Shown here: in pieces, positions 1 to 64,000 of the stretch
Numbering within the stretch: position 1 is the first letter of the stretch
Layout: every line of letters begins with the position of its first letter
Assembly (NCBI RefSeq): GCF_005222835.1
Contig: NZ_STGA01000015.1
Span: 1 to 64,000 of the forward strand
Direction of reading: 5' to 3'
DNA from: Rhizobium sp. FKY42
GTDB lineage: Bacteria; Pseudomonadota; Alphaproteobacteria; Rhizobiales; Rhizobiaceae
DNA: 64,000 bases
Position numbers and translations under genes: made by a program
The notes under the pieces: generated by a model
Seen by the model: only the letters and a program-made list of their open reading frames with translations
Told to the model about the DNA's origin: nothing
Databases searched by the model: none

Positions 1-41
1 GGTTCACATGGCTCAATTCTCAATGGAAATTATGCGCCTAA

Positions 42-626
42 CCGGCTCAGTTTCGCGCGGAAACCAACAGCCATGTCTATGTTATGGACATTCCGGCCTA
101 TCACAAGCTGCTGATCGTCACCGATGCGGCGATCAATATCCAGCCGGATCTCGATCAGAAACGGGATATTTGCCAAAACGCCGTCGATCTCATGCATCTT
201 CTCGGAGTCGAGATGCCGCGCGTTGCAGTGCTCGCTGCGATAGAAACCGTCAGCAGCAGGATGCCTTCGACGCTGGACGCCGCTGCTTTGACCGTTATGT
301 CAGCACGCGGGCAGATCGAAGGGGCGCTCGTCGATGGTCCGCTTGCTTTCGACAATGCAATCAGCATTGAGGCTGCGCAGGCTAAATGTATCGCCTCGCC
401 GGTCGCCGGTCAGGCAGATATCCTTCTGGTTCCCGATCTCGAAGCCGGCAACATGCTCGCCAAGCAACTCATTTATTTTGCTGGTGCAGACGCTGCCGGG
501 CTGGTTCTCGGCGCTCAAGTTCCAATCATTCTGACAAGCCGGGCGGATCCTGATAAGGTTCGCACGGCATCCGCCTCTCTCGCACGGTTGACGGCAGCGA
601 AACGACTAGAACCGAGGACGGTGTAA
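42..626 (+). CDS. Phosphate acetyl/butyryltransferase, C-terminal part (5' end incomplete)
   Basis: This is the last ~195 residues of a PTA_PTB-family enzyme, which interconverts acetyl-CoA and acetyl phosphate in the cytosol. Family-typical stretches are visible: TDAAINI, STLDAAAL, DGPLAFDNAIS, SPVAGQADIL, DLEAGNMLAKQL and PIILTSRAD. The first ATG in frame is at 84, but resemblance (SHVYVMD) starts upstream of it, so 84 is probably not the real start. An in-frame TAA lies at 39-41, so either a frameshift joins another frame just there or the 5' part is lost. Full relatives are ~300-470 residues. Its stop overlaps the ackA start (TAATG), and the pairing with acetate kinase supports the function. 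Family certain; integrity uncertain. Confidence 0.72.
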   Translation, partial: PAQFRAETNSHVYVMDIPAYHKLLIVTDAAINIQPDLDQKRDICQNAVDLMHLLGVEMPRVAVLAAIETVSSRMPSTLDAAALTVMSARGQIEGALVDGPLAFDNAISIEAAQAKCIASPVAGQADILLVPDLEAGNMLAKQLIYFAGADAAGLVLGAQVPIILTSRADPDKVRTASASLARLTAAKRLEPRTV

Positions 627-1825
627 TGACGGACAACCTCCTCCTGACGTTCAATGCTGGCTCGTCCACGGTGAAGATCGGCATATTCAAGGTGGACGGC
701 GACAGACCACAGCGGATCGGCAAGGCAGTCGTCGACTTAGCCACCTCTTCGCTCATGCTGAACTTGAAGGAAGGCCCGGAGCAATTCGAGCGGCCGCTCA
801 AGGGCGAGGCCGGCAACGATCTCGCCGGACTGATGGACGAAGTATTCCGAGAACTGCACCCGTATTTCGACCTTGACGCAGTCAACTCCGCCGGCCACCG
901 GATCGTTCATGGCGGCGACGTCTTCAACGGTCCGGTGGAACTGACGACCGCGACGCTCGCCAAGATCCACCCATTGACGAAACTGGCACCGCTGCATCAA
1001 CCTCATGCTTTGCGAATAATTGAAGCAGTCCGTCACCTGCGCCCTAAGCTATTCCAGACCGGCTCCTTCGACACGACCTTCCATGCGACGCAATCCGATC
1101 TCGTGCGGCGTCTCGCCATTCCGCGCGCCTATCATGACCAAGGCATCAAACGGTACGGTTTCCACGGACTGTCCTATCGATATGTGGCAACCGAACTCGC
1201 CAAGGCAGCGCCTGATATCGCCGCCGGTAAAGTCGTCATTGCCCATCTGGGCAGCGGTGCCAGTCTCTGCGCCATCGAAAACGGAATGAGCCGCGATTCC
1301 AGCATGGGTTTCTCGACACTGGATGGCATCCCCATGGCAACAAGGCCGGGTTGGCTCGACCCTGGCGTGCTCCTGCATTTGCTCGGTCCGCTCGGGAAGT
1401 CGGTCAAAGAGGTTGAAGACATGCTCTATCACAAATCCGGCCTCTTGGGCGTTTCAGGCTTTAGCGGAGATACCCGCGAACTCATCGATAACGACGGAAG
1501 TCAAGCAAGGGAGGCGATAAACCTCTTCACGCTCAGGATCGCCGGTGAGGTCGGGAGGCTTGCTGCAACGCTCGGCGGTCTTGATGCCCTGGTGTTCACC
1601 GCCGGCATTGGAGAGAACCAACCGAAGATACGCAAAAGTGTAACGGAACAACTTTCGTGGCTGGGCGTAGAGTTGGACGGGTCCGCCAATGAGGAGAGCG
1701 CACTGACGATCAGCACCGCGGCAAGCCGCATCGCCGTCCACGTCATCCCTACGGATGAAGAAAAGATGATCGCGGAAGAATGCATTTCGGTCTCTCATTC
1801 AAAGTTTAACCCTAACGCTTCGTGA
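626..1825 (+). CDS. ackA: Acetate kinase
   Basis: A 399-residue ASKHA-fold kinase of normal length that converts acetyl phosphate and ADP to acetate and ATP. The sequence shows the N-terminal phosphate-binding NAGSSTVK, the FDTTFH motif with the catalytic Asp, GFHGLSYRYV, the adenosine loop HLGSGASLCAI, and the C-terminal FTAGIGENQP. Its ATG overlaps the TAA of the upstream phosphotransacetylase gene by one base (TAATG), implying translational coupling, with GAGGACGG as a possible ribosome site. Acetyl phosphate is likely supplied by that enzyme and by the phosphoketolase encoded 75 bp downstream. Confidence 0.96.
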   Translation: MTDNLLLTFNAGSSTVKIGIFKVDGDRPQRIGKAVVDLATSSLMLNLKEGPEQFERPLKGEAGNDLAGLMDEVFRELHPYFDLDAVNSAGHRIVHGGDVFNGPVELTTATLAKIHPLTKLAPLHQPHALRIIEAVRHLRPKLFQTGSFDTTFHATQSDLVRRLAIPRAYHDQGIKRYGFHGLSYRYVATELAKAAPDIAAGKVVIAHLGSGASLCAIENGMSRDSSMGFSTLDGIPMATRPGWLDPGVLLHLLGPLGKSVKEVEDMLYHKSGLLGVSGFSGDTRELIDNDGSQAREAINLFTLRIAGEVGRLAATLGGLDALVFTAGIGENQPKIRKSVTEQLSWLGVELDGSANEESALTISTAASRIAVHVIPTDEEKMIAEECISVSHSKFNPNAS

Positions 1826-1899
1826 CTAGCGTCGCTGACACCTACTCCAGTTGACGATCGATGTTTCGCAACAACTCGCCCTCTCGAAGGAGCAAGAAG

Positions 1900-4308
1900 A
1901 TGAAGTCAACCTCCCCCTCGTCCGCAACGGCGGAGATCGGCTCCGAAGAACTGACGCTCATCGACCGCTACTGGCGGGCGGCGAACTATCTCTCCGTCGG
2001 CCAGATCTATCTTCTCGACAATCCGCTGCTCAAGGAGCCGCTGAAGCCGGAGCATATCAAGCCGCGGCTACTCGGCCATTGGGGAACGACGCCCGGCCTC
2101 AACTTCATCTATGCCCATCTCAATCGGGTCATCCGCAACCGCGATCTCAGCATGATCTATGTCTGCGGGCCAGGCCATGGCGGTCCCGGCATGGTGGCCA
2201 GCACCTATCTCGAAGGCACCTACAGCGAAATCTATCCGGAGATTTCCGAGGACGCCGCCGGCATGCGAAAGCTTTTCAAGCAATTCTCTTTCCCGGGTGG
2301 CATTCCGAGCCATGCCGCGCCGGAGACGCCCGGCTCCATCCACGAAGGCGGCGAACTCGGATATGCACTGGTGCATGCCTATGGCGCCGCTTTCGACAAT
2401 CCGAATTTGGTGGTCGCTTGCGTCGTCGGCGACGGCGAGGCTGAAACCGGGCCGCTTGCCGCAAGCTGGAATTCCAACAAATTCCTGAACCCGGCCCGCG
2501 ACGGCGCCGTGCTGCCGATTTTGCATGTTAACGGCTACAAGATCGCCAATCCGACCATTCTCGGTCGCAACGGCGACGAGGACGTGAAACGTCTTTTCGA
2601 GGGCTACGGTTATGAGCCGTTCTTCGTCGAAGGCCATGAGCCGGCCGATATGCACCGAGAGATGGCCCTGACTTTTGACGCTGTCTTCGACCGCATCCGC
2701 GCGATCCAGGCCGACGCCCGCGAGGGGACAACACCGGAAGGCCTCCCTCGGTGGCCGATGATCGTACTGCGCAGCCCGAAAGGCTGGACCGGCCCGAAGG
2801 AAGTGGACGGCAAGAAGGTCGAAGGCTTCTGGCGCGCCCATCAGGTGCCGGTCTCAGGCTGTCGCGAGGATGAAGAACACCGCAAGATCCTCGAGGACTG
2901 GATGCGGAGCTACGATCCGGACGATCTCTTCGATGCCAACGGCCGACTGAAGGAGGAACTGCGGGCGCTTTCGCCCATCGGCGAACGCCGTATGGGTGCC
3001 AACCCGCATGCCAATGGCGGGTTACTGCGCAAAGAACTGATCGTCCCCGGCATACGCGATTACGCGGTACCGATCGAACAACGTGGGGCCACCATGGTGC
3101 AGACGACAGAAGTCCTCGGCAAATACCTGCGCGACGTCATGAAGTTCAATGACGACAATTCCAACTTCCGCATCTTCGGCCCGGATGAGACGGAATCGAA
3201 CCGGCTCGGCCACGTCTTCGAGGTCACCGACCGCGTCTGGATTGAACGGATCGAGCCCTACGACGTGCATCTCTCCCGCGACGGCCGGGTAATGGAGGTA
3301 CTTTCCGAGCATCTCTGCCAGGGCTGGCTGGAAGGTTACCTGCTCACCGGTCGGCACGGTCTCTTCTCGTGCTACGAGGCCTTCATCCATATCATCGATT
3401 CGATGTTCAACCAGCACGCCAAGTGGCTGAAAGTGTCTCGCCAACTGCCTTGGCGCAAACCCGTTTCCTCGCTCAACTACCTGCTGACCTCCCATGTCTG
3501 GCGGCAAGACCATAATGGCTTCTCACACCAAGACCCCGGCTTCCTCGATCTCGTCGCCAACAAGAAGGCCGATATCGTGCGTATCTACCTGCCGCCGGAT
3601 GCAAATACGCTGTTGTGGATCGGCGACCACTGCTTGAGGACCTGGGACCGCGTGAACGTTATCGTCGCCGGCAAACAGCCCGAGCCGCAATGGCTGACGA
3701 TGGACGAGGCAATTCGACATTGCGAAGCTGGCATCGGCATCTGGGACTGGGCAAGCAACGAAGATGGCGTGCTCGAGCCCGACGTCGTCATGGCCTGCGC
3801 CGGCGACGTGCCGACGCTTGAGACCCTGGCGGCAGTTTCCTTGCTGCGAGAGGCGATCCCAGAGCTCAGCATTCGCGTCGTCAACATCGTCGATCTGCTT
3901 GCCTTGCAGTCGCAGGACCAGCATCCGCATGGTCTCTCCGATGAGATTTTCAACCGGCTGTTCACCGCTGATCGACCAGTGATCTTCGCCTATCACGGTT
4001 ATCCCTACCTCATCCATCGACTGACGTACAAACGCACCAACCACCAGAATATTCACGTGCGCGGCTTCATCGAGGAGGGCACGACGACGACCCCCTTCGA
4101 CATGACGGTGCTGAACAAACTAGACCGCTTCCATCTTGCGATCGAGGCAATCGAACGCGTTGCAGGACTGAAGGAAAAGGCGACCGGCGTGGTTGCAATG
4201 CTCAAGGACAAGCTGGCGGAACACACCCGCTATGTCCGCGAAAATGGAGAGGACATGCCCGAAATCAAGAACTGGAGATGGCGGGTTCAGGATACAGCGT
4301 CGACCTGA
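1900..4308 (+). CDS. xfp: Phosphoketolase (xylulose-5-P/fructose-6-P type)
   Basis: An 802-residue thiamine-diphosphate enzyme of the Xfp family, cleaving xylulose-5-P (and often fructose-6-P) with phosphate to acetyl phosphate plus a sugar phosphate. Family stretches include [20 protein letters not shown], the ThDP/Mg motif [22 protein letters not shown], and [25 protein letters not shown]. An ATG at 1861 is in frame, but 1900 is preferred because AAGGAG (1887-1892) sits 7 nt upstream of it and family resemblance starts after it. With ackA it yields ATP without NAD reduction. An intact copy; the F6P versus X5P preference cannot be read here. Confidence 0.96.
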
Positions 4309-4544
4309 CCAAAGTCGAACAAGCAGCCACGCCGCGGCGTCCATCGAAGAGTTGCTCCGTTGACGACGGTCAATGCTTTGCAAAGCGGATGAAGCACATT
4401 GGCCGCATTGGTGTTGCACGCCCCACGGGCGGTGCCGAAATCGGGGAGCGACGGCTTGATATCGTCCCCTATACGTCGTTCTGCCAATCTAGCTCGCCAC
4501 AATAAAGGCAGCCGACGGCAGATGCGGTACGCGGGAGCGAACAT

Positions 4545-7208
4545 ATGACCGTGCTTGATCAGCAGTTGCCAGCCGTTAACATTGCTGGCCTCAGCCAGGC
4601 CGAGGCGGTTGAGCGCCTGGCGCGGTTTGGAGAGAATATACTTCCCGAACCGAAAGCTCCTTCGCTCCTTTCCATCTTCCTGCAGCAGTTCAAGAGCCCG
4701 CTCATCTATATTCTCTTGTTGGCCGCCGCAGTGTCGCTGGTTCTCAGCGAAGCGGGAGACGCCATATTGATCGTCGTGGTCCTCCTTCTGAATGGGGCTA
4801 TTGGCAGCGTGCAGGAGTATTCCGCAGGCAGGGCTGCGGCGGCGCTTCGCGAGCTCGAACAACCTCGGGCAACTGTCATCAGAAATGGCAGGATGCAGGA
4901 AATCGAGGCTCGCTTGCTGGTTCCCGACGATGTGGTGGCAATGGAGGCAGGTGGGCGCGTACCAGCAGATCTGGAGTTGCTTCAGGCAACGGATCTTCTC
5001 TGCGATGAATCTCTTCTTACCGGTGAGTCCCTGCCGGCTCGCAAGGTAGCGGCCGATCACGGCATCACTGCCGACAACAACCATGCCACCATGGCCTTTG
5101 CCGGCACACTTGTCACCCGCGGTCGCGGGAAAGGAATAGTGACGGCAACCGGGCTGTCGACAGAAATCGGCAAGGTCGCCGTCGAGGTCGCGAAAACGTC
5201 GGTTTCCCGACCTCCTTTGATGATCAGGCTTGCATATTTCTCCAACGTCGTCGCCTGGTCGGTCGGTATTGCGTCGCTGCTTCTGTTCGCCATCGGCCTT
5301 GTGCGTGAGATGGCCTGGAACGATCTCTTTCTTATGTCCGTAGGTCTTGCCGTCAGCGCTATTCCGGAGGGTCTGCCGATTGCAATTTCGGTCGCTCTGG
5401 CAATCAGTATGCGGCGCATGGCACGGCGTAACGTTATCGTGCGTCGCATGTCGGCAGTCGAGTCGCTTGGTTCCTGCACCATGATCGCAACCGACAAGAC
5501 CGGCACACTAACCTTGAACGAACTGACGGTTACCGATATCCGTCTGCCTGACGGCACTGACTTGGTGTTGGAGACGGGAGCCGATCTCGAGGCCTGCTTG
5601 ATCAAAAGCGCCAATATGGCCCCAGCGAAAGCAAGTGAGCGTGCCGCTCATCTGCTAAGGGCAGCTTCCCTGCCGAACGAAGGATCTCTTACACAGGAGG
5701 TGAACGGCTGGAAGGGCGTCGGCGATACTGTGGACGTCGCGCTTTTGGCCGCAGCGAGAAAGGCTGGCCTCGAACGTGAGGTAATGGCCGACGACTACCC
5801 ACTGATCAACCGCATTCCCTATGAACCAGACCTTAAATACGCCGCATCTTTCCATCGCAAGGGCGAGCGAGTTCGGATCTTCGTGAAGGGATCTGCCGAA
5901 ACACTGATCGATATGGCGGACCGGATGGACGTTGGCGACCGTGTTGTCCACATTGAGCGAGACGCGCTTCTCGCACAAAAGGAGGATATGGCGGCACGCG
6001 GGCTCCGAGTGCTCGCCTTTGCCGAGGGTGAGATTGCCAGCACCACTGACGAGACCTTCGGACATGGTCACCTTATTGATCTCGTCTTTCTTGGTCTAGC
6101 CGGAATGCAGGACCCGATCAGGCCTGAAGTTCCGCAGGCTATCAGCCGCTGCCGCGCAGCCGGCGTGGATGTCGCAATGCTAACAGGCGACGACCCCAGG
6201 ACTGCGGCCGCGATCGCCGCGAAGGCAGGACTTGAATTCCGCCCGGATCAGGTGACGAGCGGCAATGCGGTGAGGGATGCCGAAGCTGCCGGCCCGGAAC
6301 AGCTGGACGAACTGACCAGACACGCCCGCATATACGCCCGCGTTGCTCCGACGCAGAAACTCGCGATCGTGTTGTCCATGGCCCGCAACGGCCACTTCGT
6401 GGCGGTCACCGGCGACGGTGTCAATGACGCGCCTGCACTGAAACACGCCCATGTGGGTGTCGCTATGGGATTGAAGGGCACAGAGGTTGCCAAGGAGAGC
6501 GCCGACATCGTTATATCCGACGACAACTTCGCCTCGATCGTCACCGGAATCGGGGAAGGACGAACGGCCTATGCGAATATTCGCAAGGTGATCCTGATGC
6601 TGGCCGCAACCGGTGCGGCGGAGATGCTCCTCTTCCTGTTGGCGATCCCACTCGGCCTGCCAATGCCGTTGCTTCCCGTGCAGCTCCTCTGGTTGAACCT
6701 CGTGACGAACGGCATACAGGATGTGGCGCTGGCCGGAGAAAAGCCCGAAGGCGACGAGCTATCACGCCCGGCGCGGCGCCCGAAGGAGCCAATCTTCGAC
6801 AGGCTGATGGTACGCCGGATCGTCCAGTCGACTCTGGTGATCGGCGGCGGCGGCTTTGTGGTTTTCTACTGGCTACTGGCACAAGGTTATGAGGAACCTG
6901 CGGCCCGCAACATGCTGTTGTTGCTGTTTGTACTTTTTGAAAATGTGCAGACGCTGGCCTGCCGGTCGGAACGATATTCCGTCTTTCATTCCGCATTCTT
7001 TCGCAACCCGCTTCTTGTTTTGGCGATATGCGCGTCACAGGCATTGCATCTTGGCGCGATGTATGTACCGTGGCTTCGGGAGACATTGGAACTCGCACCG
7101 GTTTCGTGGCCTGAATGGGGCATCCTCCTGGCTCTTTCCGCATCACTTCTGTTCGTAACGGAAATCGACAAATGGATGTCCCGGCGTTCGATGCCATCGG
7201 CCGCATGA
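4545..7208 (+). CDS. P2-type cation-transporting ATPase (Ca2+/Mn2+-like)
   Basis: An 887-residue P-type ATPase of the SERCA/PMR1-like group in the inner membrane. Order of domains: N-terminal cation-ATPase domain (~residues 5-65), two membrane helices, actuator domain with LLTGES (~residue 158), helices with AIPEGLP in TM4, phosphorylation motif DKTGTLT with the acceptor at D317, a nucleotide domain, hinge GDGVNDAPALKHAHVG, then C-terminal helices including QLLWLNLVTNGIQDVAL. PEGLP in TM4 and NxxxD in TM6 are typical of Ca2+-type pumps, so Ca2+ or Mn2+ is the likely substrate, but specificity is inference. It stands alone, ~240 bp after xfp and 129 bp before a CBS-domain gene. Confidence 0.9.
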   Translation: MTVLDQQLPAVNIAGLSQAEAVERLARFGENILPEPKAPSLLSIFLQQFKSPLIYILLLAAAVSLVLSEAGDAILIVVVLLLNGAIGSVQEYSAGRAAAALRELEQPRATVIRNGRMQEIEARLLVPDDVVAMEAGGRVPADLELLQATDLLCDESLLTGESLPARKVAADHGITADNNHATMAFAGTLVTRGRGKGIVTATGLSTEIGKVAVEVAKTSVSRPPLMIRLAYFSNVVAWSVGIASLLLFAIGLVREMAWNDLFLMSVGLAVSAIPEGLPIAISVALAISMRRMARRNVIVRRMSAVESLGSCTMIATDKTGTLTLNELTVTDIRLPDGTDLVLETGADLEACLIKSANMAPAKASERAAHLLRAASLPNEGSLTQEVNGWKGVGDTVDVALLAAARKAGLEREVMADDYPLINRIPYEPDLKYAASFHRKGERVRIFVKGSAETLIDMADRMDVGDRVVHIERDALLAQKEDMAARGLRVLAFAEGEIASTTDETFGHGHLIDLVFLGLAGMQDPIRPEVPQAISRCRAAGVDVAMLTGDDPRTAAAIAAKAGLEFRPDQVTSGNAVRDAEAAGPEQLDELTRHARIYARVAPTQKLAIVLSMARNGHFVAVTGDGVNDAPALKHAHVGVAMGLKGTEVAKESADIVISDDNFASIVTGIGEGRTAYANIRKVILMLAATGAAEMLLFLLAIPLGLPMPLLPVQLLWLNLVTNGIQDVALAGEKPEGDELSRPARRPKEPIFDRLMVRRIVQSTLVIGGGGFVVFYWLLAQGYEEPAARNMLLLLFVLFENVQTLACRSERYSVFHSAFFRNPLLVLAICASQALHLGAMYVPWLRETLELAPVSWPEWGILLALSASLLFVTEIDKWMSRRSMPSAA

Positions 7209-7337
7209 CCACATCCCACCAGCGAAAAAGGTCTTGTCCACGCACGCCGCTCCAGGCGCATCACGCGTTGCGGAAGATCAATGATCCAAACAGCAGCATA
7301 TGGATACTGCGACTGAGTTGGACAGAGGGAGAACAAC

Positions 7338-8018
7338 ATGCTCGCCAAGGACCTGATGACGAGACCTGCGATCAGCGTCACACCCGACACCTCTGTTCGT
7401 AAGGCCATTGAGTTGATGCTGGAAAAAGACATCAGCGGGTTGCCGATAACCGATGACAGCGGAGTCTTGTGCGGGATTATTACCGAGAGTGACTTCCTCA
7501 ATAAGGGAATGGTCAATCTGGCAAACCGGAAGCCCGAACAGGCGGACCAGGCATTTTTTGAGGAGTATGTGCGAGCCCATGCCTCCGTTGTGTCCGATTG
7601 CATGACCAGAAATGTCGTGTCGGTCTCGCCGGAGGACACGCTTTCTGCCCTCATATCACTGATGAGTGCCAGAAAAGTCAGACGCCTTCCGGTTGTTGTC
7701 GAGGGGAAACTGGTCGGCGTCGTCAGTCGACATGATGTCCTGAAGGCCATGACGACGGGTCGCGATGTCGTGGCAAGTGGTGAAGACGCTCTGCGGCTTG
7801 CCGTGAAAAGCCGTTTACAGGAAGAACTCGGCCTTGGCCCTACGGAGGTCTCAGTCCATGTAACCGATTGCGTGATAGAACTGACGTCCCAAGGCGCTAG
7901 TTCAGCCAAGCAGCGTGCCATGGAATTGGTCGCCGAGAGCATCGCTGGTGTTGCCGGTGTGGTGTTTTCTTCGCGTGAGACCTCGAAGCTTGCGAGTCCA
8001 TCTCACCAAAGCAGTTGA
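7338..8018 (+). CDS. CBS-domain pair plus BON domain protein
   Basis: A 226-residue soluble protein with two CBS domains (roughly 1-60 and 90-145) followed by a BON-like domain (~155-215). The CBS repeats each show the pattern of a DLM/DCMTR start, a TPD/SPEDT segment and a LPVxD/V turn (LMTRPAISVTPDTSVRKA; CMTRNVVSVSPEDTLSAL). CBS pairs usually bind adenine nucleotides and act as energy sensors. No enzymatic domain is fused, so it is probably a regulatory or stress protein. The ATG follows GAGGGAGAAC. It lies between the P-type ATPase and the convergent AGE/GH130/GT4 operon. Confidence 0.88.
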   Translation: MLAKDLMTRPAISVTPDTSVRKAIELMLEKDISGLPITDDSGVLCGIITESDFLNKGMVNLANRKPEQADQAFFEEYVRAHASVVSDCMTRNVVSVSPEDTLSALISLMSARKVRRLPVVVEGKLVGVVSRHDVLKAMTTGRDVVASGEDALRLAVKSRLQEELGLGPTEVSVHVTDCVIELTSQGASSAKQRAMELVAESIAGVAGVVFSSRETSKLASPSHQSS

Positions 8019-8124
8019 TCGGATGATTGCAGGATCCTCGCAGGCAAATGTCGAAAACCTGAAAACCACTGGCAAATTTATGTTTCTGGAGCATTTCTGG
8101 CAAACGCGCACACGGACAAACCTA

Positions 8125-8164
8125 CCGATCGCTCCGCTTCGCTAGAGCGAAGTGGAGCAATCGG
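8125..8164. terminator. 40-bp near-perfect palindrome, possible bidirectional terminator
   Basis: The two 20-base arms match at 17 of 20 positions when one is reverse complemented (centre at 8144/8145). It lies in the 316-bp gap between the CBS gene (+) and the 3' end of the convergent AGE-like gene (-), where a shared terminator is expected. No T-run follows on either strand, so rho-independent termination is uncertain. I see no gene in the rest of 8019-8334; a 61-codon minus-strand reading frame there resembles nothing. Confidence 0.45.
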
Positions 8165-8334
8165 CGGGACGGCCGCTTTTGCACTGATCTCCACACCGCT
8201 ACACTCGAACGTATCAAGGGATATGGCCCTTCATGTCTCGGCTTGATCTCGTCATAAAATCGCTCCGTCAGAATGATCCCGAGTCTGCCGGAAATGCTCT
8301 GCGTCAAGACGGCAAGCTTCTCGTCTAGCAGAGA

Positions 8335-9498
8335 TCAAGATGTTTCACTTGGGGACCGGACGCGGGCGCGAGCGTCATGCTCAACGAGATCCGCAACAGC
8401 AGTCCAGAGATGGTAAAGTGAGCTTGCGGGGATTGTCCTGGAAATCGGCCTGTCATGCGTATCGAGGCAGTCATGCCAGCAACCGGGAGGCGCTCCGGTC
8501 ATGTACGCGCCCATAATGGCAGAAGCCAGGTCGTCTGCCTCGGCAAGATATCCTTGAAAACCGGAACGCTCGTAGAGTGACAAGAAGGCCTTGAGCATCT
8601 CCACCTGCGGCCAAAGTCTCCGTGAAGGAGAGACGGGCCTGAGCGCCGAGACGAGATCGACCAAGAAGGGTGATCCCCCGCTGCGTCCAACCGCCAGAGC
8701 GGTCGATAACAAGTCGAGGCAGATCCTGGTGTGGTCGCTGTCAGTCAGCATGTCATGCCGTGTCGTCAGCCACACCCATTCGCACATGTGACCAGGTTCC
8801 AGCCGATCCGATCCGTATTGTGCGGAGAGCTGCCATTGCGGCCCGAAGAACTCGTGGAGCGGCCCTTTCGGTCCGACCAGGAAATGCGAACCAAGGAGTG
8901 CGAAGGCTCGACCTTCGGCCCTCATGTGAGCGGATGTTCGGTTATTTTCACAAAGGGCCAGGGTGGCTTCAAGGTAATGCATGTGCGGGTTTTGCCTGCG
9001 CGGCAGGCTTCCCTCGCTGTCTTCGGCCCACCCGCCGAAAGGATCCTTCAACGTCCGGTCGATTGCGACAAGCGCCTGATCGATATGATCACGGTACATG
9101 TCCTTGCCTGTGGCAGTCAGCAGCCAGGAGAGGGCCAGCAGGATACAGGAACTGTCATAGAGGTCTCGGATGGGGTCAGTGATGCTGTCAGTATGGCGGT
9201 TGAAGGCGCGAGCGTAACCGCCACGCGTGCCGCCAATCCAGGCGACACGGTGCAGATGGGCAAAGGCCGCCTCAGCCATTTGAAGTGAAGCGGGCGGCGC
9301 AACGCCGAGATGGGCCGCATGCGCATGCACATAGATCTGCCGCGCTACCGTCCGCGTCCGCACCTCTCCGGATGCCTGGACTGATCCATCGAGTTCCAGA
9401 TGCTCGACAAACTGACCGCAGCGCTCGTCGTAGCCCACGGCCGCCCAAGTCGGCAAGATCTCCTGAAGAAACAGTGATTTAAGACGCCACAAACTCAC
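8335..9498 (-). CDS. AGE-family (N-acylglucosamine 2-epimerase-like) protein
   Basis: A 387-residue protein of the alpha6/alpha6-barrel AGE / cellobiose-2-epimerase / mannose isomerase superfamily. Supporting stretches are RTVARQIYVHAHAAHLG near residue 50, NPHMHYLEATLAL mid-protein, LEPGHMCEWVWL, and a C-terminal TIPASSLYHLW; the His residues in these motifs match the active-site histidines of the family. It acts on the reducing end of a mannose/glucose-type sugar; the substrate is not determinable. It is the last gene of a three-gene operon, its ATG overlapping the stop of the GH130-like gene (9495-9498), so it probably processes sugars handled by those partners. Confidence 0.85.
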   Translation of the reverse strand: MSLWRLKSLFLQEILPTWAAVGYDERCGQFVEHLELDGSVQASGEVRTRTVARQIYVHAHAAHLGVAPPASLQMAEAAFAHLHRVAWIGGTRGGYARAFNRHTDSITDPIRDLYDSSCILLALSWLLTATGKDMYRDHIDQALVAIDRTLKDPFGGWAEDSEGSLPRRQNPHMHYLEATLALCENNRTSAHMRAEGRAFALLGSHFLVGPKGPLHEFFGPQWQLSAQYGSDRLEPGHMCEWVWLTTRHDMLTDSDHTRICLDLLSTALAVGRSGGSPFLVDLVSALRPVSPSRRLWPQVEMLKAFLSLYERSGFQGYLAEADDLASAIMGAYMTGAPPGCWHDCLDTHDRPISRTIPASSLYHLWTAVADLVEHDARARVRSPSETS

Positions 9499-10895
9499 AA
9501 TGAGTCTCCTGTGGGTCGCGTTTCGATACGGTTGATCGTCATGAACTCGCCCCCTACGGGACGCATCGTCTCCAGCAGTTCATGGATCTTTATCGTCGTG
9601 AAGTTGGAATAGGTGTCCGACACAGCATAAGGCAGGGCGATCAGGTCGCCGTGTCGCATAGCACCGCAGGAATAGACAACGTTGGGCACATAGCCTTCGC
9701 GCTCCGTCGGTTCCGGCTGCAGCAAGGGTTCGACTGTCCGCGAAAGAATGATGCTCGGGTCCTGCTTGTCGAGCAAGGTCACCCCGATCGCGTAGCGTCG
9801 CATGGGCCCTACCCCGTGGGTGAACAGGAGCCAGCCCTCATCGATTTCGACTGGTGAGCCGCAATTGCCGATTTGTACGAACTGCCAGGCAAATTCCGGC
9901 TTCATCAGCATTTGCCCCTCCTCCCAGTGGAGCAGGTCGTCGGAATACAGGAGGAAGAGGTTTTCGCTATCTTGCCGGGCAATCATCGCGTAGCGGCCGT
10001 CGATCCGCCGGGGAAAGAGCGCCATCCCCTTGTTGCGGGCAGCAGATCCCCTGAGAGGGGTCAGGGTGAAATTCAGGAAATCGACGGTCTCAAGAAGCTC
10101 GGAACGAATGGAGGAGCCGCTATATGCCGTATAGGTCGCGAAATAGATCGTCTTGCCCTCGTCCTCAAAGGCCACGAAACGGGCATCCTCAATGCCGTTG
10201 GCTTGGGCTTCTGTGACCGGAAAGACAACGCGTTCACTGAGGTCACTGTCATGGTTGAAGCTCAGCCCGATACAGCCGACGGGCGCTAATCCGTCATAGG
10301 CATGAATAACCGGCAGCCCTGCCAACCGTGTCGGAGGATCGATGGCCAAAGCGCCATCTGGATCAAGCACACCCGAGCGGAAGGTTAGCGAGGAGATGTG
10401 GCCCTCTCCAACCGCCCTCAGGCTGAGGATCACCCGCCTGCTGCCCTCGGCGATACCAGCCTGATCTGGATGCGCAACGATACTGGGATTGAAGAGGGCG
10501 GCGGATTCGAACGAATACTCGTTCATGAAATAGGCCCCGACCAACTGACGCTGTTGCTGGCTGAATTGCTGATGATGGTGGAATGCATCTTCCATCGCAT
10601 CCGCCCGTAGCTCGAACTGGCGCAACAGGTTGCGATGTCGTCCGTCGAAATTGGCGAGGATATCGCGCAACTGGTTGGCCGTGGCGATCGGGTCCAGCGA
10701 CAAAACACGGTCGACGATCTCATTCGCCCTGCTCTTGTCGCGGGGATTGAGGTGGCGCGGCTCGGTTGATGGCTTGAAGGGACGCACGATAACGCGTGTC
10801 GGGTCAGGCCTGAGATAAAGAGCCTGCCGGTTCAGAAGGCCGTTTTGGGGCAGAAGGGAACCTGCTCTGTCTGCATGAGGTGTGATCCGGCTCAT
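9495..10895 (-). CDS. GH130-like glycosidase / mannoside phosphorylase
   Basis: A 466-residue beta-propeller-type protein resembling GH130, which includes beta-1,4- and beta-1,2-mannoside phosphorylases. Visible motifs: EYSFESAALFNPS near residue 130, NGIEDARFV (the acid-bearing ED.R of the family), the middle segment GSAARNKGMALFPRRIDGRYAMIAR, GNCGSPVEIDEGWLLFTHGV, and REGYVPNVVYSCGA near the C-terminus. There is a ~120-residue N-terminal helical extension before the propeller. Start and stop overlap the GT4 gene upstream and the AGE-like gene downstream by 4 bases (ATGA), indicating one coupled operon. The donor and acceptor sugars are inferred to be mannosides; not proven. Confidence 0.85.
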   Translation of the reverse strand: MSRITPHADRAGSLLPQNGLLNRQALYLRPDPTRVIVRPFKPSTEPRHLNPRDKSRANEIVDRVLSLDPIATANQLRDILANFDGRHRNLLRQFELRADAMEDAFHHHQQFSQQQRQLVGAYFMNEYSFESAALFNPSIVAHPDQAGIAEGSRRVILSLRAVGEGHISSLTFRSGVLDPDGALAIDPPTRLAGLPVIHAYDGLAPVGCIGLSFNHDSDLSERVVFPVTEAQANGIEDARFVAFEDEGKTIYFATYTAYSGSSIRSELLETVDFLNFTLTPLRGSAARNKGMALFPRRIDGRYAMIARQDSENLFLLYSDDLLHWEEGQMLMKPEFAWQFVQIGNCGSPVEIDEGWLLFTHGVGPMRRYAIGVTLLDKQDPSIILSRTVEPLLQPEPTEREGYVPNVVYSCGAMRHGDLIALPYAVSDTYSNFTTIKIHELLETMRPVGGEFMTINRIETRPTGDSL

Positions 10896-13171
10896 GAGAG
10901 TTGCCGGAAAACGATACGGGGAAGAACGGGCGGTTGCGCCTGATGAACTCTCCCGATCTCGATTGAAGAGATCAGATAACAGAGGACGGATTCAGCGCCG
11001 CGATTTTCATTGGGACGGTCCGCATGCAAGCCGTCTCGGCAACTCCCCGTTTCCGGATCAACAAGGGAGATCCCATGATCGTTGCTGCCCGTGAACCAGT
11101 TGAAGGTTCTGTTGGCAACCTCGATCCAGTGCTTGTCGGAGGTGGCATCGTATGCGGCAAGACATGCCGATATCGTTGCCGTTGCCTCCACGGGCTGCTG
11201 ATCGAATGGTTTCGGTGGCTCGCCGATATCGAAGAAGCCATCCGTGCCAATGGCGCGAAAATGGCCTGCTTCTGCAGTCTGCTGACCCATCAACCATCGC
11301 AGCGTCGCCAAACCCGTCTCGACATAGGCTGACACCTTGGTCGACAGACCCGTGACAATCAAAGCCTGGCTCAATCGCGCGTTTTCGTAAGACAGACCCT
11401 CCTCGAACCAGCGGCGTCCGCTCTTCGACACGCGCCGTTCCAGGTCCATCAGATTTTCGGCGTGCCGAACGCGCAGCATACGTGCGTGGGGATCGTGGGG
11501 GTTTGCCTTGCAGTAGTCATTCAACCCGAGAAGCGTGAAAGCCCAGGCTCGGGGAGAACGAAAGTCGATCGTGACTGACATGGCTTTCGCAAAGAGTGCA
11601 CTCGCCCAACGGCGGCGAGGCGAATCGGTGTCGTGAAGCGCACAGCAGCCCAGGGCCCACAGCGTCCTCCCGTGACTGTCTTCGGATCCCTTGTCTTCGA
11701 GCCAGCGGTGATCAAAGGTCATGAAGTTACGGAAACGGCCCGTATCCGGATTCCACGCATGTTCGACAAAGGCCGCGAACGATGCGGTCATTTGATCGGT
11801 TACGCCTGTCTCAGAAGCTTTCGACATTAGAGAAGATAGAAGCAGCGCCCGTGCATTGTCGTCTACGCAGTAACCGTGGGACCTGTCTGGCACGGAGAAG
11901 ACGGCATGTTGAACGATACCGGTATCGTCACACATGGTCTGAAGATGACCGAGCTTCAAGCCCGTTCGCTGCGCCGGCCGCTTGATCCGCAGGGAGACGA
12001 GGTCACCGACCGGTTTTGGTCGAAAGGATACGCGTGCCTTCGCCATGCTCTCTAGATAGAGCGCGGCCACATGGGACCAGATCATCGAACGCCCCGCATC
12101 GTATGCGAGGTGGCGCATGGCCATTCTACGCTCATCGTCTTCGAGCAGAGCGGCAATCGCCTTACCGGTCGCGCATGCGTCGCCAAATGGAACGAGAACG
12201 CCGCGTCCATCGGTCAGAAGTTCGAGGGCGTGCCAATAGGGGGTCGACACGACCGCGCTGCCCATGCCGAAGCTGTAGGCAAGCGTTCCAGACGTCATCT
12301 GCGCCTCGTCGAGATAAGGCGTGACATAGACGTCGCACAAGGCGATAAAGTCGAGGAGTGTCGGCAGGTCAACAAATTGATTGAGGAATTCCACCGCGTG
12401 GTCGACCCTGAGCTTTTCGGCGCGGTGACGTAAGGTGTCCCGATAGGTGTCGCCATGCTTGCGCAGCAATGTCGGATGGGTGGCCCCAAGTACGATGTAG
12501 AGCGCGCGAGGATTCTGCTCCAGGATCGCGGGCATGGCATCAATCACCACCTCAATACCCTTGTTCGCAGAGAGCAAGCCAAATGTCAGGATAATCGGTC
12601 GCCCCGCGTAACCCCGTCCGACTTTGACTAACTCCGGGTCATGAAACGGGCGATCCGGTATGCCGTGCGCAACGACATCTATCTTTTCTGGCTCAACCCC
12701 ATAGACTTGCGTGAGCAGGACACGCCCTCGCTCTGCCATAACGATAACTCGATTGGAGTGCGCGGTGACCTTCTTCAGCACGCGGCGTTGCGAAGGTGTC
12801 GGATCCGCAAGGATCGTATGACAGGTTGTAACAACCGGCACCCGCAAATTGGACAGGAGTGTCAGGATGAACTCGCCGTCAGGTCCGCCGAAAATACCAA
12901 ATTCGTGCTGCAGGGACACAGCATCGAATCGTCCCTCGTTCAGGATCCTTGCCGCGGTCAAATAGTCTTCAGGTTTAGACTCCCGAATCTCAAAAATCAC
13001 ACCGGGCGGATAGGCATAACTCTGCTCCTCGTCCGTGATGGCAATGATGCTCGTCGCGACATGAGCGTTGTTTTCGGCCATGGCATGAGACAGATCAGCT
13101 GTGAAAGTGGCAATCCCACACTGACGAGGGGGAGAGTTGCCGATAAAGGCTATACGCGTTGGCTCGTTCAT
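10892..13171 (-). CDS. GT4 glycosyltransferase with C-terminal helical domain
   Basis: A 759-residue protein. Residues ~5-380 form a GT-B fold, GT4-type glycosyltransferase: GNSPPRQCGIATFT at the start, LQHEFGIFGG, VTTCHTIL, FGLLSANKGIEV in the donor domain, and the TPYLDEAQMTSGTLAYSFG loop. Residues ~400-750 are a second, helix-rich domain (YCVDDNARALL, SEDSHGRTLWALG, WFEEGLSYENARLSQALI) that looks like an alpha/alpha toroid, a fold typical of glycan-processing enzymes. It is first in the operon with the GH130-like and AGE-like genes, with AAGGGGAAC just upstream of its ATG. A synthesis-plus-turnover module for a mannoside is a reasonable inference. Confidence 0.87.
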   Translation of the reverse strand: MNEPTRIAFIGNSPPRQCGIATFTADLSHAMAENNAHVATSIIAITDEEQSYAYPPGVIFEIRESKPEDYLTAARILNEGRFDAVSLQHEFGIFGGPDGEFILTLLSNLRVPVVTTCHTILADPTPSQRRVLKKVTAHSNRVIVMAERGRVLLTQVYGVEPEKIDVVAHGIPDRPFHDPELVKVGRGYAGRPIILTFGLLSANKGIEVVIDAMPAILEQNPRALYIVLGATHPTLLRKHGDTYRDTLRHRAEKLRVDHAVEFLNQFVDLPTLLDFIALCDVYVTPYLDEAQMTSGTLAYSFGMGSAVVSTPYWHALELLTDGRGVLVPFGDACATGKAIAALLEDDERRMAMRHLAYDAGRSMIWSHVAALYLESMAKARVSFRPKPVGDLVSLRIKRPAQRTGLKLGHLQTMCDDTGIVQHAVFSVPDRSHGYCVDDNARALLLSSLMSKASETGVTDQMTASFAAFVEHAWNPDTGRFRNFMTFDHRWLEDKGSEDSHGRTLWALGCCALHDTDSPRRRWASALFAKAMSVTIDFRSPRAWAFTLLGLNDYCKANPHDPHARMLRVRHAENLMDLERRVSKSGRRWFEEGLSYENARLSQALIVTGLSTKVSAYVETGLATLRWLMGQQTAEAGHFRAIGTDGFFDIGEPPKPFDQQPVEATATISACLAAYDATSDKHWIEVANRTFNWFTGSNDHGISLVDPETGSCRDGLHADRPNENRGAESVLCYLISSIEIGRVHQAQPPVLPRIVFRQLS

Positions 13172-13444
13172 GGACGTTCCCCTTCAGGACACAATGGTAA
13201 GCAGGTTGCCGCAAACGTTAAGACTTCAAAGTCATTGGGGTTTCACCACTTCAGGTTCGCGTTCGAGAGCGACACGTCTCTGTTGAAGTTCAGTATTCCT
13301 GGGGCGGCATTGCGGGTTGCTCTCACAGGCGGGCATTGGGGCCGCAACGGCGTAGGTGACGGCGGCTGACGACGAGAGGGTTTGATCAAAGTTGGCTAGA
13401 CGGCGAGCATGGAGGGTTGGACGATCAGTTCCCGATCACAGTTT

Positions 13445-13699
13445 CTACGATGCAAGCAGCTTGTCTTTTTCCAAGGCTGCATCCAGTTCCAACGGATTTA
13501 TTTCAACCAAGCTCTTCGAATTGCCTGAGGTCACCTCGATCATGGTCGAGACGCGCCGATAGGCGAGCCAGGAAATCCCGGTGATCTCCTCCTCATCGTC
13601 CAAGACATCGTAGTTTCCCGCTGGATGTAAGCCCTGAAGACCTGTCAGCGTGAAGGGTGCCTTGAATTGCACTGTTCTCTTTTTCGTTCGCGTGAACAT
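13445..13699 (-). CDS. Conserved hypothetical protein (rhizobial type)
   Basis: An 84-residue protein starting MFTRTKKRTVQF. It resembles small rhizobial hypothetical proteins with the pattern FxxPFTLxGxxxxxPAGxYxVxxDEE followed by LAYRRVST, recalled from memory and without known function. The reading frame extends to a TTG at 13711, but the ATG at 13699 fits the family start. It is soluble, acidic in the middle, with no cysteines or signal peptide. It lies alone between the GT4 operon and the small-protein operon upstream. Confidence 0.65.
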   Translation of the reverse strand: MFTRTKKRTVQFKAPFTLTGLQGLHPAGNYDVLDDEEEITGISWLAYRRVSTMIEVTSGNSKSLVEINPLELDAALEKDKLLAS

Positions 13700-13914
13700 C
13701 TGATGTTCCAATCCATTTGGTGATCTTGCGATTTTGAGGCATCACAAGAGTCGCTGAATGCTACGGTCTGATTGCCGAAATCATTTTGCTCCGACCATTG
13801 AACATGAGGACTTTGCACGTCTTGTGCGGATCGATAGGTTGGATCCCAACCAAAGTCGGATGTAGCGACCGGGCAGTGGTCGTGTTCGATCTGAATTTGG
13901 CCAGAACCACGATG

Positions 13915-14235
13915 TCAGCGCCCTTCGCCATCTTCGCTCCTCATCAACATCTGGTTGCCTGCTTTTCCGAGAGGGGGAATACTCCCACCCTCATTTTCCC
14001 AGCGAGAAAGCGCAGCGCGTTCTGCAAGGACCATCTGTCGCTTGGACGCGGGGTAGCCATCGGCCATGATCATCCCATCATTAATCAATTCGATGATTCG
14101 TCGCCCACGTGCGCCATCGCGCCCCACCAGGGCCTCGAGATCGGAAGTCGAATAGTTGGAACGCTTGAGCAGAGATCGTAGCGTCCGCTGCTCTGCTTTC
14201 CTCTCAGCGTCGTCTGACTTAAGGCGGCCTACCAT
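13915..14235 (-). CDS. Hypothetical protein, translationally coupled to an upstream small ORF
   Basis: A 106-residue, charged, soluble protein with a predicted helical N-terminal half (AERKAEQRTLRSLLKRSN) and no family I recognise. No Shine-Dalgarno-like sequence precedes its ATG at 14235; instead the stop of a 27-residue reading frame with a strong ribosome site lies at 14229-14231, four bases downstream of this start, which suggests termination-reinitiation. Alternatively a one-base indel has split a longer protein. It is the last of a minus-strand run that begins at 14896. Confidence 0.55.
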   Translation of the reverse strand: MVGRLKSDDAERKAEQRTLRSLLKRSNYSTSDLEALVGRDGARGRRIIELINDGMIMADGYPASKRQMVLAERAALSRWENEGGSIPPLGKAGNQMLMRSEDGEGR

Positions 14236-14312
14236 GGCTCAGCAACCAAGCGTCCGAAAGAACGTTTTTGGGCCTCCACCGCGTTGACGGAAACAAAGAC
14301 TGCAAGTGCCAT
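14229..14312 (-). CDS. 27-residue small ORF, possible leader peptide
   Basis: The frame reads MALAVFVSVNAVEAQ then a basic tail ending EPW and TAG. AAGGAG sits six bases upstream of the ATG at 14312 (an alternative in-frame ATG lies at 14318). It begins 48 bases after the DUF1488 gene stop and its stop lies within the first codons of the next gene. The strong ribosome site and the overlap argue that it is translated and couples translation of the downstream gene. A function for the peptide itself is not visible. Confidence 0.4.
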   Translation of the reverse strand: MALAVFVSVNAVEAQKRSFGRLVAEPW

Positions 14313-14360
14313 GATCATCTCCTTCATCTGGATTTTACTGAAACGCTGATGGGTAAGCGG

Positions 14361-14648
14361 TCAGTTCGCGAACCGTATTGAAGAACCGACAGCGTTCACG
14401 TCCATTTCGATCATCGAACGGTTGTTTTCCTGATACAGAGTGCGCGCGATCTCCACGATCCGGCTGCGGCACTGATCGAAGGCCATCAGATAGCCCTGCT
14501 CCCGCAGGGTCGAGGCAGAGCTGTCCTGCTCGAAAAGCCCCACCGACAACAAGAATACGATTTGTTTCAGTCCGTCGTGGCCGACAAACCTGATAGCACC
14601 GCGGCGCTTGTCAAAGGTCCGTGTTCTATTCGCAAAGGAGAGGGTCAT
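14361..14648 (-). CDS. DUF1488 family protein
   Basis: A 95-residue protein with the DUF1488 pattern: MTLSFANRTRTFD at the start, a central RFVGHDG segment, then YLMAFDQCRSRIVEIARTLY. Members are small proteobacterial proteins of unknown role, often in stress-related or accessory clusters. Its ATG overlaps the stop of the upstream gene in ATGA (14645-14648), so the two are coupled. No signal peptide or membrane segment. Confidence 0.72.
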   Translation of the reverse strand: MTLSFANRTRTFDKRRGAIRFVGHDGLKQIVFLLSVGLFEQDSSASTLREQGYLMAFDQCRSRIVEIARTLYQENNRSMIEMDVNAVGSSIRFAN

Positions 14649-14896
14649 ATGCCACCCCCCATTACCGTCGTTTGATCGCGATGCTCATAGAGGCGTTCTG
14701 CCCACATGCTGACCGCAGCGACCAGAACATCTGGCTCCCTCATTCCATCCTGATAGGGTTCGAGCGCGTATCTGGCCGCATTGCAGTCCAGTTCACACAC
14801 CGGCTCCTGATATTGAAACCCTGTGTAGCGAAGAACGGCTTTGATGATGCCAAGATCTGTAATGCCAGGTAGAAGCTGATTGCTGTCGGAAGACAT
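14645..14896 (-). CDS. Hypothetical protein, first gene of small-protein operon
   Basis: An 83-residue soluble, acidic protein starting MSSDSNQLLPG. GGGAGG lies five bases upstream of the ATG at 14896, which is why this start is chosen over the in-frame ATG at 14932. It contains two cysteine-poor helical stretches (ALEPYQDGMREPDVLVAAVSM). No family recognised. The ~220 bases upstream to the AI-2E gene 3' end (14897-15120) are AT-richer and probably hold the operon promoter. Confidence 0.58.
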   Translation of the reverse strand: MSSDSNQLLPGITDLGIIKAVLRYTGFQYQEPVCELDCNAARYALEPYQDGMREPDVLVAAVSMWAERLYEHRDQTTVMGGGI

Positions 14897-15120
14897 ATCG
14901 TCCTCCCTTGCTGGGGCTCGGGTGCGTGCCACCCGTAAAATGACAGCGCCCGTAAAGTGGCTGCCATTGATAGCGACCTAGGGCGTAAATCACAAATTGC
15001 AATAGTCGTCTGCAAACATTGCAAAGATGCAAATCTGGTCTATCGACGGTTTATGATATCAGCCGCGCCCTAGGAATGGCATCGTAGTAGCTGTAACTTA
15101 ATAGGAAAACTCTTCCCAGC

Positions 15121-16200
15121 CTATTTCTCGTATCTATCGGCTGGCATGGTATCTCCCGCCCACTGATCTTGTTGTTTGGTGAACAATGACCACGCGGAAA
15201 TGAAGAGTGCCGCAATCAAGGGACCGAGAACAAAGCCACTTAGGCCAAAAAGCGATATGCCACCTGCGGTGGAAATCAGAGTGACATAGTCAGGTAACCT
15301 GGCACCTTGCCCTACAAGCGGAGGTCTGAGGAGATTATCGATCAAGCCGATGATGAAGGCACCGACCACCACCATGATTATTCCTTTGACCCAGGCACCA
15401 AGGAGGAAAAGCCAGATGGCGGCTGGCACCCACACGATCGCAGCGCCAATGGCCGGGAGCATAGAGAGGAACGTCATCACCACGCCCCAGAGAAGGGCTG
15501 CTTCTATGCCGAGGGCCCAGAAGGTCAAGCCTCCGATGATGCCCTGGACGATTGCGATGATCACATTGCCGCGGACCGTGGCGCGGACCACAGCCGCGAA
15601 CTTGTCGACAAACTGTCGCGTGTAGTCGTCGCTCAGCGGAATGGAGTGGCGCAGGGTCTTTCCAAGGGACGCGCCATCCCGGAACAGGAAGAAGAGAAGA
15701 TAGAGCATCAGCCCCATGCTGATGAAGAATTGCAGGGTGTTCTGACCGAAACTCAACAGACCACCTGCAATTGACTGGCCCGCCTCCATCAGACCGGACG
15801 AAAGCCGTGCCCACCACTCGGTAAAGCCAACAAGCTTCAGCGGGATCAGCCAGGTACTTACAAATTCAGGAAGCATCGCCTGCAAACGCAGAAGATGGGC
15901 GTGCAGGTCGATTTCGTTGCTGCTGATGCGCTGATAGAGGCTCGTCCCTTCCTGAATGAGGGATGCCAGGATACCGAGAGCCGGCAGGATGACGAGGCAG
16001 ACGCAAAGAAGGAGCGTCAGCAATGCCGCGACCGTTGGGCGACCATCCAGCCACCGCTCCAGCCGCTTGTGGACGGGGAAGAAAAGGATCGCCAGGATCA
16101 CGGCCCATAACACCGCCGTGTAGTAGGGGATGAGAAGCCACACGAAGGCGATCGTGATGATGAGAAGCAGGACATAGAAGCTTGCTCGCTGGATGGTCAT
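15121..16200 (-). CDS. AI-2E family transporter (PerM-like permease)
   Basis: A 359-residue inner-membrane protein of the AI-2E transporter / PerM superfamily, with about eight membrane helices. The N-terminal pair (FYVLLLIITIAFVWLLIPYY, AVLWAVILAILFF), the middle helices around QFFISMGLMLYLLFFLF, and the C-terminal block with IDNLLRPPLVG and GPLIAALFISAW are characteristic. The ATG at 16200 follows AGAGGAAG; the longer frame to 16236 lacks support. Family members move small molecules or act in Na+/H+ exchange; the substrate cannot be read from sequence. Confidence 0.88.
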   Translation of the reverse strand: MTIQRASFYVLLLIITIAFVWLLIPYYTAVLWAVILAILFFPVHKRLERWLDGRPTVAALLTLLLCVCLVILPALGILASLIQEGTSLYQRISSNEIDLHAHLLRLQAMLPEFVSTWLIPLKLVGFTEWWARLSSGLMEAGQSIAGGLLSFGQNTLQFFISMGLMLYLLFFLFRDGASLGKTLRHSIPLSDDYTRQFVDKFAAVVRATVRGNVIIAIVQGIIGGLTFWALGIEAALLWGVVMTFLSMLPAIGAAIVWVPAAIWLFLLGAWVKGIIMVVVGAFIIGLIDNLLRPPLVGQGARLPDYVTLISTAGGISLFGLSGFVLGPLIAALFISAWSLFTKQQDQWAGDTMPADRYEK

Positions 16201-16286
16201 TTGGCATCTTCCTCTTGTCGGCTCCGCCCTCAGCAAATGGCGATGGGTCGAGGTCTTTGTCCATCGCGCAAGATGCCCGATGGCCG

Positions 16287-17093
16287 TCAGTCGACTTCTT
16301 GCGTGACGACTTCGAAATGCGTCAGTGTTGCTGGTCCGAAGGCTGTCGAAAGCGCCACATCCGTGGCATCACGCCCCCTCGCCATCAGGATGCGCCCGAT
16401 ACGCGGGACATTGTGGCGCGCGTCGACGGTCCACCAGCGACCGCCGAGATAGACCTCGCACCAGGCACTGAAATCCATGGGATGCGCATCCTTCGGCACG
16501 CCAATGTCACCCAGATAGCCGGTGCAATAGCGGGCGGGGATATTGAGGCATCGGCAGAGCGTAATGGAAAGGTGCGCGAAATCACGGCAGACGCCTGCCT
16601 TGTCCATAAAGCCGCCGTAAGCCGTGCGGGTCGCATCGGCCCTGTCATAATCGAAAAGAAGATGAGCATGGACGAAGTCTAGGATAGCCTTCACTCGAGG
16701 CCAGCCCAGAGGCGTTGCGGAAAACTGCTTCCAGGCAAAATCGGCCAGGCGGTCTGTGTCGCAGTAACGGCTGCCCAGCAGGAAGACCAGCACGTCATCG
16801 GGCAAATCCTGGATCGGAAGCTGCACGGCCTGCTCGGGTAGCAAGTCCGGCAGCCCGCTGTCGCTCACCTCGAACTCGGCGGAGATCATCGTCCTGCCAG
16901 GGGGTGCCAGAATCCGGCTGCAGGCGTTGCCATAGCCATCGAGATAGTCGCGATGGCTAATCGGGCGGCTGAAGGAGAGGTTTTGTTCGGTGCAGAGATC
17001 CCGTTCTCGCGACGGGTGAATTTTCAGAACGAGCAACATCGGCGTCTCATTCTGACACTCGTATTCAATGGAAAACCCTGCGCGAATCTTCAT
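16287..17093 (-). CDS. Transglutaminase-like cysteine protease-fold protein
   Basis: A 268-residue protein with an N-terminal beta domain (MKIRAGFSIEYECQ) and a transglutaminase core (~150-240). The nucleophile motif AGVCRDFAHLSITLCR is clear. The segment where the catalytic His is usual reads HPMDFSAWCEVYL, with Ser at the position expected for His, followed by WWTVDARHN supplying the Asp region. Whether this subfamily always has Ser there I cannot check. A TTG at 17120 would add nine residues; ATG 17093 is chosen. No signal peptide. Neighbours are the AI-2E permease downstream and an HWE-type kinase upstream. Confidence 0.82.
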   Translation of the reverse strand: MKIRAGFSIEYECQNETPMLLVLKIHPSRERDLCTEQNLSFSRPISHRDYLDGYGNACSRILAPPGRTMISAEFEVSDSGLPDLLPEQAVQLPIQDLPDDVLVFLLGSRYCDTDRLADFAWKQFSATPLGWPRVKAILDFVHAHLLFDYDRADATRTAYGGFMDKAGVCRDFAHLSITLCRCLNIPARYCTGYLGDIGVPKDAHPMDFSAWCEVYLGGRWWTVDARHNVPRIGRILMARGRDATDVALSTAFGPATLTHFEVVTQEVD

Positions 17094-17227
17094 GCCACCG
17101 TCTTTCTTCAATGTCGCCAAACCTATCTGGTCATGGCAACGGTTGAGGCGCGTCGGCGTTCCGATCCATTCCGAATTCAGAACGGAGGAGCTTGTCAGCG
17201 TTACCCCGTCGTCTAGCGGGAGAAGCC

Positions 17228-18304
17228 TCAGGCTGCGGTGCTCGTATTCGAGTGAAACGTCGCATGGAACACGGTGACGCTCATGCCCTTGTCGCTGGAT
17301 GTAATCTGGATCCGCGCATCGAGCTGCTTGGCGAGCGCCTCGATGATCAGGGATCCGAGACCAGATCCGGGCTCAGCCGGCTTCTCCGTCACGCTGCGAC
17401 CGACACCGTTGTCAGCGACGACCAGCCGCCAGTCCGTGTCGCGTGTCTCATAGCTGACGAGAACCCGTTCGGACCCCGTGGATATCGGGAAGGCATATTT
17501 GATGGCGTTGATGACGAGTTCGGTCACGATCAGGCCGATGCTGACGGCATTGCGGGACGGGATCGTGCTCTCTGTGGCGTGCAGGTCGATGACAATCGGC
17601 CGACTGTCCACAATGATGGACTTCGCAAGGCCATCACAGAGCTTCTGCAGATAGGCCGAAACTTCGATCTCGTCGACGCCATCCGTCAGGTGCAGGTAGT
17701 TCTGCACCATTGCGACCGACATGACGCGCTGGTGGGCGTCCTCGAGATGGCGACGGCTTTCCTCCGACGTGACCGCGCGCGACTTCAGCATCAGGATGCT
17801 GGCGATGATCTGCAGGCTGTTGGCCACGCGGTGCTGCATTTCCTGGAAGAGAACGCGTTGCTGGGCGAGCAATTCCTCGGTGCGGTCCAAAAGAGCCTGT
17901 TTCTCAGCTTCCGCCCGCCTTGCTTCGGTGATGTCGCGAAATGCGAGCAGCGTGTTCGGGGCGGAAGAGCCGCCGTAATCAACGGTTCGTGCCGACATCA
18001 GCAGCGTGCGGCGTCCGATCCTGGCGACATCCCTGTCGAATTCGAAGGCGGATATCTCCGGGTGATCCGGGAGGGCTGAAGCAAGACGCTGGCGCAGCAC
18101 GGGGATGTCCCATTGTCGCTCATCCAGATCGAACAGGCTGATCCCATGCGAAATTCCAGGATCGATCTCGAAGGTTTCGAAGAAGGCACCATTTGCTGCA
18201 ACCAGCCGCAAATGACCGTCGAGAACTACGAAAGGTTCCGGTATGCTTTCAACGATGGCGAGCGCGAGCCTTTTCGCGTCACCTGGGTCCCCGAATTGCT
18301 GCAT
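17228..18304 (-). CDS. PAS-containing HWE/HisKA_2-type sensor histidine kinase
   Basis: A 358-residue cytosolic kinase. Residues ~15-130 form a PAS domain (ALAIVESIPEPFVVLDGH). A short coiled segment follows, then a HisKA_2 phosphoacceptor region with EMQHRVANSLQIIAS near residue 155 and an ATPase domain with TELVINAIKYAFP (N box) and DNGVGR. The H-R-x-x-N arrangement is that of HWE/HisKA_2 kinases, common in rhizobia and often linked to general stress or light/redox sensing. There is no transmembrane segment and no adjacent response regulator, so its partner is unknown. Confidence 0.88.
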   Translation of the reverse strand: MQQFGDPGDAKRLALAIVESIPEPFVVLDGHLRLVAANGAFFETFEIDPGISHGISLFDLDERQWDIPVLRQRLASALPDHPEISAFEFDRDVARIGRRTLLMSARTVDYGGSSAPNTLLAFRDITEARRAEAEKQALLDRTEELLAQQRVLFQEMQHRVANSLQIIASILMLKSRAVTSEESRRHLEDAHQRVMSVAMVQNYLHLTDGVDEIEVSAYLQKLCDGLAKSIIVDSRPIVIDLHATESTIPSRNAVSIGLIVTELVINAIKYAFPISTGSERVLVSYETRDTDWRLVVADNGVGRSVTEKPAEPGSGLGSLIIEALAKQLDARIQITSSDKGMSVTVFHATFHSNTSTAA

Positions 18305-18466
18305 CGGCTATCCCCCATCGCAGACGGGACGATCCCATCGATGCCAAATCCCACTTTGGGCAGACACTACGCCTAGTTGTTCCCTTTCGCCACAATAATC
18401 GGCATGTGCTGTTTGTCATGCGATCAAAGACCTTGGCGCAGACGTTCCCCACTGATTTCAGGCCTC

Positions 18467-18480
18467 TTGATGTCGATCAA
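18467..18480 (+). promoter_or_regulatory. FNR/FixK-type box (TTGAT-N4-ATCAA) upstream of OsmC gene
   Basis: A perfect TTGAT GTCG ATCAA dyad. Its centre at 18473.5 would place a class II start site near 18515, leaving a 37-base leader before the OsmC ATG at 18552, with TACGAT at 18502-18507 as a candidate -10. This is the known binding pattern of FNR/FixK/FnrN regulators in rhizobia. Control of the downstream OsmC and VIT genes by low oxygen is inferred. Confidence 0.72.
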
Positions 18481-18551
18481 GTCCCGCATGGGGCCTGATG
18501 ATACGATACATCTCATGATCCTTAGGGAGGATCCCGTAAGGAGGACGTGGT

Positions 18552-18956
18552 ATGCTTGAATACAGGATCTCGGCGCAGCGGATCGATCTCAGGCAGAGCG
18601 TAGCGCGTAGCGAGAGTGCAGAGATCAGACTTGCCACCGGACTGACCGGTCCAGTCGACGCCTTCAATCCGGCCGAACTGTTGCTGGCATCCGTTGCAGC
18701 CTGCATGATCAAGGGGATCGAGCGTGTCCTGCCCCTCCTCGATTTCTCTCTCGCTGGCGTCGAGGTGAAGCTTCATGCCGCCCGGCAGGATGATCCGCCG
18801 CGTATCGTCTCCATCGACTACGAACTCGTGGTCGATACCGAAGAGAGCGACCAGCGGCTTGAACTCCTGCACAAGAACGTCCGCAAATACGGCACGATCT
18901 CCAACACCGTGGCTCTCGCGACCCGCCTTGATGGCGTCATCCGGAGGGCCTCGTGA
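18552..18956 (+). CDS. OsmC/Ohr-superfamily protein
   Basis: A 134-residue OsmC-fold protein. The family core [22 protein letters not shown] contains the first redox cysteine; the usual second Cys motif (CPxSNT) reads GTISNT here, so the peroxidase Cys pair is incomplete. A strong AAGGAGG precedes the ATG. Its stop overlaps the start (GTG, 18953) of the VIT remnant. An FNR/FixK box lies 72 bases upstream. OsmC proteins reduce hydroperoxides; with one Cys missing, a binding or alternative role is possible. Confidence 0.85.
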
Positions 18957-19180
18957 GGAGCCTTCACAGCGAAACGCATCTCGTTTCCCGGATCGGATGG
19001 CTAAGGGCTGCCGTTCTCGGCGCCAATGACGGCATCGTGTCGACCGCAAGCCTGATCGTCGGGGTGGCAGCCTCTGCGGCGGGGAGTTCCGAGATCCTGA
19101 TCGTCGGCATCGCCGGACTGGTGGCCGGGGCCATGTCCATGGCGGCGGGCATTGGTGCTCTGGTGGGAACCGCCGTCTAG
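18953..19180 (+). pseudogene. VIT1/CCC1 transporter with internal deletion
   Basis: A 75-residue reading frame beginning with the VIT/CCC1 N-terminus: [23 protein letters not shown] (first helix) and [13 protein letters not shown] (second helix). Where relatives continue with the acidic cytosolic loop and three more helices, this frame jumps to IGALVGTAV and stops, which looks like the normal end of the last helix. About 150 residues are missing, so no intact Fe/Mn transporter is made. Start is a GTG overlapping the OsmC stop. The junction may reflect recombination between short repeats encoding MAAG-like helices. Confidence 0.75.
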
Positions 19181-19269
19181 CTGCTGCATAACGCTTAAAT
19201 GATATGCTTCGGTGTGGGTCCCACACCGGCAACAGGATCGGCATGCGCCGGTCGCGAGGGAGTGAGATC

Positions 19270-19659
19270 ATGACCTATACACTCGATAAGACAATCAAAG
19301 GCATGCCATTTGACGCTGTAGTCGCAGCCACGAGGGAGGCCCTGTCGACCAAAGGATTCGGTGTGCTGACAGAAATCGATGTGCGAGCGACCATGAAGAA
19401 GAAGCTCGACGTCGATGTGGCTGACTATCTCATTCTCGGCGCGTGCAATCCGAAAATGGCGCTCGAGGCGATGAAGATGGAACCCAGGGTCGGTGCCATG
19501 CTGCCCTGCAATGTGATCGTGCGATTGCTGGAGGACGGGACCATCATGGTCAGCGCCATCGATCCCGTCGCCTCGATGCAGGCGATCGACAACCCGCATC
19601 TCAAGACGGTGGCTGGCCAGGTGCGGACTCTCCTGCAAGACGCCGTCGCCGCCATCTGA
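19270..19659 (+). CDS. DUF302 family protein
   Basis: A 129-residue DUF302 domain protein, starting MTYTLDKTIKG and containing GFGVLTEIDVRATMKKKL, YLILGACNPKMALEA and LPCNVIVRLLEDG. The ATG at 19270 is preferred over the open frame from 19204 because GGGAGTGAG precedes it and the domain starts right there. DUF302 proteins are small soluble proteins often near oxidative-stress or metal genes; the single Cys in GACNPK is conserved in many. Function not known. Confidence 0.87.
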   Translation: MTYTLDKTIKGMPFDAVVAATREALSTKGFGVLTEIDVRATMKKKLDVDVADYLILGACNPKMALEAMKMEPRVGAMLPCNVIVRLLEDGTIMVSAIDPVASMQAIDNPHLKTVAGQVRTLLQDAVAAI

Positions 19660-19746
19660 GGCATCGGTTCCCCGGCTCGGCCGCAGGCTCATTGAACGGG
19701 TCAGGATTGCGCCCGGCCTGCGGCGGCGTCTCCGCTCGCGCAGGTC

Positions 19747-21336
19747 TCAGGTCTCGATTGCGCGCCTGATTTTGCGGACGATGGTGCGGCGGGCCTTGTC
19801 GTCTGCAGCCATGCGAAGCTCGGCCTGGAGATCCTGGATCAGTCCCTGATAGTCGTTGTTCCAATCGCGATGACCCGCCTGCGCAGGTTCGATACGAGGC
19901 GGGGGCAGGAAGGTCGAGATGTCGACGGGGCCATCGGCGTCGAGCCGAAAGGCCGAATCGATGTGGGGGATGAATATCCGCTCCTCGCCAACAATAGCGG
20001 CGACCCGTGCCTTCATGGCGGCCAGTGCCTGATCTTCACCATGCACCAAGAAAACTGCTTGGCGGATCGGCTTTCGGGCTGAGAGCCAGTCCGCCAGCTC
20101 GCCACCATCGGCATGACCGCTGTAGACATCAATCGAACGGATCCTCGCCCTCACGGCGATCTCGTCGCCCTGGATCTTCACGGTCGCCGCACCGTCCTGG
20201 AGTATGCGCCCGAGCGTTCCCGCAGCCTGGAAGCCGACGAGAAGCACCGTCCCCTCCTCCCGCCACAGCCAGTTTTTCAGCCTGTGGCGGATGCGCCCTG
20301 CCTCGCACATGCCACTCGCTGCGATCACGACATGAAACCCCTTCACGAAGTCCAGCGCCTTGGATTGCTCGACGCTTTCGGTGAAGCGTACGAAGCGCGA
20401 GCGGATCGCGCACTCCAGAAGGTCGCCATTGTCCAATTCGCCGGAATGGGCCTTGAATATCTCGGTCGCCCTTGTTGCCAGCGGGGAGTCGATGATGACT
20501 GGGCATTCGGGGATCTTCCCTTGCTGCATCAGGAAGGCGAGATCGGCGAGAAGTTCCTGGGTTCTCTCGACGGCGAAGGAGGGAATGATCAGAGCCCCGT
20601 CCTGATGCCGCGCGGCGGCGTTCACCTCATCCTGCAAGATCCGTCTACGCATCTCGTCGGTCGTGTCGATGCGGTCCCGGTCGCCATAGGTGCTCTCGCA
20701 CACCACGTAGTCCCAGCCTTGAGGCGCTTCCGGATCAGCCTGGAGCAGTTTGAAGGCCGGCCCGAGATCACCGGAAAACAGAAGCCGGACTGGCACCTCG
20801 CCGCCGATCTCGATCTCCGCGGAGGCCGATCCAAGCAGATGCCCGGCATTCCAGAAGCGGATGCGAATGCTGTCACCCAGATCCTGCCACTGACGCAACG
20901 ACAATGGTCTGAACTGGGTGAGCGTCGCCTCCGCATCCTCGGCGGTATAGATCGGTTCGACGACCTCACGGCCGCGCCGCCGGTTCCGGCGGTTTAGCTG
21001 CTCGACTTCGAATTCCTGGATATGGGCCGAATCCGGCAGCATCACGCTACACAGATCAATCGTGCCACGCGTTGCGTAAATCGGTCCGGCGTAACCATGC
21101 TTCACGAGCTTCGGGAGAAGGCCCGAATGATCGATATGGGCATGGGTCAGGATGACAGCGTCAATCTGGCGGGGATCGAACGGGAAAGCCCTGTAGTTCA
21201 GCTGCTTTTCGCTCTTGGAACCTTGGAACATCCCGCAATCCACGAGGATGTGCCGACCATGGGTCTGAAGACTGAAGCATGATCCGGTCACCGTGCCGGC
21301 GGCGCCATGGAAACTCAGTTTTGGGCCTGAACGCAT
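19747..21336 (-). CDS. Beta-CASP metallo-beta-lactamase-fold hydrolase (RNA-processing type)
   Basis: A 529-residue protein with a metallo-beta-lactamase domain (~1-210), a beta-CASP insert (~250-370) and an RMMBL-like C-terminal segment. Metal ligands are visible in THAHIDHSG, GNAGHLLGSA-type WNAGHLLGSASAEIEI, LFSGDLGP, and a late YSGHADGGEL. Relatives act as CPSF-73/RNase J-like nucleases. ATG 21336 is chosen because GGAGG stands about eight bases before it; the ATG at 21351 has no ribosome site. A perfect FNR/FixK box lies 51 bases upstream, so induction at low oxygen is likely. A ~95-residue tail follows the catalytic domains. Confidence 0.88.
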   Translation of the reverse strand: MRSGPKLSFHGAAGTVTGSCFSLQTHGRHILVDCGMFQGSKSEKQLNYRAFPFDPRQIDAVILTHAHIDHSGLLPKLVKHGYAGPIYATRGTIDLCSVMLPDSAHIQEFEVEQLNRRNRRRGREVVEPIYTAEDAEATLTQFRPLSLRQWQDLGDSIRIRFWNAGHLLGSASAEIEIGGEVPVRLLFSGDLGPAFKLLQADPEAPQGWDYVVCESTYGDRDRIDTTDEMRRRILQDEVNAAARHQDGALIIPSFAVERTQELLADLAFLMQQGKIPECPVIIDSPLATRATEIFKAHSGELDNGDLLECAIRSRFVRFTESVEQSKALDFVKGFHVVIAASGMCEAGRIRHRLKNWLWREEGTVLLVGFQAAGTLGRILQDGAATVKIQGDEIAVRARIRSIDVYSGHADGGELADWLSARKPIRQAVFLVHGEDQALAAMKARVAAIVGEERIFIPHIDSAFRLDADGPVDISTFLPPPRIEPAQAGHRDWNNDYQGLIQDLQAELRMAADDKARRTIVRKIRRAIET

Positions 21337-21386
21337 TGTCTCGTCCTCCATAACCAGCAGGGTAACCGCAAAGGGACGTTCTTTGC

Positions 21387-21400
21387 TTGATAAGCATCAA
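21387..21400 (-). promoter_or_regulatory. FNR/FixK-type box (TTGAT-N4-ATCAA) upstream of beta-CASP gene
   Basis: A perfect TTGAT AAGC ATCAA dyad centred at 21393.5. With the usual -41.5 spacing the transcript would begin near 21352, about 15 bases before the ATG at 21336. It is the second such box within 3 kb, which supports a shared low-oxygen regulator for this block. Confidence 0.72.
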
Positions 21401-21499
21401 CTGCTGTCGCGATCATTCCGAAAGCTGCGTCTAAAACTGGTCAAACGGCAGGAGGCGCGGCGCTAGAACGGAATTTTCTGTTTCTGACCAGGTCCGCGA

Positions 21500-22477
21500 T
21501 CAGGATTGCTCGAATTGCCTTACAGAAGCTCTCCACCTTGTGTAGAGTTCATCGATCCCGCTTCTCAAATTGACCTTGGGTTTCCAACCCAAGCTTGCCA
21601 GCCGCGAACAGTTCAGCAATTTTCTCGGGGCACCATCAGGCTTGCTGGTGTCGAAAAGAATTTCCCCACGATAGCCAACGATATCCGCCACCAGGTAGGC
21701 GAGATCACGGATCGAAATCTCATCTCCTGAGCCGACATTGGTCAGCGGCAGGTTTGCTTCGCTCTTCATTAAGAAGCAGCAGGCATCAGCCAAGTCGTCC
21801 ACATGCAGAAATTCGCGCAGGGGATTACCTGTTCCCCAGACAGACACGGTCTCGGCGCCCGAGCTTTTGGCTTCATGCATTTTTCGAAGCATCGCCGGGA
21901 TGACATGTGAGGCCTGCGGATCAAAATTATCATTCTGTCCGTACAGGTTGGTTGGCATCACCAACAGAGAGCTAAGGCCATACTGCCGCGCGTAGGCCTC
22001 TGCCAGCTTCAAAGCGGCGATTTTGGCAATCGCATATGCTTCGTTTGTAGGCTCCAAAGGGCCCGTCAGCAAGGCATGCTCGTCGATCGGCTGCGCGGCG
22101 AATTTTGGATAGATGCAGCTTGAACCCATCCAGAGTAGCTTGCCAACGCCCGCATGGGCAGCAGCAGCCATGATATTCATTGCAATCATGGTATTGATAT
22201 AAAGGAAATCTACAGGCGAGGCCGCATTAGCCGCAATTCCCCCGACCTTTGCTGCGGCAACCAAAATGACGTCAGGGCGAAGGTACTCGATCCAGGTCTC
22301 GGTCTCGCTTTGCCGTGTCAGGTCGAGCTGCTTTCGTGAGACCGTCAGGATCTCGCAGTCCTCCTGCCTCAGTCGGCGGACTAAAGCGGATCCGACCATG
22401 CCCGTATGTCCGGCCACCCACACACGCTTATCTTTGAAACTGAATGGCTCCGATACTGATATAGCTGACGAAATCAT
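21500..22477 (-). CDS. fcl: GDP-L-fucose synthase
   Basis: A 325-residue extended SDR that converts GDP-4-keto-6-deoxymannose to GDP-L-fucose using NADPH. Signs: Rossmann motif [20 protein letters not shown] with the catalytic Ser, [13 protein letters not shown] with Tyr and Lys, and the family stretch [13 protein letters not shown]. Length is normal. The partner GDP-mannose 4,6-dehydratase (gmd) is not in the window. It is the left-most gene of the polysaccharide locus and is separated from the export genes by an IS66 element. Confidence 0.95.
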
Positions 22478-23236
22478 TTCGCCTCTCCTCTCGCGTCAGG
22501 ATGTTCAAGTCATTCCAATCATCTCGGCCACCCGACACTCAACGAGCTTGGAGATTCCAATTGAACTCCGTTTGTGCGTTAAGCGGGATTTCCTCGACGG
22601 CAGTTCAGGTCTGTGGGGCGAAACCAGTGTGGATCGTATGCCATCATGGGATGCACGCTTATCGATTGGTGCTCACCTCATGGAGATCTCTGCATCCCAA
22701 TTTCTTTTCCGGCCAATCATTCCCAAAGCAAATCGACGAACTTGTTGACCAACCAAGCCTCCCCGGTGACAAACGTCCCGTCGCCAGGTTCCTCCAGCTG
22801 CGCCGTTCCTTCCGTCATACGCAATGGCTGCGTATTTCCTTCAACCGCCTTCGTCTGCTGAAGATAGAAGCACTTCGTACCTTTGACATCCTGGCCTTAA
22901 GTAGGTGCTCCGACCGGTCAAGGTTGTCCATTTGGCTGCTTACGAATTGATCTACAACCACGACTATCAACACTCCATGACCAACCCTCCACCCGAACCA
23001 GTCGACAACAGCGCAAAGACAGCAAAACCGCCAGCCATGGAGGCTAAAGCGGAGTTCGACCTGATTGGATCAATTCTGTTGGCCCAAAACGGTCGTTCAA
23101 CGAGGAGAAGGGCGCGTGGCGTAGCCGTAGCATACGCCCAAGCCCTCCGACAAAGTGGACGGCCGGTTTCGGCCAACCTGTTCAGGCGACATGTATTTTC
23201 GCACAATGATTCAATCAGGTCGAACCCCGCTCTAAA
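22478..23236. other. Intergenic region without recognisable gene
   Basis: A 759-base stretch between fcl and the left end of the IS66 element. Reading frames of 80-150 codons exist on both strands (for example 22501-22950 + and 22967-23347 -), but none has a family signature, and the frames overlap each other. It may hold the fcl promoter and decayed coding sequence trimmed by the insertion. I see nothing else defined in it. Confidence 0.5.
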
Positions 23237-23321
23237 GTAACCGGTGTTCTGCCCCCACATTGCTCGCTGCCGTCTGATCTGTGATCGAACATTCCGTGGA
23301 TGAGCGACAAGGAGTTTCTCC

Positions 23322-23711
23322 ATGGAGACCTCATTGGAGTTTCTCACTTCCAGGAAGCCTGGGCGTGAAGTTCACCGCCGATGGCCTGATCTGGTCAAGT
23401 CACGGATCGTTTCGGAAAGCTTGCGGCCCGGCACTACGGTTAATGAAGTTGCGCAGCGCTATGGATTGCGAGCCAACAGCCTTTCTACCTGGTGAACATT
23501 GGCGCGGCAGGGCAAGCTGGTGCTGCCAGAGCCGGAAGACGCAGTCGAGTTTGCGGCCATTGTTGTTGATGCTCCAGCGCCGGAGCCGCAGACCATCAAG
23601 GCCGCTACGCGCGCCGAGATTATCGTCGGTCCAGTTACGATCCGTCTTGAGGAAGGTGCGTCTGCTGCCAAGATCGCTGCCATCGCTCGCGCCTTGGCGG
23701 CAGCGACATGA
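23322..23711 (+). pseudogene. IS66 tnpA (OrfA) interrupted by nonsense codon
   Basis: Reading from ATG 23322 gives an IS66 OrfA protein ([30 protein letters not shown]) that hits TGA at 23493-23495 and then continues in the same frame as TLARQGKLVLPEPEDAVEF to the normal end at 23711. Relatives have an Arg codon there, consistent with a single CGA-to-TGA change. The end overlaps tnpB in ATGA. Confidence 0.85.
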
Positions 23712-24061
23712 TCTTTCCGTCGAACCGCGTCAGGATCATGGTGGCAACCAAACCCGTGGATTTCCGCAAGGGTCATGACGGGTTAGCGGCCTTGGTGAAG
23801 AACGAGCTGCACAAGGACCCGTTCACTGGAACGGTCTTCGTGTTCCGGTCCCGAAAGGCGGACCGGCTGAAGCTGATCTACTGGGATGGCTCCGGAATCG
23901 TGCTGGCCTACAAGCGGCTGGAAGAGCACACATTCACTTGGCCTGGCATCAAGGATGGCCTGATGACGCTCACCCACGCCCAGTTCGAAGCCCTGTTTGC
24001 GGGCCTCGACTGGCGGCGGGTTCATGCCGTCCAGACGAGAACGCCGGAGGCCATCGAATAG
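23708..24061 (+). CDS. tnpB: IS66 Orf2 family protein TnpB
   Basis: A 117-residue intact IS66 accessory protein starting MIFPSNRVRIMVATKPVDFRKG, with the family blocks GHDGLAALV, FVFRSRKADRLKL and WDGSGIVLAYKRLE. It is required for transposition together with TnpC in this family, though its biochemical role is unclear. Its ATG overlaps the tnpA stop. It is the only undamaged gene of the element. Confidence 0.93.
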   Translation: MIFPSNRVRIMVATKPVDFRKGHDGLAALVKNELHKDPFTGTVFVFRSRKADRLKLIYWDGSGIVLAYKRLEEHTFTWPGIKDGLMTLTHAQFEALFAGLDWRRVHAVQTRTPEAIE

Positions 24062-24130
24062 CTGCGGCACGATGACTCAGCGCCCCAAATTCCGAGGGCA
24101 AATCAGCTCAGGATTTGGTAGTTTCCGGCC

Positions 24131-25552
24131 ATGCTTGATGCCGCCGACCTTCCCGATGATGTTGCTGCCCTGAAGGCGATGCTGATTGCGGCGCAGGCAC
24201 GCGAGGCAAGCAAAGACGCCCAGATTGCCCGCAAGGATGAGCGGATCGAACGGCTTGAGAAGCTGGTCGCAGCCTTCAAGCAGGCAGCCTTCGGACGCAA
24301 ATCCGAGAAGACCGATCCCGACCAGTTCGATCTGGCACTGGAAGACCTGGAAACTGCCATGGCCGCGATCCATGCCCAGGATGAGGCGGACGTTTCTGCG
24401 GGGAACAGGATTGCCAAGCCACGCGCGATCAATCGCGGCTCGCTTCCGAAGCATCTTCACCGTGTGGAGGAGGTAATCGAACCGGAAAGCCTGATCTGCG
24501 CCTGCGGCGGTTGCTTGCATTGCATTGGCGAGGATGTCTCCGAGCGGTTGGACGTGATCCCGGCACAGTTCCGCGTGATCGTCACTCGTCGGCCCAAAGA
24601 TGCGTGCCGTGCCTGCACTGACGGTGTCGTTCAGGCTCCGGCTCCTGCACGGTTGATCCAGGCAGGCCTGCCGACGGAAGCGATCAACCAAGCTGTTCAT
24701 GGACGAGACCCGTGCACCGGTTCTCGATCCCGGTTCCCGCAAGACGAAGACCGGATACTTCTCGCTGGCGCGGGATGACCGCCCATGGGGCGGCGGTGCT
24801 CCGCCGGGCGTGGCCTTCAGCTATGCGCCTGGTCGCGGGGGCATTCATGCAGAACGGATATTGCAGGGCTTCTCCGGCATCCTGCAGGTCGATGGCTATG
24901 CCGGATACAACAGGCTGATTGTGCCAGAGCGTGTCGGCCCAGACATTCAGCTTGCCTATTGCTGGGCGCATGCCCGGCGCAAGCTGATGGAGATAGTCCG
25001 CAACGGGTCAGCACCGATTGCCGAGGACGGCGTCAAACGGATCGGTGAACTGTATCGGATCGAAGCCGGACTGCGCGGCCGTGTCCGCAGGCTCGTCTCG
25101 CTGGACGGCAGGAACGTTCAGCCCCATTGATTGCCGACATGCAGGCCTGGCTTGTCCATCACCGCGCTCGCGTCGCGACCAAGTCTCCGCTCGGCGAGGC
25201 TTTGGCCTACATCGCCAAATACTCGGATGGCCTGCAGCTATTCCTGACCGACGGTCGCATCGAGATCGACAATATTGAGCCTCGCAGCGCCACCGGTTCG
25301 AGCAAGAGGCGAAACGTCGAGCGAACAATCCGGCCGATTGCCCTCAATCGCAAGAACGCACTCTTCGCCGGACATGATGCCGGGGCCGAGAACTGGGCCA
25401 CCATTGCCTCGCTGGTCGAGACCTGCAAGCTCAATGCCGTCGATCCGCAGGCCTATCTGACCGCGACGCTCACCGCCATCGTCAAAGGCCACAAGCAAAG
25501 CCGGATCGATGAGCTTCTGCCGTGGAATTATTCGGGACGAACAAACGGCTGA
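24131..25552 (+). pseudogene. IS66 transposase tnpC, broken
   Basis: The N-terminal coiled coil and zinc region are intact to ~24685 (VAAFKQAAFGRKSEKTDPDQFD, CACGGCLHCIGEDVSERL). A deletion of roughly 70 codons follows, removing part of the catalytic domain, and reading resumes in another frame at MDETRAPVLDPGSRKTKTGYF. A second frameshift lies near 25075-25090, after which the frame continues as IADMQAWLVHHRARVATKSPL. At ~25273, next to the catalytic Glu motif (EIDN..VERTIRP), about 38 extra bases interrupt the usual sequence. Not functional. Confidence 0.85.
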
Positions 25553-25639
25553 AGTCCGCTGTCGGACCGACGGCGGATACTCGACCCAGCGCACTAGATT
25601 GCTATAAGATCGAACAACAGACCAGAACGGACCTAACGA

Positions 25640-26161
25640 ATGCCCTACGGGATTAGTGTGAAAAGCTGCAACACTACGGCTCTTGAAATCGAGAACCTTT
25701 GGGATGAAGCAAGCATCTTCGAGCTTTCCGGCTCGATGCACGAATTAGGATATCCGCCCCATCTCACGCTTGCGGTTCTAACTCAATGGCCTGTCGACAT
25801 AAGTACCATCATGACGGCGGTCTTTTCAGCGCAAGAAAAGCTTTCAATTACCTTTGACGCTGTGAAATATTTCGACAACGACCTTATGGTTTTATGGGCA
25901 AAACCTCGTCCAAACCAAGCTGTAACATGCCTTCACGAGAGGTTGCATGACCACTTCGACCCGCATACCTGTCACGAGCACTACCGCGTTGGCCGATGGG
26001 TTCCCCATTGCTCCCTTGCAACCAAAGTGCCGAAGTCTGCCAAATCGGCAGCAATTGAGTGGGCAAAGAGTCGGAGGCTCGCCTTTACCGTTGAGTTCGA
26101 TCTGGCGGATTTTGTGCAGTTCCCGCCAGTCATGATTCACGAAGAGCTTCGGCTGCGTTGA
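25640..26161 (+). CDS. 2H phosphoesterase (2'-5' RNA ligase-like)
   Basis: A 173-residue protein with the two HxTx/S motifs of the 2H superfamily: PPHLTLAVL near residue 48 and WVPHCSLATKV near residue 125. Members cleave or join 2',3'-cyclic or 2'-5' phosphodiesters. There is no N-terminal signal. It starts 60 bases after the right end of the IS66 element and has no obvious operon partner, so it may be a passenger. Base composition is lower in GC than its neighbours. Confidence 0.75.
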   Translation: MPYGISVKSCNTTALEIENLWDEASIFELSGSMHELGYPPHLTLAVLTQWPVDISTIMTAVFSAQEKLSITFDAVKYFDNDLMVLWAKPRPNQAVTCLHERLHDHFDPHTCHEHYRVGRWVPHCSLATKVPKSAKSAAIEWAKSRRLAFTVEFDLADFVQFPPVMIHEELRLR

Positions 26162-26271
26162 ATGACCGCACGTGGCGCATTCTTGCAATCAATATCGTAG
26201 CGGCATTTTTCGGAATGGCCAATCGAGCTTGGTCAATGTGCGAGGAAAACACCGCTTACCCTTGTTACACC

Positions 26272-27546
26272 TCATTGCGCTGAAGATTGATCCCCCGGAT
26301 CAACACGTTGTTTGGCGGTTTCAAAAGAGCTTGAGGCTAGAATAGTGACCCGTACGACATCTCCGGGCCTGAGACTGGTATGCTCGTTTGCTCCGATCTC
26401 GTCAAAGGCGCCCGATATTTGCCGGACAACAGAGAATCGGGTTTGCACCATCTGGTCGAGGCTCATCATTCGCCGTGATGACACGCCAATTTCAGCCATT
26501 GTTTCCACGCTGAAGGCCATTTTCTTTCGAAGCCGTATCATATTGAGCTCGATCTCACGCAATTCGCTGACGGCATCGTTTCTACGTTTGCTTTCAAGCT
26601 CCATTACACGTCGCTCCACCTCGTTCTTGTTCTGCTGGGCGCGCGCAAGAAATGAGGTCGATTCCAGTAATTGCTGATTCATTGCGAGCAACTCCCTCTT
26701 CCGTTCCCGAAGTGCTGCCTGGGACGCTGCTCCGCGTGATACGAGTTCCGCAGACGCATCCACATCGAGGCCAAGCAGCTGGAACTGCTCGTTCCGCATG
26801 ATATTGCCTTTTTCGAGGGTCTCTATCTCATGAACAAAATTTTGCCGTTGAACCTCGAGGTTCTGCTTTTCAGCCTCCAGAACAGACAGGCGCAAAGCGT
26901 AAACGCTCTGCTCGGTACTAACAATTTTCTCCAGGACCGCCGGATCGCGGGCCGGGCCGATCCGGTTTCCCTCATATCGGAATGGCACGTTGTTGCGCTC
27001 CGCTTCAAGGCGCACGCGCCTCACATCCTGCGATAAGAGCTGGAGAGACATGTCTTCATATTCTTGTTGGGCGGAAATAAGCTGTATCGCCGACATGTCG
27101 ATCCTCGCCGATGTCACTCTTGCGCCGCCGCCGAGAGCGAAGAGTTCAAGCGCAATCATGCCCGGGCGGAATTCGTAGCGTCCCGGTTTCTGAACATCTC
27201 CGACAATGAAGATTGGCGCATATTCCTTCACAGCGACAGCGACTGATCGGTTCGCCATATGTGTGGACAGGTCGCGACTGATTTGTGCGCCGATCTCATC
27301 GACGGTCATGTTCACGACTGTGATGTTGCCAAGCAAAGGATATCCGATGACGCCTTCTGCACTAACGGGAAAAAGACCCGTCAACCCGGCATCGCCATAG
27401 ACTGTAATTGTCAGTACATCACCGGTGCCAACTTGATATGGCTTTGCCTGTAGGGCGGCGGCTGGTGGTGACGGTGAGGTGAAGACAAGCATGCTCGCAC
27501 AGGCAAGGCGCAGAAGGACCGTACGAACGAAGGTTGGCGGCTTCAT
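26272..27546 (-). CDS. Wza/GumB-like polysaccharide export protein with coiled coil
   Basis: A 424-residue periplasmic/outer-membrane export protein. A signal peptide (LLRLACASMLVFTSPSPPAAA) precedes a Poly_export domain (YQVGTGDVLTITVYGD) and an SLBB domain (IFIVGDVQKPGRYEF). The second half (~200-380) is a long charged coiled coil, and a final SLBB-like strand region (LRPGDVVRVTILASSSF) ends it. The frame runs upstream to 27633, but ATG 27546 is chosen since the signal peptide starts there and it overlaps the upstream stop (ATGA). No lipobox Cys is evident after the signal. Partner of the Wzc-like protein upstream. Confidence 0.9.
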   Translation of the reverse strand: MKPPTFVRTVLLRLACASMLVFTSPSPPAAALQAKPYQVGTGDVLTITVYGDAGLTGLFPVSAEGVIGYPLLGNITVVNMTVDEIGAQISRDLSTHMANRSVAVAVKEYAPIFIVGDVQKPGRYEFRPGMIALELFALGGGARVTSARIDMSAIQLISAQQEYEDMSLQLLSQDVRRVRLEAERNNVPFRYEGNRIGPARDPAVLEKIVSTEQSVYALRLSVLEAEKQNLEVQRQNFVHEIETLEKGNIMRNEQFQLLGLDVDASAELVSRGAASQAALRERKRELLAMNQQLLESTSFLARAQQNKNEVERRVMELESKRRNDAVSELREIELNMIRLRKKMAFSVETMAEIGVSSRRMMSLDQMVQTRFSVVRQISGAFDEIGANEHTSLRPGDVVRVTILASSSFETAKQRVDPGDQSSAQ

Positions 27547-29696
27547 GTTCGCCTCGCATTGTGTGTGATTGTTGCAAGAGCTGGCGTCATTGACGGCTGT
27601 GCTTTGGGCTTCCTGCCAAAAAATCGTAACCAAGGAGATCTGCGTCGATGTTTTTGCCGCCGGACACCGTTAAGGACGATGCCGGTGATGTGCTTCCCGG
27701 CCGTATGAAGTTTGGTGAGCGCGTTCTGGATCCCCATACTATTGGCAAATTCAGGCCTTACCACCAAGATGGTCGCATCAGACATGGTTGCGATCCGCAG
27801 CAAATCAAGATCATAGGCCACAGATGGAGCATCGATGAGAATAAGCTCGTATCTCTGCCATAGCTCTGAGACGAAGTGAGCGAAACGCTTGTTTCCCAGA
27901 ACAAGATTGGGTGGAGTTACCGTTGGCTCGGCAACGATGACGTCCACAGAAGAGTTGCCGTCACGCTGGATAACCTCTTCAAACGTCAGCTCCTGAGCAA
28001 CTGCACGCGCAAGATGGAGCGAAGGGTTAATGTCGAATTCGGCCTCAAGGGACGGATTGCGCAAGTTTGCCTCTATGACGATCAACTTGACGCCGCTCAG
28101 CGCCAGAGATCTGGCGAGGTTTGCAACCACGAATGTCTTGCCTTCCCTGTCCGTCGACGACGTAAAAGCAATTATGCGTGCTTTGGGATGTTGCAGCTGA
28201 ATATAGGTCTGGAGGTCCGCCAACGCGCCATAGAAATCCGCCGTATCGCCATTCAGAAGCCCTGGAGCAAAGCGAAAATCTCCCCCAGCCATGCGCGGAA
28301 TTCTGCCGATGACCGCAAGGCCGGTTCGTTGTTGAAGGGCGGAGATGGAACCAACCGATTTATCCGTCACATGCAGGATCAGAGCGACTGCAATACCGGT
28401 GCCACAGCCAAAGAGTGTGGCTACCAGAGCCCAAAGAGCTTTATCGGGCGCAGTGGGTCTGGTGCTTGGCAGGGCGCGCGAAATGATACGCGCCTCGGCG
28501 GTGGCTATGCCCACTTGCTCGATGGTTTGTTTGTAGCGTGTGAGATAGGTTTCATAAATGGTCCGGTCGGCGGCCACTTCACGATCCAGCTGACCGGATT
28601 GAACAATCGCCATATTCGTTTCCGTCAACGCATGCTGCACCTCGCTGAAATTGCGCTCCACCTCTCGTTGCTGCTTCTCGTTCACCTCGATGTCGTTACG
28701 CAGGCTGGCAATAATCTGCGATATTTCTTCATTGACCTGGTTGTCGAGAGACGCGAGCTGCGACTGAAGTTGTGGCAACTGTGCGTTCATCCGCGCGCCG
28801 CTTTCGTTGATCTCTCTAAGTGACCGGATCACACGGGACTGTTCTGAACGCAAAAGTTGAATTGCCGGCGAAGAAAGAACTTCACTCAATCCCAGCCCAC
28901 GGCCGCTCCGTTGAACTTCAAGCGCGGTGGCCAATCGGGCATTTGCTCCCGCGAGTTTTGTTTGCAGGGATGTCAATTCAAGGTTCAGTCCGGACAGGCG
29001 TTGGGATAAAAGCGATATGCCGCCCGTATCAATCAAGCCGGCTTTCTCGCGGAATTCCTGCGCTTGCCGCTCGGAAAGTTGCAACTTCGTCTGGAGATTG
29101 CCAAGGCGTTCTCCCAGCCAGTCGCTGACACGGCGCGTCGCTGTGGTCTGAAGACTTATCTGATAATCTATGTAAGCTTCTCCGAACGCATTGGCGACCT
29201 TGGCGGCATAAGCCGGATCAGCGGCGGAATAGGAAATATAGATGGTGTAGGATCTGCCGTCATTCCTTACACGAACATGAGTCATCAACTCACTCACCAG
29301 CTTCGATCGCCCAGGATCACTGCGACCTGGCGAAATTCCGCTTTCGAGGCGATCATTGTTTATCTGAATGCCGGCCGGGCCAGTGCCCTGCAGGTTTGCC
29401 AGCACACGTTCCGCCATCGATTGCGAGCCAATGATATCAAGTTCGGTCCGTAGCACAGGACTTTCCTGCGGCAGCGGCGAGATCACCGATTCGGTCGGTA
29501 GCGCCTGCAGTTTTCGGACATCGAGGGCTAATGTTGCTTCGGATGTATATTGAACGGGGCTTCGGGCGTAACCTATGACACCAATGACAAAGCCTGCGAG
29601 CATGCAGAAGAAGATTGCCTTCCTCCGTTCCCTCATAATAAAAATAATCCGGGGAATGCCTTCTCGCTCGTGGGACGGTGATGATGAGTGAATCAT
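27543..29696 (-). CDS. Wzc/GumC-like polysaccharide co-polymerase with degenerate kinase domain
   Basis: A 717-residue inner-membrane protein controlling polysaccharide chain length and export. A Wzz domain with one helix (KAIFFCMLAGFVIGVIG, ~25-45), a long periplasmic coiled coil, a GNVR-like segment and a second helix (~430) lead to a CpsD/BY-kinase-like domain. Its nucleotide motifs are unusual: Walker A reads TSSTDREGKT (~515) without the first Gly, Walker A' reads VIEANLRNP (~540) with Glu/Asn in place of the Asp residues, and Walker B reads LILIDAP (~620). The C-tail has no Tyr cluster. ATG 29696 follows AGGAACC; longer starts lack support. Autophosphorylation is doubtful. Confidence 0.9.
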   Translation of the reverse strand: MIHSSSPSHEREGIPRIIFIMRERRKAIFFCMLAGFVIGVIGYARSPVQYTSEATLALDVRKLQALPTESVISPLPQESPVLRTELDIIGSQSMAERVLANLQGTGPAGIQINNDRLESGISPGRSDPGRSKLVSELMTHVRVRNDGRSYTIYISYSAADPAYAAKVANAFGEAYIDYQISLQTTATRRVSDWLGERLGNLQTKLQLSERQAQEFREKAGLIDTGGISLLSQRLSGLNLELTSLQTKLAGANARLATALEVQRSGRGLGLSEVLSSPAIQLLRSEQSRVIRSLREINESGARMNAQLPQLQSQLASLDNQVNEEISQIIASLRNDIEVNEKQQREVERNFSEVQHALTETNMAIVQSGQLDREVAADRTIYETYLTRYKQTIEQVGIATAEARIISRALPSTRPTAPDKALWALVATLFGCGTGIAVALILHVTDKSVGSISALQQRTGLAVIGRIPRMAGGDFRFAPGLLNGDTADFYGALADLQTYIQLQHPKARIIAFTSSTDREGKTFVVANLARSLALSGVKLIVIEANLRNPSLEAEFDINPSLHLARAVAQELTFEEVIQRDGNSSVDVIVAEPTVTPPNLVLGNKRFAHFVSELWQRYELILIDAPSVAYDLDLLRIATMSDATILVVRPEFANSMGIQNALTKLHTAGKHITGIVLNGVRRQKHRRRSPWLRFFGRKPKAQPSMTPALATITHNARRT

Positions 29697-29754
29697 TGCG
29701 GTTCCTGCCATAAGCGCTGAGGGCGGTTTGAGTCTTGAAGACGATGCCCGCAAA

Positions 29755-30441
29755 TCATCTCGTCAATTTGCACGCCACCTCGGTTCGATTGCTCGCACCT
29801 AATTTGCGCATGACATTGCGGACATGGACTTTGACGGTGCTTTCACAGAGATGCAGCTCTGATGCGATATCCTTGTTAGCCTTTCCGCACCGCAGAGCTT
29901 CTGCAATAGCAGTCTGCCGATTGGTAAACCTGGTTTCACTTGCGGGGCTCTGCGGCGCGACACCCAAATACTCGCGCACTGCCAAGACACTGCTGGCTGG
30001 AATGAATCGCCCTCCCGCAATCGCTAAACTGATGGCCTGGATACAGATGTCGATGCTTACTGAACTCGGTATGTAGCCTTTAACCCCGAGAGCAATAACT
30101 TCGAGGACGGTGTTGATGTCCTGAACTTCGGAGAGAACGAGGACTGAAGCAGGTGCCATGATGGCAATCATCTCGGCTACTGCGTTGATTGCATCCTCTT
30201 TGGCGTAACTTCCGGTGTTGAAGACGACAACGAGAGGTGAGCCCAAATTGTCTGCAGCGTTCTTGCAATCTTGAACATTCGAGAATGTTAGAACACGCCA
30301 ACCACTACGCGGAAATTTCAGGCTGTGGGCTAGGCACTCCCGTTCCAGCATTCGTCGATCAATCAGAGCGAGGTAACCACTATCAGTCGCAACGGGCAAT
30401 TCTCCCTCGGACGCAGACCAAGCAATTCGTTCCTCATGCAT
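29755..30441 (-). CDS. LuxR/NarL-type regulator with degenerate receiver (first copy)
   Basis: A 228-residue protein with an N-terminal receiver-like domain and a C-terminal GerE/LuxR helix-turn-helix (TNRQTAIAEALRCGKANKDIA, STVKVHVRNVMRKL). In the receiver the phospho-acceptor position after strand 3 reads VVFNTG, with Asn instead of Asp, so phosphorylation control is unlikely. ATG 30441 follows AAGGAG by six bases. It lies just upstream of the Wzc-like gene (58 bases between), so it probably controls export-gene expression. It shares the N-terminal pattern IDxRxLERECLAxSL with the regulator at 38455-39225. Confidence 0.9.
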   Translation of the reverse strand: MHEERIAWSASEGELPVATDSGYLALIDRRMLERECLAHSLKFPRSGWRVLTFSNVQDCKNAADNLGSPLVVVFNTGSYAKEDAINAVAEMIAIMAPASVLVLSEVQDINTVLEVIALGVKGYIPSSVSIDICIQAISLAIAGGRFIPASSVLAVREYLGVAPQSPASETRFTNRQTAIAEALRCGKANKDIASELHLCESTVKVHVRNVMRKLGASNRTEVACKLTR

Positions 30442-30518
30442 TCTAAGCTCCTTCACCATATGACAGACACTCTAGGCGATCGCATTCAGCCGCAAAAAAT
30501 CACAGCAACCTGTGCCAT

Positions 30519-31172
30519 TCACGACAGGAGCAGCTTTCTCACAGTAAAGGCTTCGGCATAGCGAGACGGGGCGCGGCATTCCATTCCTCTTAGGCGAGCC
30601 AGCCCGCGAAAGGTTTCTGCATCGAACCAGTCCTTGGATCGCTGGCTACCGAAATGCCGGAGCAGGAGCTCCACTTTCAGGTCGAGGACCTCTTCGCTCA
30701 GCGGCATGTAAGCGTTGCGTATGGCTAGGTCGCCGTCCCATTTGGGAATTTCATATTCCAGAACGAGATGGTTGCGGAATACGTTGCCCGTTAACCGGTT
30801 TATTTCCTGGTGATCCTGGTGTGCGTCCCCGCGGCTGTGGCTAAAGATGATATCCGGATCGATCCGCTCACGGAGAGAAATCAGCCACATCTTGAGTTCC
30901 CGGTGCTGTGTCGAGAAATAGCTGTCTTCAAACATTCCCAGTTCGATCGCGCAGGATGCCGCGTTCGCAAGAAATGCTTCAGCGGAATGCAGGGCCTCTG
31001 TTGCTCGCTCTGCGCTTGCGCTCAGCACGCACCAGTGAACGTCGAGCAGAACGCCTCTGGCAATCAGGCTGAGAAGAGTGCCGCCCGCGCCAATTTCAAT
31101 ATCATCGGAATGCGCTCCCAAGCATAAGACACGGAGCCGATCGCCCGGTGATGCAAGAGAAAGGGCCTTCAT
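30519..31172 (-). CDS. PIG-L family deacetylase
   Basis: A 217-residue LmbE/PIG-L metallo-deacetylase, removing acetyl groups from N-acetylated sugars. The zinc motif LGAHSDDIEIGAGG is near residue 18 and SRGDAHQDHQEIN supplies the third ligand region (~115-125). No signal peptide. The ATG overlaps the stop of the cytidylyltransferase gene (ATGA), so it is in one coupled operon with the CDP-sugar enzymes and probably acts on an NDP-linked or later intermediate amino sugar. Confidence 0.9.
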   Translation of the reverse strand: MKALSLASPGDRLRVLCLGAHSDDIEIGAGGTLLSLIARGVLLDVHWCVLSASAERATEALHSAEAFLANAASCAIELGMFEDSYFSTQHRELKMWLISLRERIDPDIIFSHSRGDAHQDHQEINRLTGNVFRNHLVLEYEIPKWDGDLAIRNAYMPLSEEVLDLKVELLLRHFGSQRSKDWFDAETFRGLARLRGMECRAPSRYAEAFTVRKLLLS

Positions 31173-31984
31173 GTCAGCGTTCCAACAGGCGGGTGCAATG
31201 CCTTCAGGTCTGCCCTTCGGTTACTTGTCCAAGGTGTATCGCCACGTTCCATCATGGCTTCCAAAGTCTGCCAGTCGCGTAGCGTATCCATCGATCGCCA
31301 GAAGCCATCGTATTTGTAGGCCATCAGTTTGTTTTCAGTGATCAGCCTGGCGAAAGGCTCCAGCACGAGTTCTTCGCCCTCGCGCATGTAGTCGAAGATC
31401 TCCCTCCGCATCAGGAAGAAGCCACCATTGATGCGCATGGGGGAGTTTTCTGATGAGCGAAACTCCAAAACGCGACCATCGTCATCGATATCGGCGAGAT
31501 GGTATGTGAGAGGCGGTTTGACTGCGAGAAAGCAGGCAAGCTTGTCGCTTTGCTCAAAACGCCGGATCATATCATCCAGGTCGACATCGGTCAGACCGTC
31601 GCTATAGTTGGCGAGAAACATCTCCTCGCCATTCAGGTGATGTCGAACCGCCCAGAGGCGCTCGCCGATGTTGCGCCAGATGCCGGTATCGATGAGCGCT
31701 ACACGCCAATCCCGCGGCATTGCGTCCAACATCTCGATCCGTCCTGAGCCGGTCACAACGCAGTCACCATAGCTTTCAGGCCGACTGTTCAGAAAAAAAT
31801 CCTTTATGGCATTCGCTTTGTAGCCAAGGCAGAGAAGAAAATCCTCATGCCCGTAGCTTGCGTAATATTGCATCAGGTGATGCATGATCGGCTGCCCGCC
31901 GAGCGGAATAAGAGGCTTGGGTATGCTTTCGGAATAGTCCCGAATACGCGTGCCTCTGCCGCCACAAAAAAGTACGACCTTCAT
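31169..31984 (-). CDS. rfbF: Glucose-1-phosphate cytidylyltransferase
   Basis: A 271-residue nucleotidyltransferase that makes CDP-glucose from CTP and glucose-1-phosphate. Signs are FCGGRGTRIRDYSESIPKPLIPLGG at the N-terminus (signature loop and Lys), YSDGLTDVDLDDM, the FKVDxx-equivalent, and GGFFLMRREIFDYM. Length is typical (257-275). It starts in ATGA overlap with the methyltransferase stop. No CDP-glucose 4,6-dehydratase (rfbG) of the classical kind is next to it; the SDR at 35462-36535 may supply a related step. Confidence 0.95.
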   Translation of the reverse strand: MKVVLFCGGRGTRIRDYSESIPKPLIPLGGQPIMHHLMQYYASYGHEDFLLCLGYKANAIKDFFLNSRPESYGDCVVTGSGRIEMLDAMPRDWRVALIDTGIWRNIGERLWAVRHHLNGEEMFLANYSDGLTDVDLDDMIRRFEQSDKLACFLAVKPPLTYHLADIDDDGRVLEFRSSENSPMRINGGFFLMRREIFDYMREGEELVLEPFARLITENKLMAYKYDGFWRSMDTLRDWQTLEAMMERGDTPWTSNRRADLKALHPPVGTLT

Positions 31985-33273
31985 AGCGCACCTTCCTTAG
32001 GATCAATGATCAGGACATCCGGAATGGGAACGATGAATTTACCGCCCCAGTCGCCTATTGCCTTCATCTGTTCGACAATCTCGTTTTGCAGATTCCAAGG
32101 TAGAATGAGGACATAGTCCGGCTTGACCCTGGTGATCTCGTCGACAGGCATAATCGGAATATGCATGCCTGGGGTGTAGCGACCGTGCTTGTAGGGGTTG
32201 CGGTCGACAGTGAAGTCGATAAAATCCGTCCCTATGCCGCAATAATTCAAAAGAGTGTTGCCTTTGCCGGGCGCACCGTAGGCACAGATCACCTTGCGCA
32301 TGTCCTTCATGCGGATCAGAAACGCTAGCAGGTTCCGTTTCGCCTGCCGGGCGGCGAGATCGAATGCGGTATACGCCTCTAAACGGCCGAGACCCATCTC
32401 CAGCTCGCGCTCCAGCAGTGCATCAACCTTCGGCTCGCGTCGCCATGGACCGTCTTGATGGGCCAGATAGACCCGGAGCGATCCGCCATGGGTGGAGAGT
32501 TCATCGACATCGATCACTTTAAGCCCGTTGCGTGCGGCCAATGTCTCGATGGTCAGGAGCGAAAAGTACGAGAAGTGTTCGTGGTAAATGGTGTCGAACT
32601 GGTTTCCCGCAATCAACTTGGCGATATGCGGAAATTCAAGAGTAATCACCCCGGTCTGCTTCAGCAACAGTTTCATGCCCGCGACGAAGTCGTTAAGTTC
32701 CGGCACCTGGGCCAAAACATTGTTGCCGATAATCAGGTCAGCCTGCTTGTTGTTATCGGCCAGTTCCCTTGCAAGGGAATGACAAAAGAAATCCGTAAGC
32801 GTGGGAATACCCTTTTCCACCGCTACCTTGGCAACATTGATCGCGGGCTCGATACCGAGGACTGGAATTTTCAGTTTCTGGAAGTGTTGGAGGAGATATC
32901 CATCATTGCTCGCGACCTCGACGACATAGCATTCGGGTCCCAGGTGAAAGCGCTTTACGACCTCTTCACAATAGTTCCGCGCGTGTGTCACCCAACTGTC
33001 TGAATAGGAGGAGAAATAGGCGTATTCCTCAAATATCTCCAGAGGGGACACGTATTCCTTCAACTGTACGAGAAAGCATTCACTACAGACGAATGCATGG
33101 AGCGGATAGTAAGGCTCCATACTGTCAAGGGCCGCGGCGGAAACGAAGCTTTCGCAGGGAGGCGACATCCCGAGGTTGACAAAAGTATGCTCAAGGGCAG
33201 CATCACAAAGCCGACATTTGACAGCATTCTGTTTGACACGGTCTGTCAACGGCGAGTTCATCTCAATATTCAT
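31981..33273 (-). CDS. SAM-dependent C-methyltransferase-type sugar enzyme (zinc-binding)
   Basis: A 430-residue enzyme of the three-domain sugar methyltransferase group (Methyltransf_13 / 11-like / Methyltransf_14), similar to C-methyltransferases acting on keto-deoxysugars. An N-terminal zinc site appears as CRLCD and CSECFLVQL, followed by a SAM motif VVEVASNDGYLLQHF (~110) and a C-terminal domain with CAYGAPGKGNTLLNYCGI. GTG 33276 and ATG 33273 are both possible; GGAG lies seven bases before ATG 33273. It heads a coupled operon with rfbF and the PIG-L gene, suggesting a branched or methylated sugar. Confidence 0.9.
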   Translation of the reverse strand: MNIEMNSPLTDRVKQNAVKCRLCDAALEHTFVNLGMSPPCESFVSAAALDSMEPYYPLHAFVCSECFLVQLKEYVSPLEIFEEYAYFSSYSDSWVTHARNYCEEVVKRFHLGPECYVVEVASNDGYLLQHFQKLKIPVLGIEPAINVAKVAVEKGIPTLTDFFCHSLARELADNNKQADLIIGNNVLAQVPELNDFVAGMKLLLKQTGVITLEFPHIAKLIAGNQFDTIYHEHFSYFSLLTIETLAARNGLKVIDVDELSTHGGSLRVYLAHQDGPWRREPKVDALLERELEMGLGRLEAYTAFDLAARQAKRNLLAFLIRMKDMRKVICAYGAPGKGNTLLNYCGIGTDFIDFTVDRNPYKHGRYTPGMHIPIMPVDEITRVKPDYVLILPWNLQNEIVEQMKAIGDWGGKFIVPIPDVLIIDPKEGAL

Positions 33274-33566
33274 CACGTGCTCCGGATTGGAATTTTAGAT
33301 GAAATACGGCGTTCCTTTTAATTGTAATTTATTGGAAATATAAATCTATTACGATACCCTAATTTGCATCATGCCCTCATCCATAAGTGGTAGAGCAGAT
33401 TGAAAGGGAGGGGTTAGTTGTCCAGATACTGGCCGTCAGAGACGCTCCCTTAGCCCTTTCGCGTATGACGATCAGTCATCTTACTCCCAAAAATGCGGTT
33501 TCCTGACTTGCTGGAAGGCTCCACAGTCATAGGAGAAGTCTCGTGAGAGAAAGGGAGGTTGGAGGG
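33274..33566. promoter_or_regulatory. AT-rich divergent promoter region
   Basis: A ~290-base gap between the divergently transcribed methyltransferase (-) and RmlC-like (+) genes. It is markedly AT-rich around 33310-33370 compared with its flanks and should contain promoters in both directions; I cannot assign exact -35/-10 boxes. No gene seen within. Confidence 0.5.
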
Positions 33567-34130
33567 ATGCATTTCAGATCTACACCGATCCAGGACCTGT
33601 GGATCATCGAACCAGAACGGGCTTTTGATCGGCGTGGCTCATTTGCCCGGACTTATTGCAAGGAAACTTTTAAAGAGCATGGGCTGCACAGTGAGTTCGT
33701 TCAGCACAGCCTGTCTGTATCTCAGTGTAAGCATACGCTGCGAGGGCTTCATTTTCAGGCGCCGCCTCATCAGGAAATCAAGCTCGTATCCTGCGTCAGG
33801 GGGGAGGTTTGGGATGTAGCGGTGGATTTGCGACCGAACTCTCCAACCTATCTTGTCTGGTTCAGCGCAATGCTATCTGCAGACAGGGGGACGCAATTCT
33901 ACATTCCACAAGGATGCGCCCACGGTTTTCTGTCGCTCTGCGAGGATGCTGCGATCTCGTATCTGATATCAACCCCCTATGTACCGAACAGCTCATCCGG
34001 GCTGCGCTACGACGATCCGGCGATCGGCATTGTCTGGCCGCACGAGCCCGCAGTGATATCTGATCGGGATCTCGAATGGCCGTATTGGCGCGGGCTGTCA
34101 AATTTTTCGGTCGAGGAAGCCGAGATTTGA
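33567..34130 (+). CDS. RmlC-like dTDP-sugar 3,5-epimerase
   Basis: A 187-residue cupin epimerase of the RmlC family. Visible are GSFARTYCKETF, the active-site LRGLHFQAPPHQE with the catalytic His, KLVSCVRGEVWDVAVDLR, and FYIPQGCAHGF. ATG 33567 is preceded by GGAGGTTGGAGGG; an upstream in-frame GTG (33543) is less likely. The nucleotide of the substrate (dTDP or CDP) is not readable; next to rfbF a CDP sugar is possible. Its 3' end overlaps the 3' end of the DUF4910 gene on the other strand by 33 bases. Confidence 0.92.
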   Translation: MHFRSTPIQDLWIIEPERAFDRRGSFARTYCKETFKEHGLHSEFVQHSLSVSQCKHTLRGLHFQAPPHQEIKLVSCVRGEVWDVAVDLRPNSPTYLVWFSAMLSADRGTQFYIPQGCAHGFLSLCEDAAISYLISTPYVPNSSSGLRYDDPAIGIVWPHEPAVISDRDLEWPYWRGLSNFSVEEAEI

Positions 34131-35462
34131 GATCAGTCGCGCGTCCAGCAAATCGGCTGCCGCTGCAGCAATTTGCATGAAGGATAAGTTTGACCTTTCG
34201 GCAATATCGAGCAGGTCGTGGTTGCCGTCTGCAAAATTAAGAACCCAAAGATAGGCCGCTGTCTGAAGGCTTTGATCCTTGTGACCACCGATTGTCGGGA
34301 AGAGACCGTGTCTGCTGAGGTGCGGTTCACCCTTCGGGGAGTTATTCAATGGCGTCCAATTCCCTTCCAAAGCAGACAGCATGTCCACGACCATGCGGAA
34401 CGAAGAGCCCAGATGCTCAGGCCGGATGAAATCGAGATTGTCCGCGGATGTATGATATTCCGGAAACGTTCCGAATGCGCTTCGCTGCAAGAGGCCAACC
34501 GGGAGATCAAAGCCGGGTGAGCAAAACTGTCGCTCGTCGTATCCAAAGGGACTGAAGTCATCGATTGCCAGCGGATGCTGATCCTCGCCACAACGAGTGC
34601 AAGCAGCAATTCGGTCAATGATTGCGGTGTGTCGGCGGCTTCGCTTGTAATGTGCATTACCACCATCGCCTATGCATGAGAGAACGAGTCCATGGGCGAC
34701 ATTTGGCAGGCAATGCTCGTTTGCGGATAGCCAAGCCAAGGAGCCGATCGTTCCAGGCGCAAAAATGAAACGATAGCTGTAATAGGTTCGGATCGACTTC
34801 ATCCATTCCGCAAGACATGTCAGTAGCGCCAGGCCCGAGCAGTTGTCGTTCGCCAAGGATGGATGACAGATATGCGCATAGAGCAGGACTTCCTTGTCAC
34901 CCCATCCCTGATGGCGATATTCACCATAGTGGAGCATGCCTGGTACCTTAGCGGTGTCGATGACCACCTCGTAGTCGCCGTCCTTGAGCGCCAGAAGCTC
35001 GTTATGGCTCATGCAAAAACCCCATGCGTCGGTATAGTAGGCAGTCTTGTACGGGATAAGGTCCGGCTGGGTTGGCAGAGTGTAGATGTGGGCCTTGAGT
35101 TCTGCCAGGGGCATGGTTCGTCGCACAGGGATACTGTAGTTCAACAGGTGAAGATTGGAGGTTTTGAATTCCGCGATCTGCCTGCCAGACGGATCGATGA
35201 TATAGGCGTTCCGTACGATCCATTCCTGCGGAACTATCCAATCAAACAAGCGCGTTCCGCTTGGTACGTCATTCCGAATGATATCGATATGGTCTCTCAG
35301 AACGTCGATCGTATCGCGCACGCCCTGGCCGGTAATGCTGCGGCAGAGGGGATAGATGCGGGATGCCAATGCATGGATTATGTCTCCCATAGCCTGGTAA
35401 GGATGAGGGAAGCTTGTTAAATCGGGCTTAGCGACAGGTACAGTCGTCAGCATCTCAAACAT
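34098..35462 (-). CDS. DUF4910 aminopeptidase-like protein
   Basis: A 454-residue protein of the DUF4910/DUF2172 type, an M28 metallopeptidase-like fold. The metal-ligand motif HICHPSLANDNCSG (~residue 200) is visible, with FDLPVG and SADNLDF further on, and GTIGSLAWL. Such genes are found in sugar biosynthesis and polysaccharide clusters where their role is not settled; hydrolysis of an amide on a modified sugar is one possibility. The start ATG 35462 overlaps the SDR stop by one base (TGATG), so the two are co-translated. Confidence 0.83.
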   Translation of the reverse strand: MFEMLTTVPVAKPDLTSFPHPYQAMGDIIHALASRIYPLCRSITGQGVRDTIDVLRDHIDIIRNDVPSGTRLFDWIVPQEWIVRNAYIIDPSGRQIAEFKTSNLHLLNYSIPVRRTMPLAELKAHIYTLPTQPDLIPYKTAYYTDAWGFCMSHNELLALKDGDYEVVIDTAKVPGMLHYGEYRHQGWGDKEVLLYAHICHPSLANDNCSGLALLTCLAEWMKSIRTYYSYRFIFAPGTIGSLAWLSANEHCLPNVAHGLVLSCIGDGGNAHYKRSRRHTAIIDRIAACTRCGEDQHPLAIDDFSPFGYDERQFCSPGFDLPVGLLQRSAFGTFPEYHTSADNLDFIRPEHLGSSFRMVVDMLSALEGNWTPLNNSPKGEPHLSRHGLFPTIGGHKDQSLQTAAYLWVLNFADGNHDLLDIAERSNLSFMQIAAAAADLLDARLISNLGFLDRKI

Positions 35463-36535
35463 CAAACTTGGATCGGGCGCCTGTCGCCCTTGCTTTCGAG
35501 CCAGAGTACAATTGGGCGGAGATGGTTGTTGATCTCGCCTTCGCGGATCAGTTTCTGTAGTTGGCTGACCCTTTGGTAGCGCGGTCCTTCGAACTCTGCG
35601 ACGGTAAGACCTGTACTGAGATAGGCATTGTAGAGTTGCTCGGCGCCTTTTTCAGCGGTCCAGGTCGGTTTGAACGCCGGAAGCGCTCGACGAATTTTGG
35701 TGAAATCTACTCGATAAGAACGCGTATCCGGCCCAGCCCCTTCTGCATATTGCAGTTGGCAACCGGGAACCGTCCGAGCAACGATCTCGGCAATGTCCTT
35801 GATCCGGTAATTGTGCTCATTTTGTCCCACATTAAAGGCCTGATTGCGTACCACATCTGCTGGCGCTTCGAGCGCTGCAAGAAAAGCACGCGAGATATCT
35901 TCGACGTGGACAATCGGACGCCACGGAGTGCCATCGGATTTCAAAAGGATGAGGCCCTGCGTCGCTGCCCAGGCGGTGAGATTGTTGAGAACGATGTCGA
36001 AGCGCAACATTGGCGACAACCCGTATGCCGTTGCTGGACGCATATAGACCGGGCAAAAGTTTGCATCTGCCAAACCCGCGATTTCCCGTTCGGCAAGGAC
36101 TTTCGAGGTTCCATAGGCTGAAACGGGATTAAGCGCTCCGGTCTCGTCAATCATGCCTTCACCAGCGGCCCCGTAATTGCTGCATGATGATGCAAAGAGG
36201 AAGCGCTGCACACCTGCCTCCTTTGCGGCAGTAGCAACCCTGACGCTGCCGCGATAGTTGATCTCGAAGGTCGTTTCAGGATTGAGATTGCTCAGCGGGT
36301 CGTTCGAGAGCGCGGCGAGGTGGATGACGGCATCAAAGCCTTTGAGATCGGCGCCGGTGATGTCGCGAATATCCTTGCGATTGCCAGGTGTTGTGGGGCG
36401 TTCGCCTCCAGGACTGTAAGCGCAGCGTTCATATAATTCGCAATCATAACCGTGGACATCATGTCCGGCGTTGCGCAGAATCGGGATCATTATCGATCCA
36501 ATGTATCCGCGATGCCCAGTCAGCAGAACCTTCAT
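35462..36535 (-). CDS. NAD-dependent sugar epimerase/dehydratase (SDR)
   Basis: A 357-residue extended SDR. The Rossmann motif reads [32 protein letters not shown] and the catalytic [11 protein letters not shown] (Tyr-xxx-Lys) follow. It resembles NDP-sugar epimerases/4,6-dehydratases in polysaccharide clusters. ATG 36535 follows GAGGGGCG; the frame runs upstream to 36619 without a ribosome site. Reaction and substrate cannot be fixed, but it could serve the CDP-sugar route begun by rfbF. It is followed directly by the DUF4910 gene. Confidence 0.9.
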
Positions 36536-36664
36536 CACACGCCCCTCTATGACAATTGATAAAGATCCTAGCATTCCGGCCATTCGTGCCGCATTGCGCA
36601 AACCGTTGGCAAAGGGCATCCAAAGGATCGGCTTGATTGGCGCGCTACCTCTTTTGGATACTCC

Positions 36665-36822
36665 AGGGTGAGGACCCCATCATATTATTGAAATGGCACG
36701 ATGAACGGCAAGAATATGAGAGGAGAGGCTCGCCGATACTTCGGTATCGCCTCAAGTTTTTCGCCTCGTATCTCATCCGGATCGCTTCACACCATTTCAA
36801 CAAGATGATGGCGTCCTCACCC
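36665..36822. repeat. 158-bp imperfect palindrome (MITE/RIME-like) with UUCG apex
   Basis: The outer ~31 bases (GGGTGAGGAC... on both strands, starting 36666 and reading inward from 36822) match at 28 of 31 positions. The centre is a hairpin, CGATAC TTCG GTATCG, so the whole element folds back on itself. It occupies the gap between the SDR start and the aminotransferase stop and ends 12 bases from the latter, so it could also stop or stabilise transcripts. Size and shape resemble Rhizobium intergenic mosaic elements; family identity not checked. Confidence 0.75.
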
Positions 36823-36833
36823 TAGGCCCGAGC

Positions 36834-38207
36834 TCACAATGTGTTTTCCGCAACAGGGTCGGCGGACGTCTTGAGTTTCAAGCGGTTGAAGCGCCGAAAC
36901 ACAACATTAGATGGCCTCCCCACCAAATATTTTCCGACGCCGTTTTCCAGCGCCTTTTTGTAGATTGCCATTGCAGCATCGATTGCATCGAGCGTCTTTG
37001 CCACGTCCTCTTTTCCATGCGCGTAACTGACGACAAGCGAAGGGGCTATCAGTCCCCGGCGTATCGTTTCTTGGAGGAAGAGGGAGCGAAATGCCTGAGA
37101 GGGCTTTGCTTGATCGTCTAGGGTAAAGTAGCTGAGGCAAGCTGGATGTCCCTGGACGCCAAAATATTTGTCTACGCCGTGCGCGACTGCGATCTGCCCG
37201 ATTGCAGCAGTCAGAACCTTTCCCTGTTCTACAAGGTGGCTGATAACCGGCTCATTCCGATAAACCTTGATCGTGGCAATCGCAGCAGCCAATGCGTGTG
37301 TTTCCGCGCCGTGTGTGGTTGATAACAGGAAAACCCGAGGCTTTGATGTCTGCTCCAACCCTCCGAGCGCCATAAACTCTCTTTTCCCCGCTAGGGCCGA
37401 GACAGAGAAACCATTGCCAAGCGCTTTCCCAAAACAGGATAGATCGGGAACGATACCGTAGGCTTTTTGCGCACCTCCGATATCCCATCGAAAGCCGGTA
37501 ATCATTTCATCAAGAATAAGAAGGGCACCGTTTTGGTGGCATAGATCCTGAAGCTTATGGAGAAAGCCGTCCTTCGGGCCTTCGTTGCGAGCGGGCTCAA
37601 GGATGAAGGCAGCAATTTCTCCGCGATGGCGTGTCAACAGATCTTGTACACTGCTGAGGTCGTTATAGCGAAAACCCAGCGTCAAGTTCTGAATGACTTT
37701 CGGTATGCCCGCATTCATTTCGGTTGTCCCGATGAACCAGTCGTCGGTAGAGAAAAAGGGATGATCTGAACAGCGCGCGATTAGGTCACGTCCTGTTACC
37801 GCCCTGGCAAGCCGGATCGCAGCAGATGTGGCATCAGAGCCGTTCTTGCAGAACTTGACCATGTCGGCAGTCTTGATGATATCCAGGAATGCTGTGGCGC
37901 AGTCCACCTCCAGACCGGATGGTCGTGTGAAGTTGCACCCAAGATCAAGCTGAGCCTTTGCAGCCTTTACGACAGGGGGATAGGCATGTCCCAACCCGAC
38001 AGCTCGATTGCCCATGCCATATTCAATGTATTCATTGCCATCGACATCTCGCACATGGCAACCGGAGCCGCTGGCAATGAACCCGGGCGACAGGATCGGG
38101 TACTGATCGTCTCCCTTAGCATAGGTATGGCAGCCACCAGGTATGATTTGGTGTGCTCGTTGACGCAGCCGGTTGGAGTTTTCGAAATTTTCAATCGGAT
38201 TTCCCAT
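36834..38207 (-). CDS. Class III aminotransferase, glutamate-1-semialdehyde-aminomutase-like
   Basis: A 457-residue fold-type I PLP enzyme resembling GSA aminomutases. Signs: GNEYIEYGMGNRAVGLGHAYP, FCKNGSDATSAAIRLARA, LLILDEMITGFRWD, and the PLP lysine in CFGKALGNGFSVSALAG. In a sugar gene cluster it more likely aminates a keto-sugar or builds an amino-acid-like substituent than makes tetrapyrroles. ATG 38207 is used (a GTG precedes it). The 158-bp palindrome follows its stop directly. Confidence 0.9.
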   Translation of the reverse strand: MGNPIENFENSNRLRQRAHQIIPGGCHTYAKGDDQYPILSPGFIASGSGCHVRDVDGNEYIEYGMGNRAVGLGHAYPPVVKAAKAQLDLGCNFTRPSGLEVDCATAFLDIIKTADMVKFCKNGSDATSAAIRLARAVTGRDLIARCSDHPFFSTDDWFIGTTEMNAGIPKVIQNLTLGFRYNDLSSVQDLLTRHRGEIAAFILEPARNEGPKDGFLHKLQDLCHQNGALLILDEMITGFRWDIGGAQKAYGIVPDLSCFGKALGNGFSVSALAGKREFMALGGLEQTSKPRVFLLSTTHGAETHALAAAIATIKVYRNEPVISHLVEQGKVLTAAIGQIAVAHGVDKYFGVQGHPACLSYFTLDDQAKPSQAFRSLFLQETIRRGLIAPSLVVSYAHGKEDVAKTLDAIDAAMAIYKKALENGVGKYLVGRPSNVVFRRFNRLKLKTSADPVAENTL

Positions 38208-38454
38208 CACGCAGCCCCGCTCAGTTGCCTAAAACTGCAGTGGAGCTGAAGAGGGCAACCCAGCCTAGTCAGCCTTTCGTTTCACGAGATCGACCGAAAG
38301 GGTTAAATGTGGTTCGGCTACGAAAGCGTTCGTCCGGCACAATAATAGTTCGGTGCGTTTTGTCTCGCACACTGTTGTCCGGAAAGGTGTATCCAATTGC
38401 TCCTAGAGAAAGCTTTGAACCTGTCACCGTCTGCGTGTGCGATCAGCAACGGGA

Positions 38455-39225
38455 TCAGTTTGTGCTTTCCCAAGTCCTGTCCTGTTGCTGCAAAAGATCG
38501 GAAATTCTGAAGATGACCTCAGTCCGGTTTCGTGCATTCAGCTTCTTCATGATATTGCGGATATGGACCTTGACGGTGCTTTCACGCAAATCGAGTTCAT
38601 AGGCGATGATTTTGTTAGGCTTGCCCTGTGTCAATGCATCGATAACGTCGGCTTCTCGTTGAGTGAACAAATTTGCCCAGTGACGTTCCTTGCTTTCCGC
38701 AACCCGTAGAAGCTGTCGAAGCTCACTCAGATCTTCTGCCGATATGAACGCTCCCCCTGCCAGGGCGAGGGATATCGCGCCAACACAAACCGAAAGCCCG
38801 GTTGCAGACGAGATGTAACCCTGCACGCCGACTTCGAACGCGCGCAGCGCTTGCCGGATGTCCGGTGTCTCTGCCAGAATAACAACAGGCAAGCTCGGAA
38901 AATCCAAAATCAAGGTTTGCAGGTCGCGCATCAGACTTTCATGCGAGAGTTCACCTCGTCCAACGTATGTCAAAAGGCCTGAATGTGACTGGTCGCAACT
39001 CGTGCGCCAATCGCCGAAGGATGAATAAAGATCCATGTGCATATTCAACCCATGAGCAGTCAGGCTTTGAGCAAGACATTCACGCTCAAGAGCTCGATTA
39101 TCGATAATTGCGAGCTTTTGTAACGGATACTCCTGAGTTACGGCGAGTGTGGTTTGAGATCGTGGTATAGCAGCAAGTTGCTTGTAGCCGGCGGCCGCGC
39201 GATAGGCAAAAGTTTCACTTTGCAT
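38455..39225 (-). CDS. LuxR/NarL-type regulator with degenerate receiver (second copy)
   Basis: A 256-residue paralogue of the regulator at 29755-30441: same N-terminal pattern IDNRALERECLAQSL, an atypical receiver in which the acceptor position after strand 3 reads LLTYVGRG (no Asp), and a GerE HTH with TQREADVIDALTQGKPNKIIA and STVKVHIRNIMKKL. A short Gln-rich tail follows. ATG 39225 follows GGAGAG by six bases. It faces away from the large CheB-CheR-kinase gene across a 494-base gap, a plausible regulatory pair. Confidence 0.9.
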   Translation of the reverse strand: MQSETFAYRAAAGYKQLAAIPRSQTTLAVTQEYPLQKLAIIDNRALERECLAQSLTAHGLNMHMDLYSSFGDWRTSCDQSHSGLLTYVGRGELSHESLMRDLQTLILDFPSLPVVILAETPDIRQALRAFEVGVQGYISSATGLSVCVGAISLALAGGAFISAEDLSELRQLLRVAESKERHWANLFTQREADVIDALTQGKPNKIIAYELDLRESTVKVHIRNIMKKLNARNRTEVIFRISDLLQQQDRTWESTN

Positions 39226-39719
39226 ATGGATCTCTCCAAAAAAGGTTCCCAAGTCGTGAGGGCTTCACTGCTAGGCATCGTCGGATCGGACTTTTGGTCT
39301 TTGAGAATGCCTTCTACTATTAGAGGCTTCACAACGGCGTTTTGGCATCGTGTGATTGCAAAGCTACAGCAGGATAACGTGAACGCGAAAGCATCGGAAA
39401 ATACTCAAGTGAAAGCTAATCAACCTAATGAGATGTCGCCAGACTGCCTGTGATCTGCCATTGCCTTATGTTCACTCTGGATGCACGGCAGTAGGGTTCA
39501 GGCGACCTAATTAATTTACGCGTCAATTTATAAGTTGTTTTGAAATTAGTGATATTCTATTTCGGATTGTTGGCGTCTGCGCATCTAAGTTTGACAGAAG
39601 ACGTCAACTTACTGCTTACGTCTGACCATGCATTCGACCCAAACGGTCATGGCTCGAATCTGCTGCAACGGAAAATGCAATCTGCTGGGCATAGCCCAAC
39701 GTAACGCGCGGATAAGGGT
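39226..39719. promoter_or_regulatory. Divergent promoter region between regulator and hybrid kinase
   Basis: A 494-base gap with an AT-rich core near 39505-39560, between the LuxR-type gene (-) and the hybrid sensor gene (+). Promoters in both directions are expected; I cannot place them exactly. No convincing gene; small frames on both strands lack family features. Confidence 0.45.
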
Positions 39720-42700
39720 ATGTCGGGCTCAAATATCCAAACACATATTGTCGGAATTGGTGCCTCATCAGGAGGCCTCGCCGCGATCAGGGAGCTGCTA
39801 CATGCTCTTCCTTCCAAAACGGGGCTTGCCTTTCTGCTGGTGCAGCATCTGGATCCCGTTCACGAAAGTCTTCTCGTTGAATTGCTTTCGAGTGAAACGC
39901 CTCTGAAGGTCATCCAGGCGTATGATGGCGCAGTCATCGAGCCTGATCATATCTACGTTATTCCACCAGGACTCCTGATGGCTGTTAAGGCAGGTGAAAT
40001 TCGTTTGACCCCCCTGCCAAAACGGCATGGAGTCAGACTCCCTTTTGATTTTCTGCTGACATCGATGGCGCAAGAATACGGGTCGTTGGCTATCTGCGTA
40101 ATCTTGTCGGGCAACGGGGCGGACGGCTCGGTTGCAATCAGCTCTATCGAAGAAGCCGGTGGACTAGTGCTCATTCAGGATCCGAGTGAGGCCGAATTTG
40201 ACGGTATGCCGCGCAATGCAATGTCACATTCAATCGATGCGCAAGTCCTGCCGGTCGCCAAGATTGCCGATGCGATCATGAATCGGCAGCGCAACGCCGC
40301 GTCATTGCCGCCCGATGGGAACTCGGTTGTGAACAAGGCCAATCTTCTCGAAATCATCCAGGTGCTGAAGAACTCCACTCCGAATGATTTTTCCTCGTAT
40401 AAACACGGTACGCTCTTAAGAAGAATAGAAAAAAGAATGGCCGTTCTAAACATAAAAGACGATATCAGACGATATATTGATATTCTCAGAAATGATGACG
40501 AGGAAAGGCAGGCCCTCGCAAACGATATTCTGATCAATTTCACCAAATTCTTTCGCGATGATAATCTGTTCATTCTTCTCCGTGAGAAAATAATTCCTGG
40601 GATGCTGGCCAGCAAAGCAGAGGATGGTTCTCTGAGAGTCTGGGTTGCCGGATGCAGTACGGGAGAGGAAGCCTTCTCACTGGCTATGCTGTTTCTCGAT
40701 TGCATCAAGGCACTCAAATTGAGGATCAAGCTGCAGATATTCGCGTCCGATGCGGACTCTGAGGCAGTGGCCTTCGCAAGGGAGGGACAATATTCGGAAG
40801 CTTCCGCCGCCTCCATGCCACCGGACCTGCTCGAGAGATACTTCATTCGAAACGAGAAAGGATATTACGTTGCACCACAATTGCGTGCCTGCGTCATTTT
40901 TGCGGTTCAGAATATTCTAACAGATCCGCCGTTTTCTAAAATAGACCTCGTATCTTGCCGCAATGTGCTCATCTATCTTAACGCAGAAGCCCAAGCCAAG
41001 GTGCTTGCCCTTTTTGGCTTCGCGTTGCGCGAAAGTGGGATCCTTGTCCTCGGAAAGTCGGAAACGATTGGACGCCTGGACGATCGTTTCAAACTTATTG
41101 GAAAGTCCGAGCGCGTTTACCAGAGAATCTCACATCGTGGATATGGCGATTTCCAGTTCAACATGACATCCAGCGACGCTGTTCACGTTCCCGCAATCGC
41201 AAACAGGAGGATTGTCGCCGCGCGGCAAAATGTCTTCGCCGAGGTCGTTTCTAATGCCTTGCTTGGTCGCTATGTGCCTGCAACGATCCTGATCAATCGT
41301 CGATACGAATACCTCTATTCGATTGGTCCGACAGAGCGCTTCCTGAAAATTGCGGCAGGTCCTGCCTCTCTCGACCTATTCGCCATCACCCCGAAATCAC
41401 TACACAGCAAGCTTCGATCAGCCATTTTTTGTGCGAGCCAAGATCAAAAGAAGGCTGTCGTTAGCGGTTCCACCATCCGGTATGACGAGAAGGATCATCG
41501 GTTCAGTATCCACGTGGAACCACTCCTTCATCAGGGAGAGCAGCTTTTCCTGATTTGCTTTATGGAGGAAGGCCCTGTCTTGGCCAAGCCGGCCCGGCCA
41601 GTGGGCGGACAAATTGACATAAACCGCGTGTCTGAACTTGAACAAGAGCTCGAGGAAACGCGTGCTGAACTGAACAGTTCGATACGCAACCTGGAACTTT
41701 CAAGTGAAGAACAAAAGATTATTACAGCTGAAGCGCTCTCTCTCAGCGAGGAGTATCAGTCCGCAAACGAAGAACTGGTTACCTCCAAGGAGGAGCTTCA
41801 ATCCCTGAACGAGGAATTGACCGCTCTCAACACCCAGCTTCACGAAACGTTGGAACGTCAGAGGGCGATTTCCAAAGATTTGGAAAACGTTCTCTATAGC
41901 ACCGATGTACCAACGCTATTTCTTGATCGTGCGCTGAACATCCGGTTCTTTACACCTGCCACGCGGTTGCTCTTCAATGTCATCCCGTCTGATATCGGTA
42001 GACCATTTTCTGATATCAGCATGCTTATGGATGATCCTGATCTGCAGCCAGATGCGATTGCAGCCCTGAAACTTGGAGGTCTAATCGATAAGGAGATAGC
42101 TGCCCGCGACGGGCGATGGTACATTCGTAGGATAAAGCCATTTCGCACCGGGCAGGGTATGACCGAAGGCGTTGTCATTACCTTTCTTGACATGAGTTCG
42201 CAAAGGCAGCTTTCGGAAGATAGGGAACACGCCAAGCGGTCTGCAGAGCTCGCGACCGCCGCCAAATCCCACTTTCTAGCCGCGGTAAGTCACGATCTTC
42301 GCCAACCTTTGCAAACGCTGAAGCTCCTCCAGGGGTTGCTTGAGAGCAGCGTAGAAAACGATCAGTCCCGACTGCTGGTAAAGCGGATGGAGGATACGCT
42401 TGCTTCAATGTCCGGCCTCCTTGATACAGTGCTAGACATCAACCGAATTGAGGCCGGGATAGTTCAAGTCAAACCAGAAAGCTTCGCAATCACAAGCATT
42501 CTTCAACGTCTCGTGAAAGACATAGCTTATCAGGCCCAGGCCAAAGGGCTGGAGCTGCGCATAGTCCAATCCAGTCTGGCGGTAGCCACCGATCCGCGAT
42601 TGTTGGAACAGATCGTTCGCAACCTTCTTTCAAATGCGGTCAAGTATACGCGTACAGGCAAGATTCTCGTTGGATGTAGACCTCGTGGCAGAAAGGTGCG

Positions 42701-44006
42701 GCTCGAGATTTGGGACACTGGCATTGGTATTCCTAAAAAGGAGCTAGAGAGCGTTTTTGAGGATTATCATCGGCTAGAGCCACGGTCGGGCATGGCTTCA
42801 CAGGGGGTAGGATTGGGGCTGTCGATCGTGAAGCGCCTCAGCGACCTCCTTGACCTCAATGTTCAAGTACGCTCTCAATTGGAAAGGGGCTCTGTATTTT
42901 CGATTGACATCGAGCGTGCCGACGACAGCGAAGTGTTGGTAAGTATCCCTCCAAGCGTGCGCCAGCACGTGCGTGAAGAAAGCGTGGCGCCTGCATCAAT
43001 ACTGGTCATTGAAGACGAAGATGCGATGCGCGATCTCCTTAAAATAGGCCTCGAAAAGGGGGGCCATATCGTCACCGTGACAAGAGATGCTGATGAAGCG
43101 GTAAAAACGGTTCGGTATATGGGCCATAGGCCGGATCTCATTTTGGCAGACTATAATCTGCCGTACGGGTCGGATGGGCTTGAAGCTATTGCAGAAATTC
43201 GTAGCATCCTCGGGCGGAAGATACCCGCACTGATCCTGACAGGCGATATATCAAGCCGCGCTCTGAAAAACTATGCGAAACAGCAGATCCCGCACATCAC
43301 CAAACCTACTAAGTTGCCAGAGCTTGTTGCCGCTATCCATCATCTACTATCTCACGCACAGGAAACCAATTTGACCAAAGCCCCCTCCGCTGCTGAAGCA
43401 GCTTCAAGGAGATGTGTTGAGATTATCGACGATGATCAGGGCGTGAGGGAAAATGTGGAGGCAATTTTTACCGGTATCGGCTTTTTCGTTGTCAGTTACA
43501 CATCTGCCGAAGACTATCTCGCACGGCATTCTCTTCAGCAGGCTACCTGCATCCTTATCGATGCCTACCTGCCAGGAATGGACGGCCTGCAACTGTTGAA
43601 ACTGCTCAAGGAGCGCGGATGCCGGTCCCCCATTATCGTCATCACCGGCCATAGCGATGTCTCGATGGCAGTGGAAGCCATGAAGCATGGTGCCATTGAC
43701 TTCATTGAAAAGCCGTTCTCGGCTGAGGAAATCCAGGCAAGCGTACAAACGGCGTTTGAATTGCTGGAAAGCAACGACCAACATACAACCCGCAGAGAAG
43801 CTGCGAGGACGAAACTCGCCCAACTGACGCAACGGCAAAGTCAGATCTTGGCACGGATTGTTGCCGGCGAGCCGAACAAGATCATCGCCGCTGAAATGAA
43901 GCTCAGCCAGCGCACCATCGAGAACCACCGAGCGTCTATTATGCGTCGTACGGGGTCCACTTCGCTATCCATGCTGCTTCGTCTTGTCGCGACAGCTGAA
44001 ATTTAG
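39720..44006 (+). CDS. CheB-CheR-PAS-histidine kinase-REC-REC-LuxR fusion protein
   Basis: A 1428-residue cytosolic multidomain protein. Order: CheB methylesterase (1-195) with S16, H43 and D135 as the catalytic set; CheR methyltransferase (~205-480) with SAM motif VAGCSTGEEAFS and RNVLIYL; PAS-like (~497-618); coiled coil (~635-723, rich in EELxSLNEEL); PAS (~720-832); HisKA with H858 (AVSHDLRQPLQ); ATPase with NLLSNAVKYT, DTGIGIP and GVGLGLSIV; REC1 (acceptor D1144); REC2, FixJ-like (acceptor D1281, PGMDG); and a LuxR HTH (~1366-1427). No membrane helix. It could sense, relay phosphate and bind DNA in one chain. No weak points or frameshifts seen. Confidence 0.93.
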   Translation: MSGSNIQTHIVGIGASSGGLAAIRELLHALPSKTGLAFLLVQHLDPVHESLLVELLSSETPLKVIQAYDGAVIEPDHIYVIPPGLLMAVKAGEIRLTPLPKRHGVRLPFDFLLTSMAQEYGSLAICVILSGNGADGSVAISSIEEAGGLVLIQDPSEAEFDGMPRNAMSHSIDAQVLPVAKIADAIMNRQRNAASLPPDGNSVVNKANLLEIIQVLKNSTPNDFSSYKHGTLLRRIEKRMAVLNIKDDIRRYIDILRNDDEERQALANDILINFTKFFRDDNLFILLREKIIPGMLASKAEDGSLRVWVAGCSTGEEAFSLAMLFLDCIKALKLRIKLQIFASDADSEAVAFAREGQYSEASAASMPPDLLERYFIRNEKGYYVAPQLRACVIFAVQNILTDPPFSKIDLVSCRNVLIYLNAEAQAKVLALFGFALRESGILVLGKSETIGRLDDRFKLIGKSERVYQRISHRGYGDFQFNMTSSDAVHVPAIANRRIVAARQNVFAEVVSNALLGRYVPATILINRRYEYLYSIGPTERFLKIAAGPASLDLFAITPKSLHSKLRSAIFCASQDQKKAVVSGSTIRYDEKDHRFSIHVEPLLHQGEQLFLICFMEEGPVLAKPARPVGGQIDINRVSELEQELEETRAELNSSIRNLELSSEEQKIITAEALSLSEEYQSANEELVTSKEELQSLNEELTALNTQLHETLERQRAISKDLENVLYSTDVPTLFLDRALNIRFFTPATRLLFNVIPSDIGRPFSDISMLMDDPDLQPDAIAALKLGGLIDKEIAARDGRWYIRRIKPFRTGQGMTEGVVITFLDMSSQRQLSEDREHAKRSAELATAAKSHFLAAVSHDLRQPLQTLKLLQGLLESSVENDQSRLLVKRMEDTLASMSGLLDTVLDINRIEAGIVQVKPESFAITSILQRLVKDIAYQAQAKGLELRIVQSSLAVATDPRLLEQIVRNLLSNAVKYTRTGKILVGCRPRGRKVRLEIWDTGIGIPKKELESVFEDYHRLEPRSGMASQGVGLGLSIVKRLSDLLDLNVQVRSQLERGSVFSIDIERADDSEVLVSIPPSVRQHVREESVAPASILVIEDEDAMRDLLKIGLEKGGHIVTVTRDADEAVKTVRYMGHRPDLILADYNLPYGSDGLEAIAEIRSILGRKIPALILTGDISSRALKNYAKQQIPHITKPTKLPELVAAIHHLLSHAQETNLTKAPSAAEAASRRCVEIIDDDQGVRENVEAIFTGIGFFVVSYTSAEDYLARHSLQQATCILIDAYLPGMDGLQLLKLLKERGCRSPIIVITGHSDVSMAVEAMKHGAIDFIEKPFSAEEIQASVQTAFELLESNDQHTTRREAARTKLAQLTQRQSQILARIVAGEPNKIIAAEMKLSQRTIENHRASIMRRTGSTSLSMLLRLVATAEI

Positions 44007-44134
44007 GCAAATCGACTAACATCCATATCCACGACACCATCACATGCTGGGTGTACGTCGTAAAATTTCGCTTGGGCTATCAGCTTTTGGAATATCATAA
44101 AAGCAAGCGAGGTTTTGCAGATGGCTTGTGTGTA

Positions 44135-45100
44135 TCAGAAAAGGCTGGTGAAGAATGTGTGGATCCTTTTCAGAGTGTCCGGTCGAGCCGCCAGATAGCT
44201 CAAGGGCGGGATCACCGCGTTCATGGGATGAAGGTTAAAGGAAAGTTTGAAGAGCTCGATTGCCTCTCGGTCGCAGCGCACAAGATGGGAGAATGCGGAC
44301 CAGTAGGCCCGATCGGCAATGCCGCGCCGCGCAAGCTGTCGCAGGGCGTAGCTGTCCGCCATGGTCCCACCTTCATTGTCGAAGAAGCTTGAGGCGGCGG
44401 CAGCTGTATGCAGGATATGCTGTATCTGGTGTGACCAAAGCTCTGTCGACCGGTTCTCACCATGCGAGCGGATTCCTGCTTGAATGCAGTCAAGCTCTCC
44501 TATCTTTCCATGCATTGACAGCCTTAGCCACACTTCATAGTCGTCGCTATGGACGAGTTCGCTACGATAGTGACCAACGCGCTTTTGCACTGCTGTCCTA
44601 ACGACTATTGAGGGTCCGGGTACTTGAAATACACCAAGGCGGCAAAACCGCTTTATGAAATCGGTACCCTCATGAATGCGTATCGAGGGAGGATCCGTTT
44701 GATTTGGGACAGGCGGAATTGGCCCATCACCGGTCAAGGCTACGTCCCTACCATAGGTAAAGGCAATTGATAGATCAGCTTCCATGACATCGGTCGCTCG
44801 CTTCAAGGCGCCCGGCACGAGAAAATCGTCCGCAAACAGCAACAGGAAGTAATCAGCTTGAGCCCAGTCAATACCTTGATTGAAAGATGCATGCGGCCCG
44901 CGGTTTACCGGGTGGAGTGAGATCTCGACGCGGGAATCCCGAGCCAACGATTTGGCAATGTCTAGGCTGTCATCAGTCGAGGCGTTATCGATAATCAGGA
45001 CCCTGATCGTGACATGTTCCTGCTCAAGAATACTCTCGACGCAGGCCCGCAGATATCTCCCGTAATTGTAGTTCGGAACCACAACATCGATGCTCGCCAT
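44135..45100 (-). CDS. GT2 family glycosyltransferase
   Basis: A 321-residue GT-A fold enzyme. The N-terminus SIDVVVPNYNYGRYLRACVESIL, then LIIDNASTDDS, and the DxD-like FADDF are GT2 markers. ATG 45100 is chosen (GGAG ten bases upstream); the frame extends to 45145 inside the upstream flippase gene. It sits last in a minus-strand set with the Wzx and pyruvyl transferase genes and adds a sugar to the repeat unit; the donor is unknown. No membrane segment. Confidence 0.9.
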   Translation of the reverse strand: MASIDVVVPNYNYGRYLRACVESILEQEHVTIRVLIIDNASTDDSLDIAKSLARDSRVEISLHPVNRGPHASFNQGIDWAQADYFLLLFADDFLVPGALKRATDVMEADLSIAFTYGRDVALTGDGPIPPVPNQTDPPSIRIHEGTDFIKRFCRLGVFQVPGPSIVVRTAVQKRVGHYRSELVHSDDYEVWLRLSMHGKIGELDCIQAGIRSHGENRSTELWSHQIQHILHTAAAASSFFDNEGGTMADSYALRQLARRGIADRAYWSAFSHLVRCDREAIELFKLSFNLHPMNAVIPPLSYLAARPDTLKRIHTFFTSLF

Positions 45101-45104
45101 TGGG

Positions 45105-46580
45105 CTACACTCCGCGACTGGTAAGGCACCGGCAGACTTTCGCATAGGAATGGAGGAGATGCCCTGCTATCAGTTGGACCTCGCCCAGAAATGGGTGTCT
45201 TATGATCACTATACCCGCCAGCCAGCCACATGCTGCACATAGGAGCGTAAGGCCAAACTGGATCATTTCCATGCTGTCGTTGGTAGCCAGCACGATCAGA
45301 GGCCCTGTCAGCGCAAGGAAGGTAACAGTCAAACTTGGATAAATCGCCGATAGAAATTCCGCCGTTGTGAAGCCCAAATGCCGCTTGGCAAAATAGATTG
45401 CGATCAATATCTGGATTGGCAGAGAAACGAACTGGCTGAGTGCCATGGCCAGGACGCCATGGGTGCTGGCACCACAAAGCGTGATCGCAGCCACGCTGCG
45501 GCAAAAAAGACTTGATAAAAACGCATCTCGATTTTGGCCCAGCGCAAGTAAAAGCGGATTGGTAACAATAGCCACGAACCAGAAGGCAGCTGCAACCGCC
45601 ATCAGCCGTACCAGAAGGATTGCTTCGTGCCATTGAGGTCCCAATACGAGATTGACGATCGGCTCGGCAGTGACCGCGACCAAGAGCGCACCGGGCATGT
45701 ACAGCACCGAAAGATAGCTTAGGGTGCGGATGTAGGCTTGCTTGATATTTTTGCCCTCGCGTGCACTGTTCGCAAGCACGGGAAATGCCATGGCATAGAA
45801 CGCCGACATGACCACACGATCGGGAATGCCACATATCGTATTGGCCCTGTTGTATAAGCCGACGGAGGCCATAGAGATGACCTTGCCCAGGATCAATTGC
45901 GGGACGTTCTCAAATATCCGGTCGACTGCCTGTGATGCACCCTTGAATCGACCGAACCTGTATACCGCAGGCCAAGAGACCAAGCTTAGCCTGTATGTGC
46001 AGGACAGTGGGAAAGGAGCAATGAGGACGGCGAGAAGGGCAAGTGTAACAGAGCCCGCAAGCATGGCCCAAGCATAACTTAGATAGCCGAGGCCGAGCAT
46101 TCCAAGGCTGACCGTGGTCAATGCAGATACGACCAGGGAAGCGGTTCGAATATTGGCAAGAACACCGAACGTCATATTGCGCCTGAGGATTGTGATGATC
46201 GGCTGCGAGATCACTTCAGCAAAAGCCGACATCATGACCAAGAACAGAAAAGGCGAGAGCTCGGGGGCTCCGTAGAAGGTTGCGATTGCCGGAGATAGAA
46301 GCAAAACTGCCGAAGTGATTAAAGCAGTGATCAGCAACAGCACAGTGAAAGCGGTACAAAGATCGCCATGATTGACCTCGGCTTTCTGGATGAGGAATTC
46401 CGATGTCACGAATTCCCTCAGTGAGAGCAAGATTGCTCCTATGCCGAGCCCCGCAACTGCGTGCCCAACGGCGTCCGGCGTCAATAGTCTCGCCATCGTT
46501 GCAACAACAGATACGTTTATGACGAGCGACACATATTGTTCGATCGATGACATCACGAATGCGCGGCGTGGTGTGGTCAT
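45105..46580 (-). CDS. Wzx-like polysaccharide flippase
   Basis: A 491-residue integral inner-membrane protein of the MOP superfamily (Wzx/PST-like) with about 12-14 helices. The N-terminus MTTPRRAFVMSSIEQYVSLV and the stretch LTPDAVGHAVAGLGIG, plus LGKVISMASVGLYNRANTI, are typical. It would turn the undecaprenyl-linked repeat unit to the periplasm. It lies downstream of the pyruvyl transferase gene and ends four bases before the GT2 start codon. Confidence 0.92.
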   Translation of the reverse strand: MTTPRRAFVMSSIEQYVSLVINVSVVATMARLLTPDAVGHAVAGLGIGAILLSLREFVTSEFLIQKAEVNHGDLCTAFTVLLLITALITSAVLLLSPAIATFYGAPELSPFLFLVMMSAFAEVISQPIITILRRNMTFGVLANIRTASLVVSALTTVSLGMLGLGYLSYAWAMLAGSVTLALLAVLIAPFPLSCTYRLSLVSWPAVYRFGRFKGASQAVDRIFENVPQLILGKVISMASVGLYNRANTICGIPDRVVMSAFYAMAFPVLANSAREGKNIKQAYIRTLSYLSVLYMPGALLVAVTAEPIVNLVLGPQWHEAILLVRLMAVAAAFWFVAIVTNPLLLALGQNRDAFLSSLFCRSVAAITLCGASTHGVLAMALSQFVSLPIQILIAIYFAKRHLGFTTAEFLSAIYPSLTVTFLALTGPLIVLATNDSMEMIQFGLTLLCAACGWLAGIVIIRHPFLGEVQLIAGHLLHSYAKVCRCLTSRGV

Positions 46581-46672
46581 GTCGTGTTCTCAATCCAATA
46601 GATCGAATATGGGAGCCACCCTCCGGATGGACCTCGTTTGACGCCGTTTACGCTTCGATGTTCTCCAGTTTT

Positions 46673-47875
46673 CTATCCCTTGGTAAGCAATCGCTCACTG
46701 AGAAGTAATTGCTGTTCCAGGAGTTGCATTTGCCAGCGCTTGTTCACCTGTCCAATGCGTTTTTGAATGACGATACGACTATCGATAAGCTCATCGAACA
46801 CGCGTTTAAGTTCATCAAGTTCGAAGGTCTCGATCTGAAAGCAGTATCTCTGCTGGTCGAACTCTTCCATCAGATCATCGTTCTTTCTCGCATAACCAAT
46901 TGAAATAGTTGGTCTATTCAATTTCAATGAACTCACCAGATTATGGTAGCGCGAGACAACTGCCAGATCGACCGTGCTGAGCTGAGACATAACAGTGTGG
47001 AGGGAACCAATCGTGCCCATTTCCATCCGGCTAACGCTCTCATCGCTGACCGCAGACACGACCCGCTTCATAACATCCTGCAATGCAGCCTGATCCGCGA
47101 TATCTCCGGTGACGAGGGTAATGTGCAATCCCTTGGCCAAGAGCCAAATGACGAAGGTGGAAATTTTACCGACGTAGTCTTCATAAATATCCTCTGATCG
47201 AGGCTCGTTGACGCGCCATCCGCGGTAATGCATCACCCCAACCGCAACCGATAACCGGTCTGATACAGTCGGTTTGATTGAAGGCTTTGGAGTCGGAAGC
47301 GTGAAGGCTATATCCGGGTAACGGCGATCTGTTGATACATCGACACCAAGCGTTCGCATGAATTCAAGCGAATAGTCATCGCGATAGGATCGATACGAAG
47401 CCATGAGAGCGGCGGAGCGAAGGAACCAGCGGCTCAGCGTGCCATTGATTGGACCAGCGCCAATGCTGACAAAGGCAATTTTGGTTCGGCAGAGCTTGGC
47501 GGTAACGCACCAGCAAAACAAGACAAAGGGCCAACCAAAGGCCTTCTCCTGAAAGTCATCGAGTATGCCGGTGCCTGGAATAATCATGAGATCGAAGCCG
47601 TTTAGTTGTGCCATAGATAGAAAGAATAAAGACAGTCGGCCCGGCAGCCGAAGCATCAACTTGTCAAGGTTTCTGGCCCAGCGGGAGGAGTTCGGCGAGC
47701 CTCCAATACCCACGGCCTTGATGTTGTAAAGTTTTGCGATCAGATCCGGATTGGAGCAAATGCAGACTAACTCTGCATCAGGTCGACATCTGCGCAAATA
47801 TATCAACATTGCCTCGAGTGATCCGTCGTTGCCGGAATTGCCAGAGCCGAACTGTCCGAGCAGACTTATTTTCAT
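46673..47875 (-). CDS. Polysaccharide pyruvyl transferase family protein
   Basis: A 400-residue CsaB/WcaK-type protein that transfers pyruvate as a ketal to sugars. The start MKISLLGQFGSGNSGNDGSLEAM is characteristic, with IPGTGILDDF and SRYHNLVSSLKLNRP later (the last is the nucleotide-site HNL.. motif). ATG 47875 is chosen by family start; the frame extends to 47920. Divergent from the GT4 gene at 48115. It predicts an acidic, pyruvylated polymer. Confidence 0.88.
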   Translation of the reverse strand: MKISLLGQFGSGNSGNDGSLEAMLIYLRRCRPDAELVCICSNPDLIAKLYNIKAVGIGGSPNSSRWARNLDKLMLRLPGRLSLFFLSMAQLNGFDLMIIPGTGILDDFQEKAFGWPFVLFCWCVTAKLCRTKIAFVSIGAGPINGTLSRWFLRSAALMASYRSYRDDYSLEFMRTLGVDVSTDRRYPDIAFTLPTPKPSIKPTVSDRLSVAVGVMHYRGWRVNEPRSEDIYEDYVGKISTFVIWLLAKGLHITLVTGDIADQAALQDVMKRVVSAVSDESVSRMEMGTIGSLHTVMSQLSTVDLAVVSRYHNLVSSLKLNRPTISIGYARKNDDLMEEFDQQRYCFQIETFELDELKRVFDELIDSRIVIQKRIGQVNKRWQMQLLEQQLLLSERLLTKG

Positions 47876-48114
47876 CGGATATCCTGACCGTGAGCCGCGC
47901 CGACCGCGCTCCTCACTCATATCAAACGCGCATCACACGACCATCGCGCCTTATGGCGCTTTTGTTACCTCGTCCGGCAGCAAATCAGCCCTGGCATCCA
48001 CCGAAGGATGCATGCCGCCACCCATGTTTGCAGCTATCCTGGGGTTCTTCAGCTTTTAGTATTCAGTGCAATCGTTCGTGCGCGCCGCGATCACTCCGGA
48101 AGAGGTTTTGACCG

Positions 48115-49314
48115 ATGAAACTTGCCTATTTCGTTCTTCCGCATGTCGGCGGCACCTTTTCCGTCTTCAAAAGCCTCCGCGCCGGACTTGCGCCCTATGG
48201 TCATGAGGTTCGATGGTTCGGTGCATGTGAAGAAGGATACGAAATACCGGTGACGATGCAGGATGAGGTACCGACTGGCGATCTGCTGACGTTACCCGTG
48301 GGGCTGGGCGAGAGAGCTTGCGCCGTTAGAATGGTGGATGCAATCAGGACACACAATTTCGACGGCGTCATCATCAATGTTCTCGGCGACCGGCTACAGA
48401 CCAATATTGCGCGATATTTGCCCGAACATATCCTTCGCATCATGGTCGTTCACAACATAACGCCTGGAACTTATGCCGCAGCAAGGTCGATACGGGACTA
48501 TACGCATACGACAATCGGAGTGTCGGAGCGCTGTCGAATGGATCTTGTCGAACGATACGGCTTTCCTGCAGGAAACACGCATGTCATCGAGAATGCGGTG
48601 GATACGGAGGCGTTCAAGGAGCGCGTCCCGGACCGGGAAAAGAACCCATCCGAATTGCGCGTCTTGTATGTGGGAAGAATTGAGGATGCGTCAAAAGGCG
48701 TCCTGTGGCTTAGGGAAATTCTCGATGCGTTGCCAACAAAAATCAAGTTGACCATCGTTGGCAATGGTCCCGACATGGCCAAGCTTAAACGGCGGCTGTC
48801 GGGATACTGGAAGCAGGTAGACTATCTTGGTGCGGTCTCGCCATTGCAGATTCCGACCATCATGGCCAATCATGACGTGCTCATCATGCCGTCGCGCTAT
48901 GAAGGTTTGCCCATGACCCTGATCGAAGCGATGGCGGCAGGATGCGTCCCAGTCGTTTCCCGTATCAGAGGCGTTACCGATACAGTAGTCGACCATGAAA
49001 CGACAGGCTTTCTATTCCCGGTAGGCAACTACACGGCTGCGGCCTCCGCGATCGCCATGCTTGACGGCAACAGGGATATGCTGGACCGCATATCGCTCTG
49101 CGCTCGAAGGATTGTTCCTGAACGTTTCGGTATCGAGACCATGGCCAGGCGATATCACGAGATAATAAGTACGGCTGCAGCAGAAAGAGGGGGCGTGACG
49201 CCACCGCTTGACATAGACAGTTGGACCATACCTGCGGGGCTGCGTCCCGGTTTGCGAACCTATGTGCCGCTACCGCTCAAGAACTGGCTTCGCGTTGTCC
49301 GCGAAAGACTTTAA
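48115..49314 (+). CDS. GT4 family glycosyltransferase
   Basis: A 399-residue GT-B enzyme. The donor domain shows LYVGRIEDASKGVLWL, VGNGPDMAKL and PSRYEGLPMTLIEAMAAGCVPV with the EX7E pattern. AGAGGTTTTGACC precedes the ATG. The 239-base gap to the divergent pyruvyl transferase start holds the likely promoters. It is followed after three bases by the DUF4038 gene, so the two are one transcript. Confidence 0.93.
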   Translation: MKLAYFVLPHVGGTFSVFKSLRAGLAPYGHEVRWFGACEEGYEIPVTMQDEVPTGDLLTLPVGLGERACAVRMVDAIRTHNFDGVIINVLGDRLQTNIARYLPEHILRIMVVHNITPGTYAAARSIRDYTHTTIGVSERCRMDLVERYGFPAGNTHVIENAVDTEAFKERVPDREKNPSELRVLYVGRIEDASKGVLWLREILDALPTKIKLTIVGNGPDMAKLKRRLSGYWKQVDYLGAVSPLQIPTIMANHDVLIMPSRYEGLPMTLIEAMAAGCVPVVSRIRGVTDTVVDHETTGFLFPVGNYTAAASAIAMLDGNRDMLDRISLCARRIVPERFGIETMARRYHEIISTAAAERGGVTPPLDIDSWTIPAGLRPGLRTYVPLPLKNWLRVVRERL

Positions 49315-49317
49315 CCG

Positions 49318-50706
49318 ATGCCGATTGTATCGATCGGATCCTACCAGCATCCGAGGCTTCTTCTGATGAGATGCCACTGCGGCATTGTCTGTTTGGCCTC
49401 TATCGTGTGGCTGCTGTCGATCTTTCCATCCATGGCTCAGGATGCCGTTTTCCCATTGTCCATGCCACCTCAGGGCAGCTATCTCCAAGATAGCCGGGGC
49501 CACCCGTTCCTGCTCATAGGAGACAGCGCATGGTCGATGATCGCCGACCTGTCTCTTGAAGATGCCGAGCATTACCTCGACACGCGAAAGCGTCAGGGTT
49601 TCAATACTATCCTTGTCTCGCTCCTCGAACACAAATTCGCAAGGAATGCGCCCGCCAACCACTATGGAGAGGTTCCGTTCAATGGCATGGCTTTCGCCCA
49701 GCCAAACGATGCTTACTTCGATCGTGCTGCACGTTTCATCGAAGCGGCTGCACGTCAAGACATGTTGGTCCTTCTCTGCCCCGCATATCTGGGGGCCAAT
49801 GGAGGGTCAGAAGGTTGGTACGAGGAGATGGTTGCTGCGGGAACCGACAGGCTCAGTGCCTATGGACAATATGTCGGGGCGCGTCTCGGAAAATTCCCAA
49901 ACCTGATCTGGGTACAGGGCGGAGATTACGATCCTCCGGACAGGACCCTCGTGAATGCGGTGGCCAAGGGTATCGCAAGTGTCGCTCCGGGTGCCGTTCA
50001 AACCGTTCATGCCAATAGGGATACGACCACCCATGCGTACTGGCAGGCGGCAAGCTGGCTGGATATCGATACCGTCTATACCTATGGCGATGCGGCAGGC
50101 TCCACGATTGCACGATACCGGGCCGGACCGCACCGGCCGTTTTTCCTCATCGAGGCTAAGTATGAGGGAGAAAATGGCGCAGATGAAAGCGATATACGGC
50201 TTGCAGCTTATGGTGCGCTTCTCTCAGGTGCGGGCGGCCAGATATTTGGAAACAATCCCGTATGGCATTTCTCCGGCAAGGGCATTTTCCATTCGTCCGT
50301 AACTTGGAAGCAAGCTCTTTACAGCGAGGGAGCGCGCAGCATCAGCATCCTTGCCGGCCTATTCAAACAGCTTGAATGGTGGAAGCTGCAGCCAGATCAG
50401 GGGGTCTTGGTGAAAGCCACAACGGGAGCAAAAGGCGCGATTTTTGCCGCACGCGATATAGATGGAAGGTTTGCCGTTATTTATGCCCGCGGCATCGACA
50501 GAGTTACGCTTGATCTCAGTTTACTCCCGGATGGAACAAAACGATTACTGTGGATCGATCCCTCCAACGGTTCTTCCCTATCTGAATTTGAACACCTTGA
50601 TGGATCCTCAACTCCGACAGTAGGCACCCCCCATCAGTCAAACGGTTCCGGCTTTCACGATTGGATCGGCATATTCACAAATGCTGAGGCGTCTGGCTTC
50701 GAATAG
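49318..50706 (+). CDS. Secreted DUF4038 glycoside hydrolase
   Basis: A 462-residue protein with a signal peptide starting at an internal Met (49366: IVCLASIVWLLSIFPSMAQ, cleavage after Ala-Gln region), preceded by 16 residues of uncertain use. A (beta/alpha)8 DUF4038 domain (GDSAWSMIADLSLEDAEHYL, NLIWVQGGDYDP, FLIEAKYEGE) is followed by a beta-rich putative collagen-binding-like domain. The domain is known from apiosidase-like and related glycosidases. In this cluster it probably trims or releases the polymer in the periplasm. Confidence 0.85.
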   Translation: MPIVSIGSYQHPRLLLMRCHCGIVCLASIVWLLSIFPSMAQDAVFPLSMPPQGSYLQDSRGHPFLLIGDSAWSMIADLSLEDAEHYLDTRKRQGFNTILVSLLEHKFARNAPANHYGEVPFNGMAFAQPNDAYFDRAARFIEAAARQDMLVLLCPAYLGANGGSEGWYEEMVAAGTDRLSAYGQYVGARLGKFPNLIWVQGGDYDPPDRTLVNAVAKGIASVAPGAVQTVHANRDTTTHAYWQAASWLDIDTVYTYGDAAGSTIARYRAGPHRPFFLIEAKYEGENGADESDIRLAAYGALLSGAGGQIFGNNPVWHFSGKGIFHSSVTWKQALYSEGARSISILAGLFKQLEWWKLQPDQGVLVKATTGAKGAIFAARDIDGRFAVIYARGIDRVTLDLSLLPDGTKRLLWIDPSNGSSLSEFEHLDGSSTPTVGTPHQSNGSGFHDWIGIFTNAEASGFE

Positions 50707-51062
50707 GCAAACTACAAAACTGTGACGCGTCAGATCATTTCTAACTCAATTGATGCACATCCTACCGCTTTTGGATTCCCGGTCGCCATAGGTTGAAGGC
50801 GGGCGGCCTCTAATCTCCACTCCCTGATCCGATGGTGGAGGACCAACACTCATTGGTGCTCATACCCATCAGCATAGAGGTCTCATAGGATCTGGTTGAG
50901 AGTTGCGATCGGCTCTGGGTCACCACCATCACTCTAAGAACTGAGCCTCTGCCTGCGCAGCACGAACGGCTTTCGACTATTCAATGCGGAAGGAAAAAGG
51001 CAGAGCCTCGCTACCTCCCTCCTCTCCCGCCCAATGCCCGAATTGAGAAAAGGAGGACAGTT
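50707..51062. other. Intergenic region with distant inverted repeat
   Basis: A 356-base gap before the WecA-like gene. It contains a 12-base inverted repeat with two mismatches (GAGCCTCTGCCT at 50943-50954 and its near complement at 50998-51009), which could form a leader hairpin of ~67 bases. No coding signature seen. Promoter for the following operon is expected here. Confidence 0.4.
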
Positions 51063-52214
51063 ATGCCTGCATTGTTCATCAATACCATTGTGACATTTGT
51101 CCTGAGCGTAGCACTTGTTTTGATTCTCCGTCGTCTGGTTGTCGCCATCCAGCTTGTCGATCTGCCCGATTCCAAGAGGAAGCGGCATAGCGGCGCTGTT
51201 CCTCTATGCGGTGGCATTGCCATATTCGCGGCATTCGCCATCGTTTCCGTGGCGACTGTGCAGACGGACACATTGGGCTTCAGCTTCTGGTTTTCACTGA
51301 TGGTCATTCTCCTGATGGGAGTCATCGATGATCGCCGTCCACTTCCTGTTGCTGTACGGTTCGTGATGCAGCTGGTCATGGCCGTTGCACTCGTGAGCAG
51401 CACGAATATCGGCTCACTTTCCATCGGAGCGTTGTTTTTCCAAAATCCCCATATCTTTCTTCCGTTGTTCCTGTTTGTCGGTGTTCTGTTCGTCACCGGC
51501 CTCCTGAACGCCTGGAACATGCTTGACGGGGTCGACGGACTTGCCGGCGGAACTGCACTCGTTGCATTGATCTGGCTGATGTTGATCGCGAATTTGGCGG
51601 GAATGACGCGGCTCGTAGCGCCGCTGGAGACGCTGGCGGCGTGCCTGTGCGCATTCCTTGTTTTCAATATGCGCAGCCCATGGCAGGTGCGTGCAAGCGT
51701 GTTTTTAGGCGATGCCGGAAGTACCGCTCTGGGCGCGACGATTGGCTACATCATTCTGCTTCTGGCCACAGGGAGCATGGCAGTTGCATTCCCGGCTCTG
51801 ATATGGGTGGTGATCCTCCCGGTCGCGGATACCATGAGTTTGATCGTCCGCCGCCTTATGGCCGGTCGCAGCCCGATGTCTGCCGATCGCTGGCACATTC
51901 ATCATCTCTTGATGGATTATGGCCTGAGCGCCACCGCAACAACAAATGCTCTTATGATCGTCTCCGCCATTTGCGGGGCCATCGGCTATTTCGGAATTCG
52001 CGCAAATATCGCGAGCGAGCTGATGGCAATAGGTCTTGTCGTTCCAATTGGTCTGCACACTCTTTTGGTCTTGGCGGCGGACGGCAATCTATCGAAACTC
52101 GGGGTGCACAAGGGCGCTTTTCGCCCTTTGGCCGATCATCGCAGTGACAAACAATCCACTTCAGAGGCGATCTTGTCGCCACGCGTCACCATTCCACCTC
52201 TGGCCGGAGAATGA
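51063..52214 (+). CDS. WecA/MraY-like polyprenyl-phosphate sugar-1-phosphate transferase
   Basis: A 383-residue membrane protein with ~11 helices that starts the repeat unit by transferring a (likely HexNAc) sugar-1-phosphate to undecaprenyl phosphate. Motifs include PDSKRKRHSGAVPLCGG, the Asp pair in GVIDDRRPL, NAWNMLDGVDGLAGG, FLGDAGS and WHIHHLL (the HxHH of WecA). AAGGAGG precedes the ATG. It heads an operon with the YdcF-like, Wzy-like and acetyltransferase genes (gaps of 4 bases or overlaps). Confidence 0.93.
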   Translation: MPALFINTIVTFVLSVALVLILRRLVVAIQLVDLPDSKRKRHSGAVPLCGGIAIFAAFAIVSVATVQTDTLGFSFWFSLMVILLMGVIDDRRPLPVAVRFVMQLVMAVALVSSTNIGSLSIGALFFQNPHIFLPLFLFVGVLFVTGLLNAWNMLDGVDGLAGGTALVALIWLMLIANLAGMTRLVAPLETLAACLCAFLVFNMRSPWQVRASVFLGDAGSTALGATIGYIILLLATGSMAVAFPALIWVVILPVADTMSLIVRRLMAGRSPMSADRWHIHHLLMDYGLSATATTNALMIVSAICGAIGYFGIRANIASELMAIGLVVPIGLHTLLVLAADGNLSKLGVHKGAFRPLADHRSDKQSTSEAILSPRVTIPPLAGE

Positions 52215-52218
52215 GGCG

Positions 52219-52929
52219 ATGGACAAGCGAGAACCTTTGGGACACCGCGGCATCGGAACCGAAAGCGTGAAAAGACGATCCGGACCATCGAGACTGAACC
52301 GTAGCTTACGGCTGGCGGGCAGTACGCTTCTTTATCTGGCAGTCACCGCCATCGCTTGCACGGGTTTATACGGTTTAGCGTTGGTTTCTGCCGAGACGTT
52401 TCTGGTGGAGCGGGATGAGCCGATTGATGCCGACATAATCGTAGTGCTCGGCGGGGACGGCCCGCCGCGCGTTGAGCAGGCCGCAGCTCTGTGGCACCAC
52501 GGAAAGGCGGCGTTCGTTCTTGTGACAGGGTATAACGAGTGCGAGTATCTGCGGCAGGCATTGGTTGCGGCAGGCGTCGAGACGCGGGCGATCGTCACAG
52601 AATGCCGCTCAAAGACGACATGGGATAATGCAACGCTATCGCAGCCAATCCTGGACGACCTCAGGGTCAACCGCGCAATCCTCGTCACCAGTTGGTATCA
52701 TTCCAAGCGGGCAGTGAAACGGTTCCGCTCCGTCATTCCGTCCATTCAGTGGGTCTCAGTGCCAGCGGAGACTACGAAACCTTACTGGGTTCTGGCCCTT
52801 GACGTCGATGGACCACAAATCTTCAAGGAATATGTAAAGTCAATTGCCTACGATCTGCGCACCAGCCTTTTCGGAGTGGGTGCAGCGTTGCCGCGCAAAG
52901 CAGCAGCCAAGACAAGCAGGCTGCCATGA
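52219..52929 (+). CDS. YdcF/ElyC-like DUF218 protein
   Basis: A 236-residue protein with one N-terminal membrane helix (LAGSTLLYLAVTAIACTGLYG) and a DUF218 domain (DADIIVVLGGDG, TTWDNA and VTSWYHSKRAVKRFR). Such proteins have roles in envelope polymer biogenesis in several bacteria. ATG 52219 is four bases after the preceding stop, and its own stop overlaps the Wzy start (ATGA). Confidence 0.85.
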   Translation: MDKREPLGHRGIGTESVKRRSGPSRLNRSLRLAGSTLLYLAVTAIACTGLYGLALVSAETFLVERDEPIDADIIVVLGGDGPPRVEQAAALWHHGKAAFVLVTGYNECEYLRQALVAAGVETRAIVTECRSKTTWDNATLSQPILDDLRVNRAILVTSWYHSKRAVKRFRSVIPSIQWVSVPAETTKPYWVLALDVDGPQIFKEYVKSIAYDLRTSLFGVGAALPRKAAAKTSRLP

Positions 52930-54203
52930 ACACTTTTCTGGCGATCTGCCTTCTGCTGACGACCCTGTTACTGCTGGGATGGGGAATGCTGCGGCAGGAG
53001 AGAATCTACGAATTTCCTTTTTTGACGGGCGTCATCACGTTCAGCTTCATCTTGCCACAGGCACCGGGCCTGGCATCGGAAAGCTTTCTACCCGCCGGAG
53101 CCTTTGCCAGAACGATAGTGTTCATGATGCTCTGCCTTTTCATGTGCTGGTGGGGATGGAACAGCAAAGCAAAACCGATATCTTTCTTTCGCATCGATTT
53201 CGACGAGGGTCGCTTGTTACTGGTGGCCGCCCTTCTTTCCGTTGCCGGGGCCTATTTCTACTACGAGCTAAGTAGGTTGCCCGGTGAACTGACTATTGCT
53301 GTCCAGATGACCGGTGTTCCGGTTGTGTATATCTTCTTTTCGCGCCTGCTCAGCTACGGGCTGGCGATTTCAGTGCTATGCATAGCCCGCCGCTTCTCCT
53401 GGTGGGCCATCGCCATCGTCACCTTCGACCTCGTCTTTTATCTTGATCGCATCATCGTCACAGGCAAGCGCGCGGAAGCTATCGAACTAATCATAATTTT
53501 TGCGCTCTCCTGCTGGTTCTATCGCCGCAAGGCCATTCCGCGCCTGCTGGTTCTCGCTGCCGTTCTGCTTGGCACGCTTTCCATGAACAGTATGGGCGAC
53601 TACCGCGCCATCACCAAGGCCAACGCCGCCCCCTTGTGGGAGGAGATCCGGCAAATCGATTTCCTCGGAAATCTTTCCAAGGTACTGACTGATGGCGGAG
53701 ACGAGATGCGTAATGCCATCTTCAGGATGCAAAATACCGCGACGACGCTACAATTCGATTTCGGCAAGTTTCATTGGAACCGGCTTGTCTTCAACTTCGT
53801 CCCGGCACAATTGGTCGGCGCGGATATAAAGCAATCCTTCATGCTTCCCGTTCCCAGCATGCCACGGGACTACGACCCGATTATCGGGACGACTGAAACC
53901 GGTATGGCAGACGCCTTTCAGTCATTCTGGTATTTCGGTGCGCTGAAATTCTATCTTCTGGCCTATCTTGTGCGGCGTATCTGGGTCACGGCGAACCAGG
54001 GAGAGTTTGCCGCACAATTCACTTATGTGCTCTCGATCATCCCCGCAATGCATGCAATCTCGCATCAGACCGATTGGGTGCTGATGGTATGGGTGCACAT
54101 GCTGATGTTTGCGGCTCCGGCCCTGCTGCTGGCGGTCATCCCGGCGGAAGCAGGCAACCGGCGTCAGACAACTGCTCTCGATCCTGCGACAGGTGGCTAT
54201 TAA
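52926..54203 (+). CDS. Wzy-like polysaccharide polymerase (O-antigen polymerase type)
   Basis: A 425-residue membrane protein with about ten or more helices and a large periplasmic loop (~230-350), a layout of Wzy polymerases. No sequence motif is strongly conserved, so the call depends on topology and context: it is between the YdcF-like gene and the acetyltransferase gene, with overlaps at both ends (ATGA and TAATG). It would polymerise repeat units after flipping. Confidence 0.78.
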   Translation: MNTFLAICLLLTTLLLLGWGMLRQERIYEFPFLTGVITFSFILPQAPGLASESFLPAGAFARTIVFMMLCLFMCWWGWNSKAKPISFFRIDFDEGRLLLVAALLSVAGAYFYYELSRLPGELTIAVQMTGVPVVYIFFSRLLSYGLAISVLCIARRFSWWAIAIVTFDLVFYLDRIIVTGKRAEAIELIIIFALSCWFYRRKAIPRLLVLAAVLLGTLSMNSMGDYRAITKANAAPLWEEIRQIDFLGNLSKVLTDGGDEMRNAIFRMQNTATTLQFDFGKFHWNRLVFNFVPAQLVGADIKQSFMLPVPSMPRDYDPIIGTTETGMADAFQSFWYFGALKFYLLAYLVRRIWVTANQGEFAAQFTYVLSIIPAMHAISHQTDWVLMVWVHMLMFAAPALLLAVIPAEAGNRRQTTALDPATGGY

Positions 54204-54811
54204 TGCTCTCACGTTACAAAGATCCCGCCTTCAGCCATTCCACCACCACGCTGCCCCGTTTTGGCGGACCTACATTTGCGCTGAGATTTCGCCTGAAGCG
54301 CTTGATCTGGATGGTAACCTGGAAGCTGTTTGCGGTCTGGACGCCACCATTCTTCAGGCCTTGGCGCAATTATCTTCTGCGACTGTTCGGCGCCGATATC
54401 CATTCGACTGCCATGGTGCATGCAAAGGCCGTCATCTGGTGGCCGGGCCATCTCGTCATGCAGCGCTATTCATCGATCGGGCCAGGCGTGATCTGTTATT
54501 GCGTCGATACGGTTACTATTGCCGAATTCGCGACCGTCTCTCAACGGGCGCATCTGTGTACCGGCTCGCACGATGTCCAGGATAGCGCCTTTCCGTTATT
54601 GACCAAGCCGATTGAAATTGCCGCCAACGCCTGGGTCGCGGCGGAGGCCTTCGTCGGGCCGGGCGTCGTTGTGGGAGAAGGAGCGGTGCTCGGCGCGCGA
54701 GGCGTAACTGCCAAGTCTCTGAGGCCATGGACGATATACGTGGGGAACCCTGCCAAACCGGTAGGTCGCCGCCGCGAGGAGGCCGCAGCCTCCTATGCGC
54801 TGAGGCGGTAG
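54203..54811 (+). CDS. WcaF-like acetyltransferase (left-handed beta-helix)
   Basis: A 202-residue hexapeptide-repeat acetyltransferase. Repeats such as IHSTAMVHAKAVIWW, IGPGVICYCVDTVTIA and VGPGVVVGEGAVLGARG are visible, and HDVQDSAF fits the WcaF/colanic acid type, with the substrate loop HLCTGSHD. It likely O-acetylates a sugar of the polymer. The ATG overlaps the upstream TAA. Its 3' end overlaps the convergent GT4 gene by 19 bases. Confidence 0.92.
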   Translation: MLSRYKDPAFSHSTTTLPRFGGPTFALRFRLKRLIWMVTWKLFAVWTPPFFRPWRNYLLRLFGADIHSTAMVHAKAVIWWPGHLVMQRYSSIGPGVICYCVDTVTIAEFATVSQRAHLCTGSHDVQDSAFPLLTKPIEIAANAWVAAEAFVGPGVVVGEGAVLGARGVTAKSLRPWTIYVGNPAKPVGRRREEAAASYALRR

Positions 54812-55950
54812 CCTCGAAGCGTGGCATCGGCAATGGCGGGCCAGGTGTAGTTTTCCAGGATGAGCCTGCGGCCATTGCTGCCCATCGATTTGGCCTGCAT
54901 CGCGTTGTTCAGCATAACTGCCAGCGCCTTTGCCACTTCGGCAGGTTCCAGGGAAACAATGAGGCCTGCATTGGCAGAACCAACTTCAGGGAAATGGCGC
55001 TGGTCCGTGATCACAACCGGCGTGCCGCAAGCAAGCGCTTCGGTTATCGCCATGCTGAAACCTTCCTGTCGGCTCGGCAGGCAAAAGCAATTCGCATCCA
55101 CCATCGCCCTGATCTTCATCTCGCCATAGATCGGCCCGACCAGATGAACCCGATGATCGATATCCAGCTTCTCTATCAGATCCATGATGTCACCTTCCGC
55201 CCCGCCATCTGGACCGGCTATCACCAGATCAATGTTGGGAAAGGAGTCACAGATTGCAGCAAAAGCCATGGCCAGAATATCCGGCCCCTTCTTGATGTGC
55301 AGACGGGACAGAAACAAAATGTAGCCCCGCTCAGGAGGAAGGCACATCGCCTTCTTGAAAAGACCTTCTTCGGGCAGAGGGTCGAACTCCTCCTTGAACA
55401 CTCCATTTGGAATGACAAGTCTTGCAGAACGCAAACCCATCGGCTGAATTGCATTAACTTCGTCTATATTCAGGAGATGCAGGAACGCTGCCTCGTTCAG
55501 CATCTTTCTGTGGCAAAGGCGCAAGGCCAGCCACTTTTTCCAGGATTTCTGCTGCAAGCTCCAGTGATCGAGCATGCCCGCAGGGCAGACACAATAGGAA
55601 ATTCCCTTGGCCTTCGCCAACTTCGATCCATAGACCAGGATCGGCTCCCACACACCATGGATGTGGAGGAAAGACGCTCCCTCCAGCACCTGACGCAGGA
55701 CCCGCTGACCTTCAATACACAAAAGCCTTTCGATCCTGCCCGGGTCAGGCAGCACATGAAACTGTATTGAGGAAAAGTTGGGAATACCCAGCCCGATCTC
55801 CCGAACCTGCCTTTGCACGGCGGGACTGCCATAGCTGACAATATGAACCTGAAGGCCAAGACCGCACTGGGCAGCCGCAATACGCATTGCAACGGCCTGC
55901 AGTCCACCATACTTGGGATCGATGGAGGCGATGATATGGACAATCTTCAT
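54793..55950 (-). CDS. GT4 family glycosyltransferase
   Basis: A 385-residue GT-B enzyme beginning MKIVHIIASIDPKYGG. The donor domain shows ILFLSRLHIKKGPDIL, IAGPDGGAEGD and PSRQEGFSMAITEALACGTPVV. Its start overlaps the stop of the gene upstream by one base (TGATG). Third gene in a minus-strand set of three GT4 genes, convergent with the acetyltransferase gene. Confidence 0.93.
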   Translation of the reverse strand: MKIVHIIASIDPKYGGLQAVAMRIAAAQCGLGLQVHIVSYGSPAVQRQVREIGLGIPNFSSIQFHVLPDPGRIERLLCIEGQRVLRQVLEGASFLHIHGVWEPILVYGSKLAKAKGISYCVCPAGMLDHWSLQQKSWKKWLALRLCHRKMLNEAAFLHLLNIDEVNAIQPMGLRSARLVIPNGVFKEEFDPLPEEGLFKKAMCLPPERGYILFLSRLHIKKGPDILAMAFAAICDSFPNIDLVIAGPDGGAEGDIMDLIEKLDIDHRVHLVGPIYGEMKIRAMVDANCFCLPSRQEGFSMAITEALACGTPVVITDQRHFPEVGSANAGLIVSLEPAEVAKALAVMLNNAMQAKSMGSNGRRLILENYTWPAIADATLRGYRLSA

Positions 55951-57245
55951 CAGGGGTAGCGCCTCTCTGGGAAGATCGAAAAGTTCCCGCGGCCGTAGGA
56001 AGAGTGATGGGAAGGTGGCAAGGATTCATGATCGGGCAATGCCGCCAGTAGTCGCTTTCCGTACTGCTCCACCGTAAACTCAGCGGCTCTCCTCAGCGCA
56101 TTGCCCGACATCCACGCGCGCAATCCGTCGTCGGCGGCAAGTTTTGCCACAGCTGCTGCGATCGCACGAGCATCGCCAACAGGGACGATGAAGCCCTCAA
56201 TGCCATCGCGTACGACGCTTCCGGTATTTTCGGTTGTGATGACTGCCAATCCGGCCGCAAGTGCCTCGAAGACTGCCGTCGCAGAGCCTTCGCAAACCGA
56301 GGGCAACAGGAAAACGTCAGCCCAGCGGAACTCGGCTGCCATTTGCGCGCGCGGAATAGTTCCTTTTAGCTGCACTGTTTGGGAGATATGTCTGACAATC
56401 TTGTCCGGAATCGCCACTTTTCCGATCATCCTGAAATACCCGGCCACACCTACGATCCTCGCCGCTTCGGCCACATAGGGCGATCCCTTGCGAAGCCCCA
56501 CTTCTCCAACTGTTAAAATGTGAAGCGGACCAAGCCTGCGCGCGCTGCGGTCTGCAGCGAAGTTTGGATCAACACCGTAGGGCACGAGCACGCAGCGATC
56601 TGCATCGCCGCCCTGTGCAATCACATGTGTCCGCACAAACTCCGAGGGGCATATAATGAAATCTGCCAGCGCCCATTCGGCTTTTTCACGGTCAGCAAAG
56701 ACTTGTGCATAGGGGTTTTTTCGCGATGTTATGGCCCAATCGGGAAATCGCTCTTCCTCTTTCGCAATCAGCATATCCAGCGTATTGCGCGGTGCTATCA
56801 TCTGTTCAACGGCCGTCCACATCCCCAATTGCCGGGCGGCCTGCATTTGTTCCAGAGCGTCGCCGCTAAAGGCGTAGAGGCCTGCGGCCTCATGAAATCC
56901 GTTCTGCGCGACCATTTGCGAGAAGAGAGAGCCAGCCCAGATTGCATGGGCGGTTTCCTCTACAGCGTCTTTCGTCTGCATATGGCGAATGACGGAGCGA
57001 AGCCCGAAGTTCGAAAAAACCGTTGTTAGCTTGGATGGCACTCCGGTTGGCCGACGACCGGAAAGACGTTTGACAGGTGCCGGAAACATCATGGACGGAA
57101 GGGATGTTACAATTCTTGGCCAGCCTTTTGTCGCGCAAATGTCAGTGTAAAAATGGGCGAGCCTCCCGGCTGAAGCAAATATCCTGGGCACCGCGTAATG
57201 CATGCGGGCGCCTAATTGGCTTACCACCACCTTGCCGTTCATCAT
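55950..57245 (-). CDS. GT4 family glycosyltransferase
   Basis: A 431-residue GT4-like enzyme starting MMNGKVVVSQLGARMHYAVP, with LTVGEVGLRKGSPYV, FLLPSVCEGSATAVFEALAAG and the N-terminal domain shared by glycan glycosyltransferases. ATG 57245 is chosen: AGGAG stands five bases upstream and it overlaps the stop of the previous gene (ATGA). It is longer than its neighbour because of an insert around residues 90-150. Confidence 0.9.
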   Translation of the reverse strand: MMNGKVVVSQLGARMHYAVPRIFASAGRLAHFYTDICATKGWPRIVTSLPSMMFPAPVKRLSGRRPTGVPSKLTTVFSNFGLRSVIRHMQTKDAVEETAHAIWAGSLFSQMVAQNGFHEAAGLYAFSGDALEQMQAARQLGMWTAVEQMIAPRNTLDMLIAKEEERFPDWAITSRKNPYAQVFADREKAEWALADFIICPSEFVRTHVIAQGGDADRCVLVPYGVDPNFAADRSARRLGPLHILTVGEVGLRKGSPYVAEAARIVGVAGYFRMIGKVAIPDKIVRHISQTVQLKGTIPRAQMAAEFRWADVFLLPSVCEGSATAVFEALAAGLAVITTENTGSVVRDGIEGFIVPVGDARAIAAAVAKLAADDGLRAWMSGNALRRAAEFTVEQYGKRLLAALPDHESLPPSHHSSYGRGNFSIFPERRYP

Positions 57246-58495
57246 GCAATCTCCTGCGGCTTGGTTGCTATTGGATTTTGCGCCTCTTGAAGTCTTCCGA
57301 TCAAGGTGCACCAGGCGTCTGCGGCCTTGTCGCGGGAATATTCGGTGATCTGGAGCAGCCGTGCCGCCTCACCCATTTGAGCGCATGTTTCCGGACTGTC
57401 GCGCAATTGCTCGATCATCGTAACAAGCGCATCGACATCGCCGATTGCAACGCTCTCGCCGCATCTCTTGGCACGAAGAACGCGGGGCACTTCCCCGTCG
57501 AGATCGCCGATGAATATGGTTGGGCGCCCTGCTGCAAGAATGCCGTAGAATTTGCTGGGAATTATGCAGTGCTCCAGCTCTGGCAACAGTGAAATGAGAT
57601 GGACATCTGCTACGCTCAGGCTTTCGGCCAGGCTCGAAACAGGTTGCAGAGGCTTGAAGATAACGTTGTCGAGTTCGAGTAAGCGAACGCGCTCCATAAC
57701 CGAGGCGTGCTTATGTCCCCCTCCGATCAAAAGAAAGCGGATGTCACTGCGGTGCTTCAAACGTGCAGCCGCTGCAATCATGGTCTCAAAGTCATGAGCT
57801 CTGCCGAAATTGCCCGAGTAGCCGATCACGAAGCTATCATGGAGGCCCCAATCGGACCGCAGCTTGTTGCTACAGGCAGCCACCGGATAGATCTCTTCGC
57901 CATCAGACCAGTGATGCATGACCGCAAGCCGGGCGCGCGCTCCCCCACGATGGCGAAGGTAGTCAGCCATCTTCCCGGTCGGGCAGACAGTTATCCCCGG
58001 CGCTGCAAGCGACCAGTCGCGCATCCTTGACAACACCCGACTAAATCTCGGCCAGCGTCCGAAAAAGCCCAGCTCGGTTGCTGTCTCCGGAAAAAGATCC
58101 ATGATCCAATTGACCATGACTGCCTTCCTCAGCCTGATTGCAATATTGCAACTGACGGACAGCAAAGGCGGATCCGTACACACAACCACAATGTCGGACG
58201 CTGAAACATTCCGGAGTAACCAGAAAAACGCCAGTATGTGAAACAGAACGCTATCGATACCACGGCGCACCAAGCCTCGCCGACCGTGACCAGCGCTCGC
58301 CAGCCTGTTTACGCGCACTCCATTGATTGCTCTGAATGGCGGCAGGAAGTGGCCATCCTCGTTATGAATTCCGCGGCTGGCGAGTGCGACGACCTGAAAG
58401 CCTCGCTGAGCCAGCGAAAATCCGATGGAAGAAATCACCCGGCTTGTCGCGGATTGGTCAGGAAAGAAATAACGATTGACCAGGATGATTTTCAT
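57242..58495 (-). CDS. GT4 family glycosyltransferase (WbuB-like)
   Basis: A 417-residue GT4 enzyme with MKIILVNRYFFPDQSATSRV at the start, typical for WbuB/colanic-acid WcaI-like transferases. The donor domain shows IGYSGNFGRAHDFETM, LLIGGGHKHASV and PSKFYGILAAGRPTIFIG. ATG 58495 is used; an in-frame TTG lies at 58510. First of three coupled GT4 genes. Confidence 0.93.
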   Translation of the reverse strand: MKIILVNRYFFPDQSATSRVISSIGFSLAQRGFQVVALASRGIHNEDGHFLPPFRAINGVRVNRLASAGHGRRGLVRRGIDSVLFHILAFFWLLRNVSASDIVVVCTDPPLLSVSCNIAIRLRKAVMVNWIMDLFPETATELGFFGRWPRFSRVLSRMRDWSLAAPGITVCPTGKMADYLRHRGGARARLAVMHHWSDGEEIYPVAACSNKLRSDWGLHDSFVIGYSGNFGRAHDFETMIAAAARLKHRSDIRFLLIGGGHKHASVMERVRLLELDNVIFKPLQPVSSLAESLSVADVHLISLLPELEHCIIPSKFYGILAAGRPTIFIGDLDGEVPRVLRAKRCGESVAIGDVDALVTMIEQLRDSPETCAQMGEAARLLQITEYSRDKAADAWCTLIGRLQEAQNPIATKPQEIA

Positions 58496-58872
58496 GAAGA
58501 GACCCCGCAAGCCGTGCCAGATGACGGTGCAGTCTTTGCGAACCCTCCTTGGTCAGCAAGCTAACCTTATGGATAGAGAAACCAATCTCATTTCACCAAT
58601 ACGGTGTCAGGCCCGGTTTTAATTCGGCCATAAGCACGCCTGGCTCATCCAATAGGCTGCTTTCTCCGATGGAATGCAGTGGTAGACGCGCGCATGGCTC
58701 CAAGGCAGGATAATGTCTTGATGCGCAGGTCGGCGGGTCTGGGTCGAAAGCCTGGAGGCGTTACGTACACTTACCGCAGTGTCCGTCCGTGCTTTTCAAA
58801 GGTGGCCTTTTCCCGATCATTCGGCAGCTGTCTGGGCCTGCAGACAACCATCGTGCCATAAAGGAGAGGAAC
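58496..58872. other. Intergenic region, promoter of the GT4 set and junction to mobile DNA
   Basis: A 377-base gap between the divergent GT4 operon and the ParD-like gene. It should hold both promoters. No gene signature seen; it marks the change from polysaccharide genes to mobile DNA. Confidence 0.45.
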
Positions 58873-59148
58873 TTGAACAGTCCCACAATATGCTACCTCA
58901 ATGTATCGATTACTCAGAGCCATGAATCGAGTATGCAAGAGGCCATCAACAATGGCAGTTACGGCTCCATCAGCGAAATCGTCTATCATGCAATCCAGTT
59001 GTGGAAGCAGGATAAAGAAGTTGGACGAGTGGAGATCTCTAGCCTGAAAAAACTGCCCAAAGACGCGTCAAAACCGGGTGGGTTCCAAGACGAAGATCAA
59101 GCCGCTATCGTCGCAAGCCTTAAAGCCAACAGCCTGGGTACAAGCTGA
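58873..59148 (+). CDS. ParD-like antitoxin (orphan, TTG start)
   Basis: A 91-residue protein with a ribbon-helix-helix-type beginning (LNVSITQSHESSMQEAINNG) and YGSISEIVYHAIQLWKQDKE, the pattern of ParD/CopG antitoxins. A strong AAGGAGAGG is followed by TTG at 58873; no ATG gives a better fit. A ParE toxin gene is missing: the sequence right downstream is a transposase fragment, so the pair was likely truncated by insertion. Moderate confidence in the family. Confidence 0.65.
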   Translation: MNSPTICYLNVSITQSHESSMQEAINNGSYGSISEIVYHAIQLWKQDKEVGRVEISSLKKLPKDASKPGGFQDEDQAAIVASLKANSLGTS

Positions 59149-59234
59149 GTATGGATTTCGGGCGTGCGCATTGAAGCATTCGATCAAGGACGGCGCAGCC
59201 GAGGGCGACGCATGGGCAGGTCACGACGCAGCGA

Positions 59235-59798
59235 ATGACGACGTTGCTCAACGACGTCGGTGTCGAAATCTCCAAACGCCAGGTGGTGCGGTTCCTGACG
59301 CAAGGGCTGGATGGCTTTCATGCGGAGGATGCCGCTGTGCTGCATGCCGGCCTGGTTTCGGCGCCCTATGTCACGGTCGACGACACCGGTGCCCGTCATG
59401 CCAACCGCAATTTCCATACGACGCATATCGGCGGTGAGCATTTCACCGCCTTTCGCACAGCGCCGGCGAAGTCGCGACTGAACTTTCTGGCCCTTTTGCG
59501 CGGCAACTATCAGGACTATGTCCTCAACGATGCCGCTTTTGCGCTGTTGGAAGACCGGCAGGTCGACCCTGCCCTTGCTGCCCGGTTGAACACCCACGAA
59601 CCGCAGCGGTTTGCCAATCAGGTCCCGTTTCTCCAGCATCTCGCCGAACATGGCATCGACATCTTCGACACGCAGACGCTCCGGCCGTTCGCCGAGGCCG
59701 GCATCTGGGGTGCCATCCGCCATCATGGGCTGGTCGGCAACACCGTCATCGTCTCCGACGATGCCGGGCAGTTTCGGGTCGGCACCCACGCGCTGTGC
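59235..59798 (+). pseudogene. IS66-like transposase, 5' part before intron
   Basis: The frame shows a transposase with DVGVEISKRQVVRFL, VTVDDTGARHANRNFHTT and KSRLNFLALLRGNY (the DDE domain of the IS66-like group). It is complete only from about 59205; upstream homology (GQVTTQR) has no start codon, so the 5' end is lost. It ends in ALC at 59798, where a group II intron follows, and continues in frame at 61825. Confidence 0.82.
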
Positions 59799-59835
59799 CG
59801 AGTAGGTGGGGACGTTACCATCCCCACCCCTCACA

Positions 59836-59868
59836 GACCCGGACGAGCAGATTTCCCGCATCCGGTTC
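59836..59868 (-). ncRNA. Group II intron domain V-like hairpin
   Basis: On the minus strand the 33 bases start GAACCGGATG and end CGTCCGGGTC, forming a stem with one mismatch and the two-base bulge expected for domain V, with a GAAA-containing loop. It is followed by a second stem (GGTGGGGATGG...CCCC) matching domain VI position. It supports the intron call independently of the maturase. Confidence 0.7.
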
Positions 59869-59869
59869 C

Positions 59870-61133
59870 TCATAGTAGAGTTTGGCTGACAGTGGCGAAC
59901 TTATGGACGATCCTAACTGGCGGCAGTGGATGTCGTTTGAGGATCTCGTTGAGACGTGTCCACCGGACTACGCTTTGGCGATCTCGACGCGACAGCCATT
60001 TCTGCCATATCCTCACGACCTGATGAGCGAACCATCGCAAACGTCGACCATTGCCACCAACACCATAGTAGGCGAAGTGGCCCCGCAGCATCGAAGAGAG
60101 GTGCCGATGCTGATCGCGGATCGACCAATGCCGATTGCGTCGGCACCAGTCACTCACCGCCGCCAGTCCACGAGCAAACCGGCCCTTGGCCGTAATCTGC
60201 ATCACCATGGCCTTGCCTTTGCGAGACCGTCCCCACACGTGATTCAGGCCGAGAAAGTCGAAGCTGCTGGCGTCCGTTGCCGGATGTCGTGTGCGCTCCG
60301 TCTGTCGCGGGCGGAAGTCGACGAGGCGTCGTCTTGTCGGGATGGAGCGTGAGCCCAAACCGTGCAAGGCGCTTGCCCAATACCGCCAAGACCCGTTGGG
60401 CATCGACAAGATTGTCGAACGCCATCACAGCGTCGTCAGCGTACCGTGCGAGGGTGCAGCCTCCCCGGAGCCGTGGTCGCACCTCGATCTCGAACCACTC
60501 ATCCAGCACATGGTGCAGGAAAATGTTCGATAGACAGGGTGAGATCACACCTCCTTGCGGGGAGCCCAGTGTCGTTCGGCGCAGGAGACCGTCTTCGACG
60601 GCGCCTGCTCCCAGCCATTTGTCGATCATCCGTCGGATGATACCATCTGTCACTCGCTGGTCGAGGAAAGCCCGGAGTTGAGAGTGCGGGCTCGTGTCGA
60701 AGTACCTTCGTATGTCGATATCGACGACCCAGTAGAGCCGCTTACCCCACACTTCGCCCCGCAATGCGTGGAGCGCGTGGTGGGCGGAGCGACCCGGTCG
60801 GAAGCCGTATGAGCAGGGGTAGAACTCCTCCTCGTAAATGGCCTCCAGCACCATCGTGACGGCACGTTGCGCCACCTTGTCTTCGAAGGTCGGAATGCCG
60901 AGCATCCTTTGTGACCCGTCCGCCTTGGGTATGTATGCTCGCCGGACAGGCGGCGCACGATATCGACCTGACTTGATGCCCCCCAGAAGGTCCAGAAGTC
61001 TGGCCTCAAGGTTCACCTCATAATCTGTCGCTGTGACGCCGTCGATCCCGGTGGCACCATCCTTGCGGGTGAGCCGGTAGGCCTCCTTCATCCATTCCAA
61101 ATCGATGACATGGTGGAGCGAGCACAGTGCCAC
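59870..61133 (-). pseudogene. Group II intron reverse transcriptase/maturase, frameshifted
   Basis: An LtrA-like protein with RT blocks: GIDGVTATDYEVNL, SQRMLGIPTFEDKVAQRAV, YGFRPGRSAHHAL, VVDIDIRRYFD, GSPQGGVISPCLSNI and the catalytic YADD in LARYADDAVMAF. At about 60327-60333 (after LHPDKT) one extra base shifts the frame; the rest, RLVDFRPRQTERTRHP, VWGRSRKGKAM and the maturase/group II domain to 59870, is in another frame. The open frame extends upstream to ~61205 without ATG. No endonuclease domain. Confidence 0.85.
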
Positions 61134-61824
61134 ACCCCGTTTCGTCCTCGCCAGATTGGCTATCCGTTGTCGGTTCGTAGACAGGTTTGTGGGGTTCAGC
61201 GTCCCCTCCCATGTTTCAGGTCAACGGTTCTCTACACATGACGCCTCCCTTCGCTCCGGCGGGCCCCGGTGAGCCCAGTTCCCCGACATCGACGCTCTTA
61301 TGAAGGCGCTACGACTTCCCGCTCACGCAAACCCGCTTCCTTATGGTTTCGGTCACAGGCTCCACATGCTCCTCCGTCGTTCGTGATCGCCAAGGCGCTC
61401 CCGAGCTGCGCGGAGGACGCAGCCCAAGCCCGGAACCATGGTCAGCCGGGGTTCCCTGTTCCGGCGTTCTTGCCTGTGGGCGCAAGCGGGATCTCTCAGG
61501 TTCCCTGGTCATCCCTCCTATGCCTTTGCCCTGTTCCAAGACCCCGGCCGAGCCGGCAGAATCTCGCCCTAACGATTCTGTCGTTGCTGCCCCCGGGCCC
61601 AACAGACCGAAGGCTCTCAGCGACAACATGATTTCGGGGCTAGCCCAAGGCTTCAGCATCCGCTGTCTACGCTTCACGAACGACGTTGCCGTCGCCCATG
61701 CAAGACTCGCTTCCGGCTGGCGGGCTGCGCCTTTACCGGGAGGGGGTCGAACCCTCTGGATGACTCCGAAAGGTTTCAGGTTCTACATTCCATTCTCCTT
61801 TCCAGGGCTTGCCCTGACGCAAGC

Positions 61825-62202
61825 TGGGTCCATTCAGAGCGATTGCTGCACAAGCTGATGCCGGCAACGCCGCGTCAGGTAAAGCACGTCGAATCCCTGC
61901 GCGAGCTGATCTGGCTCTTTTACAAGCTTCTCAAAGACTATCAGCGACATCCAAGCTCGCGTGCAGCCCGCGCGCTTCAGGTACGGTTCGATCGGATATT
62001 CTCGATGCGCACCGGATATGGTGACCTCGACAAGCTCCTGGCTCGCCTGAAGCGCCGCAAGGCCGAGCTGCTCATGGTCCTGGAGCGGCCGGAGATCCCG
62101 CTCCACACCAATGCATCCGAGCGAGATCTGCGTGGCTTTGTCATCAAGCGGAAGATTTCCGGAGGCACGGTCAGTCGCAATGGCATAACCACCGATAAGT
62201 AA
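61825..62202 (+). pseudogene. IS66-like transposase, 3' part after intron
   Basis: Continuation of the transposase from WVHSERLLHKLMPATP through VESLRELIWLFYKLLKDYQ to the catalytic Glu region ERPEIPLHTNASERDLR. The C-terminus departs from the family after KRKISGGTVS and stops at 62202, so ~40 residues of the usual end are lost. Together with 59235-59798 it was one transposase gene. Confidence 0.8.
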
Positions 62203-62235
62203 CCCTTATCGGAAATGAAATAGCCAGCCCATTGA

Positions 62236-62537
<302 letters not shown>

Positions 62538-62538
<1 letters not shown>

Positions 62539-62957
62539 TGGCGTTCGTCGTAGACGCCTCCATCGCTGGCGCTTGGCTGCTGCCGGACGAAGAAAACACA
62601 ACCGCGGAACAGGCAATGACCGGCATGGTAGAGGAAGACGCGATCGCACCTGATCTGCTTCGCCATGAGGTTCGCAGCATTCTCCTGAGCGCCGAAAAGC
62701 GTGAGCGGATCTCCGGTGATTTTGTTCATTCTGCTCTGGCGCGGCTGCGCGCGTTGCCCTTACAGCTTGTCGGCCCTGGCGATGATACTGAGGTGGTACG
62801 CTTATCACGGAAATATAGGCTCAGCGCTTATGACGCTGCCTATCTTGCCCTCGCGCTTCTGGAGCAACTTCCACTTGCCACACTTGATCGCCGGTTGGCA
62901 GAAGCCGCCCGCGCAGAAGGAGTGACATTGTTTGGACCGGCCGAGCATGAGCATTGA
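62538..62957 (+). CDS. vapC: VapC-type PIN-domain toxin
   Basis: A 139-residue PIN RNase: MAFVVDASIAGAWLLPDE with the first Asp, LLRHEVRSIL with Glu, YDAAYLALAL and LATLDRRLA with the later Asp residues. Members cut tRNA or mRNA in the cytosol. The ATG at 62538 overlaps the antitoxin stop. Its stop lies inside the first codons of the recombinase gene, so transcription may run on. Confidence 0.92.
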
Positions 62958-64000
62958 TCGCGCAGCAGGGCTCTCCGAGCGCGCAGAGGCACTCGACACC
63001 ATCGCAGCCGTTCTCCCAATGGAACGCCGCGACGAACTCGCGGAGTTGCTGACGGATCAGGATGTCGAGACACTTCGGCATCTCGTCAATGAGGGCATGG
63101 GCGCCAACACGCTCCGGGCGCTCACCTCCGATCTCGCCTATCTGCAGGCTTGGTCGCTCGCTGCAACAGGTAGATCCTTGCCTTGGCCCACACCCGAAGC
63201 GCTGCTCTTGAAGTTCGTCGCGCATCATCTCTGGGATCCTGAAAAGCGCAAGATTGACCCGCAGCACGGGATGCCTGATGATGTCGAGCACAAGCTTCGA
63301 GTCCAAGGTTTTTTGCGATCGCCCGGCCCACATGCGCCGGATACCGTTCGCCGCCGACTGGCCAGCTGGTCGACGTTGACCAAATGGCGAGGCCTCAATG
63401 GCTCTTTCACCTCCCCTGCCCTGAAATCCGCCCTTCGCCTTGCAGTACGGGCGACGCCGCGGCCGAAGAAGCGCAAGAGCGCCAAGGCCGTCACGGGAGA
63501 TGTGCTGTCCAAGCTAATCGCCACCTGCCAAACCAATAAGCTGCGTGACGTCAGGGACCGGGCCATCCTGATGGTCGCCTTTGCGTCCGGCGGCCGTCGC
63601 CGTAGCGAAATCGCCGGACTTCGAAAAGAACAGCTTGCGCGCGAGACGCCGATCCCTGTCGATGGTGGCCCTCCCCTCCTCTCGCTGTCAATTCATCTTG
63701 GTCGCACGAAGACCAGCGGCGCTGAAAATGACGAGATCGTCTACCTCACCGGTCGGCCCGTTGAGGCACTCAATGCTTGGCTTGAGGCCGCCAGAATAGA
63801 CAAGGGCAGCGTGTTCCGGGGGATCGATCGGTGGGGGAATGTTTCCAAGCGGGCGCTTGATCCCAAAGTCATCAACGACATCGTCAAGCAACGTGCGGCA
63901 ATGGCAGGCCTCGAGCCGGCGGAGTTTTCCGCCCACGGCCTGCGGTCGGGCTATCTGACGGAAGCGGCCAATCGTGGTATCTCACTACCGGAAGCCATGG
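62947..64000 (+). CDS. Tyrosine site-specific recombinase (3' end outside the window)
   Basis: The frame from ATG 62947 is open to the window end (351 codons seen), starting MSIDRAAGLSERAEALDTI. An N-terminal SAM-like core-binding region (~15-110, MGANTLRALTSDLAYLQAWS) and a catalytic domain follow, with the Arg in FASGGRRRSEIAGLR, LGRTKTS with the Lys, and HGLRSGYLTE (His-x-x-Arg). The Tyr nucleophile lies beyond the window. It overlaps the vapC 3' end by 11 bases, which ties the toxin-antitoxin pair to mobile DNA. Confidence 0.9.
   Translation, partial: MSIDRAAGLSERAEALDTIAAVLPMERRDELAELLTDQDVETLRHLVNEGMGANTLRALTSDLAYLQAWSLAATGRSLPWPTPEALLLKFVAHHLWDPEKRKIDPQHGMPDDVEHKLRVQGFLRSPGPHAPDTVRRRLASWSTLTKWRGLNGSFTSPALKSALRLAVRATPRPKKRKSAKAVTGDVLSKLIATCQTNKLRDVRDRAILMVAFASGGRRRSEIAGLRKEQLARETPIPVDGGPPLLSLSIHLGRTKTSGAENDEIVYLTGRPVEALNAWLEAARIDKGSVFRGIDRWGNVSKRALDPKVINDIVKQRAAMAGLEPAEFSAHGLRSGYLTEAANRGISLPEAM

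Follow-up and report, generated by a model that had tools for sequence, protein, structure and literature searches.

The question raised by this stretch of DNA is whether a single protein encoded beside a surface-polysaccharide locus senses a signal, passes phosphate along its own chain and binds DNA, and, if so, which promoters it controls. The window (the whole 64,000-nt stretch analysed, from Rhizobium sp. FKY42) contains the features listed below. Gene names in both arms of the polysaccharide locus come from synteny with annotated relatives; 'LuxRB' and 'Wzy-like' are labels of our own.

26272-38210, minus strand: left arm of the polysaccharide locus (export, Wzc-like, LuxRA, PIG-L, cytidylyltransferase, methyltransferase, DUF4910, SDR and GSAM-type aminotransferase genes)
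33543-34130, plus strand: rfbC, within the left arm
38455-39252, minus strand: LuxRB, a divergent LuxR-type gene with a degenerate receiver and a NarL-like HTH (Pfam, profile and structure matches)
39390-39407, plus strand: predicted operator in the divergent intergenic region, an 18-bp FixJ-type box, AGnnTCGGAAAnTACYYA
39720-44006, plus strand: hybrid CheB-CheR-PAS-HisKA-HATPase-REC-REC-GerE gene, 1428 aa (ORF list, Pfam, residue check)
39750-40277, plus strand: CheB methylesterase domain, residues 11-186, triad S16/H43/D135 (Pfam CheB_methylest)
40350-41108, plus strand: CheR_N and CheR SAM-binding domains, residues 211-463 (Pfam CheR_N 211-259, CheR 273-463)
41145-42218, plus strand: linker, residues 476-833 (Pfam PAS_10 721-825; AlphaFold2 model)
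42261-42914, plus strand: HisKA-HATPase_c kinase core, residues 848-1065, H858 (Pfam HisKA 848-913, HATPase_c 958-1065)
43002-43343, plus strand: first receiver, approximately residues 1095-1208, D1144 (Pfam, alignment)
43419-43982, plus strand: FixJ-like output, second receiver 1234-1342 (D1281) and GerE HTH 1368-1421 (Pfam, profile and structure matches, alignment)
44135-58510, both strands: right arm of the polysaccharide locus (glycosyltransferase, flippase, pyruvyl transferase, MraY-like, Wzy-like and acetyltransferase genes)

The frame of the hybrid begins at an ATG and has zero internal stops. It carries CheB, CheR, HisKA, HATPase and REC on one chain, as the CheB/CheR-fusion hybrid histidine kinases do, and the residue check found both the CheB triad and the CheR SAM motif (GCSTGEE, at residue 311) intact. 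Response_reg matches two stretches, the better at 1234-1342. No membrane helix was found in the hybrid, the best Kyte-Doolittle mean over 19 residues being 1.55. The first-pass annotation had placed S16/H43/D135, the SAM motif, H858, D1144, D1281 and a LuxR HTH in one frame of 1428 residues without a membrane helix, and each of these proved correct. In the AlphaFold2 model of the linker (mean pLDDT 78.5, pTM 0.36) two mixed alpha/beta domains, the second of them PAS_10, flank a helix of about 94 residues (approximately 634-727); from the strand order in this predicted model, both domains may be PAS-like.

Conservation was assessed on a tree of 47 rows, 16 EPS-linked and 31 non-EPS, a non-EPS row being one with zero matches to marker genes of the window's locus in the fetched stretch, so that unlike sugar loci could be overlooked in rows without annotation. 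L172 (the same place as L190) and L080 (a near copy of L079) were left out, L191 and L025 were merged with L085, and L122 with L081, as the same species locus, and the duplicates L026, L161, L162, L163, L164 and L165-type stand outside the tree. H858, D1281, K1331, R1398, T1399, E1401, H1403, R1404 and M1408 are invariant in 47/47 aligned cores, and D1144 is kept in 46. A relative at the EPS slot, L118, has a degenerate kinase (N-box Asn changed to Ala, and the last G-box glycines changed). The kinase core scores 341.8 bits with NF041832 (NahK/ErcS type), below the cut-off of 400, and the hybrid scores 224.1 bits (its output half, 204) with NCBIfam FixJ, below the cut-off of 255. The best solved relative of the output half is FixJ (5xso), and the FixJ-type recognition helix R-T-[IV]-E-x-[HY]-R-A is present.

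The link to polysaccharide is supported within one clade, as judged from gene neighbourhoods. All 16 EPS-linked loci, the window included, fall on one side of a branch with support 96/88, and LuxRB is the divergent neighbour of the hybrid in each of them, compared to 1/31 of the others; the one non-EPS row with a LuxRB match, L193, has a glycosyltransferase-2 gene nearby. The region 38455-39252 has a GerE match and zero Response_reg matches in Pfam, so the earlier description of the adjoining gene as a degenerate-receiver LuxR holds.

A rival explanation, which we regard as rather unlikely, is that the hybrid is a general stress or redox sensor whose EPS position is incidental, having moved with plasmid-borne stress islands and, in a single clade, ended up in one conserved EPS block. 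Annotation was read for 11 of the 31 non-EPS rows, and in ten of these stress-type genes (Dps, CsbD, AI-2E, slipin, universal stress protein, P-type ATPase, PRC-barrel, ferritin-like or DUF1003) lie within about 8 kb of the hybrid, the eleventh having mainly transposases; the window has a similar stress cluster at 84-21351. The hybrid also lies near the EPS aminotransferase in just 6/29 family genomes, although the stretches fetched around that gene were at most about 20 kb (shorter for L133, L143 and L144) and a hybrid further away could escape. Within the window's genus, however, it is present in 5/6 aminotransferase genomes, and the EPS-linked rows, which share one side of the tree and all 16 of which keep the divergent LuxR gene, across two different EPS loci, argue against an incidental position.

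The divergent intergenic region contains the predicted operator, called from conservation at a threshold of at least 10 of 11 scored positions. It lies upstream of the hybrid, on one strand, in 16/16 EPS-linked loci (the discovery set). Of the non-EPS rows, 27 were scored first, with 16 boxes on the same strand and two on the opposite strand; L202, L204 and L206, scored later, gave 8, 11 and 8 of 11, bringing the same-strand total to 17/30, and L203 was excluded as it has no CheB match. In held-out loci the box was found in 9/14 on the same strand and 0/14 on the opposite one; two of these loci, L242 and L255, come from one genome, the frame of L241 has an internal stop, and L254 (a partial match, box score 10) is outside the 14. 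A strong same-strand box was thus absent from 11/27 non-EPS and 5/14 held-out loci. These counts exclude L161 (without upstream sequence) and L162 (215 bp). At sites outside the EPS-linked set the unscored flanks have A at -4 in 27/27 and A at +13 in 25/27. The complement of the box, TRRGTAnTTTCC, fits by sequence the FixJ sites GTAGTTTCCC and TAAGTAATTTCCCTTA given in the accessible part of PMC4999443. Its distance from the start of the CheB match, 128-581 bp, is far for a simple activator site.

The predicted box travels with FixJ-like output. It was found upstream of 1/26 CheB/CheR kinases whose own gene gave no FixJ-like HTH match, a control from which L163 and L164 were excluded as they have full FixJ-like output (same-strand box score 9/11). 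It was found in 0/9 LuxRB loci lacking a hybrid, and the idea that it belongs to LuxRB itself was dropped. It has been considered whether another regulator, a FixJ-like protein elsewhere, reads the box, with the hybrid as target and not autoregulator. The window's own genome has a FixJ-like protein (C52, 186 bits), and none above the NCBIfam FixJ cut-off; that protein has SEITVKIHR in place of the RT[IV]E of FixJ and the hybrid, and this, with the 1/26 in kinases lacking such output, makes the explanation improbable.

A wide regulon in the own genome was also dropped. There is a single perfect box, and matches at one mismatch or fewer are not enriched genome-wide (22 against 32 for the control); 17 of the 22 fall inside a predicted ORF. 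Upstream of the EPS genes the box was absent for SAMMT, rfbC and GSAM (0/12 each), PIGL (0/10), pyrT, GT4a, GT2, flip and MraY (0/8 each), GT4d (0/5), wzy (0/4) and wzc (0/1), and present for SDR (3/12) and GT4b (1/4). The SDR match in the window, 36924-36937, sits within the upstream aminotransferase gene, and the 7/12 box matches scored for 'LuxRA' are the LuxRB gene picked up by the LuxRA query. With no predicted operator in front of most of the EPS genes tested, direct control of their promoters is unsupported and the box was rejected as their operator. Of the dedicated polysaccharide switch proposed in the first-pass annotation, the EPS link is supported within one clade, but direct EPS promoter control is not. 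The conserved FixJ-like site upstream of the hybrid gene suggests instead that two promoters are under the protein's control: its own and the one of the regulator beside the surface-sugar genes.

Chemoreceptors or the long helix might be the targets of CheB and CheR, making methylation-based adaptation central to the switch. Both catalytic sets are intact in the window's hybrid and in most aligned rows, but CheR is lost from 5/16 EPS-linked hybrids, four of them with CheB absent or dead, compared to 2/31 other rows (Fisher p = 0.036, kinship ignored). These losses amount to seven changes on the tree, and in L087 CheB keeps its Ser with His and Asp gone. We give this explanation a small chance. 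In EPS-linked hybrids, including those lacking CheR, neither the kinase His nor the Asp of the second receiver varies, so, from these alignments, methyl chemistry looks dispensable. The earlier idea that sensing, methyl chemistry, phosphorelay and transcription could be one molecule holds insofar as one soluble chain has parts for sensing, phosphotransfer and DNA binding, but methyl chemistry, with CheR or CheB and CheR together lost several times, appears inessential to the family.

The architecture had also been called unusual, a reading that was dropped in view of the many records with the same domains: 4386 of the 8000 candidates scored are relatives at E<=1e-100. Nearly all of the 120 relatives listed with domains have the domain families of the hybrid, at 49-70% identity in most of the 120 and 40-58% in plasmid records, and marker searches of relatives' DNA gave the same domain order. 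It is common among Alphaproteobacteria and is also found on plasmids of Caballeronia (Betaproteobacteria), so half of what had been named as grounds against the first reading, an architecture both common and already characterised, holds. For the other half, no functional study of CheB/CheR-kinase fusions with FixJ-like output was found in the literature searched, and no characterised homologue in the accessible parts of PMC13327599, PMC9239204, PMC3447774, PMC4686702 and PMC13390405. Azospirillum histidine-kinase input domains include CheB and methyltransferase domains (PMC4618731, in part), and the R. centenum CheB-CheR hybrid RC1_3878 is mentioned, with no function given, in the accessible part of PMC2890560. 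An assembly or sequencing artefact fusing two genes is practically refuted by same-length relatives in many independent records, among them a 97% identical protein of 1428 aa from another source and full-length ones of 1431-1433 aa at 68-70% identity, with the same domain families.

The hybrid is a real single protein, with signal sensing, internal phosphate transfer and DNA binding as its probable functions; by sequence its domains are intact, its phosphotransfer residues and recognition helix invariant, and its pairing with LuxRB conserved in EPS loci. We lean slightly towards a one-chain switch of FixJ type that regulates its own gene and the neighbouring LuxRB, and reaches the sugar genes only through the latter. 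The signal, the phosphate route, the DNA binding, the sign of regulation and LuxR control of the EPS genes are inferred, and the sequence of events would run as follows. A cytosolic signal would be sensed in the segment that holds the PAS domain and the long helix, possibly with adjustment by CheB and CheR, and would set autophosphorylation of H858. Phosphate would pass to D1281, while D1144 would serve as a modulator or as a sink. Binding of the FixJ-like HTH to 39390-39407, between the two genes, would then let the protein control the promoter of its own gene and, where the locus is a polysaccharide one, the LuxRB promoter as well; LuxRB in turn would control the sugar genes. More tentatively, and with the balance somewhat against it, such switches may be widespread, each with a dedicated FixJ-like operator on its own promoter, and may have been captured once by Rhizobiaceae polysaccharide loci, where they would drive a degenerate-receiver LuxR partner and repeatedly shed the methylation module. 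If so, a natural experiment would have revealed CheB/CheR as a tuner that a transcriptional phosphorelay can shed. These fusions are numerous, and the predicted operator makes their DNA target testable, as variants lacking CheR or CheB and CheR at the same locus slot do for the purpose of the methylation module.

Compared to known systems, LuxRB resembles CsgD and VpsT, LuxR HTH regulators with a receiver-like part, next to matrix genes; LuxRB likewise has a receiver-like part with no Response_reg match, and matched VpsT (3kln) weakly, in the HTH part alone. Canonical chemotaxis CheB has a receiver N-terminal to the esterase domain, whereas the hybrid esterase starts at residue 11 and so lacks one. 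Bacteroides hybrid two-component systems likewise combine a sensor kinase with a DNA-binding output in a single polypeptide, but they are membrane proteins with AraC-type output and the window's protein is soluble and FixJ-like. NahK/ErcS-type kinases share the HisKA-HATPase-REC core; the DNA-binding output on the same chain is a feature of the hybrid. FixJ (5xso) aligns end to end with its REC-LuxR half and the predicted box resembles FixJ sites; compared to FixLJ, the hybrid puts kinase and regulator on one chain and adds a receiver, with CheB/CheR in front, and its PAS match is PAS_10, the haem PAS being a FixL feature. Kinases annotated as 'two-component system CheB/CheR fusion protein' with FixJ-like output (for example in Neorhizobium alkalisoli, Agrobacterium, Methylocystis and Methyloferula) have the same domain families; outside the EPS-linked clade LuxRB was found next to just the one hybrid in 31 noted above, and 5/11 annotated records instead have a response regulator of receiver size nearby. 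In the Pseudomonas putida cfc cluster, the gene of a sensor kinase, which adjoins CheB/CheR genes, is required for c-di-GMP-linked colony morphology (accessible part of PMC4951495); there the genes are separate, whereas the hybrid is a one-chain fusion.

The gene at 39720-44006 is a stop-free open frame of 1428 residues in translation of the window, and Pfam places in it, in order, CheB, CheR_N, CheR, PAS_10, HisKA, HATPase_c, two receivers and GerE. This agrees with the first-pass annotation, which had read a one-chain sensor here, and each residue it named (S16, H43 and D135 of CheB, kinase H858, acceptors D1144 and D1281) was found at its position. A sequencing or assembly join of two genes is excluded for practical purposes, because a 97% identical protein of 1428 amino acids exists, together with several full-length relatives of 68-70% identity. 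The features considered are:

84-21351, stress-type genes directly adjoining the polysaccharide locus
29755-30459, second LuxR-type gene, inside the polysaccharide locus, GerE without a receiver match
38455-39252 (-), divergent LuxR-type gene with a degenerate receiver (LuxRB)
39390-39407, predicted FixJ-type box
39720-44006 (+), the hybrid
60150-61133, reverse transcriptase (RVT_1) near the right end, probably part of a group II intron

A structure model of residues 476-833, built from nine sequences (mean pLDDT 78.5, pTM 0.36), showed a helix of about 94 residues between two domains, the first mixed alpha/beta and the second covering PAS_10. We read this linker as two predicted PAS-like sensors flanking a signalling helix.

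The architecture had been called unusual; it is in fact ordinary. At E ≤ 1e-100 the hybrid matched 4386 of 8000 scored candidates, and among the 120 matches listed we read GerE in all 120 and CheB in all except one protein, P0058, from the domain table. Of the 27 plasmid records that matched, 20 cover 80% or more of the query in a single place; these records are mostly from Alphaproteobacteria, with two from Caballeronia. Distribution in whole genomes is patchy. Counting the own genome and partial matches, the hybrid was matched in 7/297 genomes of the family and 19/397 of the order (both E ≤ 1e-200), and in 15/385 of the class (E ≤ 1e-250). Eighteen of 57 genus genomes matched at E ≤ 1e-100, and by our reading the FixJ-like output half is present in 11 of the 57, in one of which (G711) the hybrid is split across two contigs. 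There is one full copy in the own genome. In Rhodoblastus acidophilus (locus L026) two hybrid-type genes occur, separated by about 11 kb; the end of the locus truncates the second.

The proposed local link to polysaccharide genes was supported by both synteny and phylogeny. Marker searches showed the hybrid, or a shortened version, occupying a single conserved slot in 11 polysaccharide loci, window included; the left-hand genes are the same throughout and the right-hand genes differ in three relatives' loci (L121, L081 and L087). In L129 it sits at another position of a locus of this kind, and in four genus genomes it lies beside a second kind (DegT, epimerase, flippase, Poly_export and Wzy_C, named by Pfam in one of the four, L057). 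The divergent neighbour is a degenerate-receiver LuxR gene in all 16 loci in or beside polysaccharide genes (EPS-linked, window included). Among the 31 other tree rows, which had no match to this locus's marker genes in the fetched stretch, only L193 gave a LuxRB match (33%). A tree was built from 47 core sequences (residues 700-1428). One of its branches (96/88) has all 31 non-EPS rows on one side, and hence the 16 EPS-linked rows together on the other; L118 sits on a long branch, and bootstrap values had not yet stabilised. This unrooted tree would fit one capture into EPS loci. The aminotransferase marker of the locus is present in 29/297 family genomes and the hybrid in the fetched stretch of only 6 of these 29, which means that the majority of these family loci lack it; in the genus, 5/6 marker genomes have it.

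Annotation was read for 11 of the 31 non-EPS rows. Ten had stress-type genes within about 8 kb and one mainly transposases, and a receiver-sized response regulator was close by in five of the 11. One further record carried no gene annotation. Pfam supplied names for ten neighbours in the case of L190 and L193, and the remaining rows were searched for this locus's markers only. In the window, the genes at 84-21351 encode acetate kinase, phosphoketolase, a cation P-type ATPase, a CBS protein, an AI-2E transporter and a beta-CASP hydrolase; similar gene types also surround the hybrid in those non-EPS records that have annotation.

Repeated loss of CheB/CheR is part of what is new here. CheR is absent from L118, L085, L117, L192 and L087. 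CheB is also absent from L117 and L192 and no longer recognisable in L118; L087 keeps it without its His and Asp, and L085 keeps the triad. Except for L118, alone on its long branch, the CheR-less EPS-linked rows have full-length sisters on the tree. Seven rows were scored as lost: 5/16 EPS-linked and 2/31 others, one of the latter, L203, being a partial frame (Fisher p = 0.036, without correction for relatedness). Seven changes were counted on the tree. Across the 47 cores H858 and D1281 are invariant and D1144 is present in 46. We infer that the protein's core consists of kinase, second receiver and HTH, with CheB/CheR a removable tuner. The L118 gene (9153-11768, same slot) has a degenerate kinase ATP-binding site and keeps the phospho-acceptors and HTH, so this version may work without autophosphorylation, as a possible pseudokinase switch.

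The predicted FixJ-type operator is also new. Aligning the 16 LuxRB-hybrid intergenic regions, the discovery set, revealed one short conserved element. It was scored as TCGGAAANTAC with at least 10/11 matches within 500 bp, or over the whole intergenic region in EPS-linked loci, and unscored positions are conserved too, giving the consensus AGnnTCGGAAAnTACYYA. The chance of reaching this score is about 1.4% per strand per locus, assuming uniform bases and with relatives not independent. The box was found in 16/16 loci of the discovery set; in 16/27 non-EPS loci on the same strand (17/30 when three rows scored later are added) and 2/27 on the other; and in 9/14 held-out loci of the class on the expected strand and 0/14 on the other. 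EPS loci that lack the hybrid had it upstream of LuxRB in 0/9 cases, and CheB/CheR kinases whose own gene gave no FixJ-like HTH match had it upstream in 1/7 and 0/19 (in L039 and L040, among these, an HTH match sits in a different gene). The own genome has one perfect box. Two relatives, L256 and L257, carry an extra PAS-like stretch and have, some 237 bp upstream, a variant of the box, TCGGATTnTACYYA.

The box was not found upstream of most of the sugar genes tested, SDR (3/12) and GT4b (1/4) being the exceptions, so any effect of the hybrid on sugar synthesis would pass through LuxRB or another factor. Conserved short motifs occur upstream of 38210 (aminotransferase; near TAAGCCTTTCG) and between 33276 and 33543 (methyltransferase-rfbC; TCATCCAWAAG), both common to 8/12 loci with at most one mismatch. 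They are candidate operators of another regulator, possibly LuxRB sites.

We infer the function of hybrid and box throughout. The hybrid itself should read the box, because its C-terminal 200 residues align to FixJ over the whole length, its recognition helix (SQRTxExHRAxIM) hardly varies across 47 sequences, LuxRB has a NarL-like helix in place of the FixJ-type one, and the hybrid is the best FixJ match of its genome. No protein of that genome exceeded the FixJ cut-off; a response regulator with a different helix, on contig C52, ranked second. The reverse complement of the box, TRRGTAnTTTCCGA, fits both the FixJ SELEX class GTAGTTTCCC and the FixJ site of fixK, TAAGTAATTTCCCTTA, as given in PMC4999443.
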